Positions 1 through 64,000 of a DNA stretch of 64,000 nt are shown here, one piece after another. The notes under the pieces are model-generated. The model ran no database searches. It was not told where the DNA came from and saw only the letters and a list, made by a program, of their open reading frames with translations. Made by a program: the position numbers and the translations under genes. How positions within the stretch are numbered: position 1 is the first letter of the stretch; each line of letters starts with the position of its first letter. The DNA is from Salinisphaera orenii subsp. halophila YIM 95161. Lineage in GTDB: Bacteria; Pseudomonadota; Gammaproteobacteria; Nevskiales; Salinisphaeraceae. The stretch is taken from contig NZ_AYKF01000001.1 of the NCBI RefSeq assembly GCF_003732545.1, positions 124,001-188,000 on the forward strand. The letters are read 5' to 3'.

Positions 1-120
1 CGAGCCGAAGTAGTACCAGAAGTTGAAGTTCTTCGGCGCGTAGTACTGGCCGACATGGTCGTTCCAGAGCTGCGTCGCCGGAAAGCGGGCGTCCACCCAG
101 TTCATGAACTTGCTCGCCAT
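1..120 (-). CDS. petB: Cytochrome b of the bc1 complex, N-terminal 40 codons only
   Basis: The reverse strand reads from an ATG at 120 to the window edge with no stop. It begins MASKFMNWVDARFP and continues with QLWNDHVGQYYAPKNFNFWY, the usual N-terminus of proteobacterial cytochrome b ahead of its first membrane helix. Cytochrome b carries the two b hemes and the quinol and quinone sites of the inner-membrane bc1 complex. The start codon overlaps the petA stop by one base (TAATG), which suggests translational coupling within a petABC operon. Only the extreme N-terminus is visible, so no heme ligand can be checked. Confidence 0.85.
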   Translation of the reverse strand, partial: MASKFMNWVDARFPATQLWNDHVGQYYAPKNFNFWYYFGS

Positions 121-722
121 TACGCAGCCTCCTCGCCGCCGCCCGTGGCGGGATCCTCGCCGACCACGATCAGGTCGTCACTCGAATACCGATACGGCGG
201 CACCTGCATGTTCAGAGGCGCCGGCTGACCGGCATAGACGCGACCGGAGATATCGTAATGCGAGCCGTGACAGGGGCAGAAGAAGCCGGGCACGTCCATC
301 GACCACTCCGAGGCATCCGGCCGGAAACTCGGCGAGCAACCCAGATGGGTACAGATGCCGACCATGACCAGGATCGGGTCCTTGATGGCGCGGTACTTGT
401 TCTGGCAGTACTCGGGCTGCTGCGGTGCGCTGGAGTCCGGATCCGCGAGCTTGGGCGCCACGCTGTCCAGCGAATCGAGCATCTCCTGCGTGCGCCGGAC
501 GACCCATACGGGCTTGCCGCGCCACGTCACGCTCACCAAGGCGCCCTCGTCGAGCGCGGCGATATTGACCTCCACCGGAGCCCCGGCGGCGCGAGCACGC
601 GCGCTCGGCAGCCAGGACTTGATGAACGGCGTGGCCACGAAGGCCGCACCCACGCCACCAACGGCTGCGGTGGCGCCGGTCAGAAATCGGCGCTTGCGGA
701 CGTCGACCCCCTCATTGCTCAT
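120..722 (-). CDS. petA: Rieske iron-sulfur subunit of ubiquinol-cytochrome c reductase
   Basis: The 200-residue protein has the two cluster-binding boxes of Rieske proteins: CTHLGC at 124-129 and CPCHGSHYD at 149-157. These supply two Cys and two His ligands for the 2Fe-2S cluster plus the flanking disulfide cysteines. The N-terminus carries a twin-arginine-like KRRFL motif (10-14) followed by one hydrophobic segment, which acts as a Tat-dependent membrane anchor in this family. The protein takes electrons from quinol and passes them to cytochrome c1 on the periplasmic side. It lies directly upstream of petB with a one-base overlap. The length is normal. Confidence 0.96.
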   Translation of the reverse strand: MSNEGVDVRKRRFLTGATAAVGGVGAAFVATPFIKSWLPSARARAAGAPVEVNIAALDEGALVSVTWRGKPVWVVRRTQEMLDSLDSVAPKLADPDSSAPQQPEYCQNKYRAIKDPILVMVGICTHLGCSPSFRPDASEWSMDVPGFFCPCHGSHYDISGRVYAGQPAPLNMQVPPYRYSSDDLIVVGEDPATGGGEEAA

Positions 723-818
723 GCGTTAAACCTCTTCGAGCAGGGCAAGAATGCCGGTTCGACTTGTACTACAACTCGTGTGATTGCGGGCACGACGTGG
801 CCACGCAGGGATCTGAAA

Positions 819-827
819 AGTATAGCA
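819..827 (-). promoter_or_regulatory. Extended -10 element upstream of petA
   Basis: On the reverse strand the sequence reads TGCTATACT, a TGn extension followed by a -10 hexamer matching TATAAT at 5 of 6 positions. It lies about 97 bases before the petA ATG. No good -35 is seen at 17 bases. The rest of the gap 723-851 shows no gene. Confidence 0.4.
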
Positions 828-851
828 TAGCGCGCTGCACGATCGCCGTTT

Positions 852-2152
852 TCAGCCACGATCGCGCCCGCCGCGGGCTTCGGCGGAGGCGGCGTGCGCA
901 TGCAGCCCCTCGCCGCGCGCGAGCTCGGCAGCGATGGGCGCCAGCCGCGCGGCGCCCGGCGCGCCGGCTTCGACGATCGACAGCCGCTTCTGGAAATCGT
1001 AGACGCCAAGCGCCGAGGAGAAACGCGCCGTGCGCCCGGTCGGCAGCACGTGATTGGGCCCGGCGCAGTAGTCCCCAAAGGCCTCCGGGCTGTAATGACC
1101 CATGAAGACCGCACCGGCGTGACGAATGTCGTCAAGCAGCTCGCCCGGCGCAGCCACCGCGAGCTCCAGATGCTCGGGCGCGATACGATTGGACAACGCC
1201 ACCGCCTCGGCCATGTCGGCGACCTGGATCAGCGCGCCGTGCCGGGCCAGCGACGCCTCGATGATCGTACGCCGGGGCTGATCCGGCAGCAGACGCTCGA
1301 CCGCGGCCGCGACCGCGTCCAGATGGGCGGCATCCGAGCTGACGAGCAGAGCCCGTGCATCCTCGTCGTGCTCGGCCTGGGCGAACAGATCGAGCGCGGC
1401 CCAGTCGGGATCGCCCGTGCCGTCGGCCAGGATCAGCACCTCCGACGGCCCCGCCACCGACTCGATGCCGACGCGGCCGAACACCCGGCGCTTGGCTGCA
1501 GCCACATAGGCGTTGCCCGGGCCGACGATCTTGTCGACGCCCGGGATGGTTTCGGTGCCCCAGGCCAGTGCGGCCACGGCCTGGGCGCCGCCGACCGTGA
1601 AGAAGCGATCGACCCCGGCCAGCGCCGCGGCGGCCAGCACCCAGTCGTTGACCACGCCTTCCGGCGCCGGCGAGACCATCACGACCTGGCCGACACCCGC
1701 GACCCGCGCGGGCAGCGCATTCATCAGCACGCTGGAGGGATAGGCCGCCTTGCCGCCCGGCGCATAGATGCCGGCACGCTCGATCGGACGCACGACCTGG
1801 CCCAGCCGGTTGCCGTGGGCGTCGGCATAGCTGTGGTCGGTGAGTTTCTGGGATTCGGCGAACTGCGTGATCCGCTCGGCCGCGGCGTCCAGTGCGGCGC
1901 GCTGGGCGCCGGGCATGGCGTCGAGCGCGGCCTTCAAGCGAGTGTGCGGCACCTCGAGTGCGGCCATCTCGCGCGCGGGATGCCGGTCGAGCTCGCGGGT
2001 GTATTCGAGCACGGCGGCGTCGCCGCGGGCCCGCACGTCGGCGATGATGGCCGCCACCCGCGCGTCCACATCGGCCTCTGCCGGGGTCTCCCGGTCGATC
2101 AGCCGCTCGAACGCGGCCTCGAAACCGGCGTCGCTGCTGACGAGCCAGCGCA

Positions 2153-2156
<4 letters not shown>
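852..2156 (-). CDS. hisD: Histidinol dehydrogenase
   Basis: The protein catalyses the last two steps of histidine synthesis, oxidising L-histidinol to L-histidine with NAD in the cytoplasm. The 434-residue sequence is full length. It shows the family landmarks [12 protein letters not shown] and AGPSEVLI in the NAD-binding half, [12 protein letters not shown] with zinc-ligand Gln and His, RIAPEHLEL with the catalytic Glu-His pair, and GPNHVLPTG near the C-terminus. The ATG overlaps the stop of hisG by four bases (ATGA), so the two are coupled. In many proteobacteria hisC follows. Here the petA promoter and gene come next, so the rest of the histidine pathway lies elsewhere. Confidence 0.97.
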
Positions 2157-4354
<2,198 letters not shown>

Positions 4355-4421
4355 GGTGTCGATTCCTTCAAAGCTGGCGCGAAATGCTAGCACGAGCCGC
4401 CGCCGCCACCGCGCACATCGT

Positions 4422-5183
4422 CTAGCCGCGGATCTTGTAACCCCGGGCGAGCATGCTGATGGCGATGATCGACACCAGCACGAAGAACCCGGCCGCCACC
4501 GCCAGACTGCGCAGCGGATCGACGTCCCCGACGCCGAAAAACCCCTGCCGGAACCCGTCGATCATGTAGAAGAACGGGTTGAAGTGCGAGGCCGTCTGCC
4601 AGAACGCCGGCAGCGAGTGGATCGAGTAGAACACGCCCGACAGGAACGACAGCGGCATGATGAAGAAATTCTGGAAGGCCGCGAGATGCTCGAACTTGTC
4701 GGCCATGATGCCCGCGATCATGCCCATGACCGCCAGCGTGCCGCCGGCACAGACCAGCATCGCCGCGACCACCAGCGGATTCGCCATCGGCACGGTCACG
4801 AACAGCTGGGCGAGCACGTAGAGAACCGTGGCCACGAGTGTGGCCCGCAGCAGCGCGGCGCCGATGTAGGCCAGATAGAACTCGAACGCCGAGATCGGCG
4901 TGAGCAGCAGAAAGACCAGATTGCCCATGACCTTGGACTGGGTGATGCTCGACGACGTGTTCGCGAACGAGTTCTGGATCACGTTCATCATGATCAGCCC
5001 CGGAATCAAAAACGCCGTGTACGACACGCCCTCGTAGACGTTGACGCGATCCTCCAGCACCTGCCGGAAGACCAGCAGATAGAGCATGGCGGTGATCACC
5101 GGCGCGCCGACGGTCTGGCCCAGCACGTTGTAGAAGCGCCGGACCTCCTTGACGAACAGGGTGTAGCAGCCGCGCCAGTTCAT
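4422..5183 (-). CDS. yadH: ABC-2 type transporter permease (YadH-like)
   Basis: This 253-residue inner-membrane protein has about six hydrophobic helices. It carries the ABC-2 signature region around AFQNFFIMPLSFLSGVFYS and a terminal helix ending in RGYKIRG. It matches the length and pattern of YadH, the permease partner of YadG. The substrate of YadGH has not been firmly established. The start overlaps the yadG stop by four bases, so the two proteins form one exporter. It is followed at 67 bases by ibaG-murA, suggesting an envelope-biogenesis cluster. Confidence 0.92.
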   Translation of the reverse strand: MNWRGCYTLFVKEVRRFYNVLGQTVGAPVITAMLYLLVFRQVLEDRVNVYEGVSYTAFLIPGLIMMNVIQNSFANTSSSITQSKVMGNLVFLLLTPISAFEFYLAYIGAALLRATLVATVLYVLAQLFVTVPMANPLVVAAMLVCAGGTLAVMGMIAGIMADKFEHLAAFQNFFIMPLSFLSGVFYSIHSLPAFWQTASHFNPFFYMIDGFRQGFFGVGDVDPLRSLAVAAGFFVLVSIIAISMLARGYKIRG

Positions 5184-6124
5184 GCCGCGCGGCCGTCGGG
5201 CTTGTCCATGGTCAGCTCCACGAAGATGTCCTCGAGATGCGGCTCGCGCGTGCGCACGTCTGCGATCCGGTAGCCGGCGTCACGGATCGATTCCATCACG
5301 TCGGCGATGTAGTGCCGGCCCTGCTCGAGCTTGAGCTCGAGCGTGTCCTCGTGGCGATCCTCGACCAGCGCCTCGACCTCCGCCGGGAGCGGGCCGCCGT
5401 CGCCGGTCAGCTGCAGCGACAGGAAGCGATACGGATGGCGATCGAGCAGCGCGCGCTTGTCCTCGAGCACCTTGAGTTCGCCGTGATTGAGGATGGCGAT
5501 GCGATCGCACAGCTCCTCGGCCTCTTCCAGATAGTGCGTGGTCAGCACGATGGTGTGGCCGGCGTCGTTGAGATCGCGGGTGAAACGCCAGAGCGTGCGC
5601 CGCAGCTCCACGTCCACCCCCGCGGTCGGCTCGTCGAGAATGACCACGTCGGGCTTGTGCACCAGCGCCTGGGCGATCAGCACGCGGCGCTTCATGCCGC
5701 CGGAGAGCGCGCGCATGGACATGTCGCGCTTGTCGGTCAGCTCGAGCCGTTCCAGCAGCTCGTCGATCCAGGGCCAGTAATCCCGGCCGCAGCCGTAGTA
5801 GCCCGCCTGCAGCCGCAGCAGATCACGCACCGGAAAGAACGGATCGTAGACCAGCTCCTGAGGCACCACGCCGAGCGCCCGCCGTGCCGCCCGGAAATCC
5901 GAGCGCACGTCGTGACCCAGCACCGCGATCGAACCCTCCGAGGCGTGGGTCAGGCCGGCGATGATGGAGATCAGCGTCGACTTGCCGGCGCCGTTCGGGC
6001 CCAGGAGTCCGAAGTACTCGCCGCGCCGGATATCGAAGGACACGCCCCGCAGCGCGTGCGTGCGGCCGTAGCGCTTGTGGACGCGGTCTATGGCGATGGC
6101 GGTGTCGTTCGAGGCGCGGGGCAT
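5180..6124 (-). CDS. yadG: ABC transporter ATP-binding protein (YadG-like)
   Basis: The 314-residue ATPase contains Walker A GPNGAGKST, the ABC signature LSGGMKRRVLIAQAL, Walker B VVILDEPTAGVD and the H-loop LTTHYLEEAEELCD. The C-terminal 80 residues form the extra domain common in ABC-2 exporter ATPases. The start at 6124 (MPRASNDTAIAI) is chosen because it gives the YadG length. The frame extends further upstream, but that would overlap the promoter region. It energises YadH, with which it overlaps by four bases. Confidence 0.93.
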   Translation of the reverse strand: MPRASNDTAIAIDRVHKRYGRTHALRGVSFDIRRGEYFGLLGPNGAGKSTLISIIAGLTHASEGSIAVLGHDVRSDFRAARRALGVVPQELVYDPFFPVRDLLRLQAGYYGCGRDYWPWIDELLERLELTDKRDMSMRALSGGMKRRVLIAQALVHKPDVVILDEPTAGVDVELRRTLWRFTRDLNDAGHTIVLTTHYLEEAEELCDRIAILNHGELKVLEDKRALLDRHPYRFLSLQLTGDGGPLPAEVEALVEDRHEDTLELKLEQGRHYIADVMESIRDAGYRIADVRTREPHLEDIFVELTMDKPDGRAA

Positions 6125-6155
6125 GGCGGACGGGCTGTCGCGAGCGAGGCGGCGC

Positions 6156-6161
6156 ATTATA
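6156..6161 (-). promoter_or_regulatory. Consensus -10 hexamer upstream of yadG
   Basis: The reverse strand has an exact TATAAT about 32 bases before the yadG start. No convincing -35 lies 16-18 bases upstream (AATGCA at 17). It would drive yadG-yadH and possibly ibaG-murA-hisGD. The call rests on the hexamer alone. Confidence 0.4.
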
Positions 6162-6200
6162 CGTACTGCGGCAAACGCTGCATTCCACAGCGATCCCGCG

Positions 6201-6217
6201 CTGGCACGAATCATGCC
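6201..6217 (+). promoter_or_regulatory. Possible sigma-54 promoter upstream of kdsD-lpt-rpoN
   Basis: The sequence CTGGCACG-AATC-ATGCC matches the -24 block of the sigma-54 consensus completely. It keeps GG and GC separated by exactly 10 bases (GG 6203-6204, GC 6215-6216). The -12 block is only partly conserved (ATGCC against TTGCW). A start near 6228 would leave a leader of about 22 bases before kdsD. rpoN is the sixth gene of the downstream operon, so this would be an autoregulatory input. A -10-like TAGAAT at 6238-6243 is an alternative. Confidence 0.35.
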
Positions 6218-6249
6218 GCGTTTGATCCGCCCTGCGCTAGAATACGGGG

Positions 6250-7227
6250 ATGGATCGACGAGAACTCATCGGCGCCGCGCGGCGTGTGATCGACATCGAG
6301 GCGACGGCGGTCGCGGCCCTCGAGTCGCGCATCGACACGGCCTTCGCCGCCGCCGCGCAGCACATGCTCGAATGCCGCGGTCGCGTGGTGGTCACCGGCA
6401 TGGGCAAGTCCGGCCACATCGCGGGCAAGATCGCGGCCACGCTGGCCTCCACCGGCACGCCGGCGTTCTTCGTCCACCCCGGCGAGGCCAGCCACGGCGA
6501 TCTGGGCATGATCACCGCCCAGGACACGGTGCTCGCCCTGTCCTATTCGGGCGAGACCGCCGAGATCCTCACGATCCTGCCGCTGCTCAAGCGCCTGGCC
6601 GTACCGCTGATCGCGATGACCGGCAATGCGCGCTCGACGCTCGGCCGGCGCTCGGACGTGCATCTGGACGTCTCGGTGGCGATCGAGGCCTGCCCGCTGG
6701 AGCTCGCGCCCACCGCCTCCACCACCGCGGCGCTGGCCATGGGCGACGCGCTGGCGATCGCCCTGCTCGAGGCGCGCCACTTCACCGCCGAGGACTTCGC
6801 CCGCTCGCATCCCGGCGGCACGCTGGGCCGGCGGCTGCTGTTGACGGTGGCCGATCTCATGCACACCGGCGACGCCCTGCCGCTGGTCGACGACGACGCC
6901 CTGGTCGGCGAGGCGCTGCTCGAGATGACCGCCAAGGGCCTGGGCATGACCGGGGTGACGGACGCCGCGGGGCGTCTGACCGGTCTGTTTACCGACGGCG
7001 ACCTGCGCCGCACACTGGATCGCGACATCGACATCAAACGCGCGCCGATCGCCGACTGCATGACGCGCGATCCCAAGACGGTCACCGCGGATACGCTCGC
7101 GGCCGAGGCGGTACGGCTGCTGCAGACTCACCGCATCGGCGGCGGCGCGCTGATGGTGGTCGACGACGACGAGCGCCCGATCGGCGCCCTCAACATGCAG
7201 GATCTGCTCAGGGCAGGTGTCATATGA
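6250..7227 (+). CDS. kdsD: D-arabinose 5-phosphate isomerase
   Basis: The enzyme interconverts ribulose 5-phosphate and arabinose 5-phosphate, the first step towards Kdo for lipopolysaccharide. The 325-residue protein has an N-terminal SIS domain (about 30-180) with GMGKSGHIAGKIAATL and SYSGETAEI. Two CBS domains follow (about 205-325). This is the full KdsD layout. The stop overlaps the kdsC start by four bases. It heads the kdsD-kdsC-lptCAB-rpoN series, the same order as in many gammaproteobacteria, and is divergent from yadG across 125 bases. Confidence 0.96.
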   Translation: MDRRELIGAARRVIDIEATAVAALESRIDTAFAAAAQHMLECRGRVVVTGMGKSGHIAGKIAATLASTGTPAFFVHPGEASHGDLGMITAQDTVLALSYSGETAEILTILPLLKRLAVPLIAMTGNARSTLGRRSDVHLDVSVAIEACPLELAPTASTTAALAMGDALAIALLEARHFTAEDFARSHPGGTLGRRLLLTVADLMHTGDALPLVDDDALVGEALLEMTAKGLGMTGVTDAAGRLTGLFTDGDLRRTLDRDIDIKRAPIADCMTRDPKTVTADTLAAEAVRLLQTHRIGGGALMVVDDDERPIGALNMQDLLRAGVI

Positions 7228-7733
7228 AAGACACGACAGACGACGTCCGGCGGCGCGCGGCGGCCATCGAGGTGGCGGTCTTCGACGTCGACGGCGTGAT
7301 GACCGACGGCAAGCTCTATCTCCACGGCCACGGCGAGGAGAGCAAGACCATGCACGTGCACGACGGCCTGGGCATCCAGCGGCTGCAGGCCGCCGGCGTG
7401 GCCGTGGCCGCGATCAGCGGCCGGCCGTCGCCGGCCGTCGCGGCGCGTCTGCATGCGCTCGGCGTCGACTACATCTATCTCGACAGCCACGACAAGCAGA
7501 TGGACTTCGAGGCGCTGCTCGCCGAACTCGAGCTGACGCCCGAACGCGCCGCGGTCATGGGCGACGACCTGCCGGACCTGGGTCTGATGCGCCGGGCCGG
7601 GCTGGCGATGGCCGTCGCCGACGCCGTGCCCGACGTGCGCGAGGCCGCGCACTGGATCAGCGACTGCAAGGGCGGCGAAGGGGCGGTGCGTGAAGCCTGC
7701 GAACTCATCATCGCCGCCCGCAACGCGCACTAG
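7224..7733 (+). CDS. kdsC: 3-deoxy-D-manno-octulosonate 8-phosphate phosphatase
   Basis: KdsC removes the phosphate from Kdo-8-phosphate to give Kdo. The 169-residue protein is a minimal HAD-family C0 phosphatase. Its catalytic motif is FDVDGVMTDG near residue 19, motif II is AISGRPSPAV, and the late acid motif is GDDLPDLGLM. The short uncapped length is typical because the active sites are completed by the tetramer. The ATG lies inside the end of kdsD (ATGA). It is followed by lptC after 12 bases. Confidence 0.96.
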   Translation: MKDTTDDVRRRAAAIEVAVFDVDGVMTDGKLYLHGHGEESKTMHVHDGLGIQRLQAAGVAVAAISGRPSPAVAARLHALGVDYIYLDSHDKQMDFEALLAELELTPERAAVMGDDLPDLGLMRRAGLAMAVADAVPDVREAAHWISDCKGGEGAVREACELIIAARNAH

Positions 7734-7745
7734 CCGGGCCCGGTC

Positions 7746-8300
7746 ATGCTGCGCGTCATCGCCGTTCTGCTCGTGATCGCCGCCGGCGTGATCGCCCTGC
7801 GGTGGGCCGATTCGCCCGATCCCGGCACACCGACCGCGCCGCGCCTGAGCACGCCCGAGAACAGCGACTACTACATGACCGACGCGGTCGTGCACCAGAT
7901 GGATCCCCAGGGCGATCTGGCCTATCGCATGCGGCTGGGCCAGACGTTGCACTTCCCGGACGACTCGGCGCGGCTTCGGGATATTGACGTACACTATCTC
8001 GCAGGCACGAAAACCTACTGGGACGTCACCGCGGCACGCGGCCGGATACCGGCCGGTGAGCGCGACATCTACCTCTATGACGGCGTCGAGGCCGTGCATC
8101 CTCGGCCGAACGGGCCGGTGGTGCGCATCGAGACCGACAACGCCTGGGTCCGACCCGACGCCGATCGCATCGACACCCGGGCCCACGTGACCGCGACCCA
8201 GCCCGGGCAGCGGGTGGAGGGCGACGGCATGGAGGTCGATCTGGATACGGACAAGCTGAGACTGTTGAGCAATGTACAAGTCACCTACACGCCGGATTGA
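7746..8300 (+). CDS. lptC: LPS export system protein LptC
   Basis: This 184-residue protein has one N-terminal membrane helix (about 2-19) and a periplasmic beta-jellyroll domain. It contains the family pattern ENSDYYMTDAVVHQMDPQG. LptC links the LptB2FG ABC transporter to the periplasmic bridge protein LptA. Its 3' end overlaps lptA by 29 bases. Identity rests on the topology, the pattern and the conserved position between kdsC and lptA. Confidence 0.9.
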   Translation: MLRVIAVLLVIAAGVIALRWADSPDPGTPTAPRLSTPENSDYYMTDAVVHQMDPQGDLAYRMRLGQTLHFPDDSARLRDIDVHYLAGTKTYWDVTAARGRIPAGERDIYLYDGVEAVHPRPNGPVVRIETDNAWVRPDADRIDTRAHVTATQPGQRVEGDGMEVDLDTDKLRLLSNVQVTYTPD

Positions 8301-8802
8301 CCGGGCCCGCCTCTGGCTGGCGGCGGCGCTCGTGGTGGCGGGCGGTGCGGCCTGGGCGCAGCAGGAGCCGTTGCCGATCCGGATCGAATCCGACAGCGCA
8401 GAGCTGTCCCAGCAGGAGGGCACGAGCACCTACACCGGCAGCGTCGTGCTCACCCGCGGCGGCCTGACGCTGACCGGCGACAAGCTGGTCGTCACGCGGC
8501 TCAACGATCGCGGCAACGTCAAAGCGGTGCTCAACGGCGCCCCCGCGCGACTGGACAAGCAGCCCGATCGCACCGGCGACGACGTCGTCACCGGCCATTC
8601 CAGCCGTATCGAGTACACCAACGCCGACTCGACCGTGGTCATGCGCGGCAACGCCGTGGTCAACCGCGGCGGCGATCGCATCGCCAGCCAGGTCATCCGC
8701 CACAACCTCGACACCCAGCGCACCCAGGCCGCGCGCGGCGAGAACGACGGCGAGCGGGTGCAGATCACGATCACGCCGCAGAACGACGGCGACGGCTCAT
8801 GA
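8272..8802 (+). CDS. lptA: LPS periplasmic bridge protein LptA
   Basis: This 176-residue protein has a signal peptide ending near residue 30 ([13 protein letters not shown]). An OstA/LptA-type beta domain follows, with [20 protein letters not shown] and the [19 protein letters not shown] repeat pattern. LptA polymerises into the bridge that carries LPS from LptC to LptD. It starts within lptC and ends overlapping lptB by four bases, so the three are coupled. Confidence 0.92.
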
Positions 8803-9563
8803 GCAGCGCGGCGATGGACATCGGCCACGCGGCGGCCGCCGACCGCCTGGTGGCCACGCACCTGAGCAAGCGCTATCGCGGCCGCGAGGTGGTGCGCGAC
8901 GTCAGTCTCGATCTCGGCCAGGGCGAGGTCGTCGGCCTGCTCGGGCCCAACGGCGCCGGCAAAACCACCGCCTTCTACATGATCGTCGGCCTGGTCTCGC
9001 CGGACGCCGGCCGCATCAGCCTCGGCGAACAGAGCCTGGTGGGCATGCCCATGCACAAGCGCGCCAAGCGCGGCATCGGCTATCTGCCGCAGGAAGCCTC
9101 GGTGTTCCGCAAGCTCAGCGTGGCCGACAACATCCGCGCGATCCTGCAGGTGCGTTCCGATCTCGATCGCGCGGGCATCGAACGCGAACTGGCCGCGCTG
9201 CTCGACGAGCTGTCAATCACGCACATCGCTGACTCCACGGGGCTCAACCTGTCCGGCGGCGAGCGCCGGCGGGTCGAGATCGCCCGCGCGCTGGCCGCGG
9301 AACCGCGCTTCATGCTGCTGGACGAGCCCTTCGCCGGCATCGATCCGATCTCGATCGGCGACATCCGCGGCATCATCACGCATCTGAAGAACCGCGGCAT
9401 CGGCGTGCTCATCACCGATCACAACGTGCGCGAGACGCTGGGCATCTGCGAACGCGCCTACATTCTCAGCGACGGCGCCGTCATCGCCGAAGGCACCGGC
9501 GAGGCGGTACTGGCCGATCGCAAGGTACGGGAGGTCTACCTCGGCGAGGATTTCCGACTATGA
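8799..9563 (+). CDS. lptB: LPS export ABC transporter ATP-binding protein
   Basis: This 254-residue ATPase has Walker [10 protein letters not shown], the Q-loop segment [17 protein letters not shown], signature [15 protein letters not shown], Walker [14 protein letters not shown] and H-loop [10 protein letters not shown]. The phrase [16 protein letters not shown] is characteristic of LptB. It powers extraction of LPS from the inner membrane together with LptFG, which are not in this window. Both ends overlap neighbours by four bases, which ties rpoN translation to lptB. Confidence 0.97.
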
Positions 9564-11020
9564 AGCAGTCGCTGAACCTCAACCTATCGCAAAGCCTGAC
9601 GATGACGCCTGCGCTGCAGCAGGCCATCCGCATGCTGCAGCTGTCCACGCTGGATCTGAAGACCGAGATCCAGGAGGCGCTCGAGACCAACGTCATGCTC
9701 GAGGCCGACGACGGCCACGGCGAGGTCGACGCCGGCCAGACGACGGATGACAGCGCCGGCGAACGCCAGACCAAGGACAGCGCCGGGAGCGACGCCGAGA
9801 TCCCCGAGAATCTGCCGGTCGATGCCGACTGGAACGACATCTACGCCGGCAGCAGCAGCCCGGCGCCGGCCGCGCCGAGCAGCGAGGACGACGACTACTG
9901 GGACTACCGCCAGGCCAATCTGACCAGCACCCCCGACCTGCACACCCATCTGACCTGGCAGGCGGACATGCACTCGTTCAGCGCCGGCGAGCGCTCGATC
10001 GCCGCACAGCTGATCGACGCGGTGAACCACAACGGCCTGCTCGAGGACTGGCCGGAGCTGCTCGAACGCCTGACCGACGAGTACGAGACCGACGCCGCCC
10101 GCATCGAATCGGTGCTGGCGGTGGTGCAGGCCTTCGACCCACCGGGCGTGGCCGCGCGCAGCCTCGGCGAGTGTCTGGCCATCCAGCTGCGCCAGCTGCC
10201 GGCGGACACCGCCCACCGCGATCTGGCGCTGGCCATCGTCGAGAACGAATCGCTGGAATGCCTGGCGTCGCGCGACCGCGCCGGCCTGGCGCAGCGGCTG
10301 GATGTCGAGCCCGAGGCGCTCGACGGCGCCATCGCCCTGGTGCAGACGCTGCAACCGCACCCGGGCGAGGCTTTCGGCGATCAGGAGGCCGGCTATGTGG
10401 TGCCGGAGGTGTTCGTCACGCGCCAGTCGTCGCGCTGGCAGGTCTCGCTCAACGCCGAGATCGCGCCGAAGCTTCGCATCAACAGCCAATATCTGGCCCT
10501 GATCAAGCGCGCGGACAAATCCGCCGACCAGACCACGCTCAAGTCGCACCTGCAGGAAGCCCGCTTCTTCCTCAACAGCCTCAAGAGCCGCAACGACACC
10601 CTGCTCCAGGTCGCGCAATGCATTGTTGAAGCCCAGCGCGCTTTTCTGGAGTATGGCGAGGAGGCAATGAAACCGCTGGTGTTGCGCGACGTGGCCGAAC
10701 AGCTCGAAATACACGAATCCACCGTATCGCGGGCGACGGCCAACAAGTACATGCAGACGCCGCGCGGCATCTTCGAACTCAAGTATTTCTTTTCCAGCCA
10801 TGTCTCGACCACCGATGGCGGCTCCGCCTCGGCGACCGCCATTCAGGCGATGATCAAGCGCATGGTCGCATCCGAACCCGATGGCAAACCGCTGTCCGAC
10901 AGCAAGCTCGCGGAGCTGCTGCTCGACAACGGCATTCGCGTGGCGCGGCGCACCGTCGCCAAGTACCGCGAGGCGCTATCGATACCGCCGTCGCACGAGC
11001 GGCGGCGTCAGGCCAGCTAA
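9560..11020 (+). CDS. rpoN: RNA polymerase sigma-54 factor
   Basis: This 486-residue protein has the activator-interacting N-terminal region with [20 protein letters not shown]. An acidic linker covers about 50-115, followed by the core-binding domain. The C-terminal helix-turn-helix ends in the RpoN box [10 protein letters not shown]. Sigma-54 recognises -24/-12 promoters and needs AAA+ activators such as GlrR, which is encoded 10 kb downstream. A consensus target promoter is present at 23044-23060. It overlaps lptB by four bases and is followed by hpf, the standard order. Confidence 0.98.
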
Positions 11021-11050
11021 CGCTCTTCCCAAGCAGAGAAGGAGTACGCG

Positions 11051-11377
11051 ATGAACCTGAACATCTCCGGCCATCACATCGACATGACCGATGCCTTGCA
11101 CGACTATGTCGCATCCAAGATGGGCCGTATCGAGCGTCATTTCGACCACGTCATCGACGCCGAGGTGGTGCTCGAGGTCGAGAAGGTACGTCACAAGGCC
11201 GAGGCGACCATGCAGCTGCGCGGCGCCACGGTGCACGCCGAGTCCACGCAGGACGACATGTACGCCGCGATTGACTGCATGATCGACAAGCTCGACCGGC
11301 AGACGCGGCGGCACAAGGAGAAGGCGAAGGATCATCACAACCGGCAGGCCCGCCACATCAATCTGGATGCCGGTTGA
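11051..11377 (+). CDS. hpf: Ribosome hibernation promoting factor, short type
   Basis: This 108-residue protein has the RaiA/HPF fold, with ISGHHIDMTDALHDYVASKM at the N-terminus and DDMYAAIDCMIDKLDRQ in the second helix. It lacks the long C-terminal dimerisation domain. HPF binds the 30S decoding centre and helps form inactive 100S ribosomes in stationary phase. An AAGGAG ribosome site precedes the ATG. It lies in the conserved slot between rpoN and ptsN. Confidence 0.95.
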   Translation: MNLNISGHHIDMTDALHDYVASKMGRIERHFDHVIDAEVVLEVEKVRHKAEATMQLRGATVHAESTQDDMYAAIDCMIDKLDRQTRRHKEKAKDHHNRQARHINLDAG

Positions 11378-11407
11378 CCGCTTTTCGCAATCGTTGAAAG
11401 GAACGTC

Positions 11408-11872
11408 ATGAATATTGCCGATATCGTTGCCCCCGAGCGGGTCCGTCTTGCCGAGGATGTCCAGAGCAAGAAGCGCGCGCTCGAGCAACTGGCCGAGATT
11501 CTCACCCAGGGCACGCCCTATCTGACCGCCAGCGAAATCTTCAACGGCCTGGTCGCACGCGAGAAGCTCGGCAGCACCGGCATCGGCGACGGCGTTGCCA
11601 TCCCCCACGCCCGCATGAAAGGCACCGACGACTGCGTCGGTGCCTTCATGCGTCTGCCGCAGCCGGTGGATTTCGAGTCCAACGACGAGCAGCCGGTCGA
11701 TCTCGTGTTCGGCCTGCTGGTTCCGGAGCAGTCCACCGAGGCGCACCTCAACATGCTCCGACGCCTGGCGGAGATGTTCTCCGAGAATCAGGCGCTGGCC
11801 GAACTGCGCGACGCCGGCGACGACGCCACCCTGCATCGCGTCCTGCTGGCCCACGATCCGGTCACGCAGTAG
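11408..11872 (+). CDS. ptsN: PTS IIA-like nitrogen-regulatory protein
   Basis: This 154-residue EIIA of the fructose/mannitol fold has the phosphoacceptor His at 67 in DGVAIPHARM. The family loop PVDLVFGLLVPEQ follows. EIIA-Ntr receives phosphate from an HPr-type protein and acts by protein contacts rather than sugar transport, for example on potassium transport and sensor kinases in other bacteria. The partners HPr and enzyme I are encoded 2.4 kb downstream. The ribosome site AAAGGAA is clear. Confidence 0.95.
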   Translation: MNIADIVAPERVRLAEDVQSKKRALEQLAEILTQGTPYLTASEIFNGLVAREKLGSTGIGDGVAIPHARMKGTDDCVGAFMRLPQPVDFESNDEQPVDLVFGLLVPEQSTEAHLNMLRRLAEMFSENQALAELRDAGDDATLHRVLLAHDPVTQ

Positions 11873-11885
11873 CCGGCCGGACACC

Positions 11886-12929
11886 GTGCCGCTGACCGGC
11901 GAGGACGAGTTCGACCAGACCCTCGAGACGCGTCGCGTCTCGGTCGAGACCGTCTTCGCCGAGCTTCGGACCTCGCTCGGTCTGCACTGGCCCCGCCCGA
12001 CGATCGGCGGCCACGCCACCGTGGGCGCCACCCGCATCGACGGCCGGCGCGTACCGATCGTCGGCTATCTCAATTTCATCCATCCGCCGCAGGTCCAGGT
12101 CATCGGCGAGCCGGAGATCGCCTATCTCGATACCATCGAGCCGGATCAGCACGCCCATGTGCTCGAGCGCCTGACCACGGGCGCGACCCGGCTGGTGGTG
12201 GTCGCCGACGATCAGACCCTGGCCGCGCCGCTGCGCGAGGCCCTCTACGGGGCCGGGATCGCGGTATTCGAGAGCCGCGAGAGCGGCCACAAGGCGGCCT
12301 ACCGGATCCGGCACTTCCTCGGCGAGGCGCTGGCCCGCCAGGTCACGCTGCACGGCGTGTTCCTGGAGGTCCTGTCGATCGGCCTGCTGCTGACCGGCGA
12401 TTCCGGTGTGGGCAAGAGCGAGCTGGCGCTGGAACTGGTCAATCGCGGCCATCGGCTGGTCGCCGACGACGCCCCGGAGTTCGCCCTGCTGGGTCCGGAC
12501 GATCTCAACGGCGGCTGCCCCGCCCTGCTGCAGGACTTTCTCGAAGTCCGCGGTCTCGGCCTGCTCAACATCCGCGCGATGTTCGGCGAGGCCGCCATCA
12601 AGCGCCGCAAGCAGCTCGGGCTCATCATCCGGCTCGTGCGGCCGGAGTCGTCGCATCTGGCCGCCGCCGACCGGCTGGCGGGTACCCGCGCCACCCGGCG
12701 CATACTCGATGTCGACATCCCCGAGATCACGCTGCCCGTGGCGGTCGGCCACAATCTATCGGTGCTCGTGGAAGCCGCCTGTCGCGATCACCTGCTGCGC
12801 ATGCAGGGGCATCAGAGCGACCGGCAGTTCGCCGACCGCCAGCGCGCGGCCATGAGCGTGGCACCGGACACCGCCGATCCGGCGGGATCCGGATCGCATG
12901 CGTGTCCACCGGGCGAAGGGCTAGAATGA
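11886..12929 (+). CDS. hprK: HPr kinase/phosphorylase
   Basis: The bifunctional enzyme phosphorylates and dephosphorylates a serine of HPr. The 347-residue protein has an N-terminal domain, Walker A GDSGVGKS at 171-178, and the HprK signature LEVRGLGLLNIRAMFG. The GTG at 11886 is used because no ATG fits before the first conserved block. It leaves a 13-base gap after ptsN and has only a weak ribosome site. The enzyme is absent from enteric bacteria but occurs in other proteobacteria beside rapZ. The HPr in this window carries Ser at 46, the expected target. Confidence 0.95.
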   Translation: MPLTGEDEFDQTLETRRVSVETVFAELRTSLGLHWPRPTIGGHATVGATRIDGRRVPIVGYLNFIHPPQVQVIGEPEIAYLDTIEPDQHAHVLERLTTGATRLVVVADDQTLAAPLREALYGAGIAVFESRESGHKAAYRIRHFLGEALARQVTLHGVFLEVLSIGLLLTGDSGVGKSELALELVNRGHRLVADDAPEFALLGPDDLNGGCPALLQDFLEVRGLGLLNIRAMFGEAAIKRRKQLGLIIRLVRPESSHLAAADRLAGTRATRRILDVDIPEITLPVAVGHNLSVLVEAACRDHLLRMQGHQSDRQFADRQRAAMSVAPDTADPAGSGSHACPPGEGLE

Positions 12930-12960
12930 GCGCAATCACAGCCGAACGAGGAGAGCGCGC

Positions 12961-13818
12961 GTGCGTCTGATCGTGGTGAGCGGCCTGGCCGGCGCGGGCA
13001 AATCCGTCGCGCTCCACATGCTCGAGGACCTGGGCTACTACTGCATCGACAACCTGCCGCTGGGCCTGCTCGGCGAGGTGTCGGTGGCCACCCTGCAGCG
13101 CCAGGGGCTGGACTTCGACCGCCTGGCCGTCGGCATCGACGCCCGGGCTCGGCGCGGCGAGATCGAGGCCTTCCCCAAGCGGATCGAGGAACTGCGCACG
13201 GGCGGCATCGACGTCGAGGTGATCTATCTCCACGCCGACAACGAGACCATCCTGCGGCGGTTTTCCGAAACCCGGCGCAAGCACCCGCTGACCGACGCCG
13301 ACACCTCGCTGATCGACGCGGTCACCGCGGACCGGCGCCTGATGGAGCCCATCGCCACCAAGGCCGATGTCGCCATCGACACCAGCAACACGAACATCCA
13401 TCAGCTGCGAGATATCGTCCGCAATCGAGTGGACGCCACCCGGACCGGCGAGCTGTCGATCCTGCTCCAGTCCTTCGGCTTCAAGTACGGCCTGCCCCAG
13501 GCGGTGGACTTCGTGTTCGACTCGCGCTGCCTGCCCAATCCGCACTGGGTGCCGGAACTGCGCGAGCTCACCGGGCTGGACGCGGCCGTGGCCGAGCATC
13601 TGGCGGCCGAGCCGGCGACCCACGACATGCTCGACGACATCCACGGTTTTCTGGTGCGCTGGCTGCCGGAATTCGCGCGCGAGAATCGCGCTTATGTCAC
13701 GATTGCCGTGGGCTGCACGGGTGGCAAGCATCGTTCGGTCTATCTGATCGAGCAGCTGGCCCGGCGCCTGCGACAGACCTATGCCCAGACGCTGGTGCGA
13801 CACAATGAACTGCATTGA
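12961..13818 (+). CDS. rapZ: RNase adapter / nucleotide-binding protein RapZ
   Basis: This 285-residue protein has Walker A GLAGAGKS at 8-15, a Walker-B-like region, and the C-terminal block VAVGCTGGKHRSVYLIEQL, typical of RapZ/YvcJ. In E. coli RapZ delivers the sRNA GlmZ to RNase E and so controls glucosamine-6-phosphate synthase. The E. coli protein ends in a basic tail needed for RNA binding. This one ends VRHNELH without that cluster, so its RNA role is uncertain. The GTG start has an AGGAG ribosome site. A TAGAAT hexamer at 12922-12927 may add a promoter. Confidence 0.95.
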   Translation: MRLIVVSGLAGAGKSVALHMLEDLGYYCIDNLPLGLLGEVSVATLQRQGLDFDRLAVGIDARARRGEIEAFPKRIEELRTGGIDVEVIYLHADNETILRRFSETRRKHPLTDADTSLIDAVTADRRLMEPIATKADVAIDTSNTNIHQLRDIVRNRVDATRTGELSILLQSFGFKYGLPQAVDFVFDSRCLPNPHWVPELRELTGLDAAVAEHLAAEPATHDMLDDIHGFLVRWLPEFARENRAYVTIAVGCTGGKHRSVYLIEQLARRLRQTYAQTLVRHNELH

Positions 13819-13863
13819 CCGGCGCGCGAGCGCGCGCATGATCGGGGCCGGCCGGGCCATCGC

Positions 13864-14265
13864 ATGATCGGGGTACTGCTGATCACCCACGGCCGCCTGG
13901 GGGCCCATTTCGTGGAGACGGTGACCGGCATGATCGGCGACCTGTCGCGGCCGACGGAGGTGCTGGAAGTGCACCGCCACGACGATCCGGACGAGCGCAG
14001 CCAGGCCGCCGCGGACGCGCTCGCCCGGCTGGACGACGGCGACGGCGTGCTCATCATCACCGACGCCTTCGGGTCGACGCCGAGCAACATCGCCACCCGC
14101 GCCGCCGCCCCGGACCGCACCCGGGTCGTCGCCGGCATCAATCTGTCCATGCTCGTGCGGGTCTACAATTACCCGCAGCTGGCGCTGGACGATCTCGCGG
14201 CATCGGCCATCGAGGCCGGCCGCGCCGGCGTCATGCCCTGTCCCCAGCCCGATCCCAGCCCGTAA
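13864..14265 (+). CDS. PTS EIIA component, mannose/sorbose type
   Basis: This 133-residue EIIA-Man domain has phosphoacceptor His9 in LLITHGRLG and the conserved segment IITDAFGSTPSN. No IIB, IIC or IID domain is attached or encoded nearby, so it cannot transport sugar by itself. In other proteobacteria such lone EIIA-Man proteins sit beside ptsH and ptsI in the nitrogen PTS and are considered regulatory. It lies 45 bases after rapZ and 33 before HPr, within the same operon. Confidence 0.92.
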   Translation: MIGVLLITHGRLGAHFVETVTGMIGDLSRPTEVLEVHRHDDPDERSQAAADALARLDDGDGVLIITDAFGSTPSNIATRAAAPDRTRVVAGINLSMLVRVYNYPQLALDDLAASAIEAGRAGVMPCPQPDPSP

Positions 14266-14298
14266 TCGACCGACAACAACGAACCGACCCAACCGCTT

Positions 14299-14568
14299 AT
14301 GCCCACGCGCGAATTCGCCATCGTCAACAAGCTCGGCCTGCACGCCCGCGCCGCCAGCAAGTTCGTGACCGTCGCCTCGCAGTACGAGGCCGACATCAAG
14401 GTCTCCAAGGACGGCCGCGAGGTCTCGGGCAAGTCGATCATGGGCGTGATGATGCTGGCCGCCGCCCGCGGCTCGCGGATCGAGGTGAGCGCCGAGGGCG
14501 AGGACGCCGAGGCCGCGCTCGACGCGCTCGAGGAACTCGTGCGCGACCGTTTCGGCGAGGGGCAGTGA
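14299..14568 (+). CDS. ptsH: Phosphocarrier protein HPr
   Basis: This 89-residue HPr has His15 in LGLHARAASKFV, the residue phosphorylated by enzyme I. Ser46 lies in GKSIMGVMML, the site used by HPr kinase. Both residues are present, so it can join the PEP relay and respond to HprK encoded upstream. It could equally be called npr because it serves ptsN. It is co-oriented with EIIA upstream and enzyme I 43 bases downstream. Confidence 0.96.
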   Translation: MPTREFAIVNKLGLHARAASKFVTVASQYEADIKVSKDGREVSGKSIMGVMMLAAARGSRIEVSAEGEDAEAALDALEELVRDRFGEGQ

Positions 14569-14611
14569 GCATGCGCCGCCCCGGACAGGCTCGCAGCCGC
14601 CCGGACCGGCT

Positions 14612-16351
<1,740 letters not shown>

Positions 16352-16400
16352 CCCGATAGCGGCGACGTATCCGGCGGGCGGGCCTCGGCGACCCTCGAAC

Positions 16401-16421
16401 TCCGGGAAAATCCGGATTTTT
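16401..16421 (+). terminator. Rho-independent terminator after ptsI
   Basis: A 5-bp stem TCCGG/CCGGA with a six-base loop is followed directly by five T residues. It lies 50 bases after the ptsI stop and closes the long kdsD-to-ptsI series before the mgtE promoter. Confidence 0.6.
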
Positions 16422-16422
16422 C

Positions 16423-16431
16423 TGCTATTTT
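16423..16431 (+). promoter_or_regulatory. Extended -10 promoter of mgtE
   Basis: TGCTATTTT has a TGn extension and a -10 hexamer matching 4 of 6. It lies just after the terminator and 32 bases before the mgtE ATG. The implied leader is only about 25 bases, so there is no room for a magnesium riboswitch. Confidence 0.4.
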
Positions 16432-16462
16432 CTAGACATCCGCCCGTCTTCCGGAGCGCGCG

Positions 16463-17830
16463 ATGAGCGAGCCCGCCACATCCGAAGAGAACGAGATGGA
16501 GGCCCGGCTGGCCTATCTCGACGAAGCGCTCGAATCCGGCCGCATGCGCCGCCTCAAGCCCATGCTGCACGCGCTGCATCCGGCCGAGATCGCGCTGCTG
16601 CTGGAATCGGTGCCGCGCGCCAAGCGCGAAGTCGTCTGGAGCCTCGTCCCCGAGGAGGATCACGGCGAGACGCTGCTGCACGTCAACGACGAGGTGCGCT
16701 CGGAGCTGATCGAGGCCATGGACCACAGCGTCCTGCTCGCGGCCACCGAAGGCATGCCGATCGACGATCTGGCGGACTTCATCGAGGACCTGCCGGATCA
16801 GGTCACCCGGGAAGTCCTGCGCTCGATGGACGTCCAGAACCGCGAGCGCCTGGAAGCGGTCATGTCCTACCCGTCGGATTCCGCCGGCGGTCTAATGAAC
16901 AACGACACCATCACCGTGCGTCCGGACGTGACGCTCGATGTGGTCGGCCGCTATCTGCGCCAGCGCGGCACGCTGCCCGAGGACACCAACACGCTGTTCG
17001 TCGTCTCCCGCTACGGGCGCTATCTGGGCATGCTGACGCTGGCCAAGCTGGTCACGCTCGACCCGGAACGCGACGTCTCGGAGGTCATGGACACCGACCT
17101 CGAGGCCCTGACCGTGGACATGCCCGCCGCCCAGGTCGCCAAGCGCTTTCAGGACCTCGACCTGATCTCGGCGCCAGTGGTCGATCCCGACGGCCGTCTG
17201 GTCGGGCGCATCACCATCGACGACGTGGTCGACGTCATCCGCGATGAGGCCGAACACAGCATCATGACCATGGCCGGTCTCGACGAGGAGGAGGACGTGT
17301 TCGCGCCGATCGCACGCAGCGCCCGCCGGCGCGCGGTCTGGCTCGGCGCCAACCTGTTCACGGCATTTCTGGCCGCCCAGGTGGTCGGCCTGTTCGAGGC
17401 CACGCTCTCCCAGGTGGTCGCGCTCGCCGTGCTGATGCCGATCGTGGCCAGCATGGGCGGTATCGGCGGCTCGCAGACGCTGACCCTGATGATCCGCGGC
17501 CTGTCGCTGGGCCAGATCGGTTTTTCCAACGCCCGCACCCTGCTCGTCAAGGAACTGGCCGTGGCCGTGATCAACGGCCTGCTCTGGGGCGCGGTGGTGG
17601 GCGTGATCGCCGAAGTCTGGTTCGGCAACGCCGTGCTCGGCCTGATCATCGCCGTCGCGCTGGTCATCAATCAGATCGGCGCGGCCGTGGCCGGGGTCGG
17701 CATCCCGCTCGCGATGAAGAAGATGAACATCGACCCGGCGCTCGCCGGCTCCGTGGTCCTGACCACCATCACCGATGTCATCGGCTTCTCCGCCTTCCTC
17801 GGCCTGGGCACGCTGTTCCTGCTCGATTAG
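16463..17830 (+). CDS. mgtE: Magnesium transporter MgtE
   Basis: This 455-residue protein has the three MgtE parts in order. An N-terminal helical superhelix with ALHPAEIALLLESV covers about 1-130, two CBS domains cover about 135-265, and a five-helix membrane domain covers about 285-455. The pore motif region is PIVASMGGIGGSQTLTL. The cytoplasmic part senses magnesium and closes the channel when it is abundant. A CGGAG ribosome site precedes the ATG. It is convergent with pmbA, and the 134 bases between them show no clear terminator. Confidence 0.96.
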   Translation: MSEPATSEENEMEARLAYLDEALESGRMRRLKPMLHALHPAEIALLLESVPRAKREVVWSLVPEEDHGETLLHVNDEVRSELIEAMDHSVLLAATEGMPIDDLADFIEDLPDQVTREVLRSMDVQNRERLEAVMSYPSDSAGGLMNNDTITVRPDVTLDVVGRYLRQRGTLPEDTNTLFVVSRYGRYLGMLTLAKLVTLDPERDVSEVMDTDLEALTVDMPAAQVAKRFQDLDLISAPVVDPDGRLVGRITIDDVVDVIRDEAEHSIMTMAGLDEEEDVFAPIARSARRRAVWLGANLFTAFLAAQVVGLFEATLSQVVALAVLMPIVASMGGIGGSQTLTLMIRGLSLGQIGFSNARTLLVKELAVAVINGLLWGAVVGVIAEVWFGNAVLGLIIAVALVINQIGAAVAGVGIPLAMKKMNIDPALAGSVVLTTITDVIGFSAFLGLGTLFLLD

Positions 17831-17964
17831 GACCTGTCAACGCTTCACTTGATCATGTACACAACTCGGCCGGAGCCGGCATGCAAGATCGTTCGGCGCG
17901 TCGGCGTGTCTGAAGCTGCAAGCCGGCCCGGGTTTCGCGCCGATGCGCGAGCCGCTCGAACACG

Positions 17965-19332
17965 CTACCGACCGGCGATCGTCATCCCGCCGATGAGCAC
18001 CGACGGCGTACGCAGCATGGCGGCGTGCTCGACGTCGTTGCCGACCGCCTCCACGGCGCGAAGCATGTCGGCGAGGTTGCCCGCGATGGTGGCATTCTCC
18101 ACCGGGTAGGCGCGTTCGCCGTTCTCGACCCAGAAGCCGGCGGCCCCGCGTGAATAATCGCCGTTGACGAGATTCACGCCCTGGCCCATGAGTTCGGTGA
18201 CGACCAGTCCGCGGCCCATGCCGGCAACCAGCGCCTCGAAACTCTCGTCGCCCGGGGCGACGTCGAGATTGAACACGCCCCCGGCGTTGCCGGTGTTGGC
18301 CAACCCGAGTCGCCGCGCGGTATAGGCCGACAGTACATAGCTTCGCAGCACGCCCGCGGCGACCAGGGCGCGCTCGCGGGTGGCGACCCCGTCGCCGTCG
18401 AAGCCGGCGCTGCCCAGCCCGCGCGGTCGATGCGGATGCTGGGACAGCGACACCGAAGCGGCCGCGATCGGCTGATCGATGCAGTCCTTGAGGAAACTCG
18501 CGTTGCGATACAGCGCGCCGCCGCTGATCGCGCTGACGAGATGCCCCCACAGGCTGCGCGCCACCCGGGGCGTGAACAGCACGGGCGCCTGCGTGGTCGG
18601 CGGCGTGCGCGCGCCCAGCCGCGCCAGCGCCCGTTCGGCGGCCAGCCGGCCGGTGTCACCGACATCGTCGAGATCGTCGGCGTGGCGGGCCTGCGAGAAG
18701 GCGATCTCGCGCTGCATGCCACCGCTCTCGCGGGCTATCGCGGTACAGGACAGCGCGTGCCGGCTGGCCTGTTCGGCGGCCACGAAGCCGTGCGTGTTGC
18801 CGTAGGCGCTGACCGCGTCCTGCGTGGCCACCGTCGCGCCCTCGGTCTGGTGGATGCGCGCATCGTGATCGAGCGCGGCCGTCTCCAGGGTCAATGCCCG
18901 CTCGAGCGCGTCGGCCGGCGTCAGCGCCCAGGGATGGTACAGCGACAGTTCCGGCCAGTCCCGCGCCATCTCGGCGGCATCGGCGAGCCCGGCGTAGTCG
19001 TCGGCTTCGGTGAAGCGCGCGATCGTGAGCGCCTGCTCGAGCGCGGCGTCCAGGCCCTCGGCGCTGAGGTCGGTGGTGGAGGCACGGCCGCTGCGCTGGC
19101 CGCGATAGACGGTGATCTCGGCGCTGCGATCGCCCTCGTATTCCACCGACTCGCGGTCGCGGTCGCGCGCGGTGACGGACAGCGCGCGGGAGGCCGAGAT
19201 CGCGGCCTCGGCGGTATCGGCGCCGCGCCGGCGCGCCTGTCCGAGCAGGGATTCGAGCTGGGCGCACAGCGCCTGTCCCGTTGGCAGGGGGCGGCTTTCG
19301 GCCGGTGTATCCGGATCACGGTTGTCGGTCAT
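17965..19332 (-). CDS. pmbA: Metalloprotease-family protein PmbA/TldE
   Basis: This 455-residue protein is of the TldD/PmbA family, recognised by the N-terminal block ISASRALSVTARDRDRESVE, the central FLKDCIDQPIA, and the C-terminal MGQGVNLVNGDYSRGAAGFW. TldD-TldE heterodimers process antibiotic peptides such as microcin B17 and degrade unfolded peptides. The zinc site is in TldD, which is not encoded here. The ATG at 19332 is chosen over an upstream GTG at 19344. It is divergent from glrK across 93 bases. Confidence 0.95.
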   Translation of the reverse strand: MTDNRDPDTPAESRPLPTGQALCAQLESLLGQARRRGADTAEAAISASRALSVTARDRDRESVEYEGDRSAEITVYRGQRSGRASTTDLSAEGLDAALEQALTIARFTEADDYAGLADAAEMARDWPELSLYHPWALTPADALERALTLETAALDHDARIHQTEGATVATQDAVSAYGNTHGFVAAEQASRHALSCTAIARESGGMQREIAFSQARHADDLDDVGDTGRLAAERALARLGARTPPTTQAPVLFTPRVARSLWGHLVSAISGGALYRNASFLKDCIDQPIAAASVSLSQHPHRPRGLGSAGFDGDGVATRERALVAAGVLRSYVLSAYTARRLGLANTGNAGGVFNLDVAPGDESFEALVAGMGRGLVVTELMGQGVNLVNGDYSRGAAGFWVENGERAYPVENATIAGNLADMLRAVEAVGNDVEHAAMLRTPSVLIGGMTIAGR

Positions 19333-19425
19333 GGTCGCGCCCACGCGCTCGATCGATGTGGCATGGCGCGAACCCTAGCCCCGCAGCGCATGGCCGCGCA
19401 ATGCAGCCACGGTATGCTGGGCGCG

Positions 19426-20916
19426 ATGTCCCGCTCCGATGCCGCCGACCCCCAGCCCCCGGACACGACGCGGCGCCGCCGTCTGTTCTTTCGCCCGCGC
19501 TCGATCACCGGGCTGCTGCTGACCAGTTTCGGACTGGTCGCGCTGCCGCTGATCGTCGCCATCGTCTTCAGCGTGGTCTACGTCGACCGCCTGAACAACC
19601 AGAGCGAACGGCTGGTCCTGCAGGGCGTGGAGATGACCCGCTACAGCCAGCGCCTGAGCACGCTGCTGACCGCCATGGAGCGCAGTGCGCGCCAGTTCAG
19701 CGTGCTCGAAAGCCCCGATCTGGTCGGCCGCTTCTCGCGTCAGTCGGACGAGTTCGACCGAATACTGGATTCGCTGGCCGCGCTCGAGCTCGACACGCTG
19801 CCGGACTGGAATCTCGATGCGCTGCGGCGCGAGTCGCGCATGCTCTCGCGCGAGCTCGCCGAGCACCCGGAACAGTCGCGCGGCATCGCGGAGCGCCTCG
19901 CCGCCATGCAGCGCGAAATCGATCTGATCGCCGAGCAGGGCAATCTGTTCGTCGACCGCGAGCTGTCGCGCCTCCAGGCGACCGCCGCCGATGCCCGGCT
20001 GTTCCTGCTGCTCTGCGTCTTCGCACTGATCCCCGGGGCGCTGCTGCTCACCGGCTTCTTCGTGATCGTGATCGCCCGGCCGCTGCAGCAGATCGCCGCC
20101 GGCGTCTCCCGGCTCGGCGACGGCGATTTCTCCGAGCGCATCCGGGTGGTCGCCCCGGCCGCCGAACTGGACACCCTCGGCGCCCGGCTGGACTGGATGC
20201 GGCGACGCCTGGCCACCCTCGAAAACGAGAAACAGCAGTTCATCCGGCACATGTCGCACGAACTCAAGACGCCGCTGGCCAGTATTCGCGAGGGCGCGGA
20301 ACTGTTGCGCGACGGCACGGTCGGCCCATTGAGCACGCCGCAGGCGGAGGTCGCCGACATCCTGCAGCGCAACAGTCTCGAACTGGCCAGCCTGATCGAG
20401 AACCTGCTCGACTTCGCCGCCTGGCAGCAACAACACGCTAAACTGGAGTACGAGCGCTTCGATCTGCGCGCGCTCACCGAGGCGATCGTGGCCCGTCAGC
20501 GGCTCACGATCGAGGGGAAACAGCTCGATGTCGCGATCTCGGCACAGGTCACCGAGATCACGGCGGACCGGGACCGTATGCACCTGATCATGGACAACCT
20601 GATCGCCAACGCGGTGAAGTTCTCGCCCGCGGGCGGCACCATCGGCGTTCACGTAGAGCGGCTCGACGCCGGCACCCGCATCTGCGTGAGCGACGCCGGG
20701 CCGGGCGTGCCGGCGAACGAACGCGACGCCATCTTCGACGCCTTCTTTCAGGGCGCGCGCGGCGCCGACGCCGACAGCGGCGTACGCGGCACCGGCATCG
20801 GCCTGTCGGTCGTGCGCGAATGCGTTCAGGCCCACGGCGGCGAAATCCATGTCGAAGACGCTCGCGAGGGGGGCGCCATGTTCTGCCTGCACATCCCCGA
20901 TCGTCATGCACTCTGA
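19426..20916 (+). CDS. glrK: Sensor histidine kinase GlrK (QseE)
   Basis: This 496-residue inner-membrane kinase has TM1 at about 29-52, a periplasmic helical segment to about 190, TM2 at about 191-217 and a HAMP domain. The HisKA box follows with His278 in FIRHMSHELKTPL, then an HATPase domain with NLIANAVKFSP, DAGPGVP and GTGIGLSVV. It is the kinase of the GlrKR system, which responds to envelope signals and activates the sigma-54 regulator GlrR. In-frame ATGs at 19390 and 19414 are also possible starts. Its end overlaps the lipoprotein gene by 11 bases. Confidence 0.9.
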   Translation: MSRSDAADPQPPDTTRRRRLFFRPRSITGLLLTSFGLVALPLIVAIVFSVVYVDRLNNQSERLVLQGVEMTRYSQRLSTLLTAMERSARQFSVLESPDLVGRFSRQSDEFDRILDSLAALELDTLPDWNLDALRRESRMLSRELAEHPEQSRGIAERLAAMQREIDLIAEQGNLFVDRELSRLQATAADARLFLLLCVFALIPGALLLTGFFVIVIARPLQQIAAGVSRLGDGDFSERIRVVAPAAELDTLGARLDWMRRRLATLENEKQQFIRHMSHELKTPLASIREGAELLRDGTVGPLSTPQAEVADILQRNSLELASLIENLLDFAAWQQQHAKLEYERFDLRALTEAIVARQRLTIEGKQLDVAISAQVTEITADRDRMHLIMDNLIANAVKFSPAGGTIGVHVERLDAGTRICVSDAGPGVPANERDAIFDAFFQGARGADADSGVRGTGIGLSVVRECVQAHGGEIHVEDAREGGAMFCLHIPDRHAL

Positions 20917-21456
20917 ACGTCGGACGCACACGCTCTGCGTGGCGGCGATGCTCGGCGCGCTGCTGGTCGCCGGCTGCGCGCACCGACCGGCCGCAGAGAC
21001 CGAGGACGTCGCGCACGAGACCGAGCAGGCCGCGGATCCCGCGATCGACCTGCTGCTGTACGCGCACGAGCTGCAGTCGGGCAGCCCCGAAGCGCGCGCC
21101 AAGGCGGTCGAGCAGGCCCGGTCCGCGGTCGACGACGCACCCGACGCCCGGAACCTCGCCCGGCTGGCTCTGGCCTACGGCGCGCCGAAACAGACGCGCT
21201 ACACGCCGGATCTGGCCGCACGCTACGCCGGCCGCGCGCTGGAGGCCGACGATGCGCGCTGGAACGCTGCGGCACGACAGTACCTTCGGGATTACCGACG
21301 CTTCTACACCCGGCTCACCGAGCAGAGTCCGAGCGACGACGACAGCGAGGACGCCCGGGCGCGCATCGCCGAACTCGAGGCCCAGCTCGACGAGGCCCAT
21401 CGCAAGCTGCGCGAGATGGCGACCATCGAGGAACGGCTGGGCTCCAGTCCGCCCTG

Positions 21457-21457
<1 letters not shown>
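20906..21457 (+). CDS. qseG: QseG-like outer-membrane lipoprotein
   Basis: This 183-residue protein has a lipoprotein signal peptide with lipobox LLVAGC (Cys near residue 23). A helical domain follows, ending in a predicted coiled coil (DARARIAELEAQLDEAHRKL). In enterics QseG lies between the kinase and regulator genes and binds the kinase to modulate its activity. Sequence similarity is hard to judge by eye, so the name rests mainly on position, lipobox and helical content. It overlaps glrK by 11 bases and glrR by one base. Confidence 0.72.
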
Positions 21458-22815
<1,358 letters not shown>

Positions 22816-22823
22816 CCGCGGCC

Positions 22824-22841
22824 TGTTGCCCTGCGACGACA
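22824..22841 (+). promoter_or_regulatory. Possible third GlrR operator (distal)
   Basis: TGTT-N10-GACA fits the TGTC-N10-GACA pattern reported for GlrR sites except at one base. Over 18 positions it shares 13 with the operator at 22868. It begins 8 bases after the glrR stop and may be coincidental. Confidence 0.35.
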
Positions 22842-22867
22842 CGCGGGAATCGGCATCCCGCCCCAGC

Positions 22868-22885
22868 CGTCGCCATACGGCGACA
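22868..22885 (+). promoter_or_regulatory. GlrR-type operator 1
   Basis: CGTC-N10-GACA contains a perfect palindrome GTCGCC-atac-GGCGAC. It shares the 13-base core GTCGCCATACGGC with the site 64 bases downstream. It fits the known TGTC-N10-GACA recognition pattern at seven of eight fixed bases and lies about 175 bases upstream of a consensus sigma-54 promoter. Confidence 0.65.
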
Positions 22886-22931
22886 TGGTCTTTTCTTTTA
22901 TTTCAATCTCTTAGGCGACGACGCGATTGAC

Positions 22932-22949
22932 TGTCGCCATACGGCAACA
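22932..22949 (+). promoter_or_regulatory. GlrR-type operator 2
   Basis: TGTC-GCCATACGGC-AACA repeats the core of the upstream operator. The 64-base offset is close to six helical turns, so both sites face the same side of the DNA. It lies about 95 bases upstream of the -24 element, a normal enhancer distance. An AT-rich stretch at 23010-23040 lies between and could bend to form the loop. Confidence 0.65.
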
Positions 22950-23043
22950 GGTTTGTGCCGCTGCGGGAGGCTACGGCACGTGCTGGCGCCTTCCTGCTCT
23001 AGAGAAAAGTCACAGGATTTTGTTTTTAAAAACATTATTCGGA

Positions 23044-23060
23044 TTGGCACGGGGGTTGCT
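23044..23060 (+). promoter_or_regulatory. Consensus sigma-54 promoter
   Basis: TTGGCACG-GGGG-TTGCT matches every fixed position of the sigma-54 consensus YTGGCACG-N4-TTGCW, with GG (23046-23047) and GC (23058-23059) exactly 10 bases apart. Transcription would begin near 23071, 29 bases before the EF-hand gene. Confidence 0.88.
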
Positions 23061-23099
23061 CCATCAGCATTAACACGTGATCGGAAACACAGTCGGATC

Positions 23100-23387
23100 A
23101 TGAAGAAACGCTACGCCGTAATCGCCGGGATCGCCGTCGCGATCCCGCTGGCAACGACCTCTCTCGTAGCCAGCGGCACCGGCACCGACGCTTCGGCCTC
23201 CTGGGCGACCATGGATGCTGACGCCGATGGCGCGTTGTCGCCGGAGGAAGTCGCGAGCACGCCCTGGGAGGCCAAGTTCGACGACATGGATGCGAACGAC
23301 GACGGCAAGGTGACGCGCGAAGAGTTCAAGCAGTACATGGCGTCGATGCAAAAGCAGCAGGACAACGAGCAGGACAACAGTATGTAG
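23100..23387 (+). CDS. Small secreted EF-hand calcium-binding protein
   Basis: This 95-residue protein has a signal peptide (MKKRYAVIAGIAVAIPLATT, with cleavage near 26). Two canonical EF-hand loops follow: residues 39-50 (DADADGALSPEE) and 64-75 (DANDDGKVTREE). Both have Asp or Asn at positions 1, 3 and 5, Gly at 6 and Glu at 12, so both should bind calcium. A Gln/Asn/Asp-rich tail ends the protein. It would act in the periplasm or outside the cell. It is the only gene downstream of the sigma-54 promoter and is followed by the hairpin repeats. I do not recognise a named family, and function beyond calcium binding is unknown. Confidence 0.85.
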   Translation: MKKRYAVIAGIAVAIPLATTSLVASGTGTDASASWATMDADADGALSPEEVASTPWEAKFDDMDANDDGKVTREEFKQYMASMQKQQDNEQDNSM

Positions 23388-23392
23388 GAGTT

Positions 23393-23412
23393 CGGCAGCG
23401 TGGCTGCCAGCC
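23393..23412 (+). other. Small hairpin preceding repeat unit 1
   Basis: GGCAGC-gt-GGCTGCC forms a short stem directly after the EF-hand stop and is followed by five T residues at 23413. A matching hairpin GGCAGC-cc-GGCTGCC (about 23602-23616) precedes unit 3. It may be a weak terminator or part of the repeat unit. Confidence 0.5.
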
Positions 23413-23495
23413 TTTTTCGCTCGGCCGGGCCGGCGTCTCCCCGGTCCCCCCCCTCGTGCCTCGGCGTGGGCCGGCCCGGTCGCAGCGAATTCAAA
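23413..23495 (+). repeat. Long-hairpin repeat unit 1
   Basis: First of three tandem units of about 80 bases. The left arm TTCGCT (23416-23421) pairs with AGCGAA (23484-23489). The inner arm CCGGGCCGGC (23425-23434) pairs with GCCGGCCCGG (23470-23479). The apical core CCCTCGTGCCTCGGCGTGG (23451-23469) is identical in all three units. The joint between the two stems is imperfect here. Confidence 0.85.
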
Positions 23496-23518
23496 GGCGG
23501 TGGACACGAGGCCATCGG

Positions 23519-23600
23519 TTTTCGCTTTGCCGGGCCGGCATCTCCCCGGTCCCCCCTCGTGCCTCGGCGTGGGCCGGCCCGGTCAAAGCGAAATTCAAAA
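23519..23600 (+). repeat. Long-hairpin repeat unit 2
   Basis: TTTCGCTTTG (23520-23529) pairs perfectly with CAAAGCGAAA (23584-23593). CCGGGCCGGC (23530-23539) pairs with GCCGGCCCGG (23573-23582), leaving one bulged base. The core at 23554-23572 is identical to the other units. The unit starts 106 bases after unit 1. Confidence 0.9.
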
Positions 23601-23620
23601 CGGCAGCCCGGCTGCCATCG

Positions 23621-23700
23621 TTTTCGCCCGGTCGGGCCGGCGTCTCCCGGTCCCCCCTCGTGCCTCGGCGTGGTCCGGTCCGGCCGGGCGAAATTCAAAA
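23621..23700 (+). repeat. Long-hairpin repeat unit 3
   Basis: TTTCGCCCGG (23622-23631) pairs perfectly with CCGGGCGAAA (23684-23693). Relative to unit 2, three to four bases have changed on both arms so that pairing is kept. The core at 23655-23673 is unchanged. The unit starts 102 bases after unit 2 and runs into the terminator stem. Confidence 0.9.
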
Positions 23701-23724
23701 GACCGCTTCGGCGGTCTTTTTTTT
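23697..23724 (+). terminator. Strong intrinsic terminator of the EF-hand/repeat transcript
   Basis: AAAAGACCGC-ttcg-GCGGTCTTTT is a 10-bp stem with a UUCG tetraloop followed by more T residues (T run 23713-23724, broken only at its first bases by the stem). The A-run on the other side makes it usable in both directions, so it also ends mpl. Confidence 0.9.
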
Positions 23725-23757
23725 GGGCGCCGTTTTTGCGACGTCCGGGCGGACCGC

Positions 23758-25101
23758 TCAGAGCGCGTCGAGAAGACGCTCGTGAATGCCGCCGAAGCCC
23801 CCGTTGCTCATCACGACGACAGTATCGCCCGGGGCCGCGGCGGCGACGACCGCAGCGACCAGATGGTCGATGTCGTCGGCCAGCGTCACCCGGTCCCCGA
23901 GGCCGGCGAACACGGCATCGGCATCCCAGTCGATATCCGCGGCATAGACGTAGACGGCGTCCGCACGCTCGAAGCTCGCGGCGAGCGTGTCGGCGTGGAC
24001 GCCGCGGCGCATGGTGTTCGATCGCGGTTCGAAGACCACGAGAATGCGGCCGTCCCGCGCACCGGCGCGCAGGCCGTCCAGCGTCGTGCGAATGGCGGTC
24101 GGGTGATGCGCGAAATCGTCGTAGACGGCGATGCCGCCGGGCGTGCCCCGAAGCTCGAGCCGACGCCGCACGCCACCGAAAGCCGACAGCGCCTCGATGC
24201 CGACCTCGGGGGCGACGCCCACATGGCGCGCCGCCGCGAGCGCCGCGAGCGCGTTATCGCGGTTGTGGGCCCCGCCGAGCGACCAGGCCAGCTCGCCGAC
24301 GTCGGCCCCGTCGAGACGGATCCGGAGCCGGTCGCCGGCCGCGGTCATCGCCTCGGCCTGCCAGCCGGCGTCCCCATTGAAGGCGACGGTCGGTGTCCAG
24401 CAGCCGCGGGCGAGCACGTCGTCGAGCGCGGGCTCGGCGGCGTTGTGCACGATCTGGCCGCCCGCGGGCACGGTGCGGACCAGGTGATGGAACTGCCGCT
24501 TGATGGCCTCGAGATCGTCGAAGATGTCGGCGTGGTCGAATTCCAAATTGTTCAGAACCAGGGTCCGCGGGCGGTAATGGACGAACTTGGCCCGCTTGTC
24601 GAAGAAAGCGGTGTCGTACTCGTCCGCCTCGACCACGAAGAAATCGCTCGACCCCATGGCCGCCGAGCGGCCCAGGTCCGGGGCGATGCCGCCGATGAGG
24701 AAACCGGGCGCCAGCCCCGCGTGCTGCAGAATGTGGGCGAGCATGCTCGCGGTCGTGGTCTTGCCATGGGTGCCGGCGACGGCCAGCACCCAGCGCCCGC
24801 GAAGGACGTTCTCGGCCAGCCACTGCGGGCCCGAGGTGTACGCCAGGCCGGCGTCGAGGGTGTGTTCGACCGCCGGATTGCCGCGCGTCATGGCATTGCC
24901 GATCACGACCTGGTCGGGCGCAGGGTCGAGATGGGCCGCGGCATAGCCGTCCATGACCTCGATGCCGGCGTCGGCCAGCTGGGTGCTCATGGGCGGATAC
25001 AGGCCGGCGTCGGAGCCGGTCACGCGATGCCCGGCCGCGCGCGCCAGCAGCGCCACGCCGGCCATGAAGGTGCCGCCGATACCGAGGATATGAACGTGCA
25101 T
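23758..25101 (-). CDS. mpl: UDP-N-acetylmuramate:L-alanyl-gamma-D-glutamyl-meso-diaminopimelate ligase
   Basis: Mpl recycles peptidoglycan by joining the released tripeptide to UDP-MurNAc in the cytoplasm. The 447-residue protein is a Mur ligase. The N-terminus MHVHILGIGGTFMAG is the UDP-binding domain, VAGTHGKTTTASML is the ATP loop, and HNRDNALAALAAARH and YDDFAHHPTAIRTTL are the central and C-terminal signatures. The DDFAHHPTAI phrase is typical of Mpl/MurC. The ATG at 25101 fits the family start. It lies five bases after a membrane-protein gene. Confidence 0.95.
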   Translation of the reverse strand: MHVHILGIGGTFMAGVALLARAAGHRVTGSDAGLYPPMSTQLADAGIEVMDGYAAAHLDPAPDQVVIGNAMTRGNPAVEHTLDAGLAYTSGPQWLAENVLRGRWVLAVAGTHGKTTTASMLAHILQHAGLAPGFLIGGIAPDLGRSAAMGSSDFFVVEADEYDTAFFDKRAKFVHYRPRTLVLNNLEFDHADIFDDLEAIKRQFHHLVRTVPAGGQIVHNAAEPALDDVLARGCWTPTVAFNGDAGWQAEAMTAAGDRLRIRLDGADVGELAWSLGGAHNRDNALAALAAARHVGVAPEVGIEALSAFGGVRRRLELRGTPGGIAVYDDFAHHPTAIRTTLDGLRAGARDGRILVVFEPRSNTMRRGVHADTLAASFERADAVYVYAADIDWDADAVFAGLGDRVTLADDIDHLVAAVVAAAAPGDTVVVMSNGGFGGIHERLLDAL

Positions 25102-25106
25102 GCGGC

Positions 25107-25637
25107 TCAGCCCAGCACGGAGAAGACGACGAGCAGCAGTACCTCGAAGGCCAGCGCGGCGCCGACGCCGAGCCAGATCGAACTGTCCAGCGCATGCCGA
25201 TAGATGTGGCTGTAGATCGCCAGCCCCCAGACGCCCATGGCGACATAGGCGAGCACGACATAGCCTGGCGGCATCGGCACCTGCTGGGGATCGCTGGCCT
25301 GGGCGATCGCCTCGAGATACGGCGTCATCGCATGCGTCGGCGCCAGCATGATCAACGTCAGTGTGGCCCCTGCGGCGTACAGCGACGTCGCGGTCTGGGC
25401 GAAGCGGTTGCCCAGCCCGCGCATGCGCAGCACGGTGCGGACATAGATCGCGATCAGGGCGGTGGCGACCACGGCCTGGAACACGGCATATCCCGGCGGG
25501 GTGATCAGCCCGACCTGCAGGACCAGCAGGATACAATAGACCGCGGCGCTGGCCGCGAGCGACGTCTGATCCCCGGGCATGTCCTGGGGGCCACGTCGCA
25601 GGAGCATCAATTCGATCACCCGGCGCGCAAAGACCAT
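25107..25637 (-). CDS. Conserved inner-membrane protein of unknown function
   Basis: This 176-residue protein has about five hydrophobic segments, near 28-45, 50-66, 84-102, 124-143 and 155-175. There is a short cytoplasmic N-terminus and no charged catalytic motif I can identify. The start MVFARRVIELM at 25637 is chosen because it leaves a compact protein divergent from rnd by 45 bases. It is five bases from mpl, so the two are probably co-transcribed. I do not recognise the family. Confidence 0.75.
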   Translation of the reverse strand: MVFARRVIELMLLRRGPQDMPGDQTSLAASAAVYCILLVLQVGLITPPGYAVFQAVVATALIAIYVRTVLRMRGLGNRFAQTATSLYAAGATLTLIMLAPTHAMTPYLEAIAQASDPQQVPMPPGYVVLAYVAMGVWGLAIYSHIYRHALDSSIWLGVGAALAFEVLLLVVFSVLG

Positions 25638-25682
25638 CAACGACCCATCCCCATGAAAGCGATCCTGAACAAGGAACCCGGC

Positions 25683-26822
25683 ATGATACCGAAGCCGCCC
25701 GAACGCGTGGTCACGATCACCGACACCGCGGCGCTGGCCGAATCGATCGAGCGGCTGCGCGCATGCGACTGGGTCGCCGTCGATACCGAATTCCTGCGCG
25801 AACGCACCTACTATCCCAGACTCTGCCTGGTCCAGCTCGCGGATGCCGAACACATCGTGCTGGTCGACGTGCTCGCGATCGACAATCTCGCGCCGCTGGC
25901 CGAGCTACTCCTAGACCCGGACGTGCTCAAGGTCTTCCATGCCGCCGAACAGGATCTGGAAGTGCTCTATCAGCGCTTCGGCGCCCTGCCCGCGCCCGTG
26001 TTCGACACCCAGATCGCCGCGGCTCTGGTGGGCTTCGACGATCAGATGGGCTATGCCCGCCTGATCGCGGCCCTGCTCGACATCGATCTGCCCAAGGCCC
26101 ACACGCGCACCGACTGGAGCAAACGGCCGCTGGCCGAGGGCGCGCTCGGCTACGCGGCCGACGACGTGCGCTATCTCGCGGTCGCCTACGCCGTGCTCGT
26201 GGATCGCCTTGCCGCCGCGGGCCGATCGGCGTGGCTGGCCGAGGACTGCGCGCGCCTGCAGGACCCGGCCCGCTTCGAACCGGCGCCGGATACGGCGTGG
26301 AAGCGGCTGAAGAACCGCCACAGGCTGGCGGGCGGTCAGCAGCAGGTGCTGGCGGAGATCGCGGCCTGGCGCGAGCGCGAGGCAGTGGCCACGGATCGGC
26401 CCCGGAAATGGATTCTGGGCGACGACGCCCTCATGGAGATCGCCCGGCGTCAGCCGGCGGACGCCGAAAAGCTAAACGCGATCCGGGCCCTGCCGGCCAA
26501 GACGGCGAGCCGCCACGGCGACGCGCTGGTCGACTGCGTCGCCCGCGCCGCCGCGCGGCCGGCGGAGCCGCTCGACGACAGCTCTGGCCCGCCGTCACCG
26601 CGGGAGAAAGCCCTGATCCGCGCGGGCATGGAGCGGCTCGAGGCGCGTGCCGAGAGCGCCGGCATCGCCAGCGCTCGCCTCGCCAGCCGACGCGAAGTGG
26701 CACGGCTGGTCGACGGCGAGCGTGACACCCCGCTGCTTACCGGCTGGCGGGCGGCGGTCGCCGGCGATGCGGTGGTCGAGGCGATCGAGGCAGCGGCCGC
26801 CGACCTCGATGCCCCGACGTAA
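25683..26822 (+). CDS. rnd: Ribonuclease D
   Basis: RNase D trims the 3' ends of tRNA precursors and other small RNAs. The 379-residue protein has the DEDD exonuclease domain, with VAVDTEFLRERTYYPRLCL, KVFHAAEQDLEVL and the late YAADDVRYLAVAY. One or more HRDC-type helical domains follow, with AWREREAVATDRPRKWILGD. The ATG at 25683 has an AAGGAA ribosome site seven bases upstream. An ATG at 25653 lacks one. It is convergent with adk, with ten bases between stops. Confidence 0.94.
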   Translation: MIPKPPERVVTITDTAALAESIERLRACDWVAVDTEFLRERTYYPRLCLVQLADAEHIVLVDVLAIDNLAPLAELLLDPDVLKVFHAAEQDLEVLYQRFGALPAPVFDTQIAAALVGFDDQMGYARLIAALLDIDLPKAHTRTDWSKRPLAEGALGYAADDVRYLAVAYAVLVDRLAAAGRSAWLAEDCARLQDPARFEPAPDTAWKRLKNRHRLAGGQQQVLAEIAAWREREAVATDRPRKWILGDDALMEIARRQPADAEKLNAIRALPAKTASRHGDALVDCVARAAARPAEPLDDSSGPPSPREKALIRAGMERLEARAESAGIASARLASRREVARLVDGERDTPLLTGWRAAVAGDAVVEAIEAAAADLDAPT

Positions 26823-26832
26823 GGCGAAGGCC

Positions 26833-27399
26833 TCAGCCTCTCGCGTCGGCCGGCAGCGCGTTCTTGATGCGGGCGTAGATCTCGTCGACTTCGCCCATGC
26901 CTGAAACCGCGGACAGCAGGCCGCGCTCCTCGTAGTAGGCGACCAGCGGTGCAGTCGAGTCCTCGAATACCTTCAACCGGTTGCGGATCGTGTCCTCGTT
27001 GTCGTCAGCACGGCCGCGCTCGAGCAGACGCGCCACGATCTCTTCCTGATCCACCTTGACGTGGACGACCGCCTGCAGCGGCCGCCCGAGACGCTCGAGT
27101 AGCTCGTCCAGCGCCTCGGCTTGGGACAGGCTGCGCGGGAAACCGTCGAGGATGAAGCCGTTCTCGGTGTCGGGCTCTTCCAGACGCTCGCGGATCATGC
27201 CGACGACGATGTCGTCGGACACCAGTTCACCCGCATCCATCGCGGCCTTGGCCTTGTTACCCAGTTCCGTGCCGTTGGCCACCGCGTTGCGAAGCAGATC
27301 GCCGGTCGAGATCTGCGGCACGCCGTATTCGGCCACCAGTTTTTCACTTTGTGTTCCCTTGCCCGACCCGGGCGGGCCCAACAGCACGATCTTAAGCAT
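26833..27399 (-). CDS. adk: Adenylate kinase, short-lid form
   Basis: The enzyme interconverts ATP plus AMP and two ADP. The 188-residue protein has P-loop GPPGSGKGT at 8-16, the AMP-binding block STGDLLRNAV, and GFILDGFPRSLSQAEAL. It has a short lid (LERGRADDNEDTIRNRL) instead of the long zinc or hydrogen-bonded lid of the E. coli enzyme. Short-lid forms are common in non-enteric proteobacteria. It is divergent from the phosphofructokinase gene. Confidence 0.96.
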   Translation of the reverse strand: MLKIVLLGPPGSGKGTQSEKLVAEYGVPQISTGDLLRNAVANGTELGNKAKAAMDAGELVSDDIVVGMIRERLEEPDTENGFILDGFPRSLSQAEALDELLERLGRPLQAVVHVKVDQEEIVARLLERGRADDNEDTIRNRLKVFEDSTAPLVAYYEERGLLSAVSGMGEVDEIYARIKNALPADARG

Positions 27400-27569
27400 T
27401 TCTTCCTCGCGAAAGGCATCCTGAACAGGACGGCAGAACGGACACTCGGTTGCACCAGCCGAGCGTGAGCGGACGCTCGACGTTAATGGTTGCCATAAGG
27501 CAAGTCAATTTTATCGCCCCCGGCCAGTCACGTATGCTTTGGCATCGCCCGATCAGCCAGGATGGATTC
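27400..27569. promoter_or_regulatory. Divergent control region between adk and pfp
   Basis: For pfp, TTTATC (27510-27515) and TATGCT (27533-27538) are spaced 17 bases with an AGGA ribosome site before the ATG. For adk, TTGACT (reverse of 27503-27508) gives a good -35 but no strong -10 (TAACGT at 17 bases). A perfect 7-bp hairpin, CGAGCGT (27460-27466) with ACGCTCG (27473-27479), lies in the adk leader. No gene is seen here. Confidence 0.35.
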
Positions 27570-28832
27570 ATGAGCCCGAAGAATGCATTTTATGCCCAGA
27601 GCGGAGGCGTGACCGCCGTCATCAATGCCTCCGCCGCCGGCGTCATCGAAGCCGCGCGCGAGCACACCGACACCATCGGCACGGTCTACGCCGGTCGCGA
27701 CGGCATCGTCGGCGCCCTGACCGAGGATCTGATCGACACCAGCGCGGAAAGCCCGGGTGCGATCGCCGCCCTCAAGCACACGCCGGCCGGCGCCTTCGGC
27801 AGCGCCCGCTACAAGCTCAAGGGGCTCGAGGACAACCGTGAGCAGTACGAACGCCTGATCGAGGTGTTCAAGGCGCACAACATCGGCTACTTCTTCTACA
27901 ACGGCGGCGGCGATTCGGCCGACACCTGTCTCAAGGTCAGCCAGCTGTCCGAGAAGATGGGCTACCCGATCCAGGCGATCCACGTGCCCAAGACGATGGA
28001 CAACGACCTGCCCCACACCGACTGCTCCCCCGGCTTCGGCAGCGTGGCCAAGTACACCGCAGTATCGATCCGCGAGGCCGGCTTCGATCTGGCCAGCATG
28101 TGCAAGACCTCCACCAAGATCTTCATTCTGGAAGTGATGGGACGGCACGCCGGCTGGACCGCGGCCGCCGGCGGCCTGGCCAGCGAGGCCGAAGGCCAGG
28201 ATCCGCACGTGCTGCTGTTTCCCGAGATCGCCTTCGACGAGGAGAAGTTTCTGGCCAAGGTCGACGACACCGTCAAGCGCCACGGCTACTGCACCATCGT
28301 CGCCTCGGAGGGCGTACGCAATGCCGACGGCGAGTTCATGGCCGACGCCGGCACCACCGACGCCTTCGGCCACAAGCAGCTGGGCGGCGTCGCGCCGACG
28401 CTGGCCGGGCTCATCCAGAGCAGGCTCAGCTACAAGTATCACTACGCCATCGCCGACTATCTCATGCGCGCCGCCCGCCACATCGCCTCGGCCACCGACG
28501 TCGAGCAGGCCTATGCGGTCGGCCGCGCGGCGGTGGAATACGCGGTCGCCGGCAAGTCCGGGATCATGGTCTCGATCGTGCGCGAGTCCGACTCGCCCTA
28601 CAAATGGTCGATCGGCGAGGCGCCGCTCGACCAGGTCGCCAACGTCGAGAAGATGATGCCGCGCGAGTTCATCTCCGAGGACGGTTTCCACATCACCGAC
28701 GCGGCGCGGCGCTACCTCAAGCCGCTGATTGCCGGCGAGGCCTATCCGCCCTACGCCGACGGCCTGCCCCAGTACGCCCGCCTGAAGAATCAGGGGGTCG
28801 CCCGGAAGACGGGACGCGATTTCCAGATCTAG
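27570..28832 (+). CDS. pfp: Pyrophosphate-dependent 6-phosphofructokinase
   Basis: This 420-residue phosphofructokinase has YNGGGDSADTCLK where ATP enzymes have a GGDGS loop, and VPKTMDNDLPHTD with the lysine typical of the PPi-using class. VMGRHAGWTAA contributes to the fructose 6-phosphate site. The enzyme phosphorylates fructose 6-phosphate with PPi and is reversible, so it can serve glycolysis or gluconeogenesis. The ATG at 27570 fits the family N-terminus MSPKNAFYAQSGG. It is followed by inorganic pyrophosphatase, which competes for the same PPi. Confidence 0.9.
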   Translation: MSPKNAFYAQSGGVTAVINASAAGVIEAAREHTDTIGTVYAGRDGIVGALTEDLIDTSAESPGAIAALKHTPAGAFGSARYKLKGLEDNREQYERLIEVFKAHNIGYFFYNGGGDSADTCLKVSQLSEKMGYPIQAIHVPKTMDNDLPHTDCSPGFGSVAKYTAVSIREAGFDLASMCKTSTKIFILEVMGRHAGWTAAAGGLASEAEGQDPHVLLFPEIAFDEEKFLAKVDDTVKRHGYCTIVASEGVRNADGEFMADAGTTDAFGHKQLGGVAPTLAGLIQSRLSYKYHYAIADYLMRAARHIASATDVEQAYAVGRAAVEYAVAGKSGIMVSIVRESDSPYKWSIGEAPLDQVANVEKMMPREFISEDGFHITDAARRYLKPLIAGEAYPPYADGLPQYARLKNQGVARKTGRDFQI

Positions 28833-28843
28833 CAGGGCGCGCA

Positions 28844-28867
28844 CCGGCGCCCGCTGCCGGGCGCCGG
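28844..28867 (+). terminator. GC-rich hairpin after pfp
   Basis: CCGGCGCCCG-ctgc-CGGGCGCCGG is a perfect 10-bp stem with a four-base loop, 12 bases after the pfp stop. It lacks a T run, so it may pause or protect the transcript rather than end it. ppa starts 58 bases further on. Confidence 0.4.
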
Positions 28868-28925
28868 ACGCATCGGTTACACTGACGCCCGGTTTTCGCT
28901 CCATTCATTCGTCAAGGGGTCACCG

Positions 28926-29459
28926 ATGGGTTACGAAGCACTCACGCCGGGCAAGAATCCGCCCGAGGAAATCAACGTCATCATCGAGATCGTCGAAGGC
29001 TCGAGCTCGGTCAAGTACGAAGTCGACAAGGACACCGACTGCCTGATGGTCGACCGCTTCATGAACGTGGCGATGCACTATCCGGCCAACTACGGCTTCG
29101 TGCCGAAGACGCTGTACGACGACGGCGATCCGGTCGACGTGCTGGTGCTCACCCCCGAGCCGATCGTGCCGGGTGCGGTGATCAAGTGCCGCCCGGTCGC
29201 CGTGCTCGGCACCGAGGACGAATCCGGCCTGGACGCCAAGATCCTGTGCGTGCCGACCGACAAGATCAGCACCGACTACTACAAGGCGATGCGCGATCTG
29301 GACGACGTCGACGAGCGTCTGCGCAACAAGATCGCCCACTTCTTCGAGCACTACAAGGACCACGAGGACGGCAAATGGTCCAAGATCTCCGGCTGGGAAG
29401 GCGCCGAGAAGGCCAAGGCCGAGATCAACAAGTCGATCAAGGCCTACAACAAGGGCTGA
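28926..29459 (+). CDS. ppa: Inorganic pyrophosphatase, family I
   Basis: The enzyme hydrolyses PPi to two phosphates in the cytoplasm. The 177-residue protein shows the family I metal site DDGDPVDVLVL, the substrate segment HYPANYGFVPKT, and DLDDVDERLRNKIAHFFEHYK near the C-terminus. The length matches the hexameric bacterial form. A GGGG-containing ribosome site precedes the ATG. It follows the PPi-phosphofructokinase gene by 93 bases. Confidence 0.97.
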   Translation: MGYEALTPGKNPPEEINVIIEIVEGSSSVKYEVDKDTDCLMVDRFMNVAMHYPANYGFVPKTLYDDGDPVDVLVLTPEPIVPGAVIKCRPVAVLGTEDESGLDAKILCVPTDKISTDYYKAMRDLDDVDERLRNKIAHFFEHYKDHEDGKWSKISGWEGAEKAKAEINKSIKAYNKG

Positions 29460-29500
29460 TCGCCGCGGCCGGTCGCCGCTGACCGGGCTGCAGACAGGAA

Positions 29501-29531
29501 AAGCCACCGTCCGGCCGGACGGTGGCTTTTT
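29501..29531 (+). terminator. Intrinsic terminator after ppa
   Basis: GCCACCGTCCGG (29503-29514) and CCGGACGGTGGC (29515-29526) form a perfect inverted repeat flanked by AA and five T residues. It can act on both strands, ending ppa and the convergent porin gene. Confidence 0.92.
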
Positions 29532-29552
29532 CTTGGCCGGTATTCCGGCCGG

Positions 29553-31055
29553 CTAGAAGATCACCTGGGCCCGCGCACTGACGGTGTTGCCGTCGTCCGA
29601 GCCGATGAACTCACGGTCGCCCGGATCACCCACGATCGGCACCCGGTTGTGGGTATCCCAGTTGATCCAGTTGAGCATGAAGCGGGTGTAGTTGTTGAGA
29701 TACCAGCTCAGCCCCAGCGTGGTGCCATGGCCGGTGCCGCCGGCGTAGTTGCCGCTGTTCTCGTAGTCGAGCGCGTCGTAGCGCGCCATGACCTGCCAGG
29801 CGCCCCAGCCGCCATCGGTCACCGGGTCGGCGATATCCGGCGCGCTCCAGACACCGTTCTTGGTCGAATAGCCGAAGGCTTCGCCGGTCAGCGAATAGCC
29901 GATCTGGGCCGAGTAGGCGTCATAGTCGGTATCCGCGGCCACCCGGCTGTCGATCTCGCGCCGGCCGTATTCGGCGCTCGCCGCCACCGGCCCGGTCAGA
30001 CCGGCGAGCTCGAAACCGTAGCCGGTACTGGTCTCCGGCTGCTCGACGGTGTCGCCGTAGACCCGGACGTTGTCGTTGAAGTGCGAGGCGAAACGCAGAT
30101 TGTCGGTCAGCTTCGGCTGCTTACCCCGACTGAAGTCCTCGTAGAACCCCCAGGCGCCGACATGCAGCATGCTGTTGTCGGTGACCAGCGGATTGAAGTG
30201 TCCCCGCGAGAGCACGGTCAGATTGTCCGAATCGTTGTCGCTCCCTCCCAGCGAGCCCTTGCTCACGCCCAGCGACAGATGCCAGTCGTCGTCGCCGTAG
30301 AACTCCGCGGACGTACCCATGTTGTAGTAGCCGGATTCCGGGCTGATGGCATCGGCCACCGCGTTGCGGTCGAGAAACCAGATGTACTTGGACGAGGTGC
30401 GGCCGTCGAGACTGCGGTCGGCGAACTTGTTGCCGAGATAGACCACGCCCTGCCCGAGCGCGAAGTCCTTCTGCGTGGCGATGTAGGCATCGCGCACGCC
30501 GATATCGGAGTTGGCGAAGTCGAGCTCGACCTTGTACAGGATCGGATCCGTGAGCTGGCCCTGCACGCCCAGCCGCAGCCGCCGAAACTCGGTGCCGCTG
30601 ATGTTGCGGTCGCCGACACCGGCGCCGTCGTAGGACGAGCCGCTCGTCGTGCCGAAATCGTACTGGATGCGTCCCAGCGGCTGGAAGGTGAATTCATCGT
30701 CGGCGCTGGTGAACTTCGGCGAACCTGAGCTCCAGTCGACCTGCACCGTACGCTGCTTGAGTTCATCGACTTCGTCCTGCAGATCGGCGACCGAACGCGG
30801 GTCGGTATCCGCCTGCGGCGCGGCGGCCGTCTTGCCCGAGTCCGGCTGTACCCCGGCGCCGGCGTCGGCCTGGCGATCGCGGCTCTCCAGCGCCTCGACG
30901 CGCTGCTCGAGTTTTTCGATCTGGGCGGCCTGGCGTCGCACGAGATCCGCCAGATCGGCCCGGCTCGTCTGGGCGACCGCGACCGGCAGCTGCGCGGCCA
31001 GCACGACGGCCGCCGTCAGCCGGACGGCGCCCGCCCGAATGCGTTGACTTGGCAT
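29553..31055 (-). CDS. Phosphate-selective porin (OprO/OprP-like)
   Basis: This 500-residue outer-membrane protein has a signal peptide (about 1-28) and a periplasmic coiled-coil segment (QAAQIEKLEQRVEALESR and SVADLQDEVDELKQR, about 40-105). A beta-barrel follows, with alternating aromatic strands, LGRIQYDFG, FRRLRLGVQGQL and a terminal Phe. This is the OprO/OprP layout. Those porins pass phosphate or polyphosphate, but selectivity cannot be read from sequence alone. Nearby pyrophosphate genes fit a phosphate theme. No clear Pho box is seen upstream. Confidence 0.85.
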   Translation of the reverse strand: MPSQRIRAGAVRLTAAVVLAAQLPVAVAQTSRADLADLVRRQAAQIEKLEQRVEALESRDRQADAGAGVQPDSGKTAAAPQADTDPRSVADLQDEVDELKQRTVQVDWSSGSPKFTSADDEFTFQPLGRIQYDFGTTSGSSYDGAGVGDRNISGTEFRRLRLGVQGQLTDPILYKVELDFANSDIGVRDAYIATQKDFALGQGVVYLGNKFADRSLDGRTSSKYIWFLDRNAVADAISPESGYYNMGTSAEFYGDDDWHLSLGVSKGSLGGSDNDSDNLTVLSRGHFNPLVTDNSMLHVGAWGFYEDFSRGKQPKLTDNLRFASHFNDNVRVYGDTVEQPETSTGYGFELAGLTGPVAASAEYGRREIDSRVAADTDYDAYSAQIGYSLTGEAFGYSTKNGVWSAPDIADPVTDGGWGAWQVMARYDALDYENSGNYAGGTGHGTTLGLSWYLNNYTRFMLNWINWDTHNRVPIVGDPGDREFIGSDDGNTVSARAQVIF

Positions 31056-31243
31056 GATGCTCCCTGCTCCCCGATTGATTGGCTTATGCAGCTTTCAGGC
31101 TGCACGTCGGCGTCCACGCACGGCCAGCCGTGCCCCGCCAACCGGGATAGTAAACGACGCGGCATCGAACCGCCAGACGAACGCGACCGCAAGCCCTTGT
31201 CGAACAAGGCTTTGCTGCGCGCCTCGCCCGGCGGGACGGCGCC
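31056..31243. promoter_or_regulatory. Porin upstream region with an 18-base inverted repeat
   Basis: TGCAGC (31087-31092) and GCTGCA (31099-31104) form an inverted repeat six bases apart, 32 bases before the porin start. It could be an operator. A TACTAT -10-like hexamer lies further upstream on the reverse strand. No gene is seen in this gap. Confidence 0.3.
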
Positions 31244-33370
31244 TCAGGCGTTGGCGTCGTCCGTCGAGAGCACGACCGCGTCCACCGCCGCCAGCCCTTG
31301 ACCGGCCGGCATCACCAGCAGCGGGTTGATGTCCACCGAGGCCAGCGTGGCCGCGTTGGCGGCCGCGAATTCGGACAGCCGCACCAGGGCATCGGCCAGC
31401 GCGTCGACGTCGGCGGGGGCGGCGCCGCGGGCGCCGGTGAGCAGCGGATAGCCGCGCAGACGCTGGAGCATCGCGCGTGCTTCGGCCGGGCCGAAGGGGG
31501 CGAGCTCGAAGGTCACGTCTTCGAGAATCTCGATGAATACGCCGCCCAGCCCGGCCATGACCATCGGCCCGAAGGTGGGATCGTTCTGCACCCCCACCGC
31601 CATCTCGACACCGCCGGAGAGCATGGCGGCCACCAGCACGCCGTCCAGACGCGCCTGCGCGTCGTAGCCGCGCGCGTTGGCCATCACGCGATCGTAGGCC
31701 GCTCGCACCGCGGCCTCGTCCTGCAGGGACAAGGCCACCCCACCGGCATCGGATTTGTGCAGGATGTCCGGCGACGCGATCTTGAGGACCACCGGAAAGC
31801 CGATTTCGGCCGCGGCCGCCGCGGCATGGTCGGCGCTGGCGGCGCGGCGCGCGGGTACGACCGGCACCCCGGCGTCCGCGAGCAGCGCCAGCGCATCGAA
31901 CTCGGCGTAGCGCTGCCCGGCAGCGACCCGCGCCGGACAGTCGACCGCGGTCCGCTGCCAGGGCGTCGAATGCGCCAGCCGACGCCCGAGATCGGTCAAG
32001 GCGGCGGCGGTGTCGACGGCGGCGGTCGGATCCTCGAAGACCAGATAGCCGTCGGCCTCGAAGTCGGCCTGCGCCTCCGGTGTGCACATGGCCGCGATCA
32101 TCAGCACGTTGTCCGGATACTCGCGGCGCAGGGCCTGCAGCGGCGGGCGCAGCTTGGCCGCCAGCGCCGGCGCCAGCGGCAGCATGGACAGGAAATTGAC
32201 GATGACGTCGTAGTTGCCTTCGCGCAGCATCACGCGCTGAAAGTTGGCGTTCATCTCCGGGTCCGAGACCGGCTGCGCCGTGGTATCCACCGGATTGCGC
32301 GTGGTCGCGTTCGGCCACATGTCGTGCAGCTCGCGCTGGGCGGCCTCCGGCATGGGCGCGACGTCGAGATCGTGATGCGAGGCGGCGTCCGCCATCATGA
32401 TGCCGACGCCGCCCGAGACGGTGATCAGCCCCAGCCGGTTGCCGCGCGGCAGCGCGCTGCGGGCGGCCGCGTGGGCGACATCGATGAATTCGCGGATGCT
32501 GTGGGCGCGATACACCGGATAACGCCGGAACAGCGCATCGTAGGCCGCGTCCGCGCCGGCCAGATTCGCGGTATGCGACATCGCGGCCGCCGCGCCGATG
32601 TCCGATTCCCCGCCCTTGAGCGCGATCACCGGCTTGCCGCTGGCCTGAACCGCGTCCAGCGCGGCCTTCATCCGCTCGCCGTCGCGACAGCCCTCCAGAT
32701 GCAGCGCGATCACGTCGGTATCGGCGTCGGCGGCCAGATAGGCGAGGCAGTCGGCGGCATCCAGATCGCACTCGTTGCCGGTGGTCACCAGCCGGCTGAG
32801 GCCCAGTCCGCGCGCCCGGGCGAGGGCGAAGCAGTGCGAGCCGAAGGCCCCGCTCTGGGTGACGAAACCGATCCGCCCGGCCTGGGGCAGGCCGCTCTGA
32901 ACCGAGCTGGAGAACGTCGCGATCAGCCCGCGCGAGATGTTCATGCCGCCCAGGCAGTTCGGCCCCAGCAGACGCACGCCGTATTCCCGGGCCGTGGCCA
33001 GCAGCTGCTGCTGGGCCTCGACGCCGGCCGCGCCGATCTCCGCGAAACCGGCACTGAAGATGATCGCCGCGCGCACGCCGCGCCGACCGCATTCGGCCAC
33101 GGCATCGACCACCGCCGCCGCCGGGATGGCCAGGATCGCCAGATCCGGCCGTTCCGGCGTATCCAGCACCGATGCATAGGCCATCAGCCCCTGGACGACA
33201 TCGCGGTTGGGGTTGATCGGATAGATCGGGCCTGCGAAGCCGGCCTGCTTGAGATAGTCCACCGGCCGCCCACCGATGCGGGTCGGCTCCGCGGACGCGC
33301 CGATGATGGCAACCGCGTTCGGTTCGAGCAGGTTCTGTACGGCTTGGGGATCGGGCGCACGCGACGTCAT
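31244..33370 (-). CDS. NDP-forming acyl-CoA synthetase (acetyl-CoA synthetase, ADP-forming type), copy 1
   Basis: This 708-residue fusion has a CoA-binding Rossmann domain (VAIIGASAEPTRIGG, about 15-140), a succinyl-CoA-ligase-like domain with the phosphohistidine candidate His266 in MSHTANLAG, and a C-terminal ATP-grasp domain (about 490-700) with GFPVVLKIASPDILHKSDAGG. Members make an acyl-CoA from a carboxylic acid, CoA and ATP. There is no acetyltransferase domain, so it is not a Pat protein. It is the last gene of the six-gene catabolic series, 142 bases after the TAXI gene. The substrate is unknown. Confidence 0.88.
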   Translation of the reverse strand: MTSRAPDPQAVQNLLEPNAVAIIGASAEPTRIGGRPVDYLKQAGFAGPIYPINPNRDVVQGLMAYASVLDTPERPDLAILAIPAAAVVDAVAECGRRGVRAAIIFSAGFAEIGAAGVEAQQQLLATAREYGVRLLGPNCLGGMNISRGLIATFSSSVQSGLPQAGRIGFVTQSGAFGSHCFALARARGLGLSRLVTTGNECDLDAADCLAYLAADADTDVIALHLEGCRDGERMKAALDAVQASGKPVIALKGGESDIGAAAAMSHTANLAGADAAYDALFRRYPVYRAHSIREFIDVAHAAARSALPRGNRLGLITVSGGVGIMMADAASHHDLDVAPMPEAAQRELHDMWPNATTRNPVDTTAQPVSDPEMNANFQRVMLREGNYDVIVNFLSMLPLAPALAAKLRPPLQALRREYPDNVLMIAAMCTPEAQADFEADGYLVFEDPTAAVDTAAALTDLGRRLAHSTPWQRTAVDCPARVAAGQRYAEFDALALLADAGVPVVPARRAASADHAAAAAAEIGFPVVLKIASPDILHKSDAGGVALSLQDEAAVRAAYDRVMANARGYDAQARLDGVLVAAMLSGGVEMAVGVQNDPTFGPMVMAGLGGVFIEILEDVTFELAPFGPAEARAMLQRLRGYPLLTGARGAAPADVDALADALVRLSEFAAANAATLASVDINPLLVMPAGQGLAAVDAVVLSTDDANA

Positions 33371-33512
33371 CGGCAGCAGACCTCTGGCTTTTTCTGTCGA
33401 CTGTATACGGTACTCGAAAAACAGCGAAAAATCGATGCCGCAGCAACCTGGCCGGACACGCGGCTAGCGCGGGGCGACGGCCCGCCGCCCCGCGGTCCGG
33501 CGGCACCCGGCC
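33371..33512 (-). promoter_or_regulatory. Gap upstream of acyl-CoA synthetase 1
   Basis: This 142-base gap inside the operon holds the near-palindrome CTGTATACGG (33401-33410). It resembles TGTATAC half-sites bound by FCD-type GntR regulators, but the match is short. No terminator was recognised. Confidence 0.2.
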
Positions 33513-34670
33513 CTAGCGGAAGACCACCCGCATGTCCGAGGCCTCCAGCGCGCGGGCCCGGGTTTTCATCCAGCCCTCGCGGAAAGCCTCGGCATCGGCG
33601 GGCGGGTCGCCTGCGTTATAGCGCTGCCAGGTCTCGGCCAGCAGCTCCTGGCGGGCGACCAACCGATCCTGATGCGCCTGCATCGAATCGTTCCACTCGC
33701 CGATCTCCTTGTAATAGCGCACGACCGCGTCGTGGAACGGGATGATCCATTCCATGTTCTGGCGCTCCAGCGCGTAGCCGTCGTTGCCCGGCGCCGCGTC
33801 CTTGTAGCGATCGTGATCCTCGGTCATCACCTTGATCAGACCGTAGGCGGTCTTGTCGTCGAGATCCGGCGTACCCAGCAGGATCGGGTAGGGATAGGTC
33901 GCCCCCGCCCACGGCTGCTCGGGGCCGTAGTCGCCGGCGGCCGAGGTGATCTCGGCCGGCTGGAAATACGGCGCCACCGACTGCAGACGCGCCCAGGCTT
34001 CGGCGTCGTCCGGGTCGAGCCGCGGCCAGACGATGCCCCGCGGGCTGGCCGCGAGCCGCTGGACGTGCGGCGCCGTGGTCGAGGCGTAGGAGGCATCCGC
34101 CCGGTCGGCGATGATGTCGTCGAACGACGCCCCGTAGCCCGGATAGGTGACGCGCTCGACGTCGTCCCAGGTCAGGCCGCCGAAGGCCAGGTACGCCTCG
34201 GTGCCGAGATTGATCGCATCGGCGCCGCGGATGTAGGCCACCCGCCTGCCTTCCAGGTCGGCCGGGGTATCCACGTCGATGTCGCCGGCCACGGCCAGGC
34301 CGAGGCCGAAGCTGGCCGTCGAGGTGGTGATCACGCGCAGCGGCTGCGGTCCCCATTCGGGCCCGCTGAACATCATCACGCCCTCCGAGGCGAAATAGCT
34401 GGAGATGCCGCAGGCACACAGCGGCACCCGGCCGGTGCGCAGCGGCGTCATGCGCGAGACATCGTTCTCCCCGGGCAGAATACGCACCGCGGTGTCGTAC
34501 TCGTTCTGCAGCAGATTGCCGACGGCCACCATCTGGGTGTAGCCGGTCGAGCCGGTTCCGTAGGCGGTCATCACCAGCGTGGAGGGCAGATCCACGCCCT
34601 CCGCCGCCATCGCGCCACCGGCCGTCAGCGCGAGCGCCGCGGCCATCCCGATTCGCTTGATTCCCTTCAT
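33513..34670 (-). CDS. TAXI-family TRAP transporter solute-binding protein
   Basis: This 385-residue periplasmic protein has a signal peptide cleaved after AGGAMA (about 22). The TAXI opening pattern TLVMTAYGTGSTGYTQMVAVGN follows, then RVAYIRGADAINLGTEAYLAFGG and repeated aromatic substrate-cleft segments. TAXI proteins hand carboxylate substrates to a fused DctQM membrane protein. No such membrane component is encoded nearby, so the partner is elsewhere or the gene is an orphan. Its place between the synthetase and crotonase genes suggests uptake of the acid degraded by this pathway. Confidence 0.88.
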   Translation of the reverse strand: MKGIKRIGMAAALALTAGGAMAAEGVDLPSTLVMTAYGTGSTGYTQMVAVGNLLQNEYDTAVRILPGENDVSRMTPLRTGRVPLCACGISSYFASEGVMMFSGPEWGPQPLRVITTSTASFGLGLAVAGDIDVDTPADLEGRRVAYIRGADAINLGTEAYLAFGGLTWDDVERVTYPGYGASFDDIIADRADASYASTTAPHVQRLAASPRGIVWPRLDPDDAEAWARLQSVAPYFQPAEITSAAGDYGPEQPWAGATYPYPILLGTPDLDDKTAYGLIKVMTEDHDRYKDAAPGNDGYALERQNMEWIIPFHDAVVRYYKEIGEWNDSMQAHQDRLVARQELLAETWQRYNAGDPPADAEAFREGWMKTRARALEASDMRVVFR

Positions 34671-34749
34671 GCCGTTTCTCCTGTCGTTGTTGTTCTGACG
34701 GCCTTGTGATTCCCGGACCGCGGCGATCGCGCCGCGGTCCGGCGCGCGC

Positions 34750-35487
34750 TCAGGCCTCGCTTCGCCGGCGCTGCGACCACATCTGGGTCGCGCGTTCGAA
34801 ATGCAGGGCCGCGTCCCAGTCCATGCCGGAGGCGCCCAGCTCCGTGCGGAAAGAGCGCACGGCCTCGCGTGCCAGGGCCGGATCGGCGGCCGGACGCCGG
34901 GCCAGCTCGAGCGCGAAGTCCTCGACCTCGGCGTCCGGCAGTGCCTTCCAGGCCATGCCGGTGCGCTCGGCAGCGGCGCCGTCCAGCTCTTCGCTGAACA
35001 GGCCCATGGCCGAGGTCGCCTCGCGCCCGGCGGTCCGCCCGGCGATCGTGAAGAAGCCGCCGCCCGGATGGATTCCGATGCGCAGAAAACCCGCCAGGAT
35101 GCGCGCGTCCGTCGCGACCACGCGCAGATCGGTGGCCAGCATCAGGTTGATGCCGGCGCCGACCGCCGCCCCGCGCACGGCGGCGATGGTCGGCACCGCC
35201 AGCGAGCCGACCCGCCGGAAGGCGTTGTAGATCGCGCTGAACTCACGGTAGGTCGAATCCTCGGCCTGGTCGGCGCCCGGATTCCAGCGGCGACGGTCCG
35301 CGCCCGAGCAGAACGTGCCCTCGGCGCCGCGCACCACCGCGGCACCGATCGTCTCGTCGGCGTCTATCTCGTCGCAGACCGCGGCGAGGCGGCGCCCCAT
35401 CTCCGGGGTCAGACCGTTTTTGACCTCCGGCGAGTCGACCGTGATGATCGCCACGCCGGCCTCGCGCGCCCAGTGAATATCGCCCAT
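34750..35487 (-). CDS. Crotonase-fold enoyl-CoA hydratase/isomerase family protein
   Basis: This 245-residue protein has the crotonase core: TFCSGADRRRW, the oxyanion-hole segment VRGAAVGAGINLMLATDLRV, and IGIHPGGGFFTIAGR. The usual Pro-Glu before the IG-x-x-P segment is replaced (AGFLRIG). The standard two-Glu hydration chemistry is therefore not assured, and isomerase or other crotonase reactions are possible. It lies 79 bases upstream of the TAXI gene and 12 bases after acyl-CoA synthetase 2, in one operon. Confidence 0.85.
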   Translation of the reverse strand: MGDIHWAREAGVAIITVDSPEVKNGLTPEMGRRLAAVCDEIDADETIGAAVVRGAEGTFCSGADRRRWNPGADQAEDSTYREFSAIYNAFRRVGSLAVPTIAAVRGAAVGAGINLMLATDLRVVATDARILAGFLRIGIHPGGGFFTIAGRTAGREATSAMGLFSEELDGAAAERTGMAWKALPDAEVEDFALELARRPAADPALAREAVRSFRTELGASGMDWDAALHFERATQMWSQRRRSEA

Positions 35488-35499
35488 GAACAGCTCCTG

Positions 35500-37659
35500 T
35501 CAGTCGTCTCGGGAATCGACCGCGGCCGGCGGCGAGACGAGCACGTCCACCGCCATCGCCCCGCGACCGGCCGCGGCCACGATCAAGGGGTTGATTTCGA
35601 ATTCGCCGATGCGGCCCTCGCCGAAGGCCATCGCCTCGGACACGCGCACGATCACGTCCACGGCCGCATCGACATCGGCCGGCGGCGCGCCGCGAAAGCC
35701 GTCCAGCAGCGGCCAGGCGCGCAGCCGGCGCAGCAGGGCGCGGGCGCCATCGGCGTCGATCGGCGCGAGCGCAGAGGCGGTGTCGCGGTAGAGCTCGGTG
35801 GTCACCCCGCCCAGGCCCACGGTCACGATCGGCGGAAAACCCTCGGCCGCCGCCGTGGCGCCGATGACCAGCTCCACGCCGGACTCGATCATGGACTGCA
35901 CCTGCACGCCGGCCACGGGGACGTTCTTCGCCCGGGCCGCGGCCATCAGCGACTCGTAGGTGGCCTCGGCCGCCTCGGCGCTCACGCCCAGGCGCACACC
36001 GCCGATGTCGGACTTGTGATCGAGGGCGCCGCCGGCGAGCTTGAGCGCGGCCGGCGCGCCCAGCGCCTCAACCGCCGCCCGCGCCGCCGCGGCCGAATTC
36101 ACGATCGACGAATGCGGCCGCGACACGGTCAGCGCATCCAGCAGCGCCTCGCCGTCGAGCCGCCCGCCGGCCAGCACCCCATCCAGGCGCGCCCGGTCGA
36201 TACGCGGCGTGGACGGCGCGGCGTCGATCACCGCGGCCTGCGCCAGTCGGGCCGCGGCCCGGACCGCCCCGTCGACGCTGGCGAACACCGGCATGCCGGC
36301 GGCGCGCAACGCCGCGCGGCCCTCGGCGGTCAGATCGTGTCCGGCCAGCCAGACCACCAGGATCGGCTTGTCGAGCGCCTGCGCCGTGCGCACCAGATCG
36401 CGCGCCAGCTTGCGGCCGTTGTCGCCGACGACCATCGTCAGCAGCACCAGCACCGCGTCCACCGAATCGTCGGCGCCGACCGTGTCGCAGACCGCGCCGA
36501 AGGCGTCGTCGCTGCCCAGAATCTGGGCGGTGACGTCCACCGGATTGGCGAGCGCGCCGAAATCGGGGATCAGCGGGGCCAGCGCGTCGCGCGTGGCCGG
36601 AGCGAGCTCGGGCAGCGCCAGACCGTGCTCCGCGCAGCGGTCCGCGGCCAGGCTGCCGGCGCCGCCGGAGGTGGTGACCACGGCGATCCGTCGACCGCGC
36701 ATCGGCGCCAGCGCGGCCCGTGCGGCGGCCACCGCCAGCAGCTCGTCGAGATCCTCGACCTGGATCACCCCGAAGCGCTGCGAGACCAGCCGAAAACCGG
36801 CGTCGTTGCCGAGCATCGCGCCGGTGTGGGACGCCGCCGCGCGCTGGCCCGCGGCCGAACGGCCCGACCGCAGCACCACCAGCGTCTTGCCACGTTCGAA
36901 GGCGGCGCGGGCGAGATCGGTGTAAGCCGCGCCGTCGCCCACGGCCTCGACGTAGAGCATGATCACGCGCACGGCGTCGTCGTCGACCAGCGCGCGGGCC
37001 ACCTCGACCAGATCCAGATCGGCCTGATTGCCGGTGCTCGCCCAGGCCGTCAGGCCGAGCCCCATCTCGTTGGCCAGATCCAGGATCGAGCCGCCGATGG
37101 CCCCGCTCTGGCCGACATAGGCGACCCCGGCCTCGCGCGGCGCGCGGGCGCGCACGGCCGCGGAGGTGAAGGTCGCGCACAGCGAGGCCGGCGCATAGAG
37201 CAGCCCCTGGCAGTTGGGCCCGAGCACGCGCACGCCGGCCTCGCGGGCGGCATCGCGCAGCCGGGTCTGCAGATCGGCACCGGCGTCGCCCGTCTCGCCG
37301 AAGCCGGAGGCGAACACGATCACCCCCGCCGCCCCGACGGCCCCGGCCTGGTGCACGACCTCGATGACCCGCGCGGCCGGCACCATGACCAGCACCAGAT
37401 CGACCGGCGCCGGCACCGCGTCCAGCGACGGATGGCAGGGGTGGCCGTCGATCTCGTCGTAGTTGGGGTTGACCGGATGGATCTCGCCGACGAACCCGTG
37501 CTCGACCAGAAAGGTCAGCGGCCGCGCCATGGTCGAGCCGGGACGCCCGGACACGCCCACCAGCGCCACGCTGCGCGGGGCGAACATGCGCGCCAGCGCC
37601 GGCCGATCGTCGCTGCGGCCGGCGTCGCCGGCGTGTGCGGTGTTAATGGATCCGCCCAT
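35500..37659 (-). CDS. NDP-forming acyl-CoA synthetase, copy 2
   Basis: This 719-residue protein has the same three-part layout as the gene at 31244. The CoA-binding domain contains SVALVGVSGRPGSTMARPL. The ligase domain has His278 in AASHTGAMLG. The C-terminal ATP-grasp domain contains APAALKLAGGALDHKSDIGG. The two copies are clearly divergent, so they may act on different acids of one pathway, or one may be the acid-activating and the other a product-releasing enzyme. It lies one base after acyl-CoA dehydrogenase 1. Confidence 0.88.
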   Translation of the reverse strand: MGGSINTAHAGDAGRSDDRPALARMFAPRSVALVGVSGRPGSTMARPLTFLVEHGFVGEIHPVNPNYDEIDGHPCHPSLDAVPAPVDLVLVMVPAARVIEVVHQAGAVGAAGVIVFASGFGETGDAGADLQTRLRDAAREAGVRVLGPNCQGLLYAPASLCATFTSAAVRARAPREAGVAYVGQSGAIGGSILDLANEMGLGLTAWASTGNQADLDLVEVARALVDDDAVRVIMLYVEAVGDGAAYTDLARAAFERGKTLVVLRSGRSAAGQRAAASHTGAMLGNDAGFRLVSQRFGVIQVEDLDELLAVAAARAALAPMRGRRIAVVTTSGGAGSLAADRCAEHGLALPELAPATRDALAPLIPDFGALANPVDVTAQILGSDDAFGAVCDTVGADDSVDAVLVLLTMVVGDNGRKLARDLVRTAQALDKPILVVWLAGHDLTAEGRAALRAAGMPVFASVDGAVRAAARLAQAAVIDAAPSTPRIDRARLDGVLAGGRLDGEALLDALTVSRPHSSIVNSAAAARAAVEALGAPAALKLAGGALDHKSDIGGVRLGVSAEAAEATYESLMAAARAKNVPVAGVQVQSMIESGVELVIGATAAAEGFPPIVTVGLGGVTTELYRDTASALAPIDADGARALLRRLRAWPLLDGFRGAPPADVDAAVDVIVRVSEAMAFGEGRIGEFEINPLIVAAAGRGAMAVDVLVSPPAAVDSRDD

Positions 37660-37660
37660 G

Positions 37661-38743
37661 TCAGAGCCCGCTCACCAGCGGCCAGAGGCCGTCGCCGCCG
37701 GCCGCGATCGCATGCTCGCCGATGATCGCCTGCCAGTGGGGCTCGGCGCCGAACTCGTCGCGCCAGGACCACAGGCGACGGGTGAAGTACTGCAGTTCGT
37801 GCTCCTGCGTGAAGCCCATCGCCGCCAGGACCTGATGCGCGATCGCGGCGCTGCGGCCGGCCGCCTCGCCCACGCGGGCCTTGCCGATGGCGATCATCAG
37901 CGCGGCGTCGCGATCGGCGGCGATCGCCCGGGCGGCGGCCTCGGCGGCGGTGCCGGCCGTCGCCACCTCGCCGGCCATGGCCGCGAGCTGCTGCTGGACC
38001 GCCTGAAAACGCGCGATCGGGCGGCCGAACTGGCGGCGTTCGTTGGCGTAGTCGGTGGCCAGCGCGAGCGCGCGACGCATGGCCCCGGCCGCCTGCAGCG
38101 CCCGCAGCAGCGCGCCCCAGTGCTGCACGGTGGGCGTATGTACGGGGCAGTCGGCCGCGGCCAGCACCGGCGCGTCGGCGAGCCGGGCGCTGTCGCGCGG
38201 CTCACCGGCCAGACTGGCATCGTGGCGCCAGTCGAGGTCGTCGGCAGCCAGCAGCACACGCTGCGGGGCGCCGTCGGCGTCTGCATCGGCAATGACGTAA
38301 GCGGCGTGGCGGCCCCAGGCGATGCGATCGAGCGTGCCGTCCACGCGCCAGCCGCTGCCGACCCGACGCAGCTGCAGCCGCGAGTCCGCCGCCGCCAGCG
38401 TGACCACACCGTCGTCGACGCCGCCGTCGAGGCCCGCGCGCAGATGATTGCCGACCAGGGTTTCGGCCAGCGGCAGCGGCAGTGCGTGGTGGCCGGCGAG
38501 TTCGGCCAGCGCCAGACCGTCGGCCAGCGCGAGACCGGCGCCGCCGTCGGCCTCGGCCCGCAGCGCCCGCGGCAGCCCCATCTCGACCAGGGCATCCCAG
38601 TCGGCGCGCGGGAACTCGCCGGCCTCGGTCGCCTGCCAGAGTTCGCGGCCGACGCGATCGGCGAACAGCCGACCGGCGGCGTCCAGCACCATGTCGCGCA
38701 GGTCGTCGCCGCCCGCGTCGTTGTTCGGATCGACCGTGCTCAT
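37661..38743 (-). CDS. Acyl-CoA dehydrogenase family protein, atypical subunit
   Basis: This 360-residue protein has the C-terminal helical domain of acyl-CoA dehydrogenases, with ALATDYANERRQFGRPIARFQAV (ERRQFG-type motif) and FTQEHELQYFTRRLW. The middle domain lacks the usual FAD-binding Ser/Thr segment seen in its partner and is shortened. Its start overlaps the stop of the second dehydrogenase gene by four bases. Paired, unequal dehydrogenase genes elsewhere encode heteromeric enzymes for steroid or branched side chains, so a heteromer is likely here. Confidence 0.85.
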   Translation of the reverse strand: MSTVDPNNDAGGDDLRDMVLDAAGRLFADRVGRELWQATEAGEFPRADWDALVEMGLPRALRAEADGGAGLALADGLALAELAGHHALPLPLAETLVGNHLRAGLDGGVDDGVVTLAAADSRLQLRRVGSGWRVDGTLDRIAWGRHAAYVIADADADGAPQRVLLAADDLDWRHDASLAGEPRDSARLADAPVLAAADCPVHTPTVQHWGALLRALQAAGAMRRALALATDYANERRQFGRPIARFQAVQQQLAAMAGEVATAGTAAEAAARAIAADRDAALMIAIGKARVGEAAGRSAAIAHQVLAAMGFTQEHELQYFTRRLWSWRDEFGAEPHWQAIIGEHAIAAGGDGLWPLVSGL

Positions 38744-39891
38744 CGCAGACCCAGCCCCCGCGCGATGATCCCGCGCAGTATCTCCCGGGTGCCGCCCCGG
38801 ATGGTGAAACACGGCGCCGACAGCACGCTCTGCGCCAGCGCCTCGCCGTAGAGATCGCCGCGGGTGAGCGAGGCCTGCTCCGGCACCAGCAGGCGCGCGA
38901 TCTCGGGGATCTCCTGCTCGAAGGCCGTGCCCACATCCTTGACCATGGCCGCCTCGAGTTCGGGCGAGGCGCCGCGTTCGAGCATGCCGGCCACCGACCA
39001 CGACATCTGCCGCAGGGTGACCAGGTGGGCGACCAGCCGGCCCACGGCCACGTTCGACCGGGCGTCGGCGGTCTCGGCCAGCCGGGCGACCAGCTGGCGC
39101 AGCAGCTGGAAGGTGCTGAGGATGCGGTCCGGGCCGCTGCGCTCGAAGGCCAGTTCGCCGGTGACCATCTGCCAGCCGGCGCCGATCTCGCCGACGATCA
39201 TGTCGTCGGGCACGAAGGTGTCCTCGAACAGCACCTCGTTGAATTCGTGGGCGCCGTAGAGATTGTGGATGGGGCGCGTGGTCACGCCGTTGGCCGCGTC
39301 GATGGCGACGATGAACTGGGTCAGGCCGGCGCGCCGATCGTCGCCGGGCGGCGCCGTGCGGGCCAGCGCGATCAGGTAGTGCGCCCGATGCGCCACGCTG
39401 GTCCAGATCTTGGTGCCGTTGAGCCGCCAGCCCCCGTCGGTGCGGGTGGCGCGCATGCCGACCGAGGCCAGGTCGGAGCCGGAATCCGGCTCGCTCATGC
39501 CGATCGCGAAATAGCACTCGCCCGCGGCGATGCGCGGCAGGATCGACGCCCGCGCCGCCTCCGAGCCGTTGGCCAGTATGTTGTTGCCGCTCTGGCGATC
39601 GGCGATCCAGTGCGCGCCCACCGGCGCGCCGGCGGCCAGCATCTCCTCGATCACCACGTGACGATCCAGGGCGCTGGCCTCGCAGCCGCCGTAGCGCTGC
39701 GGCCAGCGCATACCGATGAAGCCGCGCTCGCCGCAGCGGCGGCTGAATTCGGCGTCGAACGTGCCCCAGGAATTGCGGTGGGGCGTGAACCGCCCCGCCG
39801 CGAGCTCCTCGGCCAGAAACGCTCGCACCTCGTCGCGAAGTGCGAGCGTCGACGCCGGCAGCGTGACCGGATCGAAACGAAACGAAACCAT
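38740..39891 (-). CDS. Acyl-CoA dehydrogenase, FAD-binding subunit
   Basis: This 383-residue protein has the full dehydrogenase layout. The middle-domain FAD/substrate motif is FAIGMSEPDSGSDLASV, WRLNGTKIWTSVAH follows, and the C-terminal flavin-binding ending is RGGTREILRGIIARGLGL. It oxidises an acyl-CoA to the enoyl-CoA, passing electrons to electron-transfer flavoprotein. The ATG at 39891 has an AAGGAGGAG ribosome site. A longer open frame upstream is rejected. It is the first gene of the catabolic operon, divergent from the LysR gene at 40060. Confidence 0.92.
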   Translation of the reverse strand: MVSFRFDPVTLPASTLALRDEVRAFLAEELAAGRFTPHRNSWGTFDAEFSRRCGERGFIGMRWPQRYGGCEASALDRHVVIEEMLAAGAPVGAHWIADRQSGNNILANGSEAARASILPRIAAGECYFAIGMSEPDSGSDLASVGMRATRTDGGWRLNGTKIWTSVAHRAHYLIALARTAPPGDDRRAGLTQFIVAIDAANGVTTRPIHNLYGAHEFNEVLFEDTFVPDDMIVGEIGAGWQMVTGELAFERSGPDRILSTFQLLRQLVARLAETADARSNVAVGRLVAHLVTLRQMSWSVAGMLERGASPELEAAMVKDVGTAFEQEIPEIARLLVPEQASLTRGDLYGEALAQSVLSAPCFTIRGGTREILRGIIARGLGLR

Positions 39892-40039
39892 CGGCTGTGC
39901 TCTCCTCCTTCTGCACCCTGCCCCGACCTTCCCGACACGGGCGGCCGGCAAACGTGCGGTCGGCTCGAAACGGCCGACGCCCCGACTATAGGCACGGGCC
40001 CGCGGGCCCGACAGCGGCAATCGATCAGGCCCGGGCAAA

Positions 40040-40051
40040 CTTATTGTTAAG
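40040..40051. promoter_or_regulatory. Candidate LysR operator in the divergent promoter
   Basis: CTTA-TTGT-TAAG is a short inverted repeat 8 bases before the LysR gene, in an otherwise GC-rich 168-base divergent region. It may be the regulator's own site or part of its -10 element (TATTGT at 40042-40047). Confidence 0.3.
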
Positions 40052-40059
40052 CTGGCGTC

Positions 40060-41028
40060 ATGAGCAAACGCCGTCTGCCCCCGCTGAATCCGCTGCGCAA
40101 CTTCGAGGCCGCCGCGCGCCGCGGCAGCTTCGTGCGCGCGGCGGAGGAACTCAACGTCACGCCGGTGGCGGTCAGCCGTCAGGTCGGCGTGCTGGAGGAC
40201 TATTTCGGCAAGCCGCTGTTCGTGCGCCACGCCAACACGATCGCGCTCACCGATCACGGCCGCGCCCTGCTGCCGTCGGTGACCACCGCGCTGGACACGC
40301 TGGCCGACGGCGCCCGCCGGCTGCGCGCGGCCACCGACACGCCGGTGGTGGTCTGCACCTATCAGGCGTTTGCCATGCACTGGCTGATCCCCCGGATGCG
40401 CGGCTTCACCGCGGCGAACCCCGAGATCAACCTCAACCTGACCACCGCCAACACGCCGGAAGAGTTTGAGCAGGCCCGGGCCGACATCGTGATCAAGTAC
40501 GGCCACGCCCCCCAGGCCGGTCACGACGCCCGCCCGATCCTCCCGGACATCGTCATGCCCGTGTGCAGCCCGGCGCTGCGCGACGGCACACACCCGCTGC
40601 CGCCGGCAAGCAATCTCGCGGCCCACACCCTCTTGCGGGCCCGCTATCGCCGCCTCGACTGGCCGAGCTGGCTGGCGATCATGGACGCCCAGCACCTGGC
40701 CCCGGCCCATGAACTGACCTTCCGGGAATCGGGCCTGGCCAATCAGGCCGCGGCCGAGGGTCTCGGCGTGGCCATCGCCCAGCGCCTGCTGGTCCATGAA
40801 GCGCTGGCCGACGGCCGCCTGGTCATGCCGTTCGAGACCGCGCTGCGCCGGGTCGACGACATCTGGATGAGCTGGCGCGCGGATCGCGCCGACGACGCCC
40901 ACGTGGCCCGGGTCCGGGACTGGATCGCGGCCGAGGCCGGCGACACCGTCGCCGGTTTCGGCATCGACTACCGACCCGCGGATTTCGATGCGCCCCGCGC
41001 GGTGACGCTGCCGGTCGCGCCCGCCTGA
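40060..41028 (+). CDS. LysR-family regulator, GcvA-like
   Basis: This 322-residue regulator has the N-terminal winged helix LNPLRNFEAAARRGSFVRAA and TPVAVSRQVGVLEDYFGKPLF. A LysR effector domain follows (about 95-300). The opening LPPLNPLRNFEAAAR pattern is that of the GcvA subgroup. Its divergent position next to the acyl-CoA dehydrogenase operon suggests it controls that operon in response to the substrate acid or its CoA ester. That role is inferred from layout only. Confidence 0.9.
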   Translation: MSKRRLPPLNPLRNFEAAARRGSFVRAAEELNVTPVAVSRQVGVLEDYFGKPLFVRHANTIALTDHGRALLPSVTTALDTLADGARRLRAATDTPVVVCTYQAFAMHWLIPRMRGFTAANPEINLNLTTANTPEEFEQARADIVIKYGHAPQAGHDARPILPDIVMPVCSPALRDGTHPLPPASNLAAHTLLRARYRRLDWPSWLAIMDAQHLAPAHELTFRESGLANQAAAEGLGVAIAQRLLVHEALADGRLVMPFETALRRVDDIWMSWRADRADDAHVARVRDWIAAEAGDTVAGFGIDYRPADFDAPRAVTLPVAPA

Positions 41029-41123
41029 GACGAAGCGCGGGCCGGGCGCGGCTGCGCCGATCGCCGCTCCGGCCGTCCCAATCCGCCGTCCCAATCTGCC
41101 GGTTAGCTCACGGCCGGGCCGCA

Positions 41124-41390
41124 TCAACGGATCAGCCGACGGCTTGCAGGGTCGGGCCGGACGTGGATCCGATTCCGGGTCAGCCGGCCCGAGCCGTCCG
41201 CGCAGGTATCCGACGAGCTTCGCAGGCAGAAGATGGAAGAGAACCGGGGCCACCCGGCGAGCGCCCGCGACTGCCGTATGGACGTGTCGATGGACTGGCG
41301 GAACAGCAGCCGGACCGCCGCGCGGCAGGCCTCGATCCAACGGCGGATACGTCGCGCGTTGACGCGCGCTGCCTCCGGCATGCGCACCCC
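41124..41390 (-). pseudogene. Decayed moaB-like fragment
   Basis: The reverse strand contains QSRALAG, IFCL, CADG and RLTRNRI. These align with QSRALAG, IFCL, CADG and RLIRDQI at the C-terminus of the intact moaB 0.7 kb away. On the DNA level 41140-41293 and 41837-41990 are visibly similar throughout. The N-terminal half, with the TGGTG cofactor loop, is missing or unrecognisable, so the copy cannot be functional. It is in the same orientation as moaB and probably arose by duplication or gain of a paralogue followed by decay. The flanking 41029-41123 and 41391-41478 show no gene. Confidence 0.75.
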
Positions 41391-41478
41391 GACCGTCGCA
41401 CAGCGCCGCTCGGATCACGCATTCGGATGAGCCGTCAGTTCCGGCGACAGCGGCCCGACTCCACGACCGATGGCGCGC

Positions 41479-41795
41479 AGGGTCTGTTGAGGGTTCGTAC
41501 CAGTCCGCGCCAAGCGCTTCTTGAAAATCGACCATGGGCGCCAAGACGGGGCGTAGGGCGCTGGTGCAGTCATTCTGCACCAGCGTGCTACAACGCTGGA
41601 TTGCTGTCGTGTCGTTGATTTTCTGGGCGCTTGTCCCGAAGGCGAAGGGTTGGACCGCCCATGAAAGATCGACTAGGGGCGCCCGACGGCGTTGCAAGCC
41701 CGGGTCGTGTCAGGCCCAGAGTCGGCGGCTCGCGCCTTGCCGGACACGATTTGTGGACGCCAATGCGGCGCTCGGACGAAACCTCAACAGGCCCT
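41479..41795. mobile_element. 317-bp element with terminal inverted repeats (MITE-like or IS remnant)
   Basis: AGGGTCTGTTGAGGGTTCGT (41479-41498) and the reverse of 41776-41795, AGGGCCTGTTGAGGTTTCGT, agree at 18 of 20 positions and face each other. The 277 bases between hold no recognisable transposase. Base composition and the internal hairpin differ from neighbouring genes. I infer a non-autonomous element or deleted insertion sequence. The CTGTTGAGGTTTCG type of end occurs on several IS families, so no family is assigned. Its right end supplies two bases of the moaB stop codon. No clear target duplication was found. Confidence 0.75.
41559..41585. other. Perfect 11-bp hairpin inside the element
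   Basis: CGCTGGTGCAG and CTGCACCAGCG form a perfect 11-bp inverted repeat around the loop TCATT, near the centre of the inverted-repeat element. There is no T run. It may be a structural part of the element. Confidence 0.75.
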
Positions 41796-42309
41796 AGCGC
41801 TCGGTCAGTCGCGGCAGCAGCTCGTGCAGATTGCAGGGCCGGGTCCGAGCGTCGATCTGGTCCCGGATCAGCCGGTCCCAGCCGTCGGCGCAGGCGCCCG
41901 ACGAGCCCGGCAGGCAGAAGATGAAGGTGGCCTTGGCCACCCCGGCGAGCGCCCGCGACTGCAGCGTGGACGTGCCGATGGATTCGTAGGACAGCACCCG
42001 GAACATCTCGCCGAATCCGTCGATGCGCCGGTCGAACAAGACCTCGACGGCCTGCGGCGTGACGTCGCGCCCGGTCAGCCCGGTCCCGCCGGTGGTGATG
42101 ACCACATCCGGCGCGGCGTCGGCGATCCAGCGCGCCACCCGTGCGCGGATCTCGTGGACATCGTCGGGGCAGATAGCCTTTTCATGCAGCCGATGCCCGG
42201 CGGCCTCGATTCGCTCAGCCAGCAGCCGTCCGGATTTGTCGGTGGCCTCCGTGCGACTGTCGGAGACCGTGAGCACGGCGATCTGCAGGGGCAGGAATGC
42301 GTCGGTCAT
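41794..42309 (-). CDS. moaB: Molybdenum cofactor biosynthesis protein B
   Basis: This 171-residue protein is of the MoaB/MogA fold. It has LTVSDSRTEATDKSGRLLAE at the N-terminus, the molybdopterin-binding loop VVITTGGTGLTGRDVTPQAV, and FCLPGSSGACADGWDRLI. It takes part in molybdenum cofactor assembly, probably adenylating molybdopterin. The final codons run to the junction with the inverted-repeat element, whose last bases form the TAG stop. The protein still has normal length, so function is likely kept. Confidence 0.93.
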   Translation of the reverse strand: MTDAFLPLQIAVLTVSDSRTEATDKSGRLLAERIEAAGHRLHEKAICPDDVHEIRARVARWIADAAPDVVITTGGTGLTGRDVTPQAVEVLFDRRIDGFGEMFRVLSYESIGTSTLQSRALAGVAKATFIFCLPGSSGACADGWDRLIRDQIDARTRPCNLHELLPRLTER

Positions 42310-42325
42310 GGCGGGCCTCGCGGTA

Positions 42326-42353
42326 GTATCGACGGCCGGGCGACCGCATCAAT
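42326..42353 (-). promoter_or_regulatory. Promoter of moaB
   Basis: On the reverse strand TTGATG (42348-42353) and GATACT (42326-42331) are 16 bases apart and close to the -35/-10 consensus. Transcription would start near 42319, about 10 bases before the ATG. A perfect 16-base palindrome GTCCGCGATCGCGGAC lies upstream at 42361-42376. The remainder of 42310-42528 shows no gene. Confidence 0.45.
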
Positions 42354-42528
42354 CTATCAGGTCCGCGATCGCGGACGACATGCGGGGACACCCGTATGCG
42401 GCCGGCCGCACGCGCGACGGATCGATCACCGGCGCGGACGCGTCGCGACAGCACGTAGCGGACCGCCCCGTGAATTCCATTCCCCGCGCTGGACCGGGCG
42501 GAATCGCTCGACCGCGGCCGCCGACGGC

Positions 42529-43617
42529 TCAGGCCGGCGGCTGCGCCGCGGCCTGCTCGACGCGCTCGTCGTCCTCGCTGACGATGCCCAGCCGGCGGGC
42601 GCGCCGCAGCCAGCGCTGGCGCGCCATGACCCGCATGTCCTCGACCGCGTCGCCCTCGTCCATGATCTCCATGCCGAGCATGGTCTCGACGATGTCCTCC
42701 ATGGTCGCCACACCGACGATGCCGCCGTATTCGTCCACGACCACGGACAGCTGCTGCTGACGGGTGAGCAGATTGCGGAACAGCCCGAACAGCGACAGCG
42801 ACTCGGGCACGACCAGCACATCGCGCTGCAGCGTCGACAGCGGCGTGTCGTGGCGATCGCGGGCGATCTCGATGAGCACGTCCGACAGCAGCACGAAGCC
42901 GGTGATGTCCTCGGTCTCGTCGGAGAATACCGGCAGCCGCGAGATGCGCCGCTCGCCGAGCGTGTCCAGCACCTCGGTGACGGTGGCGTTGTCCTTGAAC
43001 GCGATCACCACGACCCGTGGCGTGAGCACATCCTTGACCCGCAGCGAGTCGGCCTGCAGCAGGTTGCGCAGGATCTCGGACTCCTGATCGGCGAAAACGC
43101 CGTCGGCCTCGCCCTGCTCGGCCATCGCCTGGAACTCGTCTCGGCTGATGCTCGGCTCCTTCTCGTTGGGCGTGAGCAGGCGGGTGATGCCCATCGACAT
43201 CACCACCAGCGGATAGAGCATGATGACCATGCCGCGCAGAATCACCGCCGCCCACGGGGCCAGCCCGCGCCAGTAGGTCGCCCCCAGGGTCTTGGGGATG
43301 ATCTCGGAGAGCACCAGGATCAGCAGCGTCACGACCGCCGAGGCCACGGCCACGTACTGGTTGCCGAACACCACCTGGGTCTGGGCGCCGACGCCGGCGG
43401 CGCCGACCGTGTGCGCGATGGTGTTGAGGCTGAGCAGCGCCGACAGCGGCCGGTCGACGTCGTCCTTCAGGCGCTTGAGGCGCGCGCCGGCCTGGCCGCC
43501 CTTGTTCTCCATCAGACTGATATAGGACGGCGAGATCGACAGCAGGACCGCCTCCAGGATGGAGCACAGGAACGACACGCCCAGTGCCAGAAAGAGATAG
43601 AAGAAAAGCAGTGCCAT
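42529..43617 (-). CDS. CNNM/CorB-type transporter with CBS pair
   Basis: This 362-residue protein has an N-terminal CNNM (DUF21) membrane domain with about four helices (FSFLCSILEAVLLS type opening at 13-25, and LSEIIPKTLGATYWRG). Two CBS domains follow (about 195-320), with LTPRVVVIAFKDNATV and VVVDEYGGIVGVATMEDIVE. It stops soon after the CBS pair, without the extra CorC/HlyC domain. Related proteins export magnesium or cobalt, or help cells resist them. The ATG at 43617 begins the membrane helix. It is divergent from rhlE. Confidence 0.9.
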   Translation of the reverse strand: MALLFFYLFLALGVSFLCSILEAVLLSISPSYISLMENKGGQAGARLKRLKDDVDRPLSALLSLNTIAHTVGAAGVGAQTQVVFGNQYVAVASAVVTLLILVLSEIIPKTLGATYWRGLAPWAAVILRGMVIMLYPLVVMSMGITRLLTPNEKEPSISRDEFQAMAEQGEADGVFADQESEILRNLLQADSLRVKDVLTPRVVVIAFKDNATVTEVLDTLGERRISRLPVFSDETEDITGFVLLSDVLIEIARDRHDTPLSTLQRDVLVVPESLSLFGLFRNLLTRQQQLSVVVDEYGGIVGVATMEDIVETMLGMEIMDEGDAVEDMRVMARQRWLRRARRLGIVSEDDERVEQAAAQPPA

Positions 43618-43742
43618 AGTCGTGTATCGCCTGGAGGCATCGAGTGGCGCGGGGGCCGCGGTGGCGGTCCCTTGGCCGAGCGTCTGTGACAGATCTCGCC
43701 TGGGTTGGTTCGCGCACCCTATCGGTTCGCCGCCGTGACCGG

Positions 43743-43748
43743 TATACT
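43743..43748 (+). promoter_or_regulatory. -10 element of rhlE with a long untranslated leader
   Basis: TATACT matches 5 of 6 of the -10 consensus, with no good -35 (TATCGG at 17 bases). It would give a leader of about 165 bases before rhlE. The leader contains GC-rich self-complementary stretches around 43767-43782 but no named regulatory RNA that I recognise. The remainder of 43618-43919 holds no gene. Confidence 0.35.
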
Positions 43749-43919
43749 TTGCGGCCGGCCTTGCCCGCCCGTCCGCCCGGACGGCGTGTCCACCCCGACC
43801 GGGGTATGGCCGCCGCAGCACTGTCGACTTGCGCGAACGGCTGCGAATCTCACGTCATCATGCCATGCGGCAGCCGGTGTCGTGACCTTGAATCTCGCCG
43901 CAGCCAAACAGGAACCCCC

Positions 43920-45242
43920 ATGTCCTTCGCTCAACTCGGCCTGGCGCCGTCGCTTCTCGAGGCGGTCGCCGCCGCCGGCTATGACACGCCCACCCCCATT
44001 CAGGAGCGCGCCATTCCGGCCGTGCTCGCCGGCGGCGACCTGCTCGCCGCCGCCCAGACCGGCACCGGCAAGACCGCTGCCTTCACGCTGCCGCTGCTTC
44101 ACCGGCTCGGCGACACGCATCAGAAAAAGCCGCGGGTGCTCGTGCTCACGCCCACGCGCGAGCTGGCCGCTCAGGTCAACGAGTCGGTCAAGACCTACGG
44201 TCGCTCGAGCCCGATCCGCAGCACCGTCATCTTCGGCGGCGTCGGCTACCAGCCGCAGATCTCCACGCTGAACAAGGGCGTGGACATCGTTGTGGCCACG
44301 CCCGGCCGTCTGCTCGACCACCTCAACAACGGCAACGCCGACCTGTCCGACATCCAGACGCTGGTGCTCGACGAGGCCGACCGCATGCTGGACATGGGCT
44401 TCATCCACGACATCAAGCGCGTGCTGAAGTATCTGCCGGCCAAGCGCCAGAACCTGCTGTTCTCGGCGACCTTCTCCAAGGAGATCCGCAAGCTCGCCGC
44501 CGGCCTGCTCGACAAGCCGGACGAGATCGACGTCGCCCCGCGCAGCAACGCCGCCGCCGAGCGCATCGTCCAGAAGGCGGTGATGGTCGAGAAGCCGCGC
44601 AAGCGCGCGGTGCTGTCGCATCTGATCCGCGACGGCGACTGGTCGCAGGTGCTGGTGTTCACGCGCACCAAGCACGGCGCCAACCGTCTGAGCAAGCAGC
44701 TCGAGACCGACGGCCTGACCGCCGCCGCGCTGCACGGCAACAAGAGCCAGAACGCGCGCACCAAGGCGCTGGACGGCTTCAAGAAGGGCACCGTCCGGGT
44801 GCTCGTGGCCACCGACATCGCCGCCCGCGGCATCGACATCGAGATGCTGCCGCATGTGGTCAACTACGAGCTGCCCAACGTGCCCGAGGACTATGTCCAC
44901 CGCATCGGCCGCACCGGCCGCGCCGGCTCCGACGGCGCCGCGGTGTCGCTGGTCGGCCCCGACGAGCGCAAGCTGCTCAAGGGCATCGAGAAGCTCATCG
45001 GCAATCCCATCGATCGCATGACCGTCGAAGGCGTGGACCTGCGCGCGCCGGAGACCGAGGACGAGGCCGACGAGCGCCCGCCGCGCCGTCAGAACAACGA
45101 CGGAGGCAATCGCACGCCCAAACGCGGCGGCGGCGCGCCCGGCAACGCCAACCCCGGCAACCGCGGTGGCCAGCGGCGACGCAAGCGCGGCGGCCGCAAC
45201 AACCGCAGCGGCAACCGTTCGGGCGGCGGCGCTAGCTCCTAG
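43920..45242 (+). CDS. rhlE: DEAD-box ATP-dependent RNA helicase, RhlE type
   Basis: This 440-residue helicase has the Q motif TPTPIQ, motif [10 protein letters not shown], Ia [29 protein letters not shown] and [11 protein letters not shown] basic, Gly/Arg/Asn-rich tail (about 385-440) with repeated GG-R-N units follows, typical of RhlE-like proteins that bind RNA without strong specificity. It probably acts in ribosome assembly or RNA turnover. The ATG at 43920 gives [13 protein letters not shown], the expected start. Longer upstream extensions lack support. Confidence 0.94.
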
Positions 45243-45494
45243 CGAGCGCCGAGGCCGGTGGGTGCATCGCGCCCGCCGGCCTGCGCCGGTGCGATATCCG
45301 GCGACCCGGCACGCGGCCGGGCAGGCGACGAGCGGACCGCACGCGCCGCGATCCTGCGTCTCGGGGCCGCAACGGCCGACAGACGGGCCACGGCCCGGCG
45401 CGCCGGTCGACAACGCGACGTTCGGCGTCGATGCCGAAAGGCCTCGCCGCCCCATTCAACCGGGGCCGGCCGCGATCGGGCCCGGTAGCTGATT

Positions 45495-45500
45495 TACAAT
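45495..45500 (+). promoter_or_regulatory. -10 element directly before the ABC-F gene
   Basis: TACAAT (5 of 6) ends seven bases before the ATG at 45508, and no ribosome site is visible between. Initiation seven bases downstream would give a leaderless transcript. The upstream part of 45243-45507 is GC-rich and shows no gene. Confidence 0.4.
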
Positions 45501-45507
45501 AGACACC

Positions 45508-47427
45508 ATGATTAGTCTCAGACAGGTCACGCTGCGGCGTGGCACGGAAAAGCTGATCGAAGGGCTCGACCTGCGCATCCCCGCCGGCCAGCGCATGGGC
45601 ATCGTCGGCCGCAACGGCACCGGCAAGTCCAGCCTGTTCGCACTCCTGCTCGGCGAGCTGTCACCCGATACCGGCGATGTCGACGTGCCGGCCAACCTGG
45701 ATATCGCCACCGTTCGCCAGGAAGCCCCGGCCGGCCGCCAGGCCGCGCTCGATTTCGTGCTCGACGGCGACACCGAGCTGCGTGCCATCCAGAACCGGCT
45801 CGAAGCCGCCGAGGCCGAGGGCGACGGCCTCGCCCTGGCCGAACTGCACGGCCGCATGGCCGAGATCGACGGCTACGCGGCCCACGCCCGCGCCGCCCGG
45901 CTGCTGCACGGCCTGGGCTTTTCGCCGGAGACCCACGGCGCGCCCATCGACGCCTTCTCCGGCGGCTGGCGCATGCGCCTGAATCTCGCCGCCGCGCTCA
46001 TGCGCCGCTGCGACGTGCTGCTGCTGGACGAGCCGACGAACCATCTCGATCTGGACGCCGTGCTCTGGCTGCAGGGCTATCTCGCCTCGCACCCGGCGAC
46101 GCTGCTGATCATCTCGCACGATCGCGACTTCCTCGACGGCGTCACCAGCCACACGCTGCATCTGGAGCACGGCCGCGCGACCCTCTACAACGGCAACTAC
46201 TCCGCCTTCGAGAAGATGCGCGCCGAGGCCAAGCTGCAGCAGCAGGCCGCCTTCGAGGCCCAGCAGAAGCGCGTGGCCGAACTGCAGGCGTTTGTCGATC
46301 GCTTCCGCGCCAAGGCCACCAAGGCCCGCCAGGCGCAGAGCAAGCTCAAGCAGATCGAACGCATGGAGACCGTCGAGGCCGCTCACTGGGACACGCCGTT
46401 CTCGTTTCGTTTCCTGACACCCGACCGGCTGCCGGAAACGCTCGTACGCGTCGACAACGCCGCCATCGGCTACGACGACACGCCGCTGGTGGCCGGCATC
46501 AAGCTGCGCATCGTGCCGGGCGACCGTATCGCCGTGCTCGGACGCAACGGCGCCGGCAAGTCGACCGTGATGAAGATGCTGGCCGGCGAACTGGCGCCCA
46601 TGGCCGGCGAGGTCCAGCTCGACCGCTATCTCAACATCGGCTACTTCGCCCAGCATCAGCTCGAACAGCTCGACGACGCGGCGAGCGCGGCCACCCACCT
46701 GCAGCGCGCCGACCCGAAGGCCAGCGAGCAGCACATCCGCGACTTCCTCGGCGGCTTCGACTTCCGCGGCGACAAGGCGCTGGATCCCATCGGCCCGTTC
46801 TCCGGCGGCGAGAAGGCGCGCCTGGCCCTGGCGCTGGTGGTGCACGAAAAGCCCAACCTGCTGCTGCTCGACGAGCCGACCAACCATCTCGACCTGGACA
46901 TGCGCCACGCGCTGGAAATCGCGCTCCAGAACTATGACGGCGCGGTGGTGCTGGTCGCCCACGACCGCCATCTCATCGACGCCACCTGCGAGCAGCTCTG
47001 GCGCGTGGACGACGGCCACATGGCGCCCTTCGACGGCGACCTGAACGACTACGCCAAGTGGCTGGTCAACCAGCGCAGCAACACCGAAGGCGAGACCGCC
47101 CCAGCCGCCGCGGCCAAGCCCGGCGGTGGCGGCGACAGCGGCCGCAGCCGGCGCGACGCCGCCGCCCAGCGCAGCCGCGAGAAGCCGATGCGCAACGCCA
47201 TGAAACAGGCCGAGCGCGAGATGAGCACGCTCGAGGAGAAACTCGCCGCCCTGGACAAGGAACTGGCCAAGCCCAGCGTCTACTCCAGCCGCACCGAGGC
47301 CGCGCGGCTGTCGCAGGAACAGGGCCGGCTGCGCAAGCAGCTGGAGGCCGCTGAGGCGCAGTGGATGGAAAACGCCGAGGCGCTGGAGGCCGAGCGGCGC
47401 GACGACGACGCGAGCCTGGCCTCGTGA
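45508..47427 (+). CDS. ABC-F family ATPase (YheS-like)
   Basis: This 639-residue protein has two ABC domains in tandem. Their Walker A loops are GRNGTGKSS and GRNGAGKST, their signatures FSGGWRMRLNLAAAL and FSGGEKARLALALV, and both have LLLDEPTNHLDLD. The interdomain linker is helical and basic (about 235-290). A coiled-coil C-terminus follows. There are no membrane helices. ABC-F proteins bind the ribosomal E site, and YheS-type members relieve stalled translation. The stop overlaps the sbcB start (GTGA), so the two genes are coupled. Confidence 0.93.
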   Translation: MISLRQVTLRRGTEKLIEGLDLRIPAGQRMGIVGRNGTGKSSLFALLLGELSPDTGDVDVPANLDIATVRQEAPAGRQAALDFVLDGDTELRAIQNRLEAAEAEGDGLALAELHGRMAEIDGYAAHARAARLLHGLGFSPETHGAPIDAFSGGWRMRLNLAAALMRRCDVLLLDEPTNHLDLDAVLWLQGYLASHPATLLIISHDRDFLDGVTSHTLHLEHGRATLYNGNYSAFEKMRAEAKLQQQAAFEAQQKRVAELQAFVDRFRAKATKARQAQSKLKQIERMETVEAAHWDTPFSFRFLTPDRLPETLVRVDNAAIGYDDTPLVAGIKLRIVPGDRIAVLGRNGAGKSTVMKMLAGELAPMAGEVQLDRYLNIGYFAQHQLEQLDDAASAATHLQRADPKASEQHIRDFLGGFDFRGDKALDPIGPFSGGEKARLALALVVHEKPNLLLLDEPTNHLDLDMRHALEIALQNYDGAVVLVAHDRHLIDATCEQLWRVDDGHMAPFDGDLNDYAKWLVNQRSNTEGETAPAAAAKPGGGGDSGRSRRDAAAQRSREKPMRNAMKQAEREMSTLEEKLAALDKELAKPSVYSSRTEAARLSQEQGRLRKQLEAAEAQWMENAEALEAERRDDDASLAS

Positions 47428-48866
47428 GCCACACACCCACCTTCTTCTGGCACGACTACGAAACCTTCGGCGCGGATCCGCGGCGCGACCGGCCCGCCCA
47501 GTTCGCCGGCATCCGCACCGACGCCGACTTCAACGTCATCGGCGAGCCGCTAGTGCTCTACTGCCAGCCCACGGCCGACACGCTCGGCCATCCCGAAGCG
47601 ACGCTGATCACCGGCATCACGCCCCAGATCGCGCTCGAGCGGGGCGTGCCCGAGCCCGAGTTCATCGAGACCATCGTCGCCGAGATGGCCGTGCCCGGCA
47701 CCTGCAGCGTCGGCTACAACAACTTGGCCTTCGACGACGAAGTCACCCGGCACACGCTCTGGCGCAACTTCTTCGATCCGTACGCCCGCGAGTGGCAGAA
47801 CGGCTGCTCGCGCTGGGACATCATCAACATGGTGCGCCTGACCTACGCGCTGCGCCCCGACGGCATCGAATGGCCGCAGCGCGAGGACGGCGCCCCGAGT
47901 TTCCGGCTGGAGGACCTGGCCGCGGCCAACCAGCTCGCCCAGGAACGCGCCCACGACGCCCTGTCCGACGTCCACGCCACCATCGACCTGGCGCGGCTGA
48001 TCCGCGACAGACAGCCGAAGCTGTTCGACTACGTCCTCGCCAATCGCGACAAGCACAGCGCCCGCCGGCTGCTGGATATGGAAACCCGCAAGCCGGCGCT
48101 GCACGTCTCGTCCAAATTCCCGGCGAGCAACGGCTGCCTGTCGCCGGTGATGCCGATCGCCCCGCATCCGTCCAACAAGAACTGCATCATTGTCTACGAC
48201 CTGCGCGTCGACCCGGCGCCGCTGCTGGAACTCTCGCCGGACGAGATCCACGAGCGCATCTTCACCCCGGCCGCCGATCTGCCCGAGGACGCACCGCGCG
48301 TGGCCCTCAAGGGCGTGCATCTGAACAAGTGCCCCGTGCTCGCGCCGTTCGAGATGATGCGCGAGGCCGAGGCCGAACGGCTGCATCTGGACATCGCCCG
48401 CTGCCGGCGCCACTGGAAGGCGATCCACGACCGGCTGGCCGAAGTCGAGGCCAAGGCCACGGCCGTGTTCGACGCCCAGACCTTCGAGCCCGAAGGCGAC
48501 GCCGACGCCGCGCTCTACGACGGCTTCGTGGGCGACGCCGACCGCAAGCTCGCCGAACGGGTCCGCCACACCGATGCCGCCGAACTGGCCGACGGCGGGA
48601 TCGTCTTCTCCGACAACCGTCTCAACGAGCTGCTGTTCCGCTACCGCGCCCGCCACTATCCGGACACGCTCGCCGAGGCCGAACGCGACGACTGGCATCG
48701 CTGGCTGTCCAAACGCCTCGAATTCGCGCCCGAAGGCGGCCTGACGCTGGACGAGTACGACGAGGTGATCGCCGGGCTGATGGAACGCGTGCAGGGCGAG
48801 CCCAAGCGCCTGCAGCTGCTGCTCGACCTCAAGGCCTGGAGCGACAGACAGCGCAGCCGCCTGTAG
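47424..48866 (+). CDS. sbcB: Exodeoxyribonuclease I
   Basis: Exonuclease I degrades single-stranded DNA from the 3' end in repair and recombination. The 480-residue protein begins with a GTG inside the ABC-F stop. It shows the DEDDh residues in TFFWHDYETFG, GYNNLAFDDEVTRH and AHDALSDVHATI. The SH3-like and helical C-terminal parts follow, with the block KFPASNGCLSPVMPIAPHP. The length is close to that of the E. coli enzyme. Confidence 0.95.
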   Translation: MSHTPTFFWHDYETFGADPRRDRPAQFAGIRTDADFNVIGEPLVLYCQPTADTLGHPEATLITGITPQIALERGVPEPEFIETIVAEMAVPGTCSVGYNNLAFDDEVTRHTLWRNFFDPYAREWQNGCSRWDIINMVRLTYALRPDGIEWPQREDGAPSFRLEDLAAANQLAQERAHDALSDVHATIDLARLIRDRQPKLFDYVLANRDKHSARRLLDMETRKPALHVSSKFPASNGCLSPVMPIAPHPSNKNCIIVYDLRVDPAPLLELSPDEIHERIFTPAADLPEDAPRVALKGVHLNKCPVLAPFEMMREAEAERLHLDIARCRRHWKAIHDRLAEVEAKATAVFDAQTFEPEGDADAALYDGFVGDADRKLAERVRHTDAAELADGGIVFSDNRLNELLFRYRARHYPDTLAEAERDDWHRWLSKRLEFAPEGGLTLDEYDEVIAGLMERVQGEPKRLQLLLDLKAWSDRQRSRL

Positions 48867-48951
48867 CGACGTTAGCGGCCCTCACGCGCCGCGCCGGCCG
48901 CCAGCGCCGACAGCATCGCGCCGCTCGAACGGCCGCGCGGCCGGCCCGCCG

Positions 48952-49542
48952 CTAGGGCGGCGCGATCCGCCCCACCACCGCCAGGCCCTCGGGCCCGGGA
49001 CGCACCACCACGATCTCGCCGGAGGCCGGGAACACGTCGGTCAGCGCGGTGATGTTGACCTGATGGGTGACCAGTACGCGCGGGCGACCGCTGGCGTCAT
49101 CGGCCAGCAGCCGGCGCACGGTCCGAGTCTGCCCCGGACCGGCCTCGCGATCCTCGAAGAAGGAATCGAGCGCCGGCGTGGGCACGACCTCGCCCACGTC
49201 CAGCAGCCGCGCGGTGTCCAGACAGCGGCACCAGCGGCTGGAACGCACCACCGCGTGGTCGATGCCGTGATCGCGCAGGCGCGCGCCGATCGCGCGAGCC
49301 TCGGCGCGGCCGGCGGCGGACAGGTTGCGCTGGGTGTCGCAGTCGTCGAGCGCGAAGTTCGCCGGGTCCCCCAGACCCGGCGCGCTGGCGTGACGCATGA
49401 GCGCGACCGTCTCGCCGGCCGCGAGCCCGCGCCAGAGTCCGGCCGCATCGGCGGCGACTGCCGTACCCGACCCGAACACGCTCGCCAGCACCGCCGCGGC
49501 CAGCGCGAGCATTCGACCCGATCGAGCGATTCCACACATCAT
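48952..49542 (-). CDS. Periplasmic histidine phosphatase family protein
   Basis: This 196-residue protein has a signal peptide (about 1-31, ending AVAADA). A branch-1 histidine phosphatase domain follows, with the catalytic LMRHASAPG (RHG replaced by RHA), RNLSAAGRAEARAIG and the second His in VLVTHQVNI. Related small secreted members act on phosphorylated sugars or lipids, but the substrate here is unknown. The double ATG at 49537-49542 sets the start. It is convergent with sbcB; the 85 bases between hold GC palindromes and no gene. Confidence 0.86.
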   Translation of the reverse strand: MMCGIARSGRMLALAAAVLASVFGSGTAVAADAAGLWRGLAAGETVALMRHASAPGLGDPANFALDDCDTQRNLSAAGRAEARAIGARLRDHGIDHAVVRSSRWCRCLDTARLLDVGEVVPTPALDSFFEDREAGPGQTRTVRRLLADDASGRPRVLVTHQVNITALTDVFPASGEIVVVRPGPEGLAVVGRIAPP

Positions 49543-49653
49543 CCCGTACCCGTTGTTCGGCGATGCATCGAGCCTAGCGCAGCGGCCGGCTCGCCGCCGC
49601 CCCGCGCGACGACAGGACTTTGTCGGGCCTGCGAAGTGCGTCACCCTGTGCGC

Positions 49654-50004
49654 ATGAGCGAAACCCCACCGACTCCCGAACGCCTGGCCGCCCGACTGGA
49701 CGAACTCGAGGCGGAGACACGGCGCTATCTCGACGACAGCGCCAACGCGGACGACGCCGTGGAGCTCGACCAGACGCGCCAGGGCCGGCTGTCGCGGATG
49801 GACGCCATGCAGGCCCAGGCCATGAGCCGGGCCGCGCGCAATCGTGCCCAGCAGACGCTGCAGCGCATCGCCGCCACGCGCCGGCGTCTGGACAGTCCGG
49901 ACTTCGGCCTCTGCATCGACTGCGACGAACCCATCGGCAACGCGCGCCTGTGGCACGACCCCACCACACTGCGTTGTCTGGACTGCGCGGCGGCGCGCGA
50001 ATAG
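49654..50004 (+). CDS. TraR/DksA-family zinc-finger protein
   Basis: This 116-residue protein has a helical N-terminal half (LAARLDELEAETRRYLDDS) and a C-terminal four-cysteine zinc site (CIDCDEPIGNARL and LRCLDC). It is shorter than DksA (about 150) and has LDQTRQGRLSRMDAMQ in place of the DksA tip with two Asp residues. It may therefore act on RNA polymerase in a different way or on another target. It is divergent from the histidine phosphatase gene and ends 18 bases from the convergent LysR gene. Confidence 0.88.
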   Translation: MSETPPTPERLAARLDELEAETRRYLDDSANADDAVELDQTRQGRLSRMDAMQAQAMSRAARNRAQQTLQRIAATRRRLDSPDFGLCIDCDEPIGNARLWHDPTTLRCLDCAAARE

Positions 50005-50022
50005 GCACGGGCCGAGCCCGGT

Positions 50023-50994
50023 TCAGGCGCCCGAAAAGGCCGCCAGCAGCTCGTCGCGGAAGACCACCTCGGCCGGTCGCAGCGGCCGTTCGCTGTTCCA
50101 GAGCAGATGGATGTCGACATCCGCCAGGCCTTCGGCCGGCGGCAGCCTGCGCAGGTCGCCGACCTCCACCTCGCGCCGGAACGCGTCCTCCGGCAGAAAA
50201 CCGATGCCGTAGCCGCAGCGGATCAGCCGACAGACCTCCTCCAGATTCGACGACGAGGCCGCCAGCCGGCCCTGAAAACCGTGGTTCTCGCGAAACAGGG
50301 TCAGCGGCGAGAGCGTGTCGCCGAGCTGATCGCCGGTGAAGGTCACCAGATCCTCGTGCAGCAGAGTCTCGACATCGACCTGCGCCTGCGAGTAGAGCGG
50401 GTGCGGCCGGCCGCAGAACAGCGCATAGCGCTGGGGGATGATCAGCCGCCGCTCGATCAGCCGCGTGGGCACGCGGCACAGACCGATGCCGAACGAGGCG
50501 GTGTTCTGGCGCAGCGCCACCAGCAGATCGTGCCCGCGCATGACCTCGATCTCCAGCTCGACGCGCGGGTGCCGACGGTGGAACTCGGCGAGAAACCGAT
50601 CGTAGCGCGCGGAATGCACGCGGCTGACGCTGAGCAGCTTGATCCGGCCGACGATCTGCTCGGCCGCGCCGCCGGCCGGCATCTCCAGGCTGGAGACGTC
50701 GGCGAACACGCCGCCGGCGATCCGATAGACCTCCTCGCCGGCCGCGGTCAGCGAGATGCGCGGGCCGCGGCGCCGGATCAGCGTGTAGCCGAGCTGGCCC
50801 TGCAGCCGCTTGATGGCCTGGCTGACCGCCGGCTGGGTGACGAACAGCCGCTCGGCGGCCCGGCTGATATTGAGCTCCTGCGCGACGACGACATAGGTGC
50901 GAATCAGATTCCAGTCCAACCGCGCGGCCAGAGTCCGCCGGCCGTGCCCGGGTCCGGGGCCGGAACCGTCAGCGTCGTGCCGCCGGTCGCTCAT
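50023..50994 (-). CDS. LysR-family regulator
   Basis: This 323-residue protein has an N-terminal helix-turn-helix (LDWNLIRTYVVVAQELNISRAA and FVTQPAVSQAIKRLQGQLGYTL). A LysR effector domain runs from about 115. About 25 charged and Gly-rich residues precede the helix-turn-helix, longer than usual, so the true start may be further in. It is divergent from the amidohydrolase/symporter operon and a 7-bp inverted repeat lies between. It probably controls that operon. The effector is unknown. Confidence 0.9.
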   Translation of the reverse strand: MSDRRHDADGSGPGPGHGRRTLAARLDWNLIRTYVVVAQELNISRAAERLFVTQPAVSQAIKRLQGQLGYTLIRRRGPRISLTAAGEEVYRIAGGVFADVSSLEMPAGGAAEQIVGRIKLLSVSRVHSARYDRFLAEFHRRHPRVELEIEVMRGHDLLVALRQNTASFGIGLCRVPTRLIERRLIIPQRYALFCGRPHPLYSQAQVDVETLLHEDLVTFTGDQLGDTLSPLTLFRENHGFQGRLAASSSNLEEVCRLIRCGYGIGFLPEDAFRREVEVGDLRRLPPAEGLADVDIHLLWNSERPLRPAEVVFRDELLAAFSGA

Positions 50995-51018
50995 GCGGCG
51001 TCACGCTGCGGGCAAACC

Positions 51019-51042
51019 ATGATTATTACCCCCGCTAATCAT
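51019..51042. promoter_or_regulatory. LysR-type operator between the divergent genes
   Basis: ATGATTA (51019-51025) and TAATCAT (51036-51042) form a perfect 7-bp inverted repeat ten bases apart, in an AT-rich patch within GC-rich DNA. A second small palindrome, TAATATTA, lies at 51048-51055, and a TTGACT -35-like element starts at 51062. This layout fits a recognition and activation site for the LysR protein. Confidence 0.6.
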
Positions 51043-51185
51043 CAAGATAATATTACATGCTTTGACTGATCCTGCCTGCCTGTCGCTAGATTGAGACAGG
51101 GGAACGGGATCGCAGCGGGCCGAACGCCCGGCGGCCGTCCCGAGACAGCGATTCGCGCGATGTCCGCGCCGCACCGGGAGTCCAG

Positions 51186-52406
51186 ATGCTCGCAACCAAC
51201 GGCCCACGTCTGTGGGACAGCCTGATGGCCATGGCCGAGATCGGCGCCACCGCCAACGGCGGCAGCAGCCGGCTGGCGCTGACCGAAGCGGACGCCGCCG
51301 GGCGCGCGCTGTTCGCGCAGTGGGCCGAGGCGGCCGGGCTGGCCGTCCACCACGACGCCGTCGGCAACCAGTTCGCCCGCCGCGCGGGGGCCGAGGCCGT
51401 GCCGCCGGTGGTCCTCGGCAGCCACCTCGACACCCAGCCGCGGGGCGGGCGCTTCGACGGCGTGCTCGGCGTGCTGGCCGCGCTCGAGGCCGTGCGCACC
51501 CTCAACGAACACGACATCACCACCCGCGCGCCGCTGGAGATCGCCAACTGGACCAACGAGGAGGGCGCGCGCTTCACGCCGGCGATGCTCGGTTCGTCCG
51601 CGTTCACCGGCGCGATGCCGCTGGCCGAGGCGCTGGCGCGCGCCGACGCCGAGGGCGTCACCCTGGGCGACAGCCTGGCCACCGTCGGCGCGGCCGGCGA
51701 CACGCCGCTGGCACGCGACTTCGACGCCTTCTTCGAAATCCATATCGAGCAGGGCCCCGTGCTCGAGGCCAACGGCGTCGAGATCGGCGTGGTCACCGGC
51801 GGCCAGGCCATCCGCTGGCTGGACGTGCGGGTCACCGGGCGCGCCGGCCATGCCGGCACCACGCCCATGCCGGCGCGCCGCGACGCGCTGTTCGCCGCGG
51901 CCGAACTCGCGCAGACGATCGAGCGCCGCGTGGCCGAGACCGACGGTCTGCTGGCCACCGTGGGCGAGTGCCACGTCGAGCACGGCTCGCGCAACACCAT
52001 CGCCGCCGACCTGCGCTTCACCCTCGACCTGCGCCATCCCGACGACGCCGTGGTGGACGCCGCCATCGACGATCTGCGCGCGCGGTTCGCGGCCGTCGCC
52101 GAGCGCCGCGGCGTGGACTGTGCCGTCGAGCCGCACTGGCGCAGCCCCGCCCTGCCCTTCGACGAGACCTGCGTGGGCCACGTGCGCGAGGCCGCGCGGG
52201 CGCTTGACTGCCGCTGGCAGGACATGATCAGCGGCGCCGGCCACGACGCCTTCCACCTGGCGCGCCACTGCCCCACGGCGATGATCTTCATCCCCTGTGC
52301 GGGCGGACTGAGCCACCACGAGGCCGAATCCATCGAGGCCGAGCACGCCCGTATCGGCGCGGACGTGCTGGTCAACGCCGCGCTCGCTCGCGCCGGCCGC
52401 GCCTGA
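51186..52406 (+). CDS. M20-family amidohydrolase (hydantoinase/carbamoylase type)
   Basis: This 406-residue dinuclear-metal hydrolase shows VVLGSHLDTQPRGGRFDGVLG, IANWTNEEGARFTPAMLGS with the catalytic and bridging Glu, FFEIHIEQGPVLE, the lid block GRAGHAGTTPMPARRDAL and late metal-ligand His in MISGAGHDAFHLA. These are the marks of N-carbamoyl-L-amino acid hydrolases, beta-ureidopropionases and allantoate amidohydrolases. The exact substrate is not settled by sequence. It heads an operon with a small membrane protein and a sodium symporter, so the amide or ureide is likely imported by that transporter. Confidence 0.88.
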   Translation: MLATNGPRLWDSLMAMAEIGATANGGSSRLALTEADAAGRALFAQWAEAAGLAVHHDAVGNQFARRAGAEAVPPVVLGSHLDTQPRGGRFDGVLGVLAALEAVRTLNEHDITTRAPLEIANWTNEEGARFTPAMLGSSAFTGAMPLAEALARADAEGVTLGDSLATVGAAGDTPLARDFDAFFEIHIEQGPVLEANGVEIGVVTGGQAIRWLDVRVTGRAGHAGTTPMPARRDALFAAAELAQTIERRVAETDGLLATVGECHVEHGSRNTIAADLRFTLDLRHPDDAVVDAAIDDLRARFAAVAERRGVDCAVEPHWRSPALPFDETCVGHVREAARALDCRWQDMISGAGHDAFHLARHCPTAMIFIPCAGGLSHHEAESIEAEHARIGADVLVNAALARAGRA

Positions 52407-52458
52407 TGCGCGCCGCACGCTCCGCATCCATCCCGATTCACGCAAGAGGCCCCGCGCC

Positions 52459-52608
52459 ATGGACTTCAACCCCTACGTACTGATGCTGTTCGGCAACGCC
52501 CTGTTGACGACGGTCATCTCCAGCGTCGTCGTCGCCGTCATCCTGCTGCGCGAGTACCGGCCCACGATCCGGCGACTCAAGCAGACGAACACCGCCGACC
52601 GTCGCTGA
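52459..52608 (+). CDS. 49-residue single-helix membrane protein
   Basis: The reading frame starts at an ATG after an AAGAGG-like ribosome site (spacing somewhat long) and ends with TGA nine bases before the symporter ATG. It encodes MDFNPYVLMLFGNALL, then a hydrophobic segment of about 20 residues (about 8-30) and a basic tail EYRPTIRRLKQ. One membrane helix with the positive tail inside is predicted. Its place between two operon genes, with correct spacing, argues that it is real. It may be a subunit of the symporter. I do not recognise a named family. Confidence 0.7.
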   Translation: MDFNPYVLMLFGNALLTTVISSVVVAVILLREYRPTIRRLKQTNTADRR

Positions 52609-52617
52609 GGCCCGGTC

Positions 52618-54216
52618 ATGGATATCACCCTCTGGATCTTCGTCATCGTGCTGGCGGCCTACGTGATCGTCGCCGCGGGGCTGACCCGATTCATCCGCAA
52701 CAGCGCGGACTTCTACGTCATGGGCGAGCGCGGCTCGACCGTGCTCATCACCGGCACCCTGGCGGCGACATTTCTGAGCGCGGTCACGCTGATGGGCATC
52801 GCCGGCATCTCCTACAGCGAGGGGCCGCTGGTGATCGGCGCGCTCGGCTCCTTCGGCGCCTGGCTGGGCACGCTCGTCGCCGTGGTCTGGATCGGCCGCA
52901 AGATGAAGGCCATGGAATGCCGAACGATGATGGATTTCTTCGATCGGCGCTTCAAAAACAAATGGGTCAGCGTGGTCGCGCTGCTCCTGATGGTCATCGG
53001 CCTGCTCGGCTACGGCATCATCCAGCTCATCGGCGCCGGGCTGGTGCTGGCCGAGATCATCGACGTGCCGTTTCCGGTCATCATCGTCGCCTTCACCGCC
53101 GCGCTGATGGTCTTCTGCAGCCTGTCGGGCATGTACGGCGTGGTCTACACCGACACCATGATGTTCTTCACGCTGCTGGCGATCGCCTTCGTCATCTCGC
53201 CGATGCTCATCGATCAGGCCGGCCTCGAGAACCTGCGCGGCCTGGGCGAGCGCCTGCCCGGCTACTGGACGCTGGCCGGCGCCGATGACCGCAGCCTGGG
53301 CTGGTCGATCTCCCAGTTCCTGGTGTGGATCCTGTTCTTTGCCTGCACGCCGGCGCTGGTCTCGCGCGTGTTCCCGGCGAAGAACGACTTCGTCATCCTC
53401 AAGGTGGCCATCGTCGGCGTGTTCTTCGCCCCGGCCATGCAGCTGATGGTCTATCTCGCGGCCGGCGCGATGCAGGTTATCCAGCCCGGGATCGAGCCGG
53501 CCGATCGCGCCATGATCGTCGGCTTCATGGACCATACCAACCCGGTGCTCGCCGGCGTGGGCCTGGCGGGCCTGATGGCCTCGATCATGTCCACGGCCTC
53601 CACGCTGTTCGTGCTCACCGGCTTCGCGCTGGCACGCGATCTCTACGAAAAGCTCTTCGAGAAACGGCTCAGCGAAAAGCGCAGCGTGCTCGCCGGGCGC
53701 ATCTCCCAGATCGTGGTTTCGCTGATCGTCTGCGTGATCGCCATCGCCCGGCCCGCCGGCATCTACTGGATATCGATCTACGCCGGCTCCATCTTCGCCG
53801 TGGCCTGGCTGCCGACGATCGTCGCGGCCATGACATGGCGCCGCGCCAACGCCACCGCGGCGCTGGCCTGCATGCTCGTCGGCTCGATCAGCTTCATCGT
53901 CTTCGGTGAACTGGAGCGCCACGACGTCATCAGCTACCCCGCGGGCATCGACAACCTGATGATCGCCTTCGTGCTCGGCACCGCCACGCTCGTCGCCCTG
54001 TGCTACGCCTGTCGGCCGAGCAGCTACGAGCTGGCCCGCTACGAGGAGATGAAGGGCCAGCGCATGGCCGAGATCACCATCGGCCGCTTCCTCGACAGCG
54101 ACGCCAGCGGCGCCACACTCATCCGCGAATACCGCCGTGTCTGGTGGGTCATGGCCGCGATGCTCGTCGTCGCCTTCGGCCTCTGGGGCTTCTTCTTCGT
54201 GCGGCTGGGGCTCTGA
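52618..54216 (+). CDS. Sodium:solute symporter (SSS family)
   Basis: This 532-residue inner-membrane protein has about 13 hydrophobic helices. It carries the SSS opening pattern SADFYVMGERGSTVLITGTLAATFLSAVTLMG and the conserved core LAGVGLAGLMASIMSTASTLFVL with the Ser/Thr of the sodium site. The C-terminal cytoplasmic segment ends with another helix. The substrate is unknown, but the upstream amidohydrolase suggests a ureide, hydantoin or carbamoyl compound. It is the last gene of the operon. Confidence 0.93.
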   Translation: MDITLWIFVIVLAAYVIVAAGLTRFIRNSADFYVMGERGSTVLITGTLAATFLSAVTLMGIAGISYSEGPLVIGALGSFGAWLGTLVAVVWIGRKMKAMECRTMMDFFDRRFKNKWVSVVALLLMVIGLLGYGIIQLIGAGLVLAEIIDVPFPVIIVAFTAALMVFCSLSGMYGVVYTDTMMFFTLLAIAFVISPMLIDQAGLENLRGLGERLPGYWTLAGADDRSLGWSISQFLVWILFFACTPALVSRVFPAKNDFVILKVAIVGVFFAPAMQLMVYLAAGAMQVIQPGIEPADRAMIVGFMDHTNPVLAGVGLAGLMASIMSTASTLFVLTGFALARDLYEKLFEKRLSEKRSVLAGRISQIVVSLIVCVIAIARPAGIYWISIYAGSIFAVAWLPTIVAAMTWRRANATAALACMLVGSISFIVFGELERHDVISYPAGIDNLMIAFVLGTATLVALCYACRPSSYELARYEEMKGQRMAEITIGRFLDSDASGATLIREYRRVWWVMAAMLVVAFGLWGFFFVRLGL

Positions 54217-54371
54217 TCGCAGCGCGCCCGGGCAAGGCCGGGCGCGTTTTCCCGCCGTGGCGCCGAGCGGCGAAACCGGTCGGCGCACTTCAGCCGCCCT
54301 CGCCGCCATCCGTCACGCCGGCACCCGCCTTTGCGGTTAGCATGATGGCGAGACCCCACAACGCCACGCCC

Positions 54372-55031
54372 ATGCTTGCCAAGCTCACCGACGTCGAGGC
54401 GCGCCTCATCGGCAGCCTGATGGAGAAATCCGTCACCACGCCCGACCAGATGCCGCTCACGCTCAACGCACTGACCAACGCCTGCAACCAGAAATCGGCC
54501 CGCGAGCCGGTCATGGCGCTCAAACCCGCCGAAGTACAGCGCACCGCACGCGGACTGCGCGACCGCAGCCTCATCCACATCGAGGAGAACTTCCGCACCG
54601 GCGTGGAGAAGTACAAGCAGCGCCTGTGCAATACCACCTACAACGACCTGCAGCTCAAGCCGGCCCAGTACGCCGTGCTCACCCTGCTGCTCCTGCGCGG
54701 CCCGCAGACCCCCGGCGAACTGCGCGCCCGCAGCGGCCGCCTGCACACCTTCGAGGACAACGCCGCCGTCACAGACGCCGTGGCCGAGCTGATCGGCGAC
54801 GACGACAGCGCCCTGCTCGTGCAGCTGCCCCGCACGCCGGGGCGCAAGGAAGCGGAGCTGATGCACCAGCTGTGCGGGCCGGTCGACGTCGCCGCGCATG
54901 CCGACAAGGCGGCGGTTAGTCGGGGGGATGGGGAGTCTGCCCGGCAGCGTATTGCGAAGCTGGAAGCTCGGGTCAGCGAGCTGGAATCGGAGAATGCCGA
55001 ACTTCGGCGACGGCTGGACGAAACGGGCTGA
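54372..55031 (+). CDS. yceH: YceH/DUF480 winged-helix protein
   Basis: This 219-residue protein has the DUF480 pattern LTDVEARLIGSLMEKSVTTPDQMPLTLNAL, NQKSAREPV and LRGPQTPGELRAR. The family folds as two winged helices. The C-terminal 35 residues form a coiled coil (RIAKLEARVSELESENAELRRRL). Cellular function is not established. The ATG at 54372 fits the family start; a TAGCAT -10-like hexamer lies at 54338. It is the last gene with the typical high-GC composition before the island. Confidence 0.92.
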   Translation: MLAKLTDVEARLIGSLMEKSVTTPDQMPLTLNALTNACNQKSAREPVMALKPAEVQRTARGLRDRSLIHIEENFRTGVEKYKQRLCNTTYNDLQLKPAQYAVLTLLLLRGPQTPGELRARSGRLHTFEDNAAVTDAVAELIGDDDSALLVQLPRTPGRKEAELMHQLCGPVDVAAHADKAAVSRGDGESARQRIAKLEARVSELESENAELRRRLDETG

Positions 55032-55308
55032 TTTCGTACGCTCCGCGAGCGTTCTTCACTAAATCATGAACTTGAGCCCGAGCTCTTGCGACTGGCGAAG
55101 GCCCATAATTGTTTATATCTACTTCTTTGCCACTGCGCTGCGCATCGCAGTTAGGCAAGAATGCGAGGCCAGGTGGCGTGGCCCATCAGTGGCGCCACTC
55201 GGGCCGCATTGCGAATTCTAATGCCGGATCGCGCTAGTCTTTCTTTCGAAGTAGCTTTGTCTATCCGTTTCTCATATGATCCTAGCAGGGGTCACAGGGA
55301 GTCCGGGT
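55032..55308. other. AT-richer intergenic region at the left edge of the island
   Basis: Base composition falls clearly after yceH. The gap contains a perfect 12-base palindrome AGTGGCGCCACT (55188-55199). It also contains a -10-like TATGAT (55275-55280), about 29 bases before the first island gene, without a good -35. No coding frame, tRNA or integrase remnant was recognised. Confidence 0.4.
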
Positions 55309-56046
55309 ATGACACGCTGGAAGATTTCCCGTCCACGTATTCTCGCGCTACTCGTATCCATTACGCTAGCGAACGCTGCCTACAGCGCGGAGGCGGAACT
55401 TAAAGCCAACCCGTTCTGGGAATCCATTCAGCCCGATGTCAATGTCAGCGGCTTCGTGGTTGTCGGACTGACGACAGGCAGTCTTCTTTCAGGCAGCGAC
55501 ATCCTTGGCATACAGCTCAGACCGCCCGGCTCGATGAACAGTGAGGAAGTGTGTCTTACGGTTCAATCGCGAGACGGCGTTTATATATCTCGGAATACCT
55601 ATATTCTACCGCCGAGCATCGATAACGAACCCGTCAACCTCCCTTATAGCGAATCGACCGCACTCGATCTACTGAAAGAATACGAGAAAGAGCATCTGGC
55701 GATATCGGTTCTATCCGGGAACTGCCAGGATCCGGGTGACGTTTATCTTCCACCTTACGGCCCGGGGAACGACATTTCCACGGGCATCAACCTGATGATC
55801 AACGGCTTCGGCGCCACCGACGTATTCTATTCGGCGCCGACAATAGACAAGACCGGAACCTGCCAGGCACTCCACGATGGCCGCACGACAATATTCGACT
55901 TCTGGTGCCATATCGACCTGCCCGCGCCTCTCGACAACGACTTGCAGATCCGAATTGACCGCGAACGGTATGGCCGCCCCCTGCCTCCAGCCACGCTCTC
56001 TGTAGCGACCAGTTCGTCTAACTTGCGCGCTGAAAGCGACGAATAA
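55309..56046 (+). CDS. Secreted protein of unknown function, island gene 1
   Basis: This 245-residue protein has a signal peptide (MTRWKISRPRILALLVSITL, cleaved near AYSAEA). The mature part is likely rich in beta structure, with four cysteines (VCLTV, GNCQD, GTCQA, FWCHI) that could form two disulfides. The ATG at 55309 has an AGGGAG ribosome site. It precedes the membrane protein gene by 25 bases and shares the lower-GC composition of the island. I recognise no family. A subunit or ligand of the membrane protein and protease encoded next is possible. Confidence 0.75.
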   Translation: MTRWKISRPRILALLVSITLANAAYSAEAELKANPFWESIQPDVNVSGFVVVGLTTGSLLSGSDILGIQLRPPGSMNSEEVCLTVQSRDGVYISRNTYILPPSIDNEPVNLPYSESTALDLLKEYEKEHLAISVLSGNCQDPGDVYLPPYGPGNDISTGINLMINGFGATDVFYSAPTIDKTGTCQALHDGRTTIFDFWCHIDLPAPLDNDLQIRIDRERYGRPLPPATLSVATSSSNLRAESDE

Positions 56047-56071
56047 TCCGGCGCTCAGCTCACAACATCAC

Positions 56072-57181
56072 ATGCGAGCCAAAACGCCACTTCGAGCCCG
56101 CTTGGCTGAGCGTTGCGACCTGTTCAAACGCAGAACGGACGGCCCGATTGATGCAAGCGACAATGTATGGCTTTATTTTACCGCTTTCGGTCTGAGATTA
56201 GCGCAGTGGTCAAGCCTTTTTTATATCCTTTTCGCGGCTTATTCCACATTCCAGGATGGTACCTGGCCTTTTTCTCTCCGCGCAGAAACGCGTCTCGTAA
56301 GCGTCGAACTTGACGGAAACAAGCCGACTCGGTGGGACATCTCGGACGCGGTTCTCTGTACGGGGCAGGAATTAGAACAAGCATCGAACGTTTACCAAAG
56401 CCTCGACGACCCGCGATCGCGGGCTGATTGGTGCGGCTCATCACGCCCGCATGCCTACCAACCAATAAAAACTCCCGACGTTTCGCCGCAACTCTCACTG
56501 GAATTCAATGATGCCGGGCATTTTGGTGGAAGCACTTACCTGGCGCAGTTCGCCAGCCTGCGCGACGGACGCGTGATCACGCGTGTCAGCCCCAATTCAT
56601 CCACTGAAAATGAAGGCTTGGAAATCATGGGTTCAGGCCATCTGCAAGCCCGGCTGCCCGGAACCATCACGCTGGTGTGGCGCTCACGAAATCCCGAGAC
56701 GTCTCTCGTCTTTCCATTCAGAGGCGCGTTGAGTATTGGGCAGGACGTAACGACGACGCGCCATGCGCTACTGGAAGAAGGACAGATCGATGTGTACAGC
56801 GCATCGAACGAAGAAGCCAGCGGTCGCAGCCTGGTAGATTCCATAAACCTGCTACCAGGGGACAAAGTCGAGGTATCGGGCGACGATGGAAGCGCTCCAG
56901 CGAGCGGGTTCATTCGGCTTACACACGAAGCCATGACTACGCAGTGGCCACAAATTTCGGTCATCGCCTTTGGCCTCTCGAATCATGTAAGTATCGAACG
57001 CTTCGGCGAAGCAGGAATCGTCTTTCAACCCACTTTCTGGGCACGCCTGACGCACAACAACTGGCTCGTCATATTCACGCTAGTGCTTTTTGGCGGCCTC
57101 TCGATCCTGGCAACGCTCGCCGAAGCGACCCGGCTCATTCGACGTCCCCAGCCGCGCCAGCCGAAAGATCCTCCTCAATGA
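56072..57181 (+). CDS. Bitopic membrane protein with a large periplasmic domain, island gene 2
   Basis: This 369-residue protein has a charged cytoplasmic N-terminus, TM1 at about 33-57, a periplasmic domain of about 270 residues and TM2 at about 331-352 with a basic tail RRPQPRQPKDPPQ. The periplasmic part is mainly polar with beta-strand-like stretches and one conserved-looking WRSRNPETS. No enzyme motif was recognised. Its stop overlaps the start of the protease-like gene by four bases (ATGA), so the two products are made together and probably interact. Confidence 0.75.
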   Translation: MRAKTPLRARLAERCDLFKRRTDGPIDASDNVWLYFTAFGLRLAQWSSLFYILFAAYSTFQDGTWPFSLRAETRLVSVELDGNKPTRWDISDAVLCTGQELEQASNVYQSLDDPRSRADWCGSSRPHAYQPIKTPDVSPQLSLEFNDAGHFGGSTYLAQFASLRDGRVITRVSPNSSTENEGLEIMGSGHLQARLPGTITLVWRSRNPETSLVFPFRGALSIGQDVTTTRHALLEEGQIDVYSASNEEASGRSLVDSINLLPGDKVEVSGDDGSAPASGFIRLTHEAMTTQWPQISVIAFGLSNHVSIERFGEAGIVFQPTFWARLTHNNWLVIFTLVLFGGLSILATLAEATRLIRRPQPRQPKDPPQ

Positions 57182-58290
57182 GCATCATCCCCCGCGCCCG
57201 GCACGCCGCCTTCGCCGTTTTCCTGATCCTCTGGTGCGCTTTATCGTATGCCGCATCGGATCAAGCGGTCGTTCGAAAGCTCGGAGATATTCCGCTCGAA
57301 ATCGGGCAGGCGTTCGTCGCCCACTACGGGGATCGTTGCATTGCCCTTCTACCTTCGCACGTCGTGGCCGAGGCCGATGCGCCATCGCTCCGATACGTCG
57401 GCACTGAGCAGTCGAACCTGGGAAATCTCGTCGACGTGATAGCGCTCGGCGACGATCTTAGCCTGGGCACCATCGTTGGAGGCATCAGCCGTGATTGCGG
57501 ACATCACCTCGGTTCATTCAGCCGTGCGGTCGATGCCCGTTTGTCGGAGAGCACCCAGGGTGCACTACGTTTCGTCAACGGGGACGGCTCACTGGGTTTT
57601 GAGCCCGTGGTCTGGCTCGACGATGACCGCAGAGAGTTCATCCGCGTGCGCCCGGCCTCAACCCAAGGCGTACTGCGCAAGGGCATGAGCGGCAGTCTGC
57701 TGATGGCCGCCGACAATACGCCGATCGGCATGCTTCTCTCCGTAAGCACGAACTCCGGGGTCGGCACCGTCATGCGGATGGATCGCATGCTCGAGCGGGC
57801 CGAGGCGACACTGGCTGACAGGCGCACAAAGGCATCCAGCGTAGAGGACGAAACAGCAACGCGAATCGGTGCCGAAGGCGCGAAGCGGCTTCTGACACTT
57901 TCCGCCTGGTCTGCGCCGGCAGCGTCGTCCGAACATCGAGCCGAAAATCTACTGGCGACCGAATCAACTCCCGAGCCGTGGCTGACGGCCAGTTTGCACG
58001 GCCCCGTGACCCTGGATTTTCGGGTAGAACCCGGCACGGTGATTCACGGCCTTTCAATCGACGCGACGTCCATCGACCAGGCGCTACGGCCACGCGCGGC
58101 GGAACTGATACTCGCCGGCGACGACGAATTCCATAACGCCCGCAGTGTCTGGGGCGGCAACCTGGCTTTTTCTCCCGACGACGAGGTCGAACTTCGCTTC
58201 GCGCCGACTCGGCCGCGCGTCGTGCGTTTAGTGCTCTATCCCAAGACGCAAGAAGGCATATCGCTGAAAAGCATAAAAACCCTTCACTAA
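57178..58290 (+). CDS. Periplasmic trypsin-fold protease-like protein, island gene 3
   Basis: This 370-residue protein has a signal peptide (about 1-26). The first 210 residues resemble a chymotrypsin-fold protease. His61 lies in CIALLPSHVV, Asp92 or Asp93 in GDDLSLG, and Ser171 in KGMSGSLLM, spaced and ordered like a His-Asp-Ser triad. A late strand, PIGMLLSV, follows. Cys54 and Cys107 could pair. The last 120 residues (LDFRVEPGTVIHGLSIDAT onward) look like a beta-sandwich of the discoidin/carbohydrate-binding type. The protease call is pattern-based and needs structure comparison. It overlaps gene 2 and meets gene 4 tail to tail. Confidence 0.6.
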   Translation: MSIIPRARHAAFAVFLILWCALSYAASDQAVVRKLGDIPLEIGQAFVAHYGDRCIALLPSHVVAEADAPSLRYVGTEQSNLGNLVDVIALGDDLSLGTIVGGISRDCGHHLGSFSRAVDARLSESTQGALRFVNGDGSLGFEPVVWLDDDRREFIRVRPASTQGVLRKGMSGSLLMAADNTPIGMLLSVSTNSGVGTVMRMDRMLERAEATLADRRTKASSVEDETATRIGAEGAKRLLTLSAWSAPAASSEHRAENLLATESTPEPWLTASLHGPVTLDFRVEPGTVIHGLSIDATSIDQALRPRAAELILAGDDEFHNARSVWGGNLAFSPDDEVELRFAPTRPRVVRLVLYPKTQEGISLKSIKTLH

Positions 58291-58883
58291 CGCAGTTTTG
58301 CCGCACCGATATAGCGGTTGCCCTTAAAAGCTAACGGGCCCTGTAGCAGCGCACCGTCTTGTAGCGTGAGAGTGCCTGCTTCGTAACCGGTCTGGAAGAC
58401 ATAGTTGACGCCCTGTATTTCCGCCTTCCCACCGTTGGTTGCGGATATCTCCATAGAGTCGTTCTTCGGATCCTTTGATCTAATCGTGATGATCAATCTG
58501 GGCACGCCTGCAGCAAGCGCCTCTTTTGCTTTCTCTTGCGCTTCGTCGGGTGCGTTCTCGTCGACGGTCAGATCGACGTAAAGCGCATCCATATTGAAGA
58601 CTGTCGCCTTCAGCGCCTGAGACCGAAGAAGACTATCCGTGCTGGCCAGGCCAGACTCTATCGCGAGTTCTCGATAGATCGGATTGTCGCTATTCATCAT
58701 CAACTCAAACGCCGAAAGGCGAAGATTCCGGTCCGGGCTCTCCATTACCTTCTTGAGTTCTTCTATCTCGCGCGACTGCGACCGCGCCTTCTCGATGAGC
58801 TCCGCCGCCGTCATGGATTCGGCGTGCGCGCTGCTTAGACAAACAAACAGCAATAGTGCGAATAGCCAGATCTGCTTAACCAC
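58287..58883 (-). CDS. Periplasmic helical-repeat protein, island gene 4
   Basis: This 198-residue protein begins at a GTG with a GGGGG ribosome site. It has a signal peptide cleaved after SSAHA (about 21). Residues about 25-110 are helical, with HEAT-like units (LRLSAFELMMNSDNPIYRELAIESGL, 13-residue helices). The C-terminal part is beta-rich with Gly turns. Its stop overlaps the stop of gene 3 on the other strand by three bases, so it belongs to the same compact island although transcribed separately. No family was recognised. Confidence 0.72.
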   Translation of the reverse strand: MVKQIWLFALLLFVCLSSAHAESMTAAELIEKARSQSREIEELKKVMESPDRNLRLSAFELMMNSDNPIYRELAIESGLASTDSLLRSQALKATVFNMDALYVDLTVDENAPDEAQEKAKEALAAGVPRLIITIRSKDPKNDSMEISATNGGKAEIQGVNYVFQTGYEAGTLTLQDGALLQGPLAFKGNRYIGAAKLR

Positions 58884-59098
58884 GATGCCCCCGACTTCGA
58901 TGTTTGGTGAATCAAGTAAACCTCAAACAACGTCAAAGCGCCAGCACCAAACGACACTCGCATTACGAGGAAACGATCTAAAAGACTGAAGACTGTTTTT
59001 TGCGCGCATAGTCACAGAATAGGGCGTACGCTGCACCTGCTTGATTTTGCACGAACAACCTTCATACATTCATTCAAGGCAAAAATTCGAGGACCCTC
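58884..59098. promoter_or_regulatory. Right edge of the island with the msrB promoter
   Basis: The left part is AT-rich and holds the gene 4 upstream region. For msrB, TTGATT (59041-59046) and TACATT (59065-59070) are 18 bases apart, followed by a GAGGA ribosome site. High-GC composition resumes within msrB. Confidence 0.4.
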
Positions 59099-59545
59099 AT
59101 GGCAGCCTACACAAAAGATCCCGAAGCCATCTCTCGTCTGGATAAGAACCAATACTGGGTAACCCAGGAAAGCGGCACGGAGCCGCCGGGCACCGGCGAG
59201 TATCTGAATAACAAGGAACCGGGCATCTACGTGGACGTGGTCTCCGACGAACCCCTGTTCGCGTCCAGCGACAAGTACGAGTCGGGCTGCGGCTGGCCGA
59301 GCTTCACCAAGCCGATCGAGCCGGCGCATGTGAACGAGTTGCAGGACGATTCGCACGGCATGAGCCGCACCGAGGTCCGCTCGACGCACGGCGACAGCCA
59401 TCTGGGACACGTGTTTCCCGATGGCCCGGCCGACCGCGGCGGGCTGCGGTACTGCATCAACTCGGCGTCGCTGCGCTTCATCCCAAAGGATGAAATGGAA
59501 GCGCAGGGCTACGGCGAGTACATCGATCAAGTGGAGGACATCTGA
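59099..59545 (+). CDS. msrB: Peptide methionine-(R)-sulfoxide reductase
   Basis: MsrB reduces the R form of methionine sulfoxide in proteins. The 148-residue protein has SGCGWPSF (Cys64) and the catalytic [11 protein letters not shown] (Cys119), with [16 protein letters not shown] between. The two CxxC pairs that bind zinc in many MsrB proteins are missing, so this is the zinc-free type. Cys64 may serve as resolving residue. The stop overlaps the msrA start by one base (TGATG). Confidence 0.96.
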
Positions 59546-60072
59546 TGGCGACCGAACGGGCCCAAACCGAAAGAGCGATATTGGCCGGCGGATGCTTCTG
59601 GGGCATGCAGGATCTGATCCGCCGCTACGACGGCGTGGTCTCGACCCGCGTGGGGTATTCCGGCGGCGACGTGCCCAACGCCACCTATCGCAACCACGGC
59701 GATCACGCCGAGGCGATCGAGATCGTGTTCGACCCGGCCACGATCAGCTATCGCGAACTGCTGGAGTTCTTCTTCCAGATCCACGACCCGACCACGAAGA
59801 ACCGCCAGGGCAACGACATGGGCCGCAGCTATCGCTCGGCGATCTATTACACCAACGACGAGCAGCGGGCCATCGCCGAGGACACCATCGCCGATGTGAA
59901 CGCCTCCGGCATCTGGCCGGGCACGGTGGTGACGGAGGTCGAGCCGGCCGGCGATTTCTGGGAAGCCGAACCGGAGCACCAGGATTATCTGGAGAAGTTT
60001 CCGAACGGCTATACCTGTCATTTCGTGCGCCCGAACTGGCGACTGCCCCGCCGCAGCGAACGGAGCGCGTGA
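59545..60072 (+). CDS. msrA: Peptide methionine-(S)-sulfoxide reductase
   Basis: MsrA reduces the S form of methionine sulfoxide. The 175-residue protein has the catalytic GGCFWG with Cys17, [21 protein letters not shown] and [19 protein letters not shown]. It lacks a signal peptide, so both reductases act in the cytoplasm. It is translationally coupled to msrB. A strong hairpin follows at 60107. Confidence 0.96.
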
Positions 60073-60106
60073 CGCGCGTTCAGCCACCGCGTCCGTCCGA
60101 AAGCGA

Positions 60107-60138
60107 CTGACACCCGACCGGCGGCGGTCGGGTGTCAG
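60107..60138 (+). terminator. Strong hairpin after msrA
   Basis: CTGACACCCGACCG-gcgg-CGGTCGGGTGTCAG is a perfect 14-bp stem with a four-base loop, 35 bases after the msrA stop. No T run follows. It is likely a transcript end or stabiliser. Confidence 0.5.
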
Positions 60139-60610
60139 ACGCGGATAAGCCGGCGGACCAAACCTGCCCGCCGAAGACGCGCTGCGACCGGTACGACGCG
60201 CGCTCGGTCTGCACACCGCAACGGCCTCGCCTGCGGCCGGCTAGCCGCGCTCATCGCGCGCAGGGGTCGGCAGCCGCCGCCGAGGGCCATTCAGCTCCGG
60301 CCGCGTGTGCCCATAAAGACTTCCCACCACCGGATTTACCCGCTCCATCGGTCCACGCCACCTGTCGGACCTGGCGCTGCCTCCGTGTACGCCCGTATAG
60401 CGTCGATGGCCCGAGACGGTCAGCATGGCGGCCTCGGCTTGATGAAGCCTCCGGCGCCGGTCGACCGATCCAATCACGACCGCGATGTGCGCCTGAGCAC
60501 GGCCCGTCACGCCACCACGGCCGGTCTTGAAATATCGGGATCTCGGCGGCACGACGGCCGGAGCCGACCGGAACAGGAATCTTTCAGTCAGTGGAGTTCA
60601 GACAACCGCT
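60139..60610. other. Long intergenic region without a supported gene
   Basis: Short open frames exist on both strands (for example 60241-60552 on the minus strand). They have no recognisable domain and are rich in Arg and Pro like shadow frames. No repeat or RNA gene was identified. The last 60 bases before 60611 are the leader of the next gene. Confidence 0.5.
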
Positions 60611-61771
60611 ATGAGTGGCAACGACAACGAAGAACACGAAACCAACGCCCCGATGCTGGAATGGCGCGATATCAACGCGCTGACGCTGGCCGAGGAGTCG
60701 CCCTGTGTGACGATCTACGTGCCGACCTCGCCGGTGTCCAACTATCGCGAGGAAAACCGCATCCTCTATAAGGACCAGATCAAGAAGGTGCGGGATGCGC
60801 TGGACGAGCGCGAGATGGACAAGTACGTGCGCGCCGAGCTGCTCGAGCAGCTGGAATCGGTGGGCACCAACGAGGTGTTCTGGACGCATCAGCAGTACGG
60901 GCTGGCGGTGTTCGTCTCGCCCGAGCGCTTCCTCGTGCGCCGCATGATGCGCAGCCCCGACGAGGCGCTGGGCATTGTGGCGGACTCCTTCCACCTGCGC
61001 CCGGCCCTGCGCGAGACCTCCAACTGGATGCGCTATCAGGTGCTGTGCGTGAGTCTCCAGGAGGTCGCCCTCTACGACTGCGACCGCGAGAACATCGCCG
61101 AAGTGGACCTCCACAGCGATGTCCCGCGCGACATGGGCGAAGCGCTGGGCAAGACCGAGAACTCGGCCAACCGCAAGGACTTCGACCGCAGCGGCAACGA
61201 CAGCACGGATCTCAAGCAGTATTTCCAGGCCGTCGATCAGGCCATCCGCGATCATCACAACGGCCGCACCAACCGGCCGCTGATCCTGGCGATGGTCTCC
61301 GAGCATCAGGGCCTGTTCCGCGAGGTCAGCGGCAACCCGAATCTGCTGGAGACGGGGCTGGATCAGGACCCGTTCGAGGCCATCCGCCAGAGCCAGCTGG
61401 GCGAGCTGACGTGGCCGATCGCCGAACGGGCGTCGCGCACGCAGGTCGGGCGCTGGATCGAGCACTATCAAGAGCGCCAGGCCCACCAGGAAGGCGAAAG
61501 CGCGCTGGACAAGGTCGCTTACGCGGCCACGATCGGCCAGATCGAGACGCTGCTGATCGACGAGGAGGCGCGGGTCGAAGGCACGGTCGACGGCGACAGC
61601 GGCCGGGTCGAGCGCGGCGCCGCCGGCGACGGACGCACGGATGACGTGCTTGATGCCATCGCCGAATTCGTCGTGCGCTTCGATGGCCAGGTGCGCTTCA
61701 TCCCCGGCGACCGGATGCCCACCGACACCGGCGTCGCCGCGGTGCTGCGCTACGCCATGCAGCCCGAGTGA
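60611..61771 (+). CDS. baeRF-like protein (bacterial relative of release factor eRF1)
   Basis: This 386-residue cytoplasmic protein begins MSGNDNEEHETN. It shows the pattern of bacterial eRF1-fold proteins: an N-terminal segment SPCVTIYVPTSPVSNYREENRILYK, a middle with LALYDCDRENIAEV-like strands, and a C-terminal nucleotide-free Rossmann-like domain with LDKVAYAATIGQIETLLIDEEARV and VRFDGQVRFIPGDRMP. Such proteins are thought to act at the ribosome, but experimental data are scarce. The assignment is from memory of the family and should be checked. It stands alone, with no operon partner. Confidence 0.65.
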   Translation: MSGNDNEEHETNAPMLEWRDINALTLAEESPCVTIYVPTSPVSNYREENRILYKDQIKKVRDALDEREMDKYVRAELLEQLESVGTNEVFWTHQQYGLAVFVSPERFLVRRMMRSPDEALGIVADSFHLRPALRETSNWMRYQVLCVSLQEVALYDCDRENIAEVDLHSDVPRDMGEALGKTENSANRKDFDRSGNDSTDLKQYFQAVDQAIRDHHNGRTNRPLILAMVSEHQGLFREVSGNPNLLETGLDQDPFEAIRQSQLGELTWPIAERASRTQVGRWIEHYQERQAHQEGESALDKVAYAATIGQIETLLIDEEARVEGTVDGDSGRVERGAAGDGRTDDVLDAIAEFVVRFDGQVRFIPGDRMPTDTGVAAVLRYAMQPE

Positions 61772-61900
61772 AACGGCGACTGCACGGCTGGGGCGGCGCC
61801 CCCGTCCCGGCCGTGTGTTCGGCGCCGCCCGCGGCGCCGCCGTCGACCGATGATCGAAGCGGCCTCCGGCCATACGCCGTAGCGCAACCGAACGCCGGCT
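61772..61900. other. Gap between convergent genes
   Basis: This GC-rich gap contains no coding frame or clear T-tailed terminator. Confidence 0.5.
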
Positions 61901-62839
61901 TCAGCCAGCCGCCGCATCGGCGCTCGCACCGGGCCCGGCGTCCTCGCGCCGCTGTCCCACCACGCGCAACGCCAGCATCACGCCCAGCGCGGCCAGCCCG
62001 CCGCCGATCCAGCCGGCCGTGTCCACGCCGTCGCCGAACTGCAGCGCCGCCCACAGCATGGCGCAGGGCGGGGTGAGATAGAACATCACCGCCGTGTAGG
62101 TCACACCGCGCTGACGCAGGCAGGCGATATAGAACCCGTAGCCGCCGAAGCTCGACAGCACGACGAGAAAAGCGATCGCGCGCCATATATCAGGCTCGAA
62201 CCGCGGCAGCGCCGGCGCGTGCCCCGTTCTTAGCGCACTCGCCAGCGCGAACAGGGCGGCCGCGGCCAGCAGCTGCCACATGAGCCGCTCAATCAGGCCG
62301 AGCCGGGCCGGCCGCTAGGTCGACAGCAGACTGCCCGCGGTGAGGCTCGCCGCCGACAGCACCGGCAGCAGATAGGCCCACCACGGGGCCGCGCCCAGAC
62401 CCTGCATGTCACCGCCCACCGCCACGCTCACGCCGGCCGCGGCCAGCAGGCTGCCCAGCCAACCGACCGCACCGATGCGTTCGCCGTGCAGCAGCCCCAT
62501 CACCAACGCGGCGAGCAGCGGCTGCAACGCCGTGACGAGCGCGGTCACGCCCGCACTCACGCCCAGATCGATCGCGAGCACGACCCCCAGCAGAAAGCCA
62601 CCGACGTTGAGACTGCCGGCGGCGAGTTCCAGCGCCACGGCGCCCGGCTCGCGGGTCGGCGTGCGGCGACGCGCGAGCAGCAGCATCAGACACAGGGACG
62701 CCGCGAGGATGAAGCGCCAGCAGAACAGGGCGAGCGACTCGAGGCGGGAATCCGCGGCCATCTGCGTGCCGATGAAACCGGAACTCCAGCACAGCACGAG
62801 GCCGATGCTGACGAAAAGCGAAGAAGACAGAACGGGCAT
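61901..62839 (-). pseudogene. EamA/DMT-family transporter interrupted by an in-frame amber codon
   Basis: The reverse strand encodes a ten-helix EamA exporter in one frame. The first half (MPVLSSSLFVSIGLVLCWSS, five helices) ends at TAG 62315-62317. The same frame continues directly with RPARLGLIERLMWQLLAA and the second EamA repeat to a TGA at 61901. Both halves are otherwise intact, including helix and turn patterns. One substitution (for instance CAG or TGG to TAG) explains the break, so it is a recent pseudogene, a sequencing error or a readthrough case. It is divergent from the LysR gene, which probably controls it. Confidence 0.85.
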
Positions 62840-62892
62840 GACACGGACCGGCAGCGAAACGAGCGCTGATCCTGAACCGGCCCGCGCATAAT

Positions 62893-62908
62893 ATAAATCT
62901 ATATTTAT
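62893..62908. promoter_or_regulatory. LysR-type operator between the transporter and regulator genes
   Basis: ATAAAT-ctat-ATTTAT is a perfect inverted repeat in a 40-base AT-rich patch between divergent genes, 19 bases before the LysR ATG. It fits the T-N11-A pattern and also overlaps likely -10 elements. Confidence 0.5.
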
Positions 62909-62926
62909 TTGCGTTATGCTTTAGAA

Positions 62927-63826
62927 ATGCTAAATAATGCGGTCCATCGTCAGCTCGATATCGACCTCCTGCGCACGTTCCACCTCGCCTGCGAGCTCGG
63001 CACGCTGCGCGCGGTCGCCGAGCGCCGGCATCTCACCCTCGGCGCGGTGAGCCAGCAGATCAAACGCCTGGAAACACTGCTGGACCGGCGCCTGCTCGAA
63101 CGCGGCCGTCAGGGCGTGACACCCACCGCCCGGGGTCTGCAGCTCCAGGCCGATTCGCGCGCGGTGGTCGCGGCCCACGACGATCTGGTGGACCGGCTGG
63201 CCGCGCACCGCGTCGGCGGCGTGGTCCGGCTCGGGCTGCCCGAGGTGTACACGCCGCGCCTGCTGGATGAGCTTCTGCCGCGACTGCGCCGTGCGCATCC
63301 GGAGCTGAGTCTGCAGGTCCGTACCGAATCCAGCGGCGCGCTGCGGCGCCTGCTGGACGAGGACGCGCTGGATATCGCCGTGACCGTCACGGCGGCAACC
63401 GAGCCCCAGGGCGGCGTGCCGCTCTGGCGCACCCGCCCGATCTGGGCCGCCGGCACGACCGCGGTGCTGGCCGCCGGCGATCCCCTGCCCCTGGCTCTGC
63501 ATCCGCCGGACTGCCCGTACCGACAGCTCGGCCTGAACGCCCTCGACGCCGCCCATCGCGCCTGGGCGCCGGCCTTCACGAGTGCGAGCATGGTCGCCAT
63601 CGAGTCGGCCGTGGAAGCCGGCGTGGCCGTTGGCATACTCGATCGCAGCCGGCTCACGCCGCGCATGCGCGAGCTCACGCCCCGCGACGGCCTGCCGGCG
63701 CTGGCCGACTGCACGGCCGTCCTCGTCGAATCGCCGACCACCGACGACACGCGGGCGACGCCGCGTCGCATCGTCTTCGACGCACTCGCCTCGGCCCGTC
63801 TCGCGGGCGCACCGGAGGTGCGGTAA
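62927..63826 (+). CDS. LysR-family regulator
   Basis: This 299-residue protein has the helix-turn-helix LDIDLLRTFHLACELGTLRAVA and HLTLGAVSQQIKRLETLLDRRL. An effector-binding domain runs from about 95 to 290. The ATG at 62927 (MLNNAVHRQ) is chosen; the frame also extends to a TTG at 62909. Divergence from the broken EamA gene suggests it controlled export of an amino acid or metabolite. The effector is unknown. Confidence 0.9.
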   Translation: MLNNAVHRQLDIDLLRTFHLACELGTLRAVAERRHLTLGAVSQQIKRLETLLDRRLLERGRQGVTPTARGLQLQADSRAVVAAHDDLVDRLAAHRVGGVVRLGLPEVYTPRLLDELLPRLRRAHPELSLQVRTESSGALRRLLDEDALDIAVTVTAATEPQGGVPLWRTRPIWAAGTTAVLAAGDPLPLALHPPDCPYRQLGLNALDAAHRAWAPAFTSASMVAIESAVEAGVAVGILDRSRLTPRMRELTPRDGLPALADCTAVLVESPTTDDTRATPRRIVFDALASARLAGAPEVR

Positions 63827-64000
63827 GCCACTGGCACCGCGGTGCGGCCGGTACGAGGGCCCGACTTCATGCGCACACCGCGCTGAAGATCGCACGCCGT
63901 GTGCGGCAAGGCGCGAGTCGCCAGTCGTGACCCGCCAGGATCAATACGACCCATACCGCAGCGCACCCCGGGGCGATTGTTCACGGGCGGTCCAACCCGA
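63827..64000. other. Window end without a supported gene
   Basis: The last 174 bases contain a short palindrome GCACCGCGGTGC (63836-63847). No gene can be supported before the edge. Confidence 0.5.

Follow-up and report, generated by a model that had tools for sequence, protein, structure and literature searches.

A tandem-hairpin RNA downstream of glrR in Salinisphaera, very probably under GlrR and sigma54 control

The window that we analysed, a stretch of 64,000 nucleotides from Salinisphaera orenii subsp. halophila YIM 95161, carries three long hairpins in tandem between glrR and mpl (Table 1). They very probably belong to a structured RNA under the control of GlrR and sigma54; consensus binding sites and synteny point to this control. 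As the best overall explanation we propose, tentatively and with a confidence that falls somewhat short of probable, a multivalent regulatory RNA that would be induced by GlrR and sigma54 and act via its repeated loops. In this scheme, phosphorylated GlrR would bind the sites near -221, -177 and -113 and fire the sigma54 promoter, and the transcript would stop at the terminator before mpl. The working part would be two to five long hairpins with short hairpins between them, each long hairpin presenting the same loop of about 20 nt. The RNA would be the output of the envelope-related GlrK/QseG/GlrR sensing pathway and act in trans as a multivalent ligand. That it does so as a decoy or sponge, titrating a loop-specific RNA-binding partner, is the least certain part of the proposal, and we rate it as possible rather than probable.

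Table 1. Positions of the array, its putative control elements and the neighbouring genes in the window
Feature	Position	Strand	Description	Basis
rpoN (sigma54)	9560..11020	+		
rapZ	12961..13818	+	some 10 kb before the array; possible upstream sensor	
sensor histidine kinase	19423..20916	+	glrK by position	histidine kinase models
qseG-like gene	20849..21457	+	sits between glrK and glrR	weak match, E 8.3e-5, below cut-off
glrR (qseF)	21457..22815	+	sigma54-dependent response regulator	best NCBIfam match GlrR, E 3.6e-176, below curated cut-off
putative upstream activating site TGTTGCCCTGCGACGACA (TGT-N12-ACA)	22824..22841	+	-221	
putative upstream activating site CGTCGCCATACGGCGACA	22868..22885	+	-177; one end base off consensus	
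putative upstream activating site TGTCGCCATACGGCAACA (TGT-N12-ACA)	22932..22949	+	-113	
predicted sigma54 promoter TTGGCACGGGGGTTGCT	23044..23060	+		consensus match
small EF-hand protein, 95 aa	23100..23387	+	apparent signal peptide (by eye)	Pfam EF-hand
hairpin unit 1	23415..23490	+	long stem; C-rich core of the apical loop at 23442-23464	fold, covariance-model match
linker 1	23491..23519	+	short predicted hairpin	
hairpin unit 2	23520..23593	+	loop core 23547-23567	fold, covariance-model match
linker 2	23594..23621	+	short predicted hairpin GGCAGC/GCTGCC	
hairpin unit 3	23622..23693	+	loop core 23648-23668	fold, covariance-model match
intrinsic terminator	23697..23724	+	UUCG loop, then T run	sequence, fold
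mpl	23758..25100	-	convergent neighbour; start approximate	TIGR01081, E 3.4e-181

The three tandem units had been described in a first-pass annotation of this DNA, and we find them again, each folding into a long hairpin of -44.7 to -45.7 kcal/mol (z -3.2 to -4.8, with 200 dinucleotide shuffles as the reference). The apical core that they share, given there as 19 bases, is slightly longer and comprises 22 bases (CCCCCCTCGTGCCTCGGCGTGG). The outer stems that had been quoted as an example of both arms changing together are correct: they read TTTCGCTTTG/CAAAGCGAAA in unit 2 and TTTCGCCCGG/CCGGGCGAAA in unit 3. The UUCG terminator that was said to close the array is present as well, with a predicted hairpin of -13.5 kcal/mol, and it has an A run on the opposite side, so that it could be used by mpl too. 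The loop of about 20 nt consists of CGGU, a C run and UCGUGCCUCG; array loops are C-rich and, for the most part, unpaired in centroid folds. A short hairpin is predicted in 23 of 24 linkers, the sequences of which are mostly unlike between genomes. In linker 1, the heptamer CACGAGG (window 23505-23511) complements the loop sequence CCUCGUG. The same heptamer is seen in L011, is absent from the remaining linkers, and occurs also in the glmS leaders of genomes G000 and G006 (L140).

The spacing of the units is not quite what had been claimed. Instead of 106 and 102 bases we measured 105 and 102 between the 5' stem ends, or 103 and 101 between the 3' anchors, and since both 105 and 102 are divisible by three, the argument against coding that was built on the spacing fails as written. 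Protein coding is still unlikely, and we rejected it on account of C-run changes of one and two bases between units and species, the compensatory stems and the excess of G-U pairs described below.

Salinisphaera is a member of the Gammaproteobacteria, and blastn finds the array in all 14 of its genomes. The numbers of hairpins per genome are 3, 3, 3, 4, 5, 3, 3, 2, 2, 2, 2, 2, 2 and 2, that is, 38 in total with a range of 2-5, and the array of the window is 97% identical to that of another Salinisphaera genome. Units 3-5 of G009 (L014_3 to L014_5) are nearly identical, and near-identity of neighbouring units suggests tandem duplication. We also looked in the own genome for the scattered copies by which the first-pass annotation would have recognised a REP-like repeat. 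The 332-base array region gave one blastn match, and a covariance model found the three array units and nothing else; a dispersed REP or BIME repeat was rejected on the grounds of this single locus. Exact matches to a 16-base core pattern occur three times in this genome, all inside the array, and 13 further matches appear if up to two mismatches are allowed, compared with 2 for the reversed control.

Outside the genus, the order-wide search with a covariance model built from the array units matched one further genome, G001, which belongs to another genus of the same family and contains a single hairpin match (E 1.8e-7), so that 15 of 85 genomes were matched altogether; in a sample of the class, 3 of 369 genomes were matched, all of them Salinisphaera. 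Both searches used stricter filters, which can lose weak matches. A blastn match in G001 (E 4.8e-5) spans the terminator end of the query only and was rejected as an array homologue. The scan of genome contigs with the core pattern yielded 15 records, including L033, L039, L041 and L043 from outside the genus; we rejected these four as homologues, as their flanks do not build the hairpin (judged by eye). Two loci titled otherwise, L037 (Endozoicomonas sp. G2_2) and L029 (Lysobacterales bacterium), do carry the array, and their titles may be wrong or outdated.

Next to conservation of the locus, we see selection on the stems. Covariation was counted in a 16-pair stem for the 21 of the 38 units that have one stem geometry, and was compared with 500 shuffles. 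Of the 17 units that were omitted, 14 have their 5' arm shifted by one column (alignment A2) and three (L010_3, L011_3 and L023_1) are without the extra 3' base. Standard pairs occupy 94.6% of the stem cells (90.7% in shuffles), there are 15 double-change cells (5.7 in shuffles) and the covariation score is 0.262 (0.189 in shuffles); none of the 500 shuffles reaches any of these values, in a control that inflates the significance of covariation for related sequences. When the partner is slid by 1-3 columns, pairing drops to 20-52%. One of the five measures, the count of further pair types, was unexceptional, as 134 of the 500 shuffles equalled or exceeded it. Support is weaker for the inner helix next to the loop, which is 87.1% paired and has double changes in two pairs, a number reached by 84 of 500 shuffles. 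For all 38 units in A2, RNAalifold predicts 13 pairs, of which 5 have double changes.

Because G-U pairs far exceed A-C pairs in the stems, we conclude that selection acts on the plus-strand RNA. With both kinds of pair scored alike, the main stem of the 38 units contains 71 G-U against 8 A-C, an excess to which strand-biased mutation could contribute. G-U is the more frequent of the two in 34 of the 38 units and A-C in one; the plus-strand fold is more stable than the minus-strand fold in 34 of 38. Mean identity between genomes (665 pairs) is 96.7% for the loop core, compared with 77.6% and 70.3% for the arms. Apart from the number of bases in the C run (6-8), 35 of the 38 loop cores are alike; two read UC5 in place of the C run, and one has a U for a C near the end. 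Since three tests agree, a neutral origin is unlikely despite the caveats about the covariation control and about mutation bias. The claim of a structured RNA with covarying stems and a near-fixed loop in several copies is thus supported.

The putative control region is conserved together with the hairpins. A sigma54 box precedes the array in the same orientation in all 14 genomes, and an exact TGT-N12-ACA site occurs 60-260 bases upstream at least once in each of them, although not all three sites of the window are found in each. In E. coli, QseF (GlrR) is described as binding three TGTN12ACA sites upstream of glmY (PMC6075780). glrR and the array are on one contig in 13 of the 14 genomes and on separate contigs in G009. 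As far as can be judged from these genomes, what stays constant is glrR followed by QseF/GlrR-type sites, a sigma54 promoter, the hairpin array and the terminator. This arrangement also bears on the idea of a DNA-level element, such as a REP/BIME-like repeat or a recombination site, which inverted repeats in tandem with a variable copy number would fit. The single locus in the own genome, the constant orientation after the sigma54 box, the strand-specific tolerance of G-U and the apical conservation all speak against such an element, and we regard this explanation as largely refuted and extremely improbable.

As for the neighbouring genes, the qseG-like gene has no Pfam match, and none among the 25 matches listed for the glrK candidate exceeds its cut-off. 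Just 5' of glrK, at 6250-19344 of the window, there are kdsD, lptB, rpoN, hpf, ptsN, hprK, rapZ, EIIA-man, HPr, mgtE and a PmbA/TldD gene. rpoN, rapZ, glrKR and the array RNA lie within about 14 kb.

The hairpins had been linked to the transcript of the EF-hand gene, and this link turned out to be too narrow. The EF-hand ORF lies upstream of the array in 9 of the 14 genomes; it is absent in G012, G015, G005, G010 and G008, all of which have kept the array, the promoter and the terminator. In the GlrR tree this corresponds to at least three separate losses (G015, G012 and the clade of G005, G010 and G008), if the ORF is assumed to be ancestral and bearing in mind that some forks are moderately supported. 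G012 and G015 contain what appear by eye to be decayed remnants of the ORF. The predicted transcript measures 342-907 nt depending on the species and 654 nt here (about 23071 to 23724); in G005, G010 and G008, where it is predicted to be 342-360 nt long, we found no ATG-started ORF of at least 40 codons before the first loop. Because the EF-hand ORF is absent from five genomes and the array has been kept in all, the conserved product appears to be the RNA, with the EF-hand protein dispensable. Of the earlier reading, the structured multi-copy RNA holds and the EF-hand gene as its anchor does not; a more apt description is a GlrR-sigma54 regulatory RNA whose predicted transcript also carries, in some species, the ORF of a small EF-hand protein. 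The protein itself has a weak similarity to lanmodulin LanM (E 4.5e-6, 26.8 bits with a cut-off of 135).

The same comparison makes it very improbable that the array serves the EF-hand mRNA in cis, as a 3' element with a role in its stability or in protein binding. The position of the array 3' of the ORF in one predicted transcript in nine genomes would agree with such a role; the five genomes without the ORF, two of them with the apparent remnants, retain the array and its promoter nevertheless. A riboswitch for a downstream gene was rejected because the predicted transcript ends at the terminator facing the convergent mpl. A known Rfam family (Rfam 15) was rejected as well: within 22800-24000, a search up to E 5 gave 10 matches, none of which reaches its gathering score; the best is rsmX, with 24.5 bits and a gathering score of 56.

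CsrB and RsmX are sponge RNAs that show a repeated loop motif multivalently, in variable copy number, with GGA in their hairpin loops. The array likewise presents a repeated loop, and its copy number varies; unlike theirs, its loop cores are C-rich and about 20 nt long, and none of the 38 contains GGA.

The RNA that GlrR/QseF is known to control is GlmY; together with GlmZ, it has been described as conserved in Enterobacteriaceae. In the titles and abstracts of the open-licence literature on GlrR/QseF, sigma54 and RapZ, we were not able to find any account of a GlrR-controlled RNA outside that setting, nor did we find the array RNA in open-licence titles and abstracts on small RNAs of Salinisphaera. 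GlmY (RF00128) and the array have in common that they lie beside glrK-qseG-glrR (qseEGF), with a sigma54 promoter, TGT-N12-ACA sites upstream and at least two stem-loops. They differ in that the array is 3' of glrR whereas GlmY is upstream of glrK, that the array loops are repeated and near-identical, and that RapZ is altered here at several RNA-contact positions. Because the GlmY model (RF00128) and the GlmZ model (RF00083) each match 0 of 14 genomes while the E. coli control is positive, the array RNA is not a GlmY, though its control logic looks alike.

With GlmY and GlmZ unmatched in these genomes, one could think of the array RNA as a ligand of RapZ, a functional stand-in for GlmY the two or more hairpins of which would engage the RapZ tetramer and relay the status of envelope precursors. 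rapZ is found in the same window, and RapZ_C in 14 of 14 genomes. The RapZ residues H142, K170, R184, H190, R196, R238 and K251 are retained, while K194, K203, F208, R211 and K270 of the E. coli protein (the last of which we take to be a relevant position) are replaced here by E, A, H, A and A, and the protein ends with LVRHNELH. Apart from K270, the positions that we compared are among those named in PMC9841335. According to the same source, E. coli RapZ binds two GlmZ stem-loops, one per CTD dimer, and every array has at least two hairpins. On the other hand, RapZ is described there as reading shape and charge, for which a fixed loop would not be needed, and according to PMC7073468 the domain with which it binds RNA is confined to Enterobacteriaceae. 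We read the glmS leaders of 13 of the 14 genomes: the longest complement to the loop is 7 bases in two of them (G000 and G006), 6 in a third and no more than 5 in the other ten; G000 and G006 are near-identical genomes, and their 7-base complement may be a matter of chance. In sum, we consider RapZ improbable as the bound partner. A place for RapZ upstream, acting on GlrK/GlrR, is easier to support. For E. coli, an interaction of RapZ with QseE/QseF when GlcN6P is low is described in PMC9841335.

We favour a multivalent ligand because the loop is repeated, the units appear to have been duplicated in tandem, and no extended complement is shared throughout the genus. Perfect 13-mer complements of the loop number 38 in the 14 genomes, and all of them lie inside arrays. 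What speaks against a decoy is that a near-invariant loop of about 20 nt would be long for a motif recognised by a protein. A close rival is a multi-copy antisense RNA, in which the C-rich loops (CCCCCCUCGUG) would pair with the G-rich ribosome-binding sites of several mRNAs, potentially by a short seed and possibly after cutting into single-hairpin RNAs, as in CcsR/cuckoo (CIN1). We think of this as a possibility on the doubtful side.

The layout of the locus is that of ccaF1-CcsR1-4 (cuckoo, CIN1) of the alphaproteobacteria, where a promoter for a stress-type sigma factor and a small ORF are followed by homologous RNAs in tandem and then a terminator, and where RNase E processing is described (PMC10253847); the largely unpaired, C-rich loops would likewise suit pairing with mRNAs. 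The two systems are unlike in that the alphaproteobacterial locus has a DUF1127 protein and RpoH promoters instead of an EF-hand protein and sigma54, and in that 5 of the 14 Salinisphaera genomes do without the small ORF. Furthermore, outside the arrays there are 14 distinct sites, spread over 7 of the 14 genomes, where the 10-mer complement GCACGAGGGG precedes an ATG by 2-14 bases, compared with 2 sites for the reversed control, which does not allow for the G-rich bases that are expected before an ATG in ribosome-binding sites. The ATG opens a frame of more than 100 codons at 8 of the 14 sites, and in G000 and G006 the glmS leader has the 7-base complement CACGAGG near the start codon. However, the 10-mer sites are not shared between genomes: only 3 of the 14 are related, being one element in G005 and G010, and among the other genomes five have no such site before an ATG and two have it in the array only. 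With one mismatch, the 13-mer complement gives 13 sites outside the arrays, all unrelated to one another, as against 20 in the control. The conservation of the loop also extends beyond a normal seed. In summary, the searches for loop complements in the 14 genomes revealed no antisense target common to the genus. Within the 64-kb window, four complements of 8-9 bases were found in the array only, except for CGAGGGGG at about 20865 inside glrK. At L178, L179 and L186 (G005 and G010), there is a repeated element with GCACGAGGGGCGATAGATG before an ATG.

For a GlrR-controlled RNA outside Enterobacteriaceae, the locus is a concrete candidate with clean genetics, as it offers one locus, one promoter, a variable number of hairpins and natural lines without the protein. 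If the RNA works in the way that we propose, one sensor would have recruited different RNAs in different lineages, and the loop would point to a new RNA-binding partner or regulon. A more general view would be that the GlrK/QseG/GlrR-sigma54 pathway drives, in Salinisphaera, an unrelated RNA of its own that serves as a modular sponge, with 2-5 near-identical C-rich loops that capture a loop-specific RNA-binding protein, and that GlrR-driven RNAs arose independently in separate lines of the Gammaproteobacteria, with the coding part repeatedly discarded. We consider this view rather unlikely.

Among 16 GlrR loci outside the genus, two have both the site type and a sigma54 box after glrR, namely L088 (G018) and L094 (G075). 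At L088, which is from another family, two activating-type sites and a sigma54 box lie 3' of glrR; the sequence after them is C-rich and folds strongly, and it may represent another RNA driven by GlrR. In G001, the hairpin that matches the covariance model is at 1501-1567 on the minus strand of L058. On the same strand, at about 900-1360, we see by eye a QseF-type site (TGTCCCTTATTGGCAACA) and a weak sigma54-like box, and also a second hairpin, which has a C-rich loop and precedes a terminator-like run, in the vicinity of mpl and a qseG-like sequence; the best glrR match of this genome is on a different contig. At L094, the activating-type sites and the sigma54 box 3' of glrR are followed by small, secreted-looking ORFs, one of which resembles a BON-domain protein by eye.
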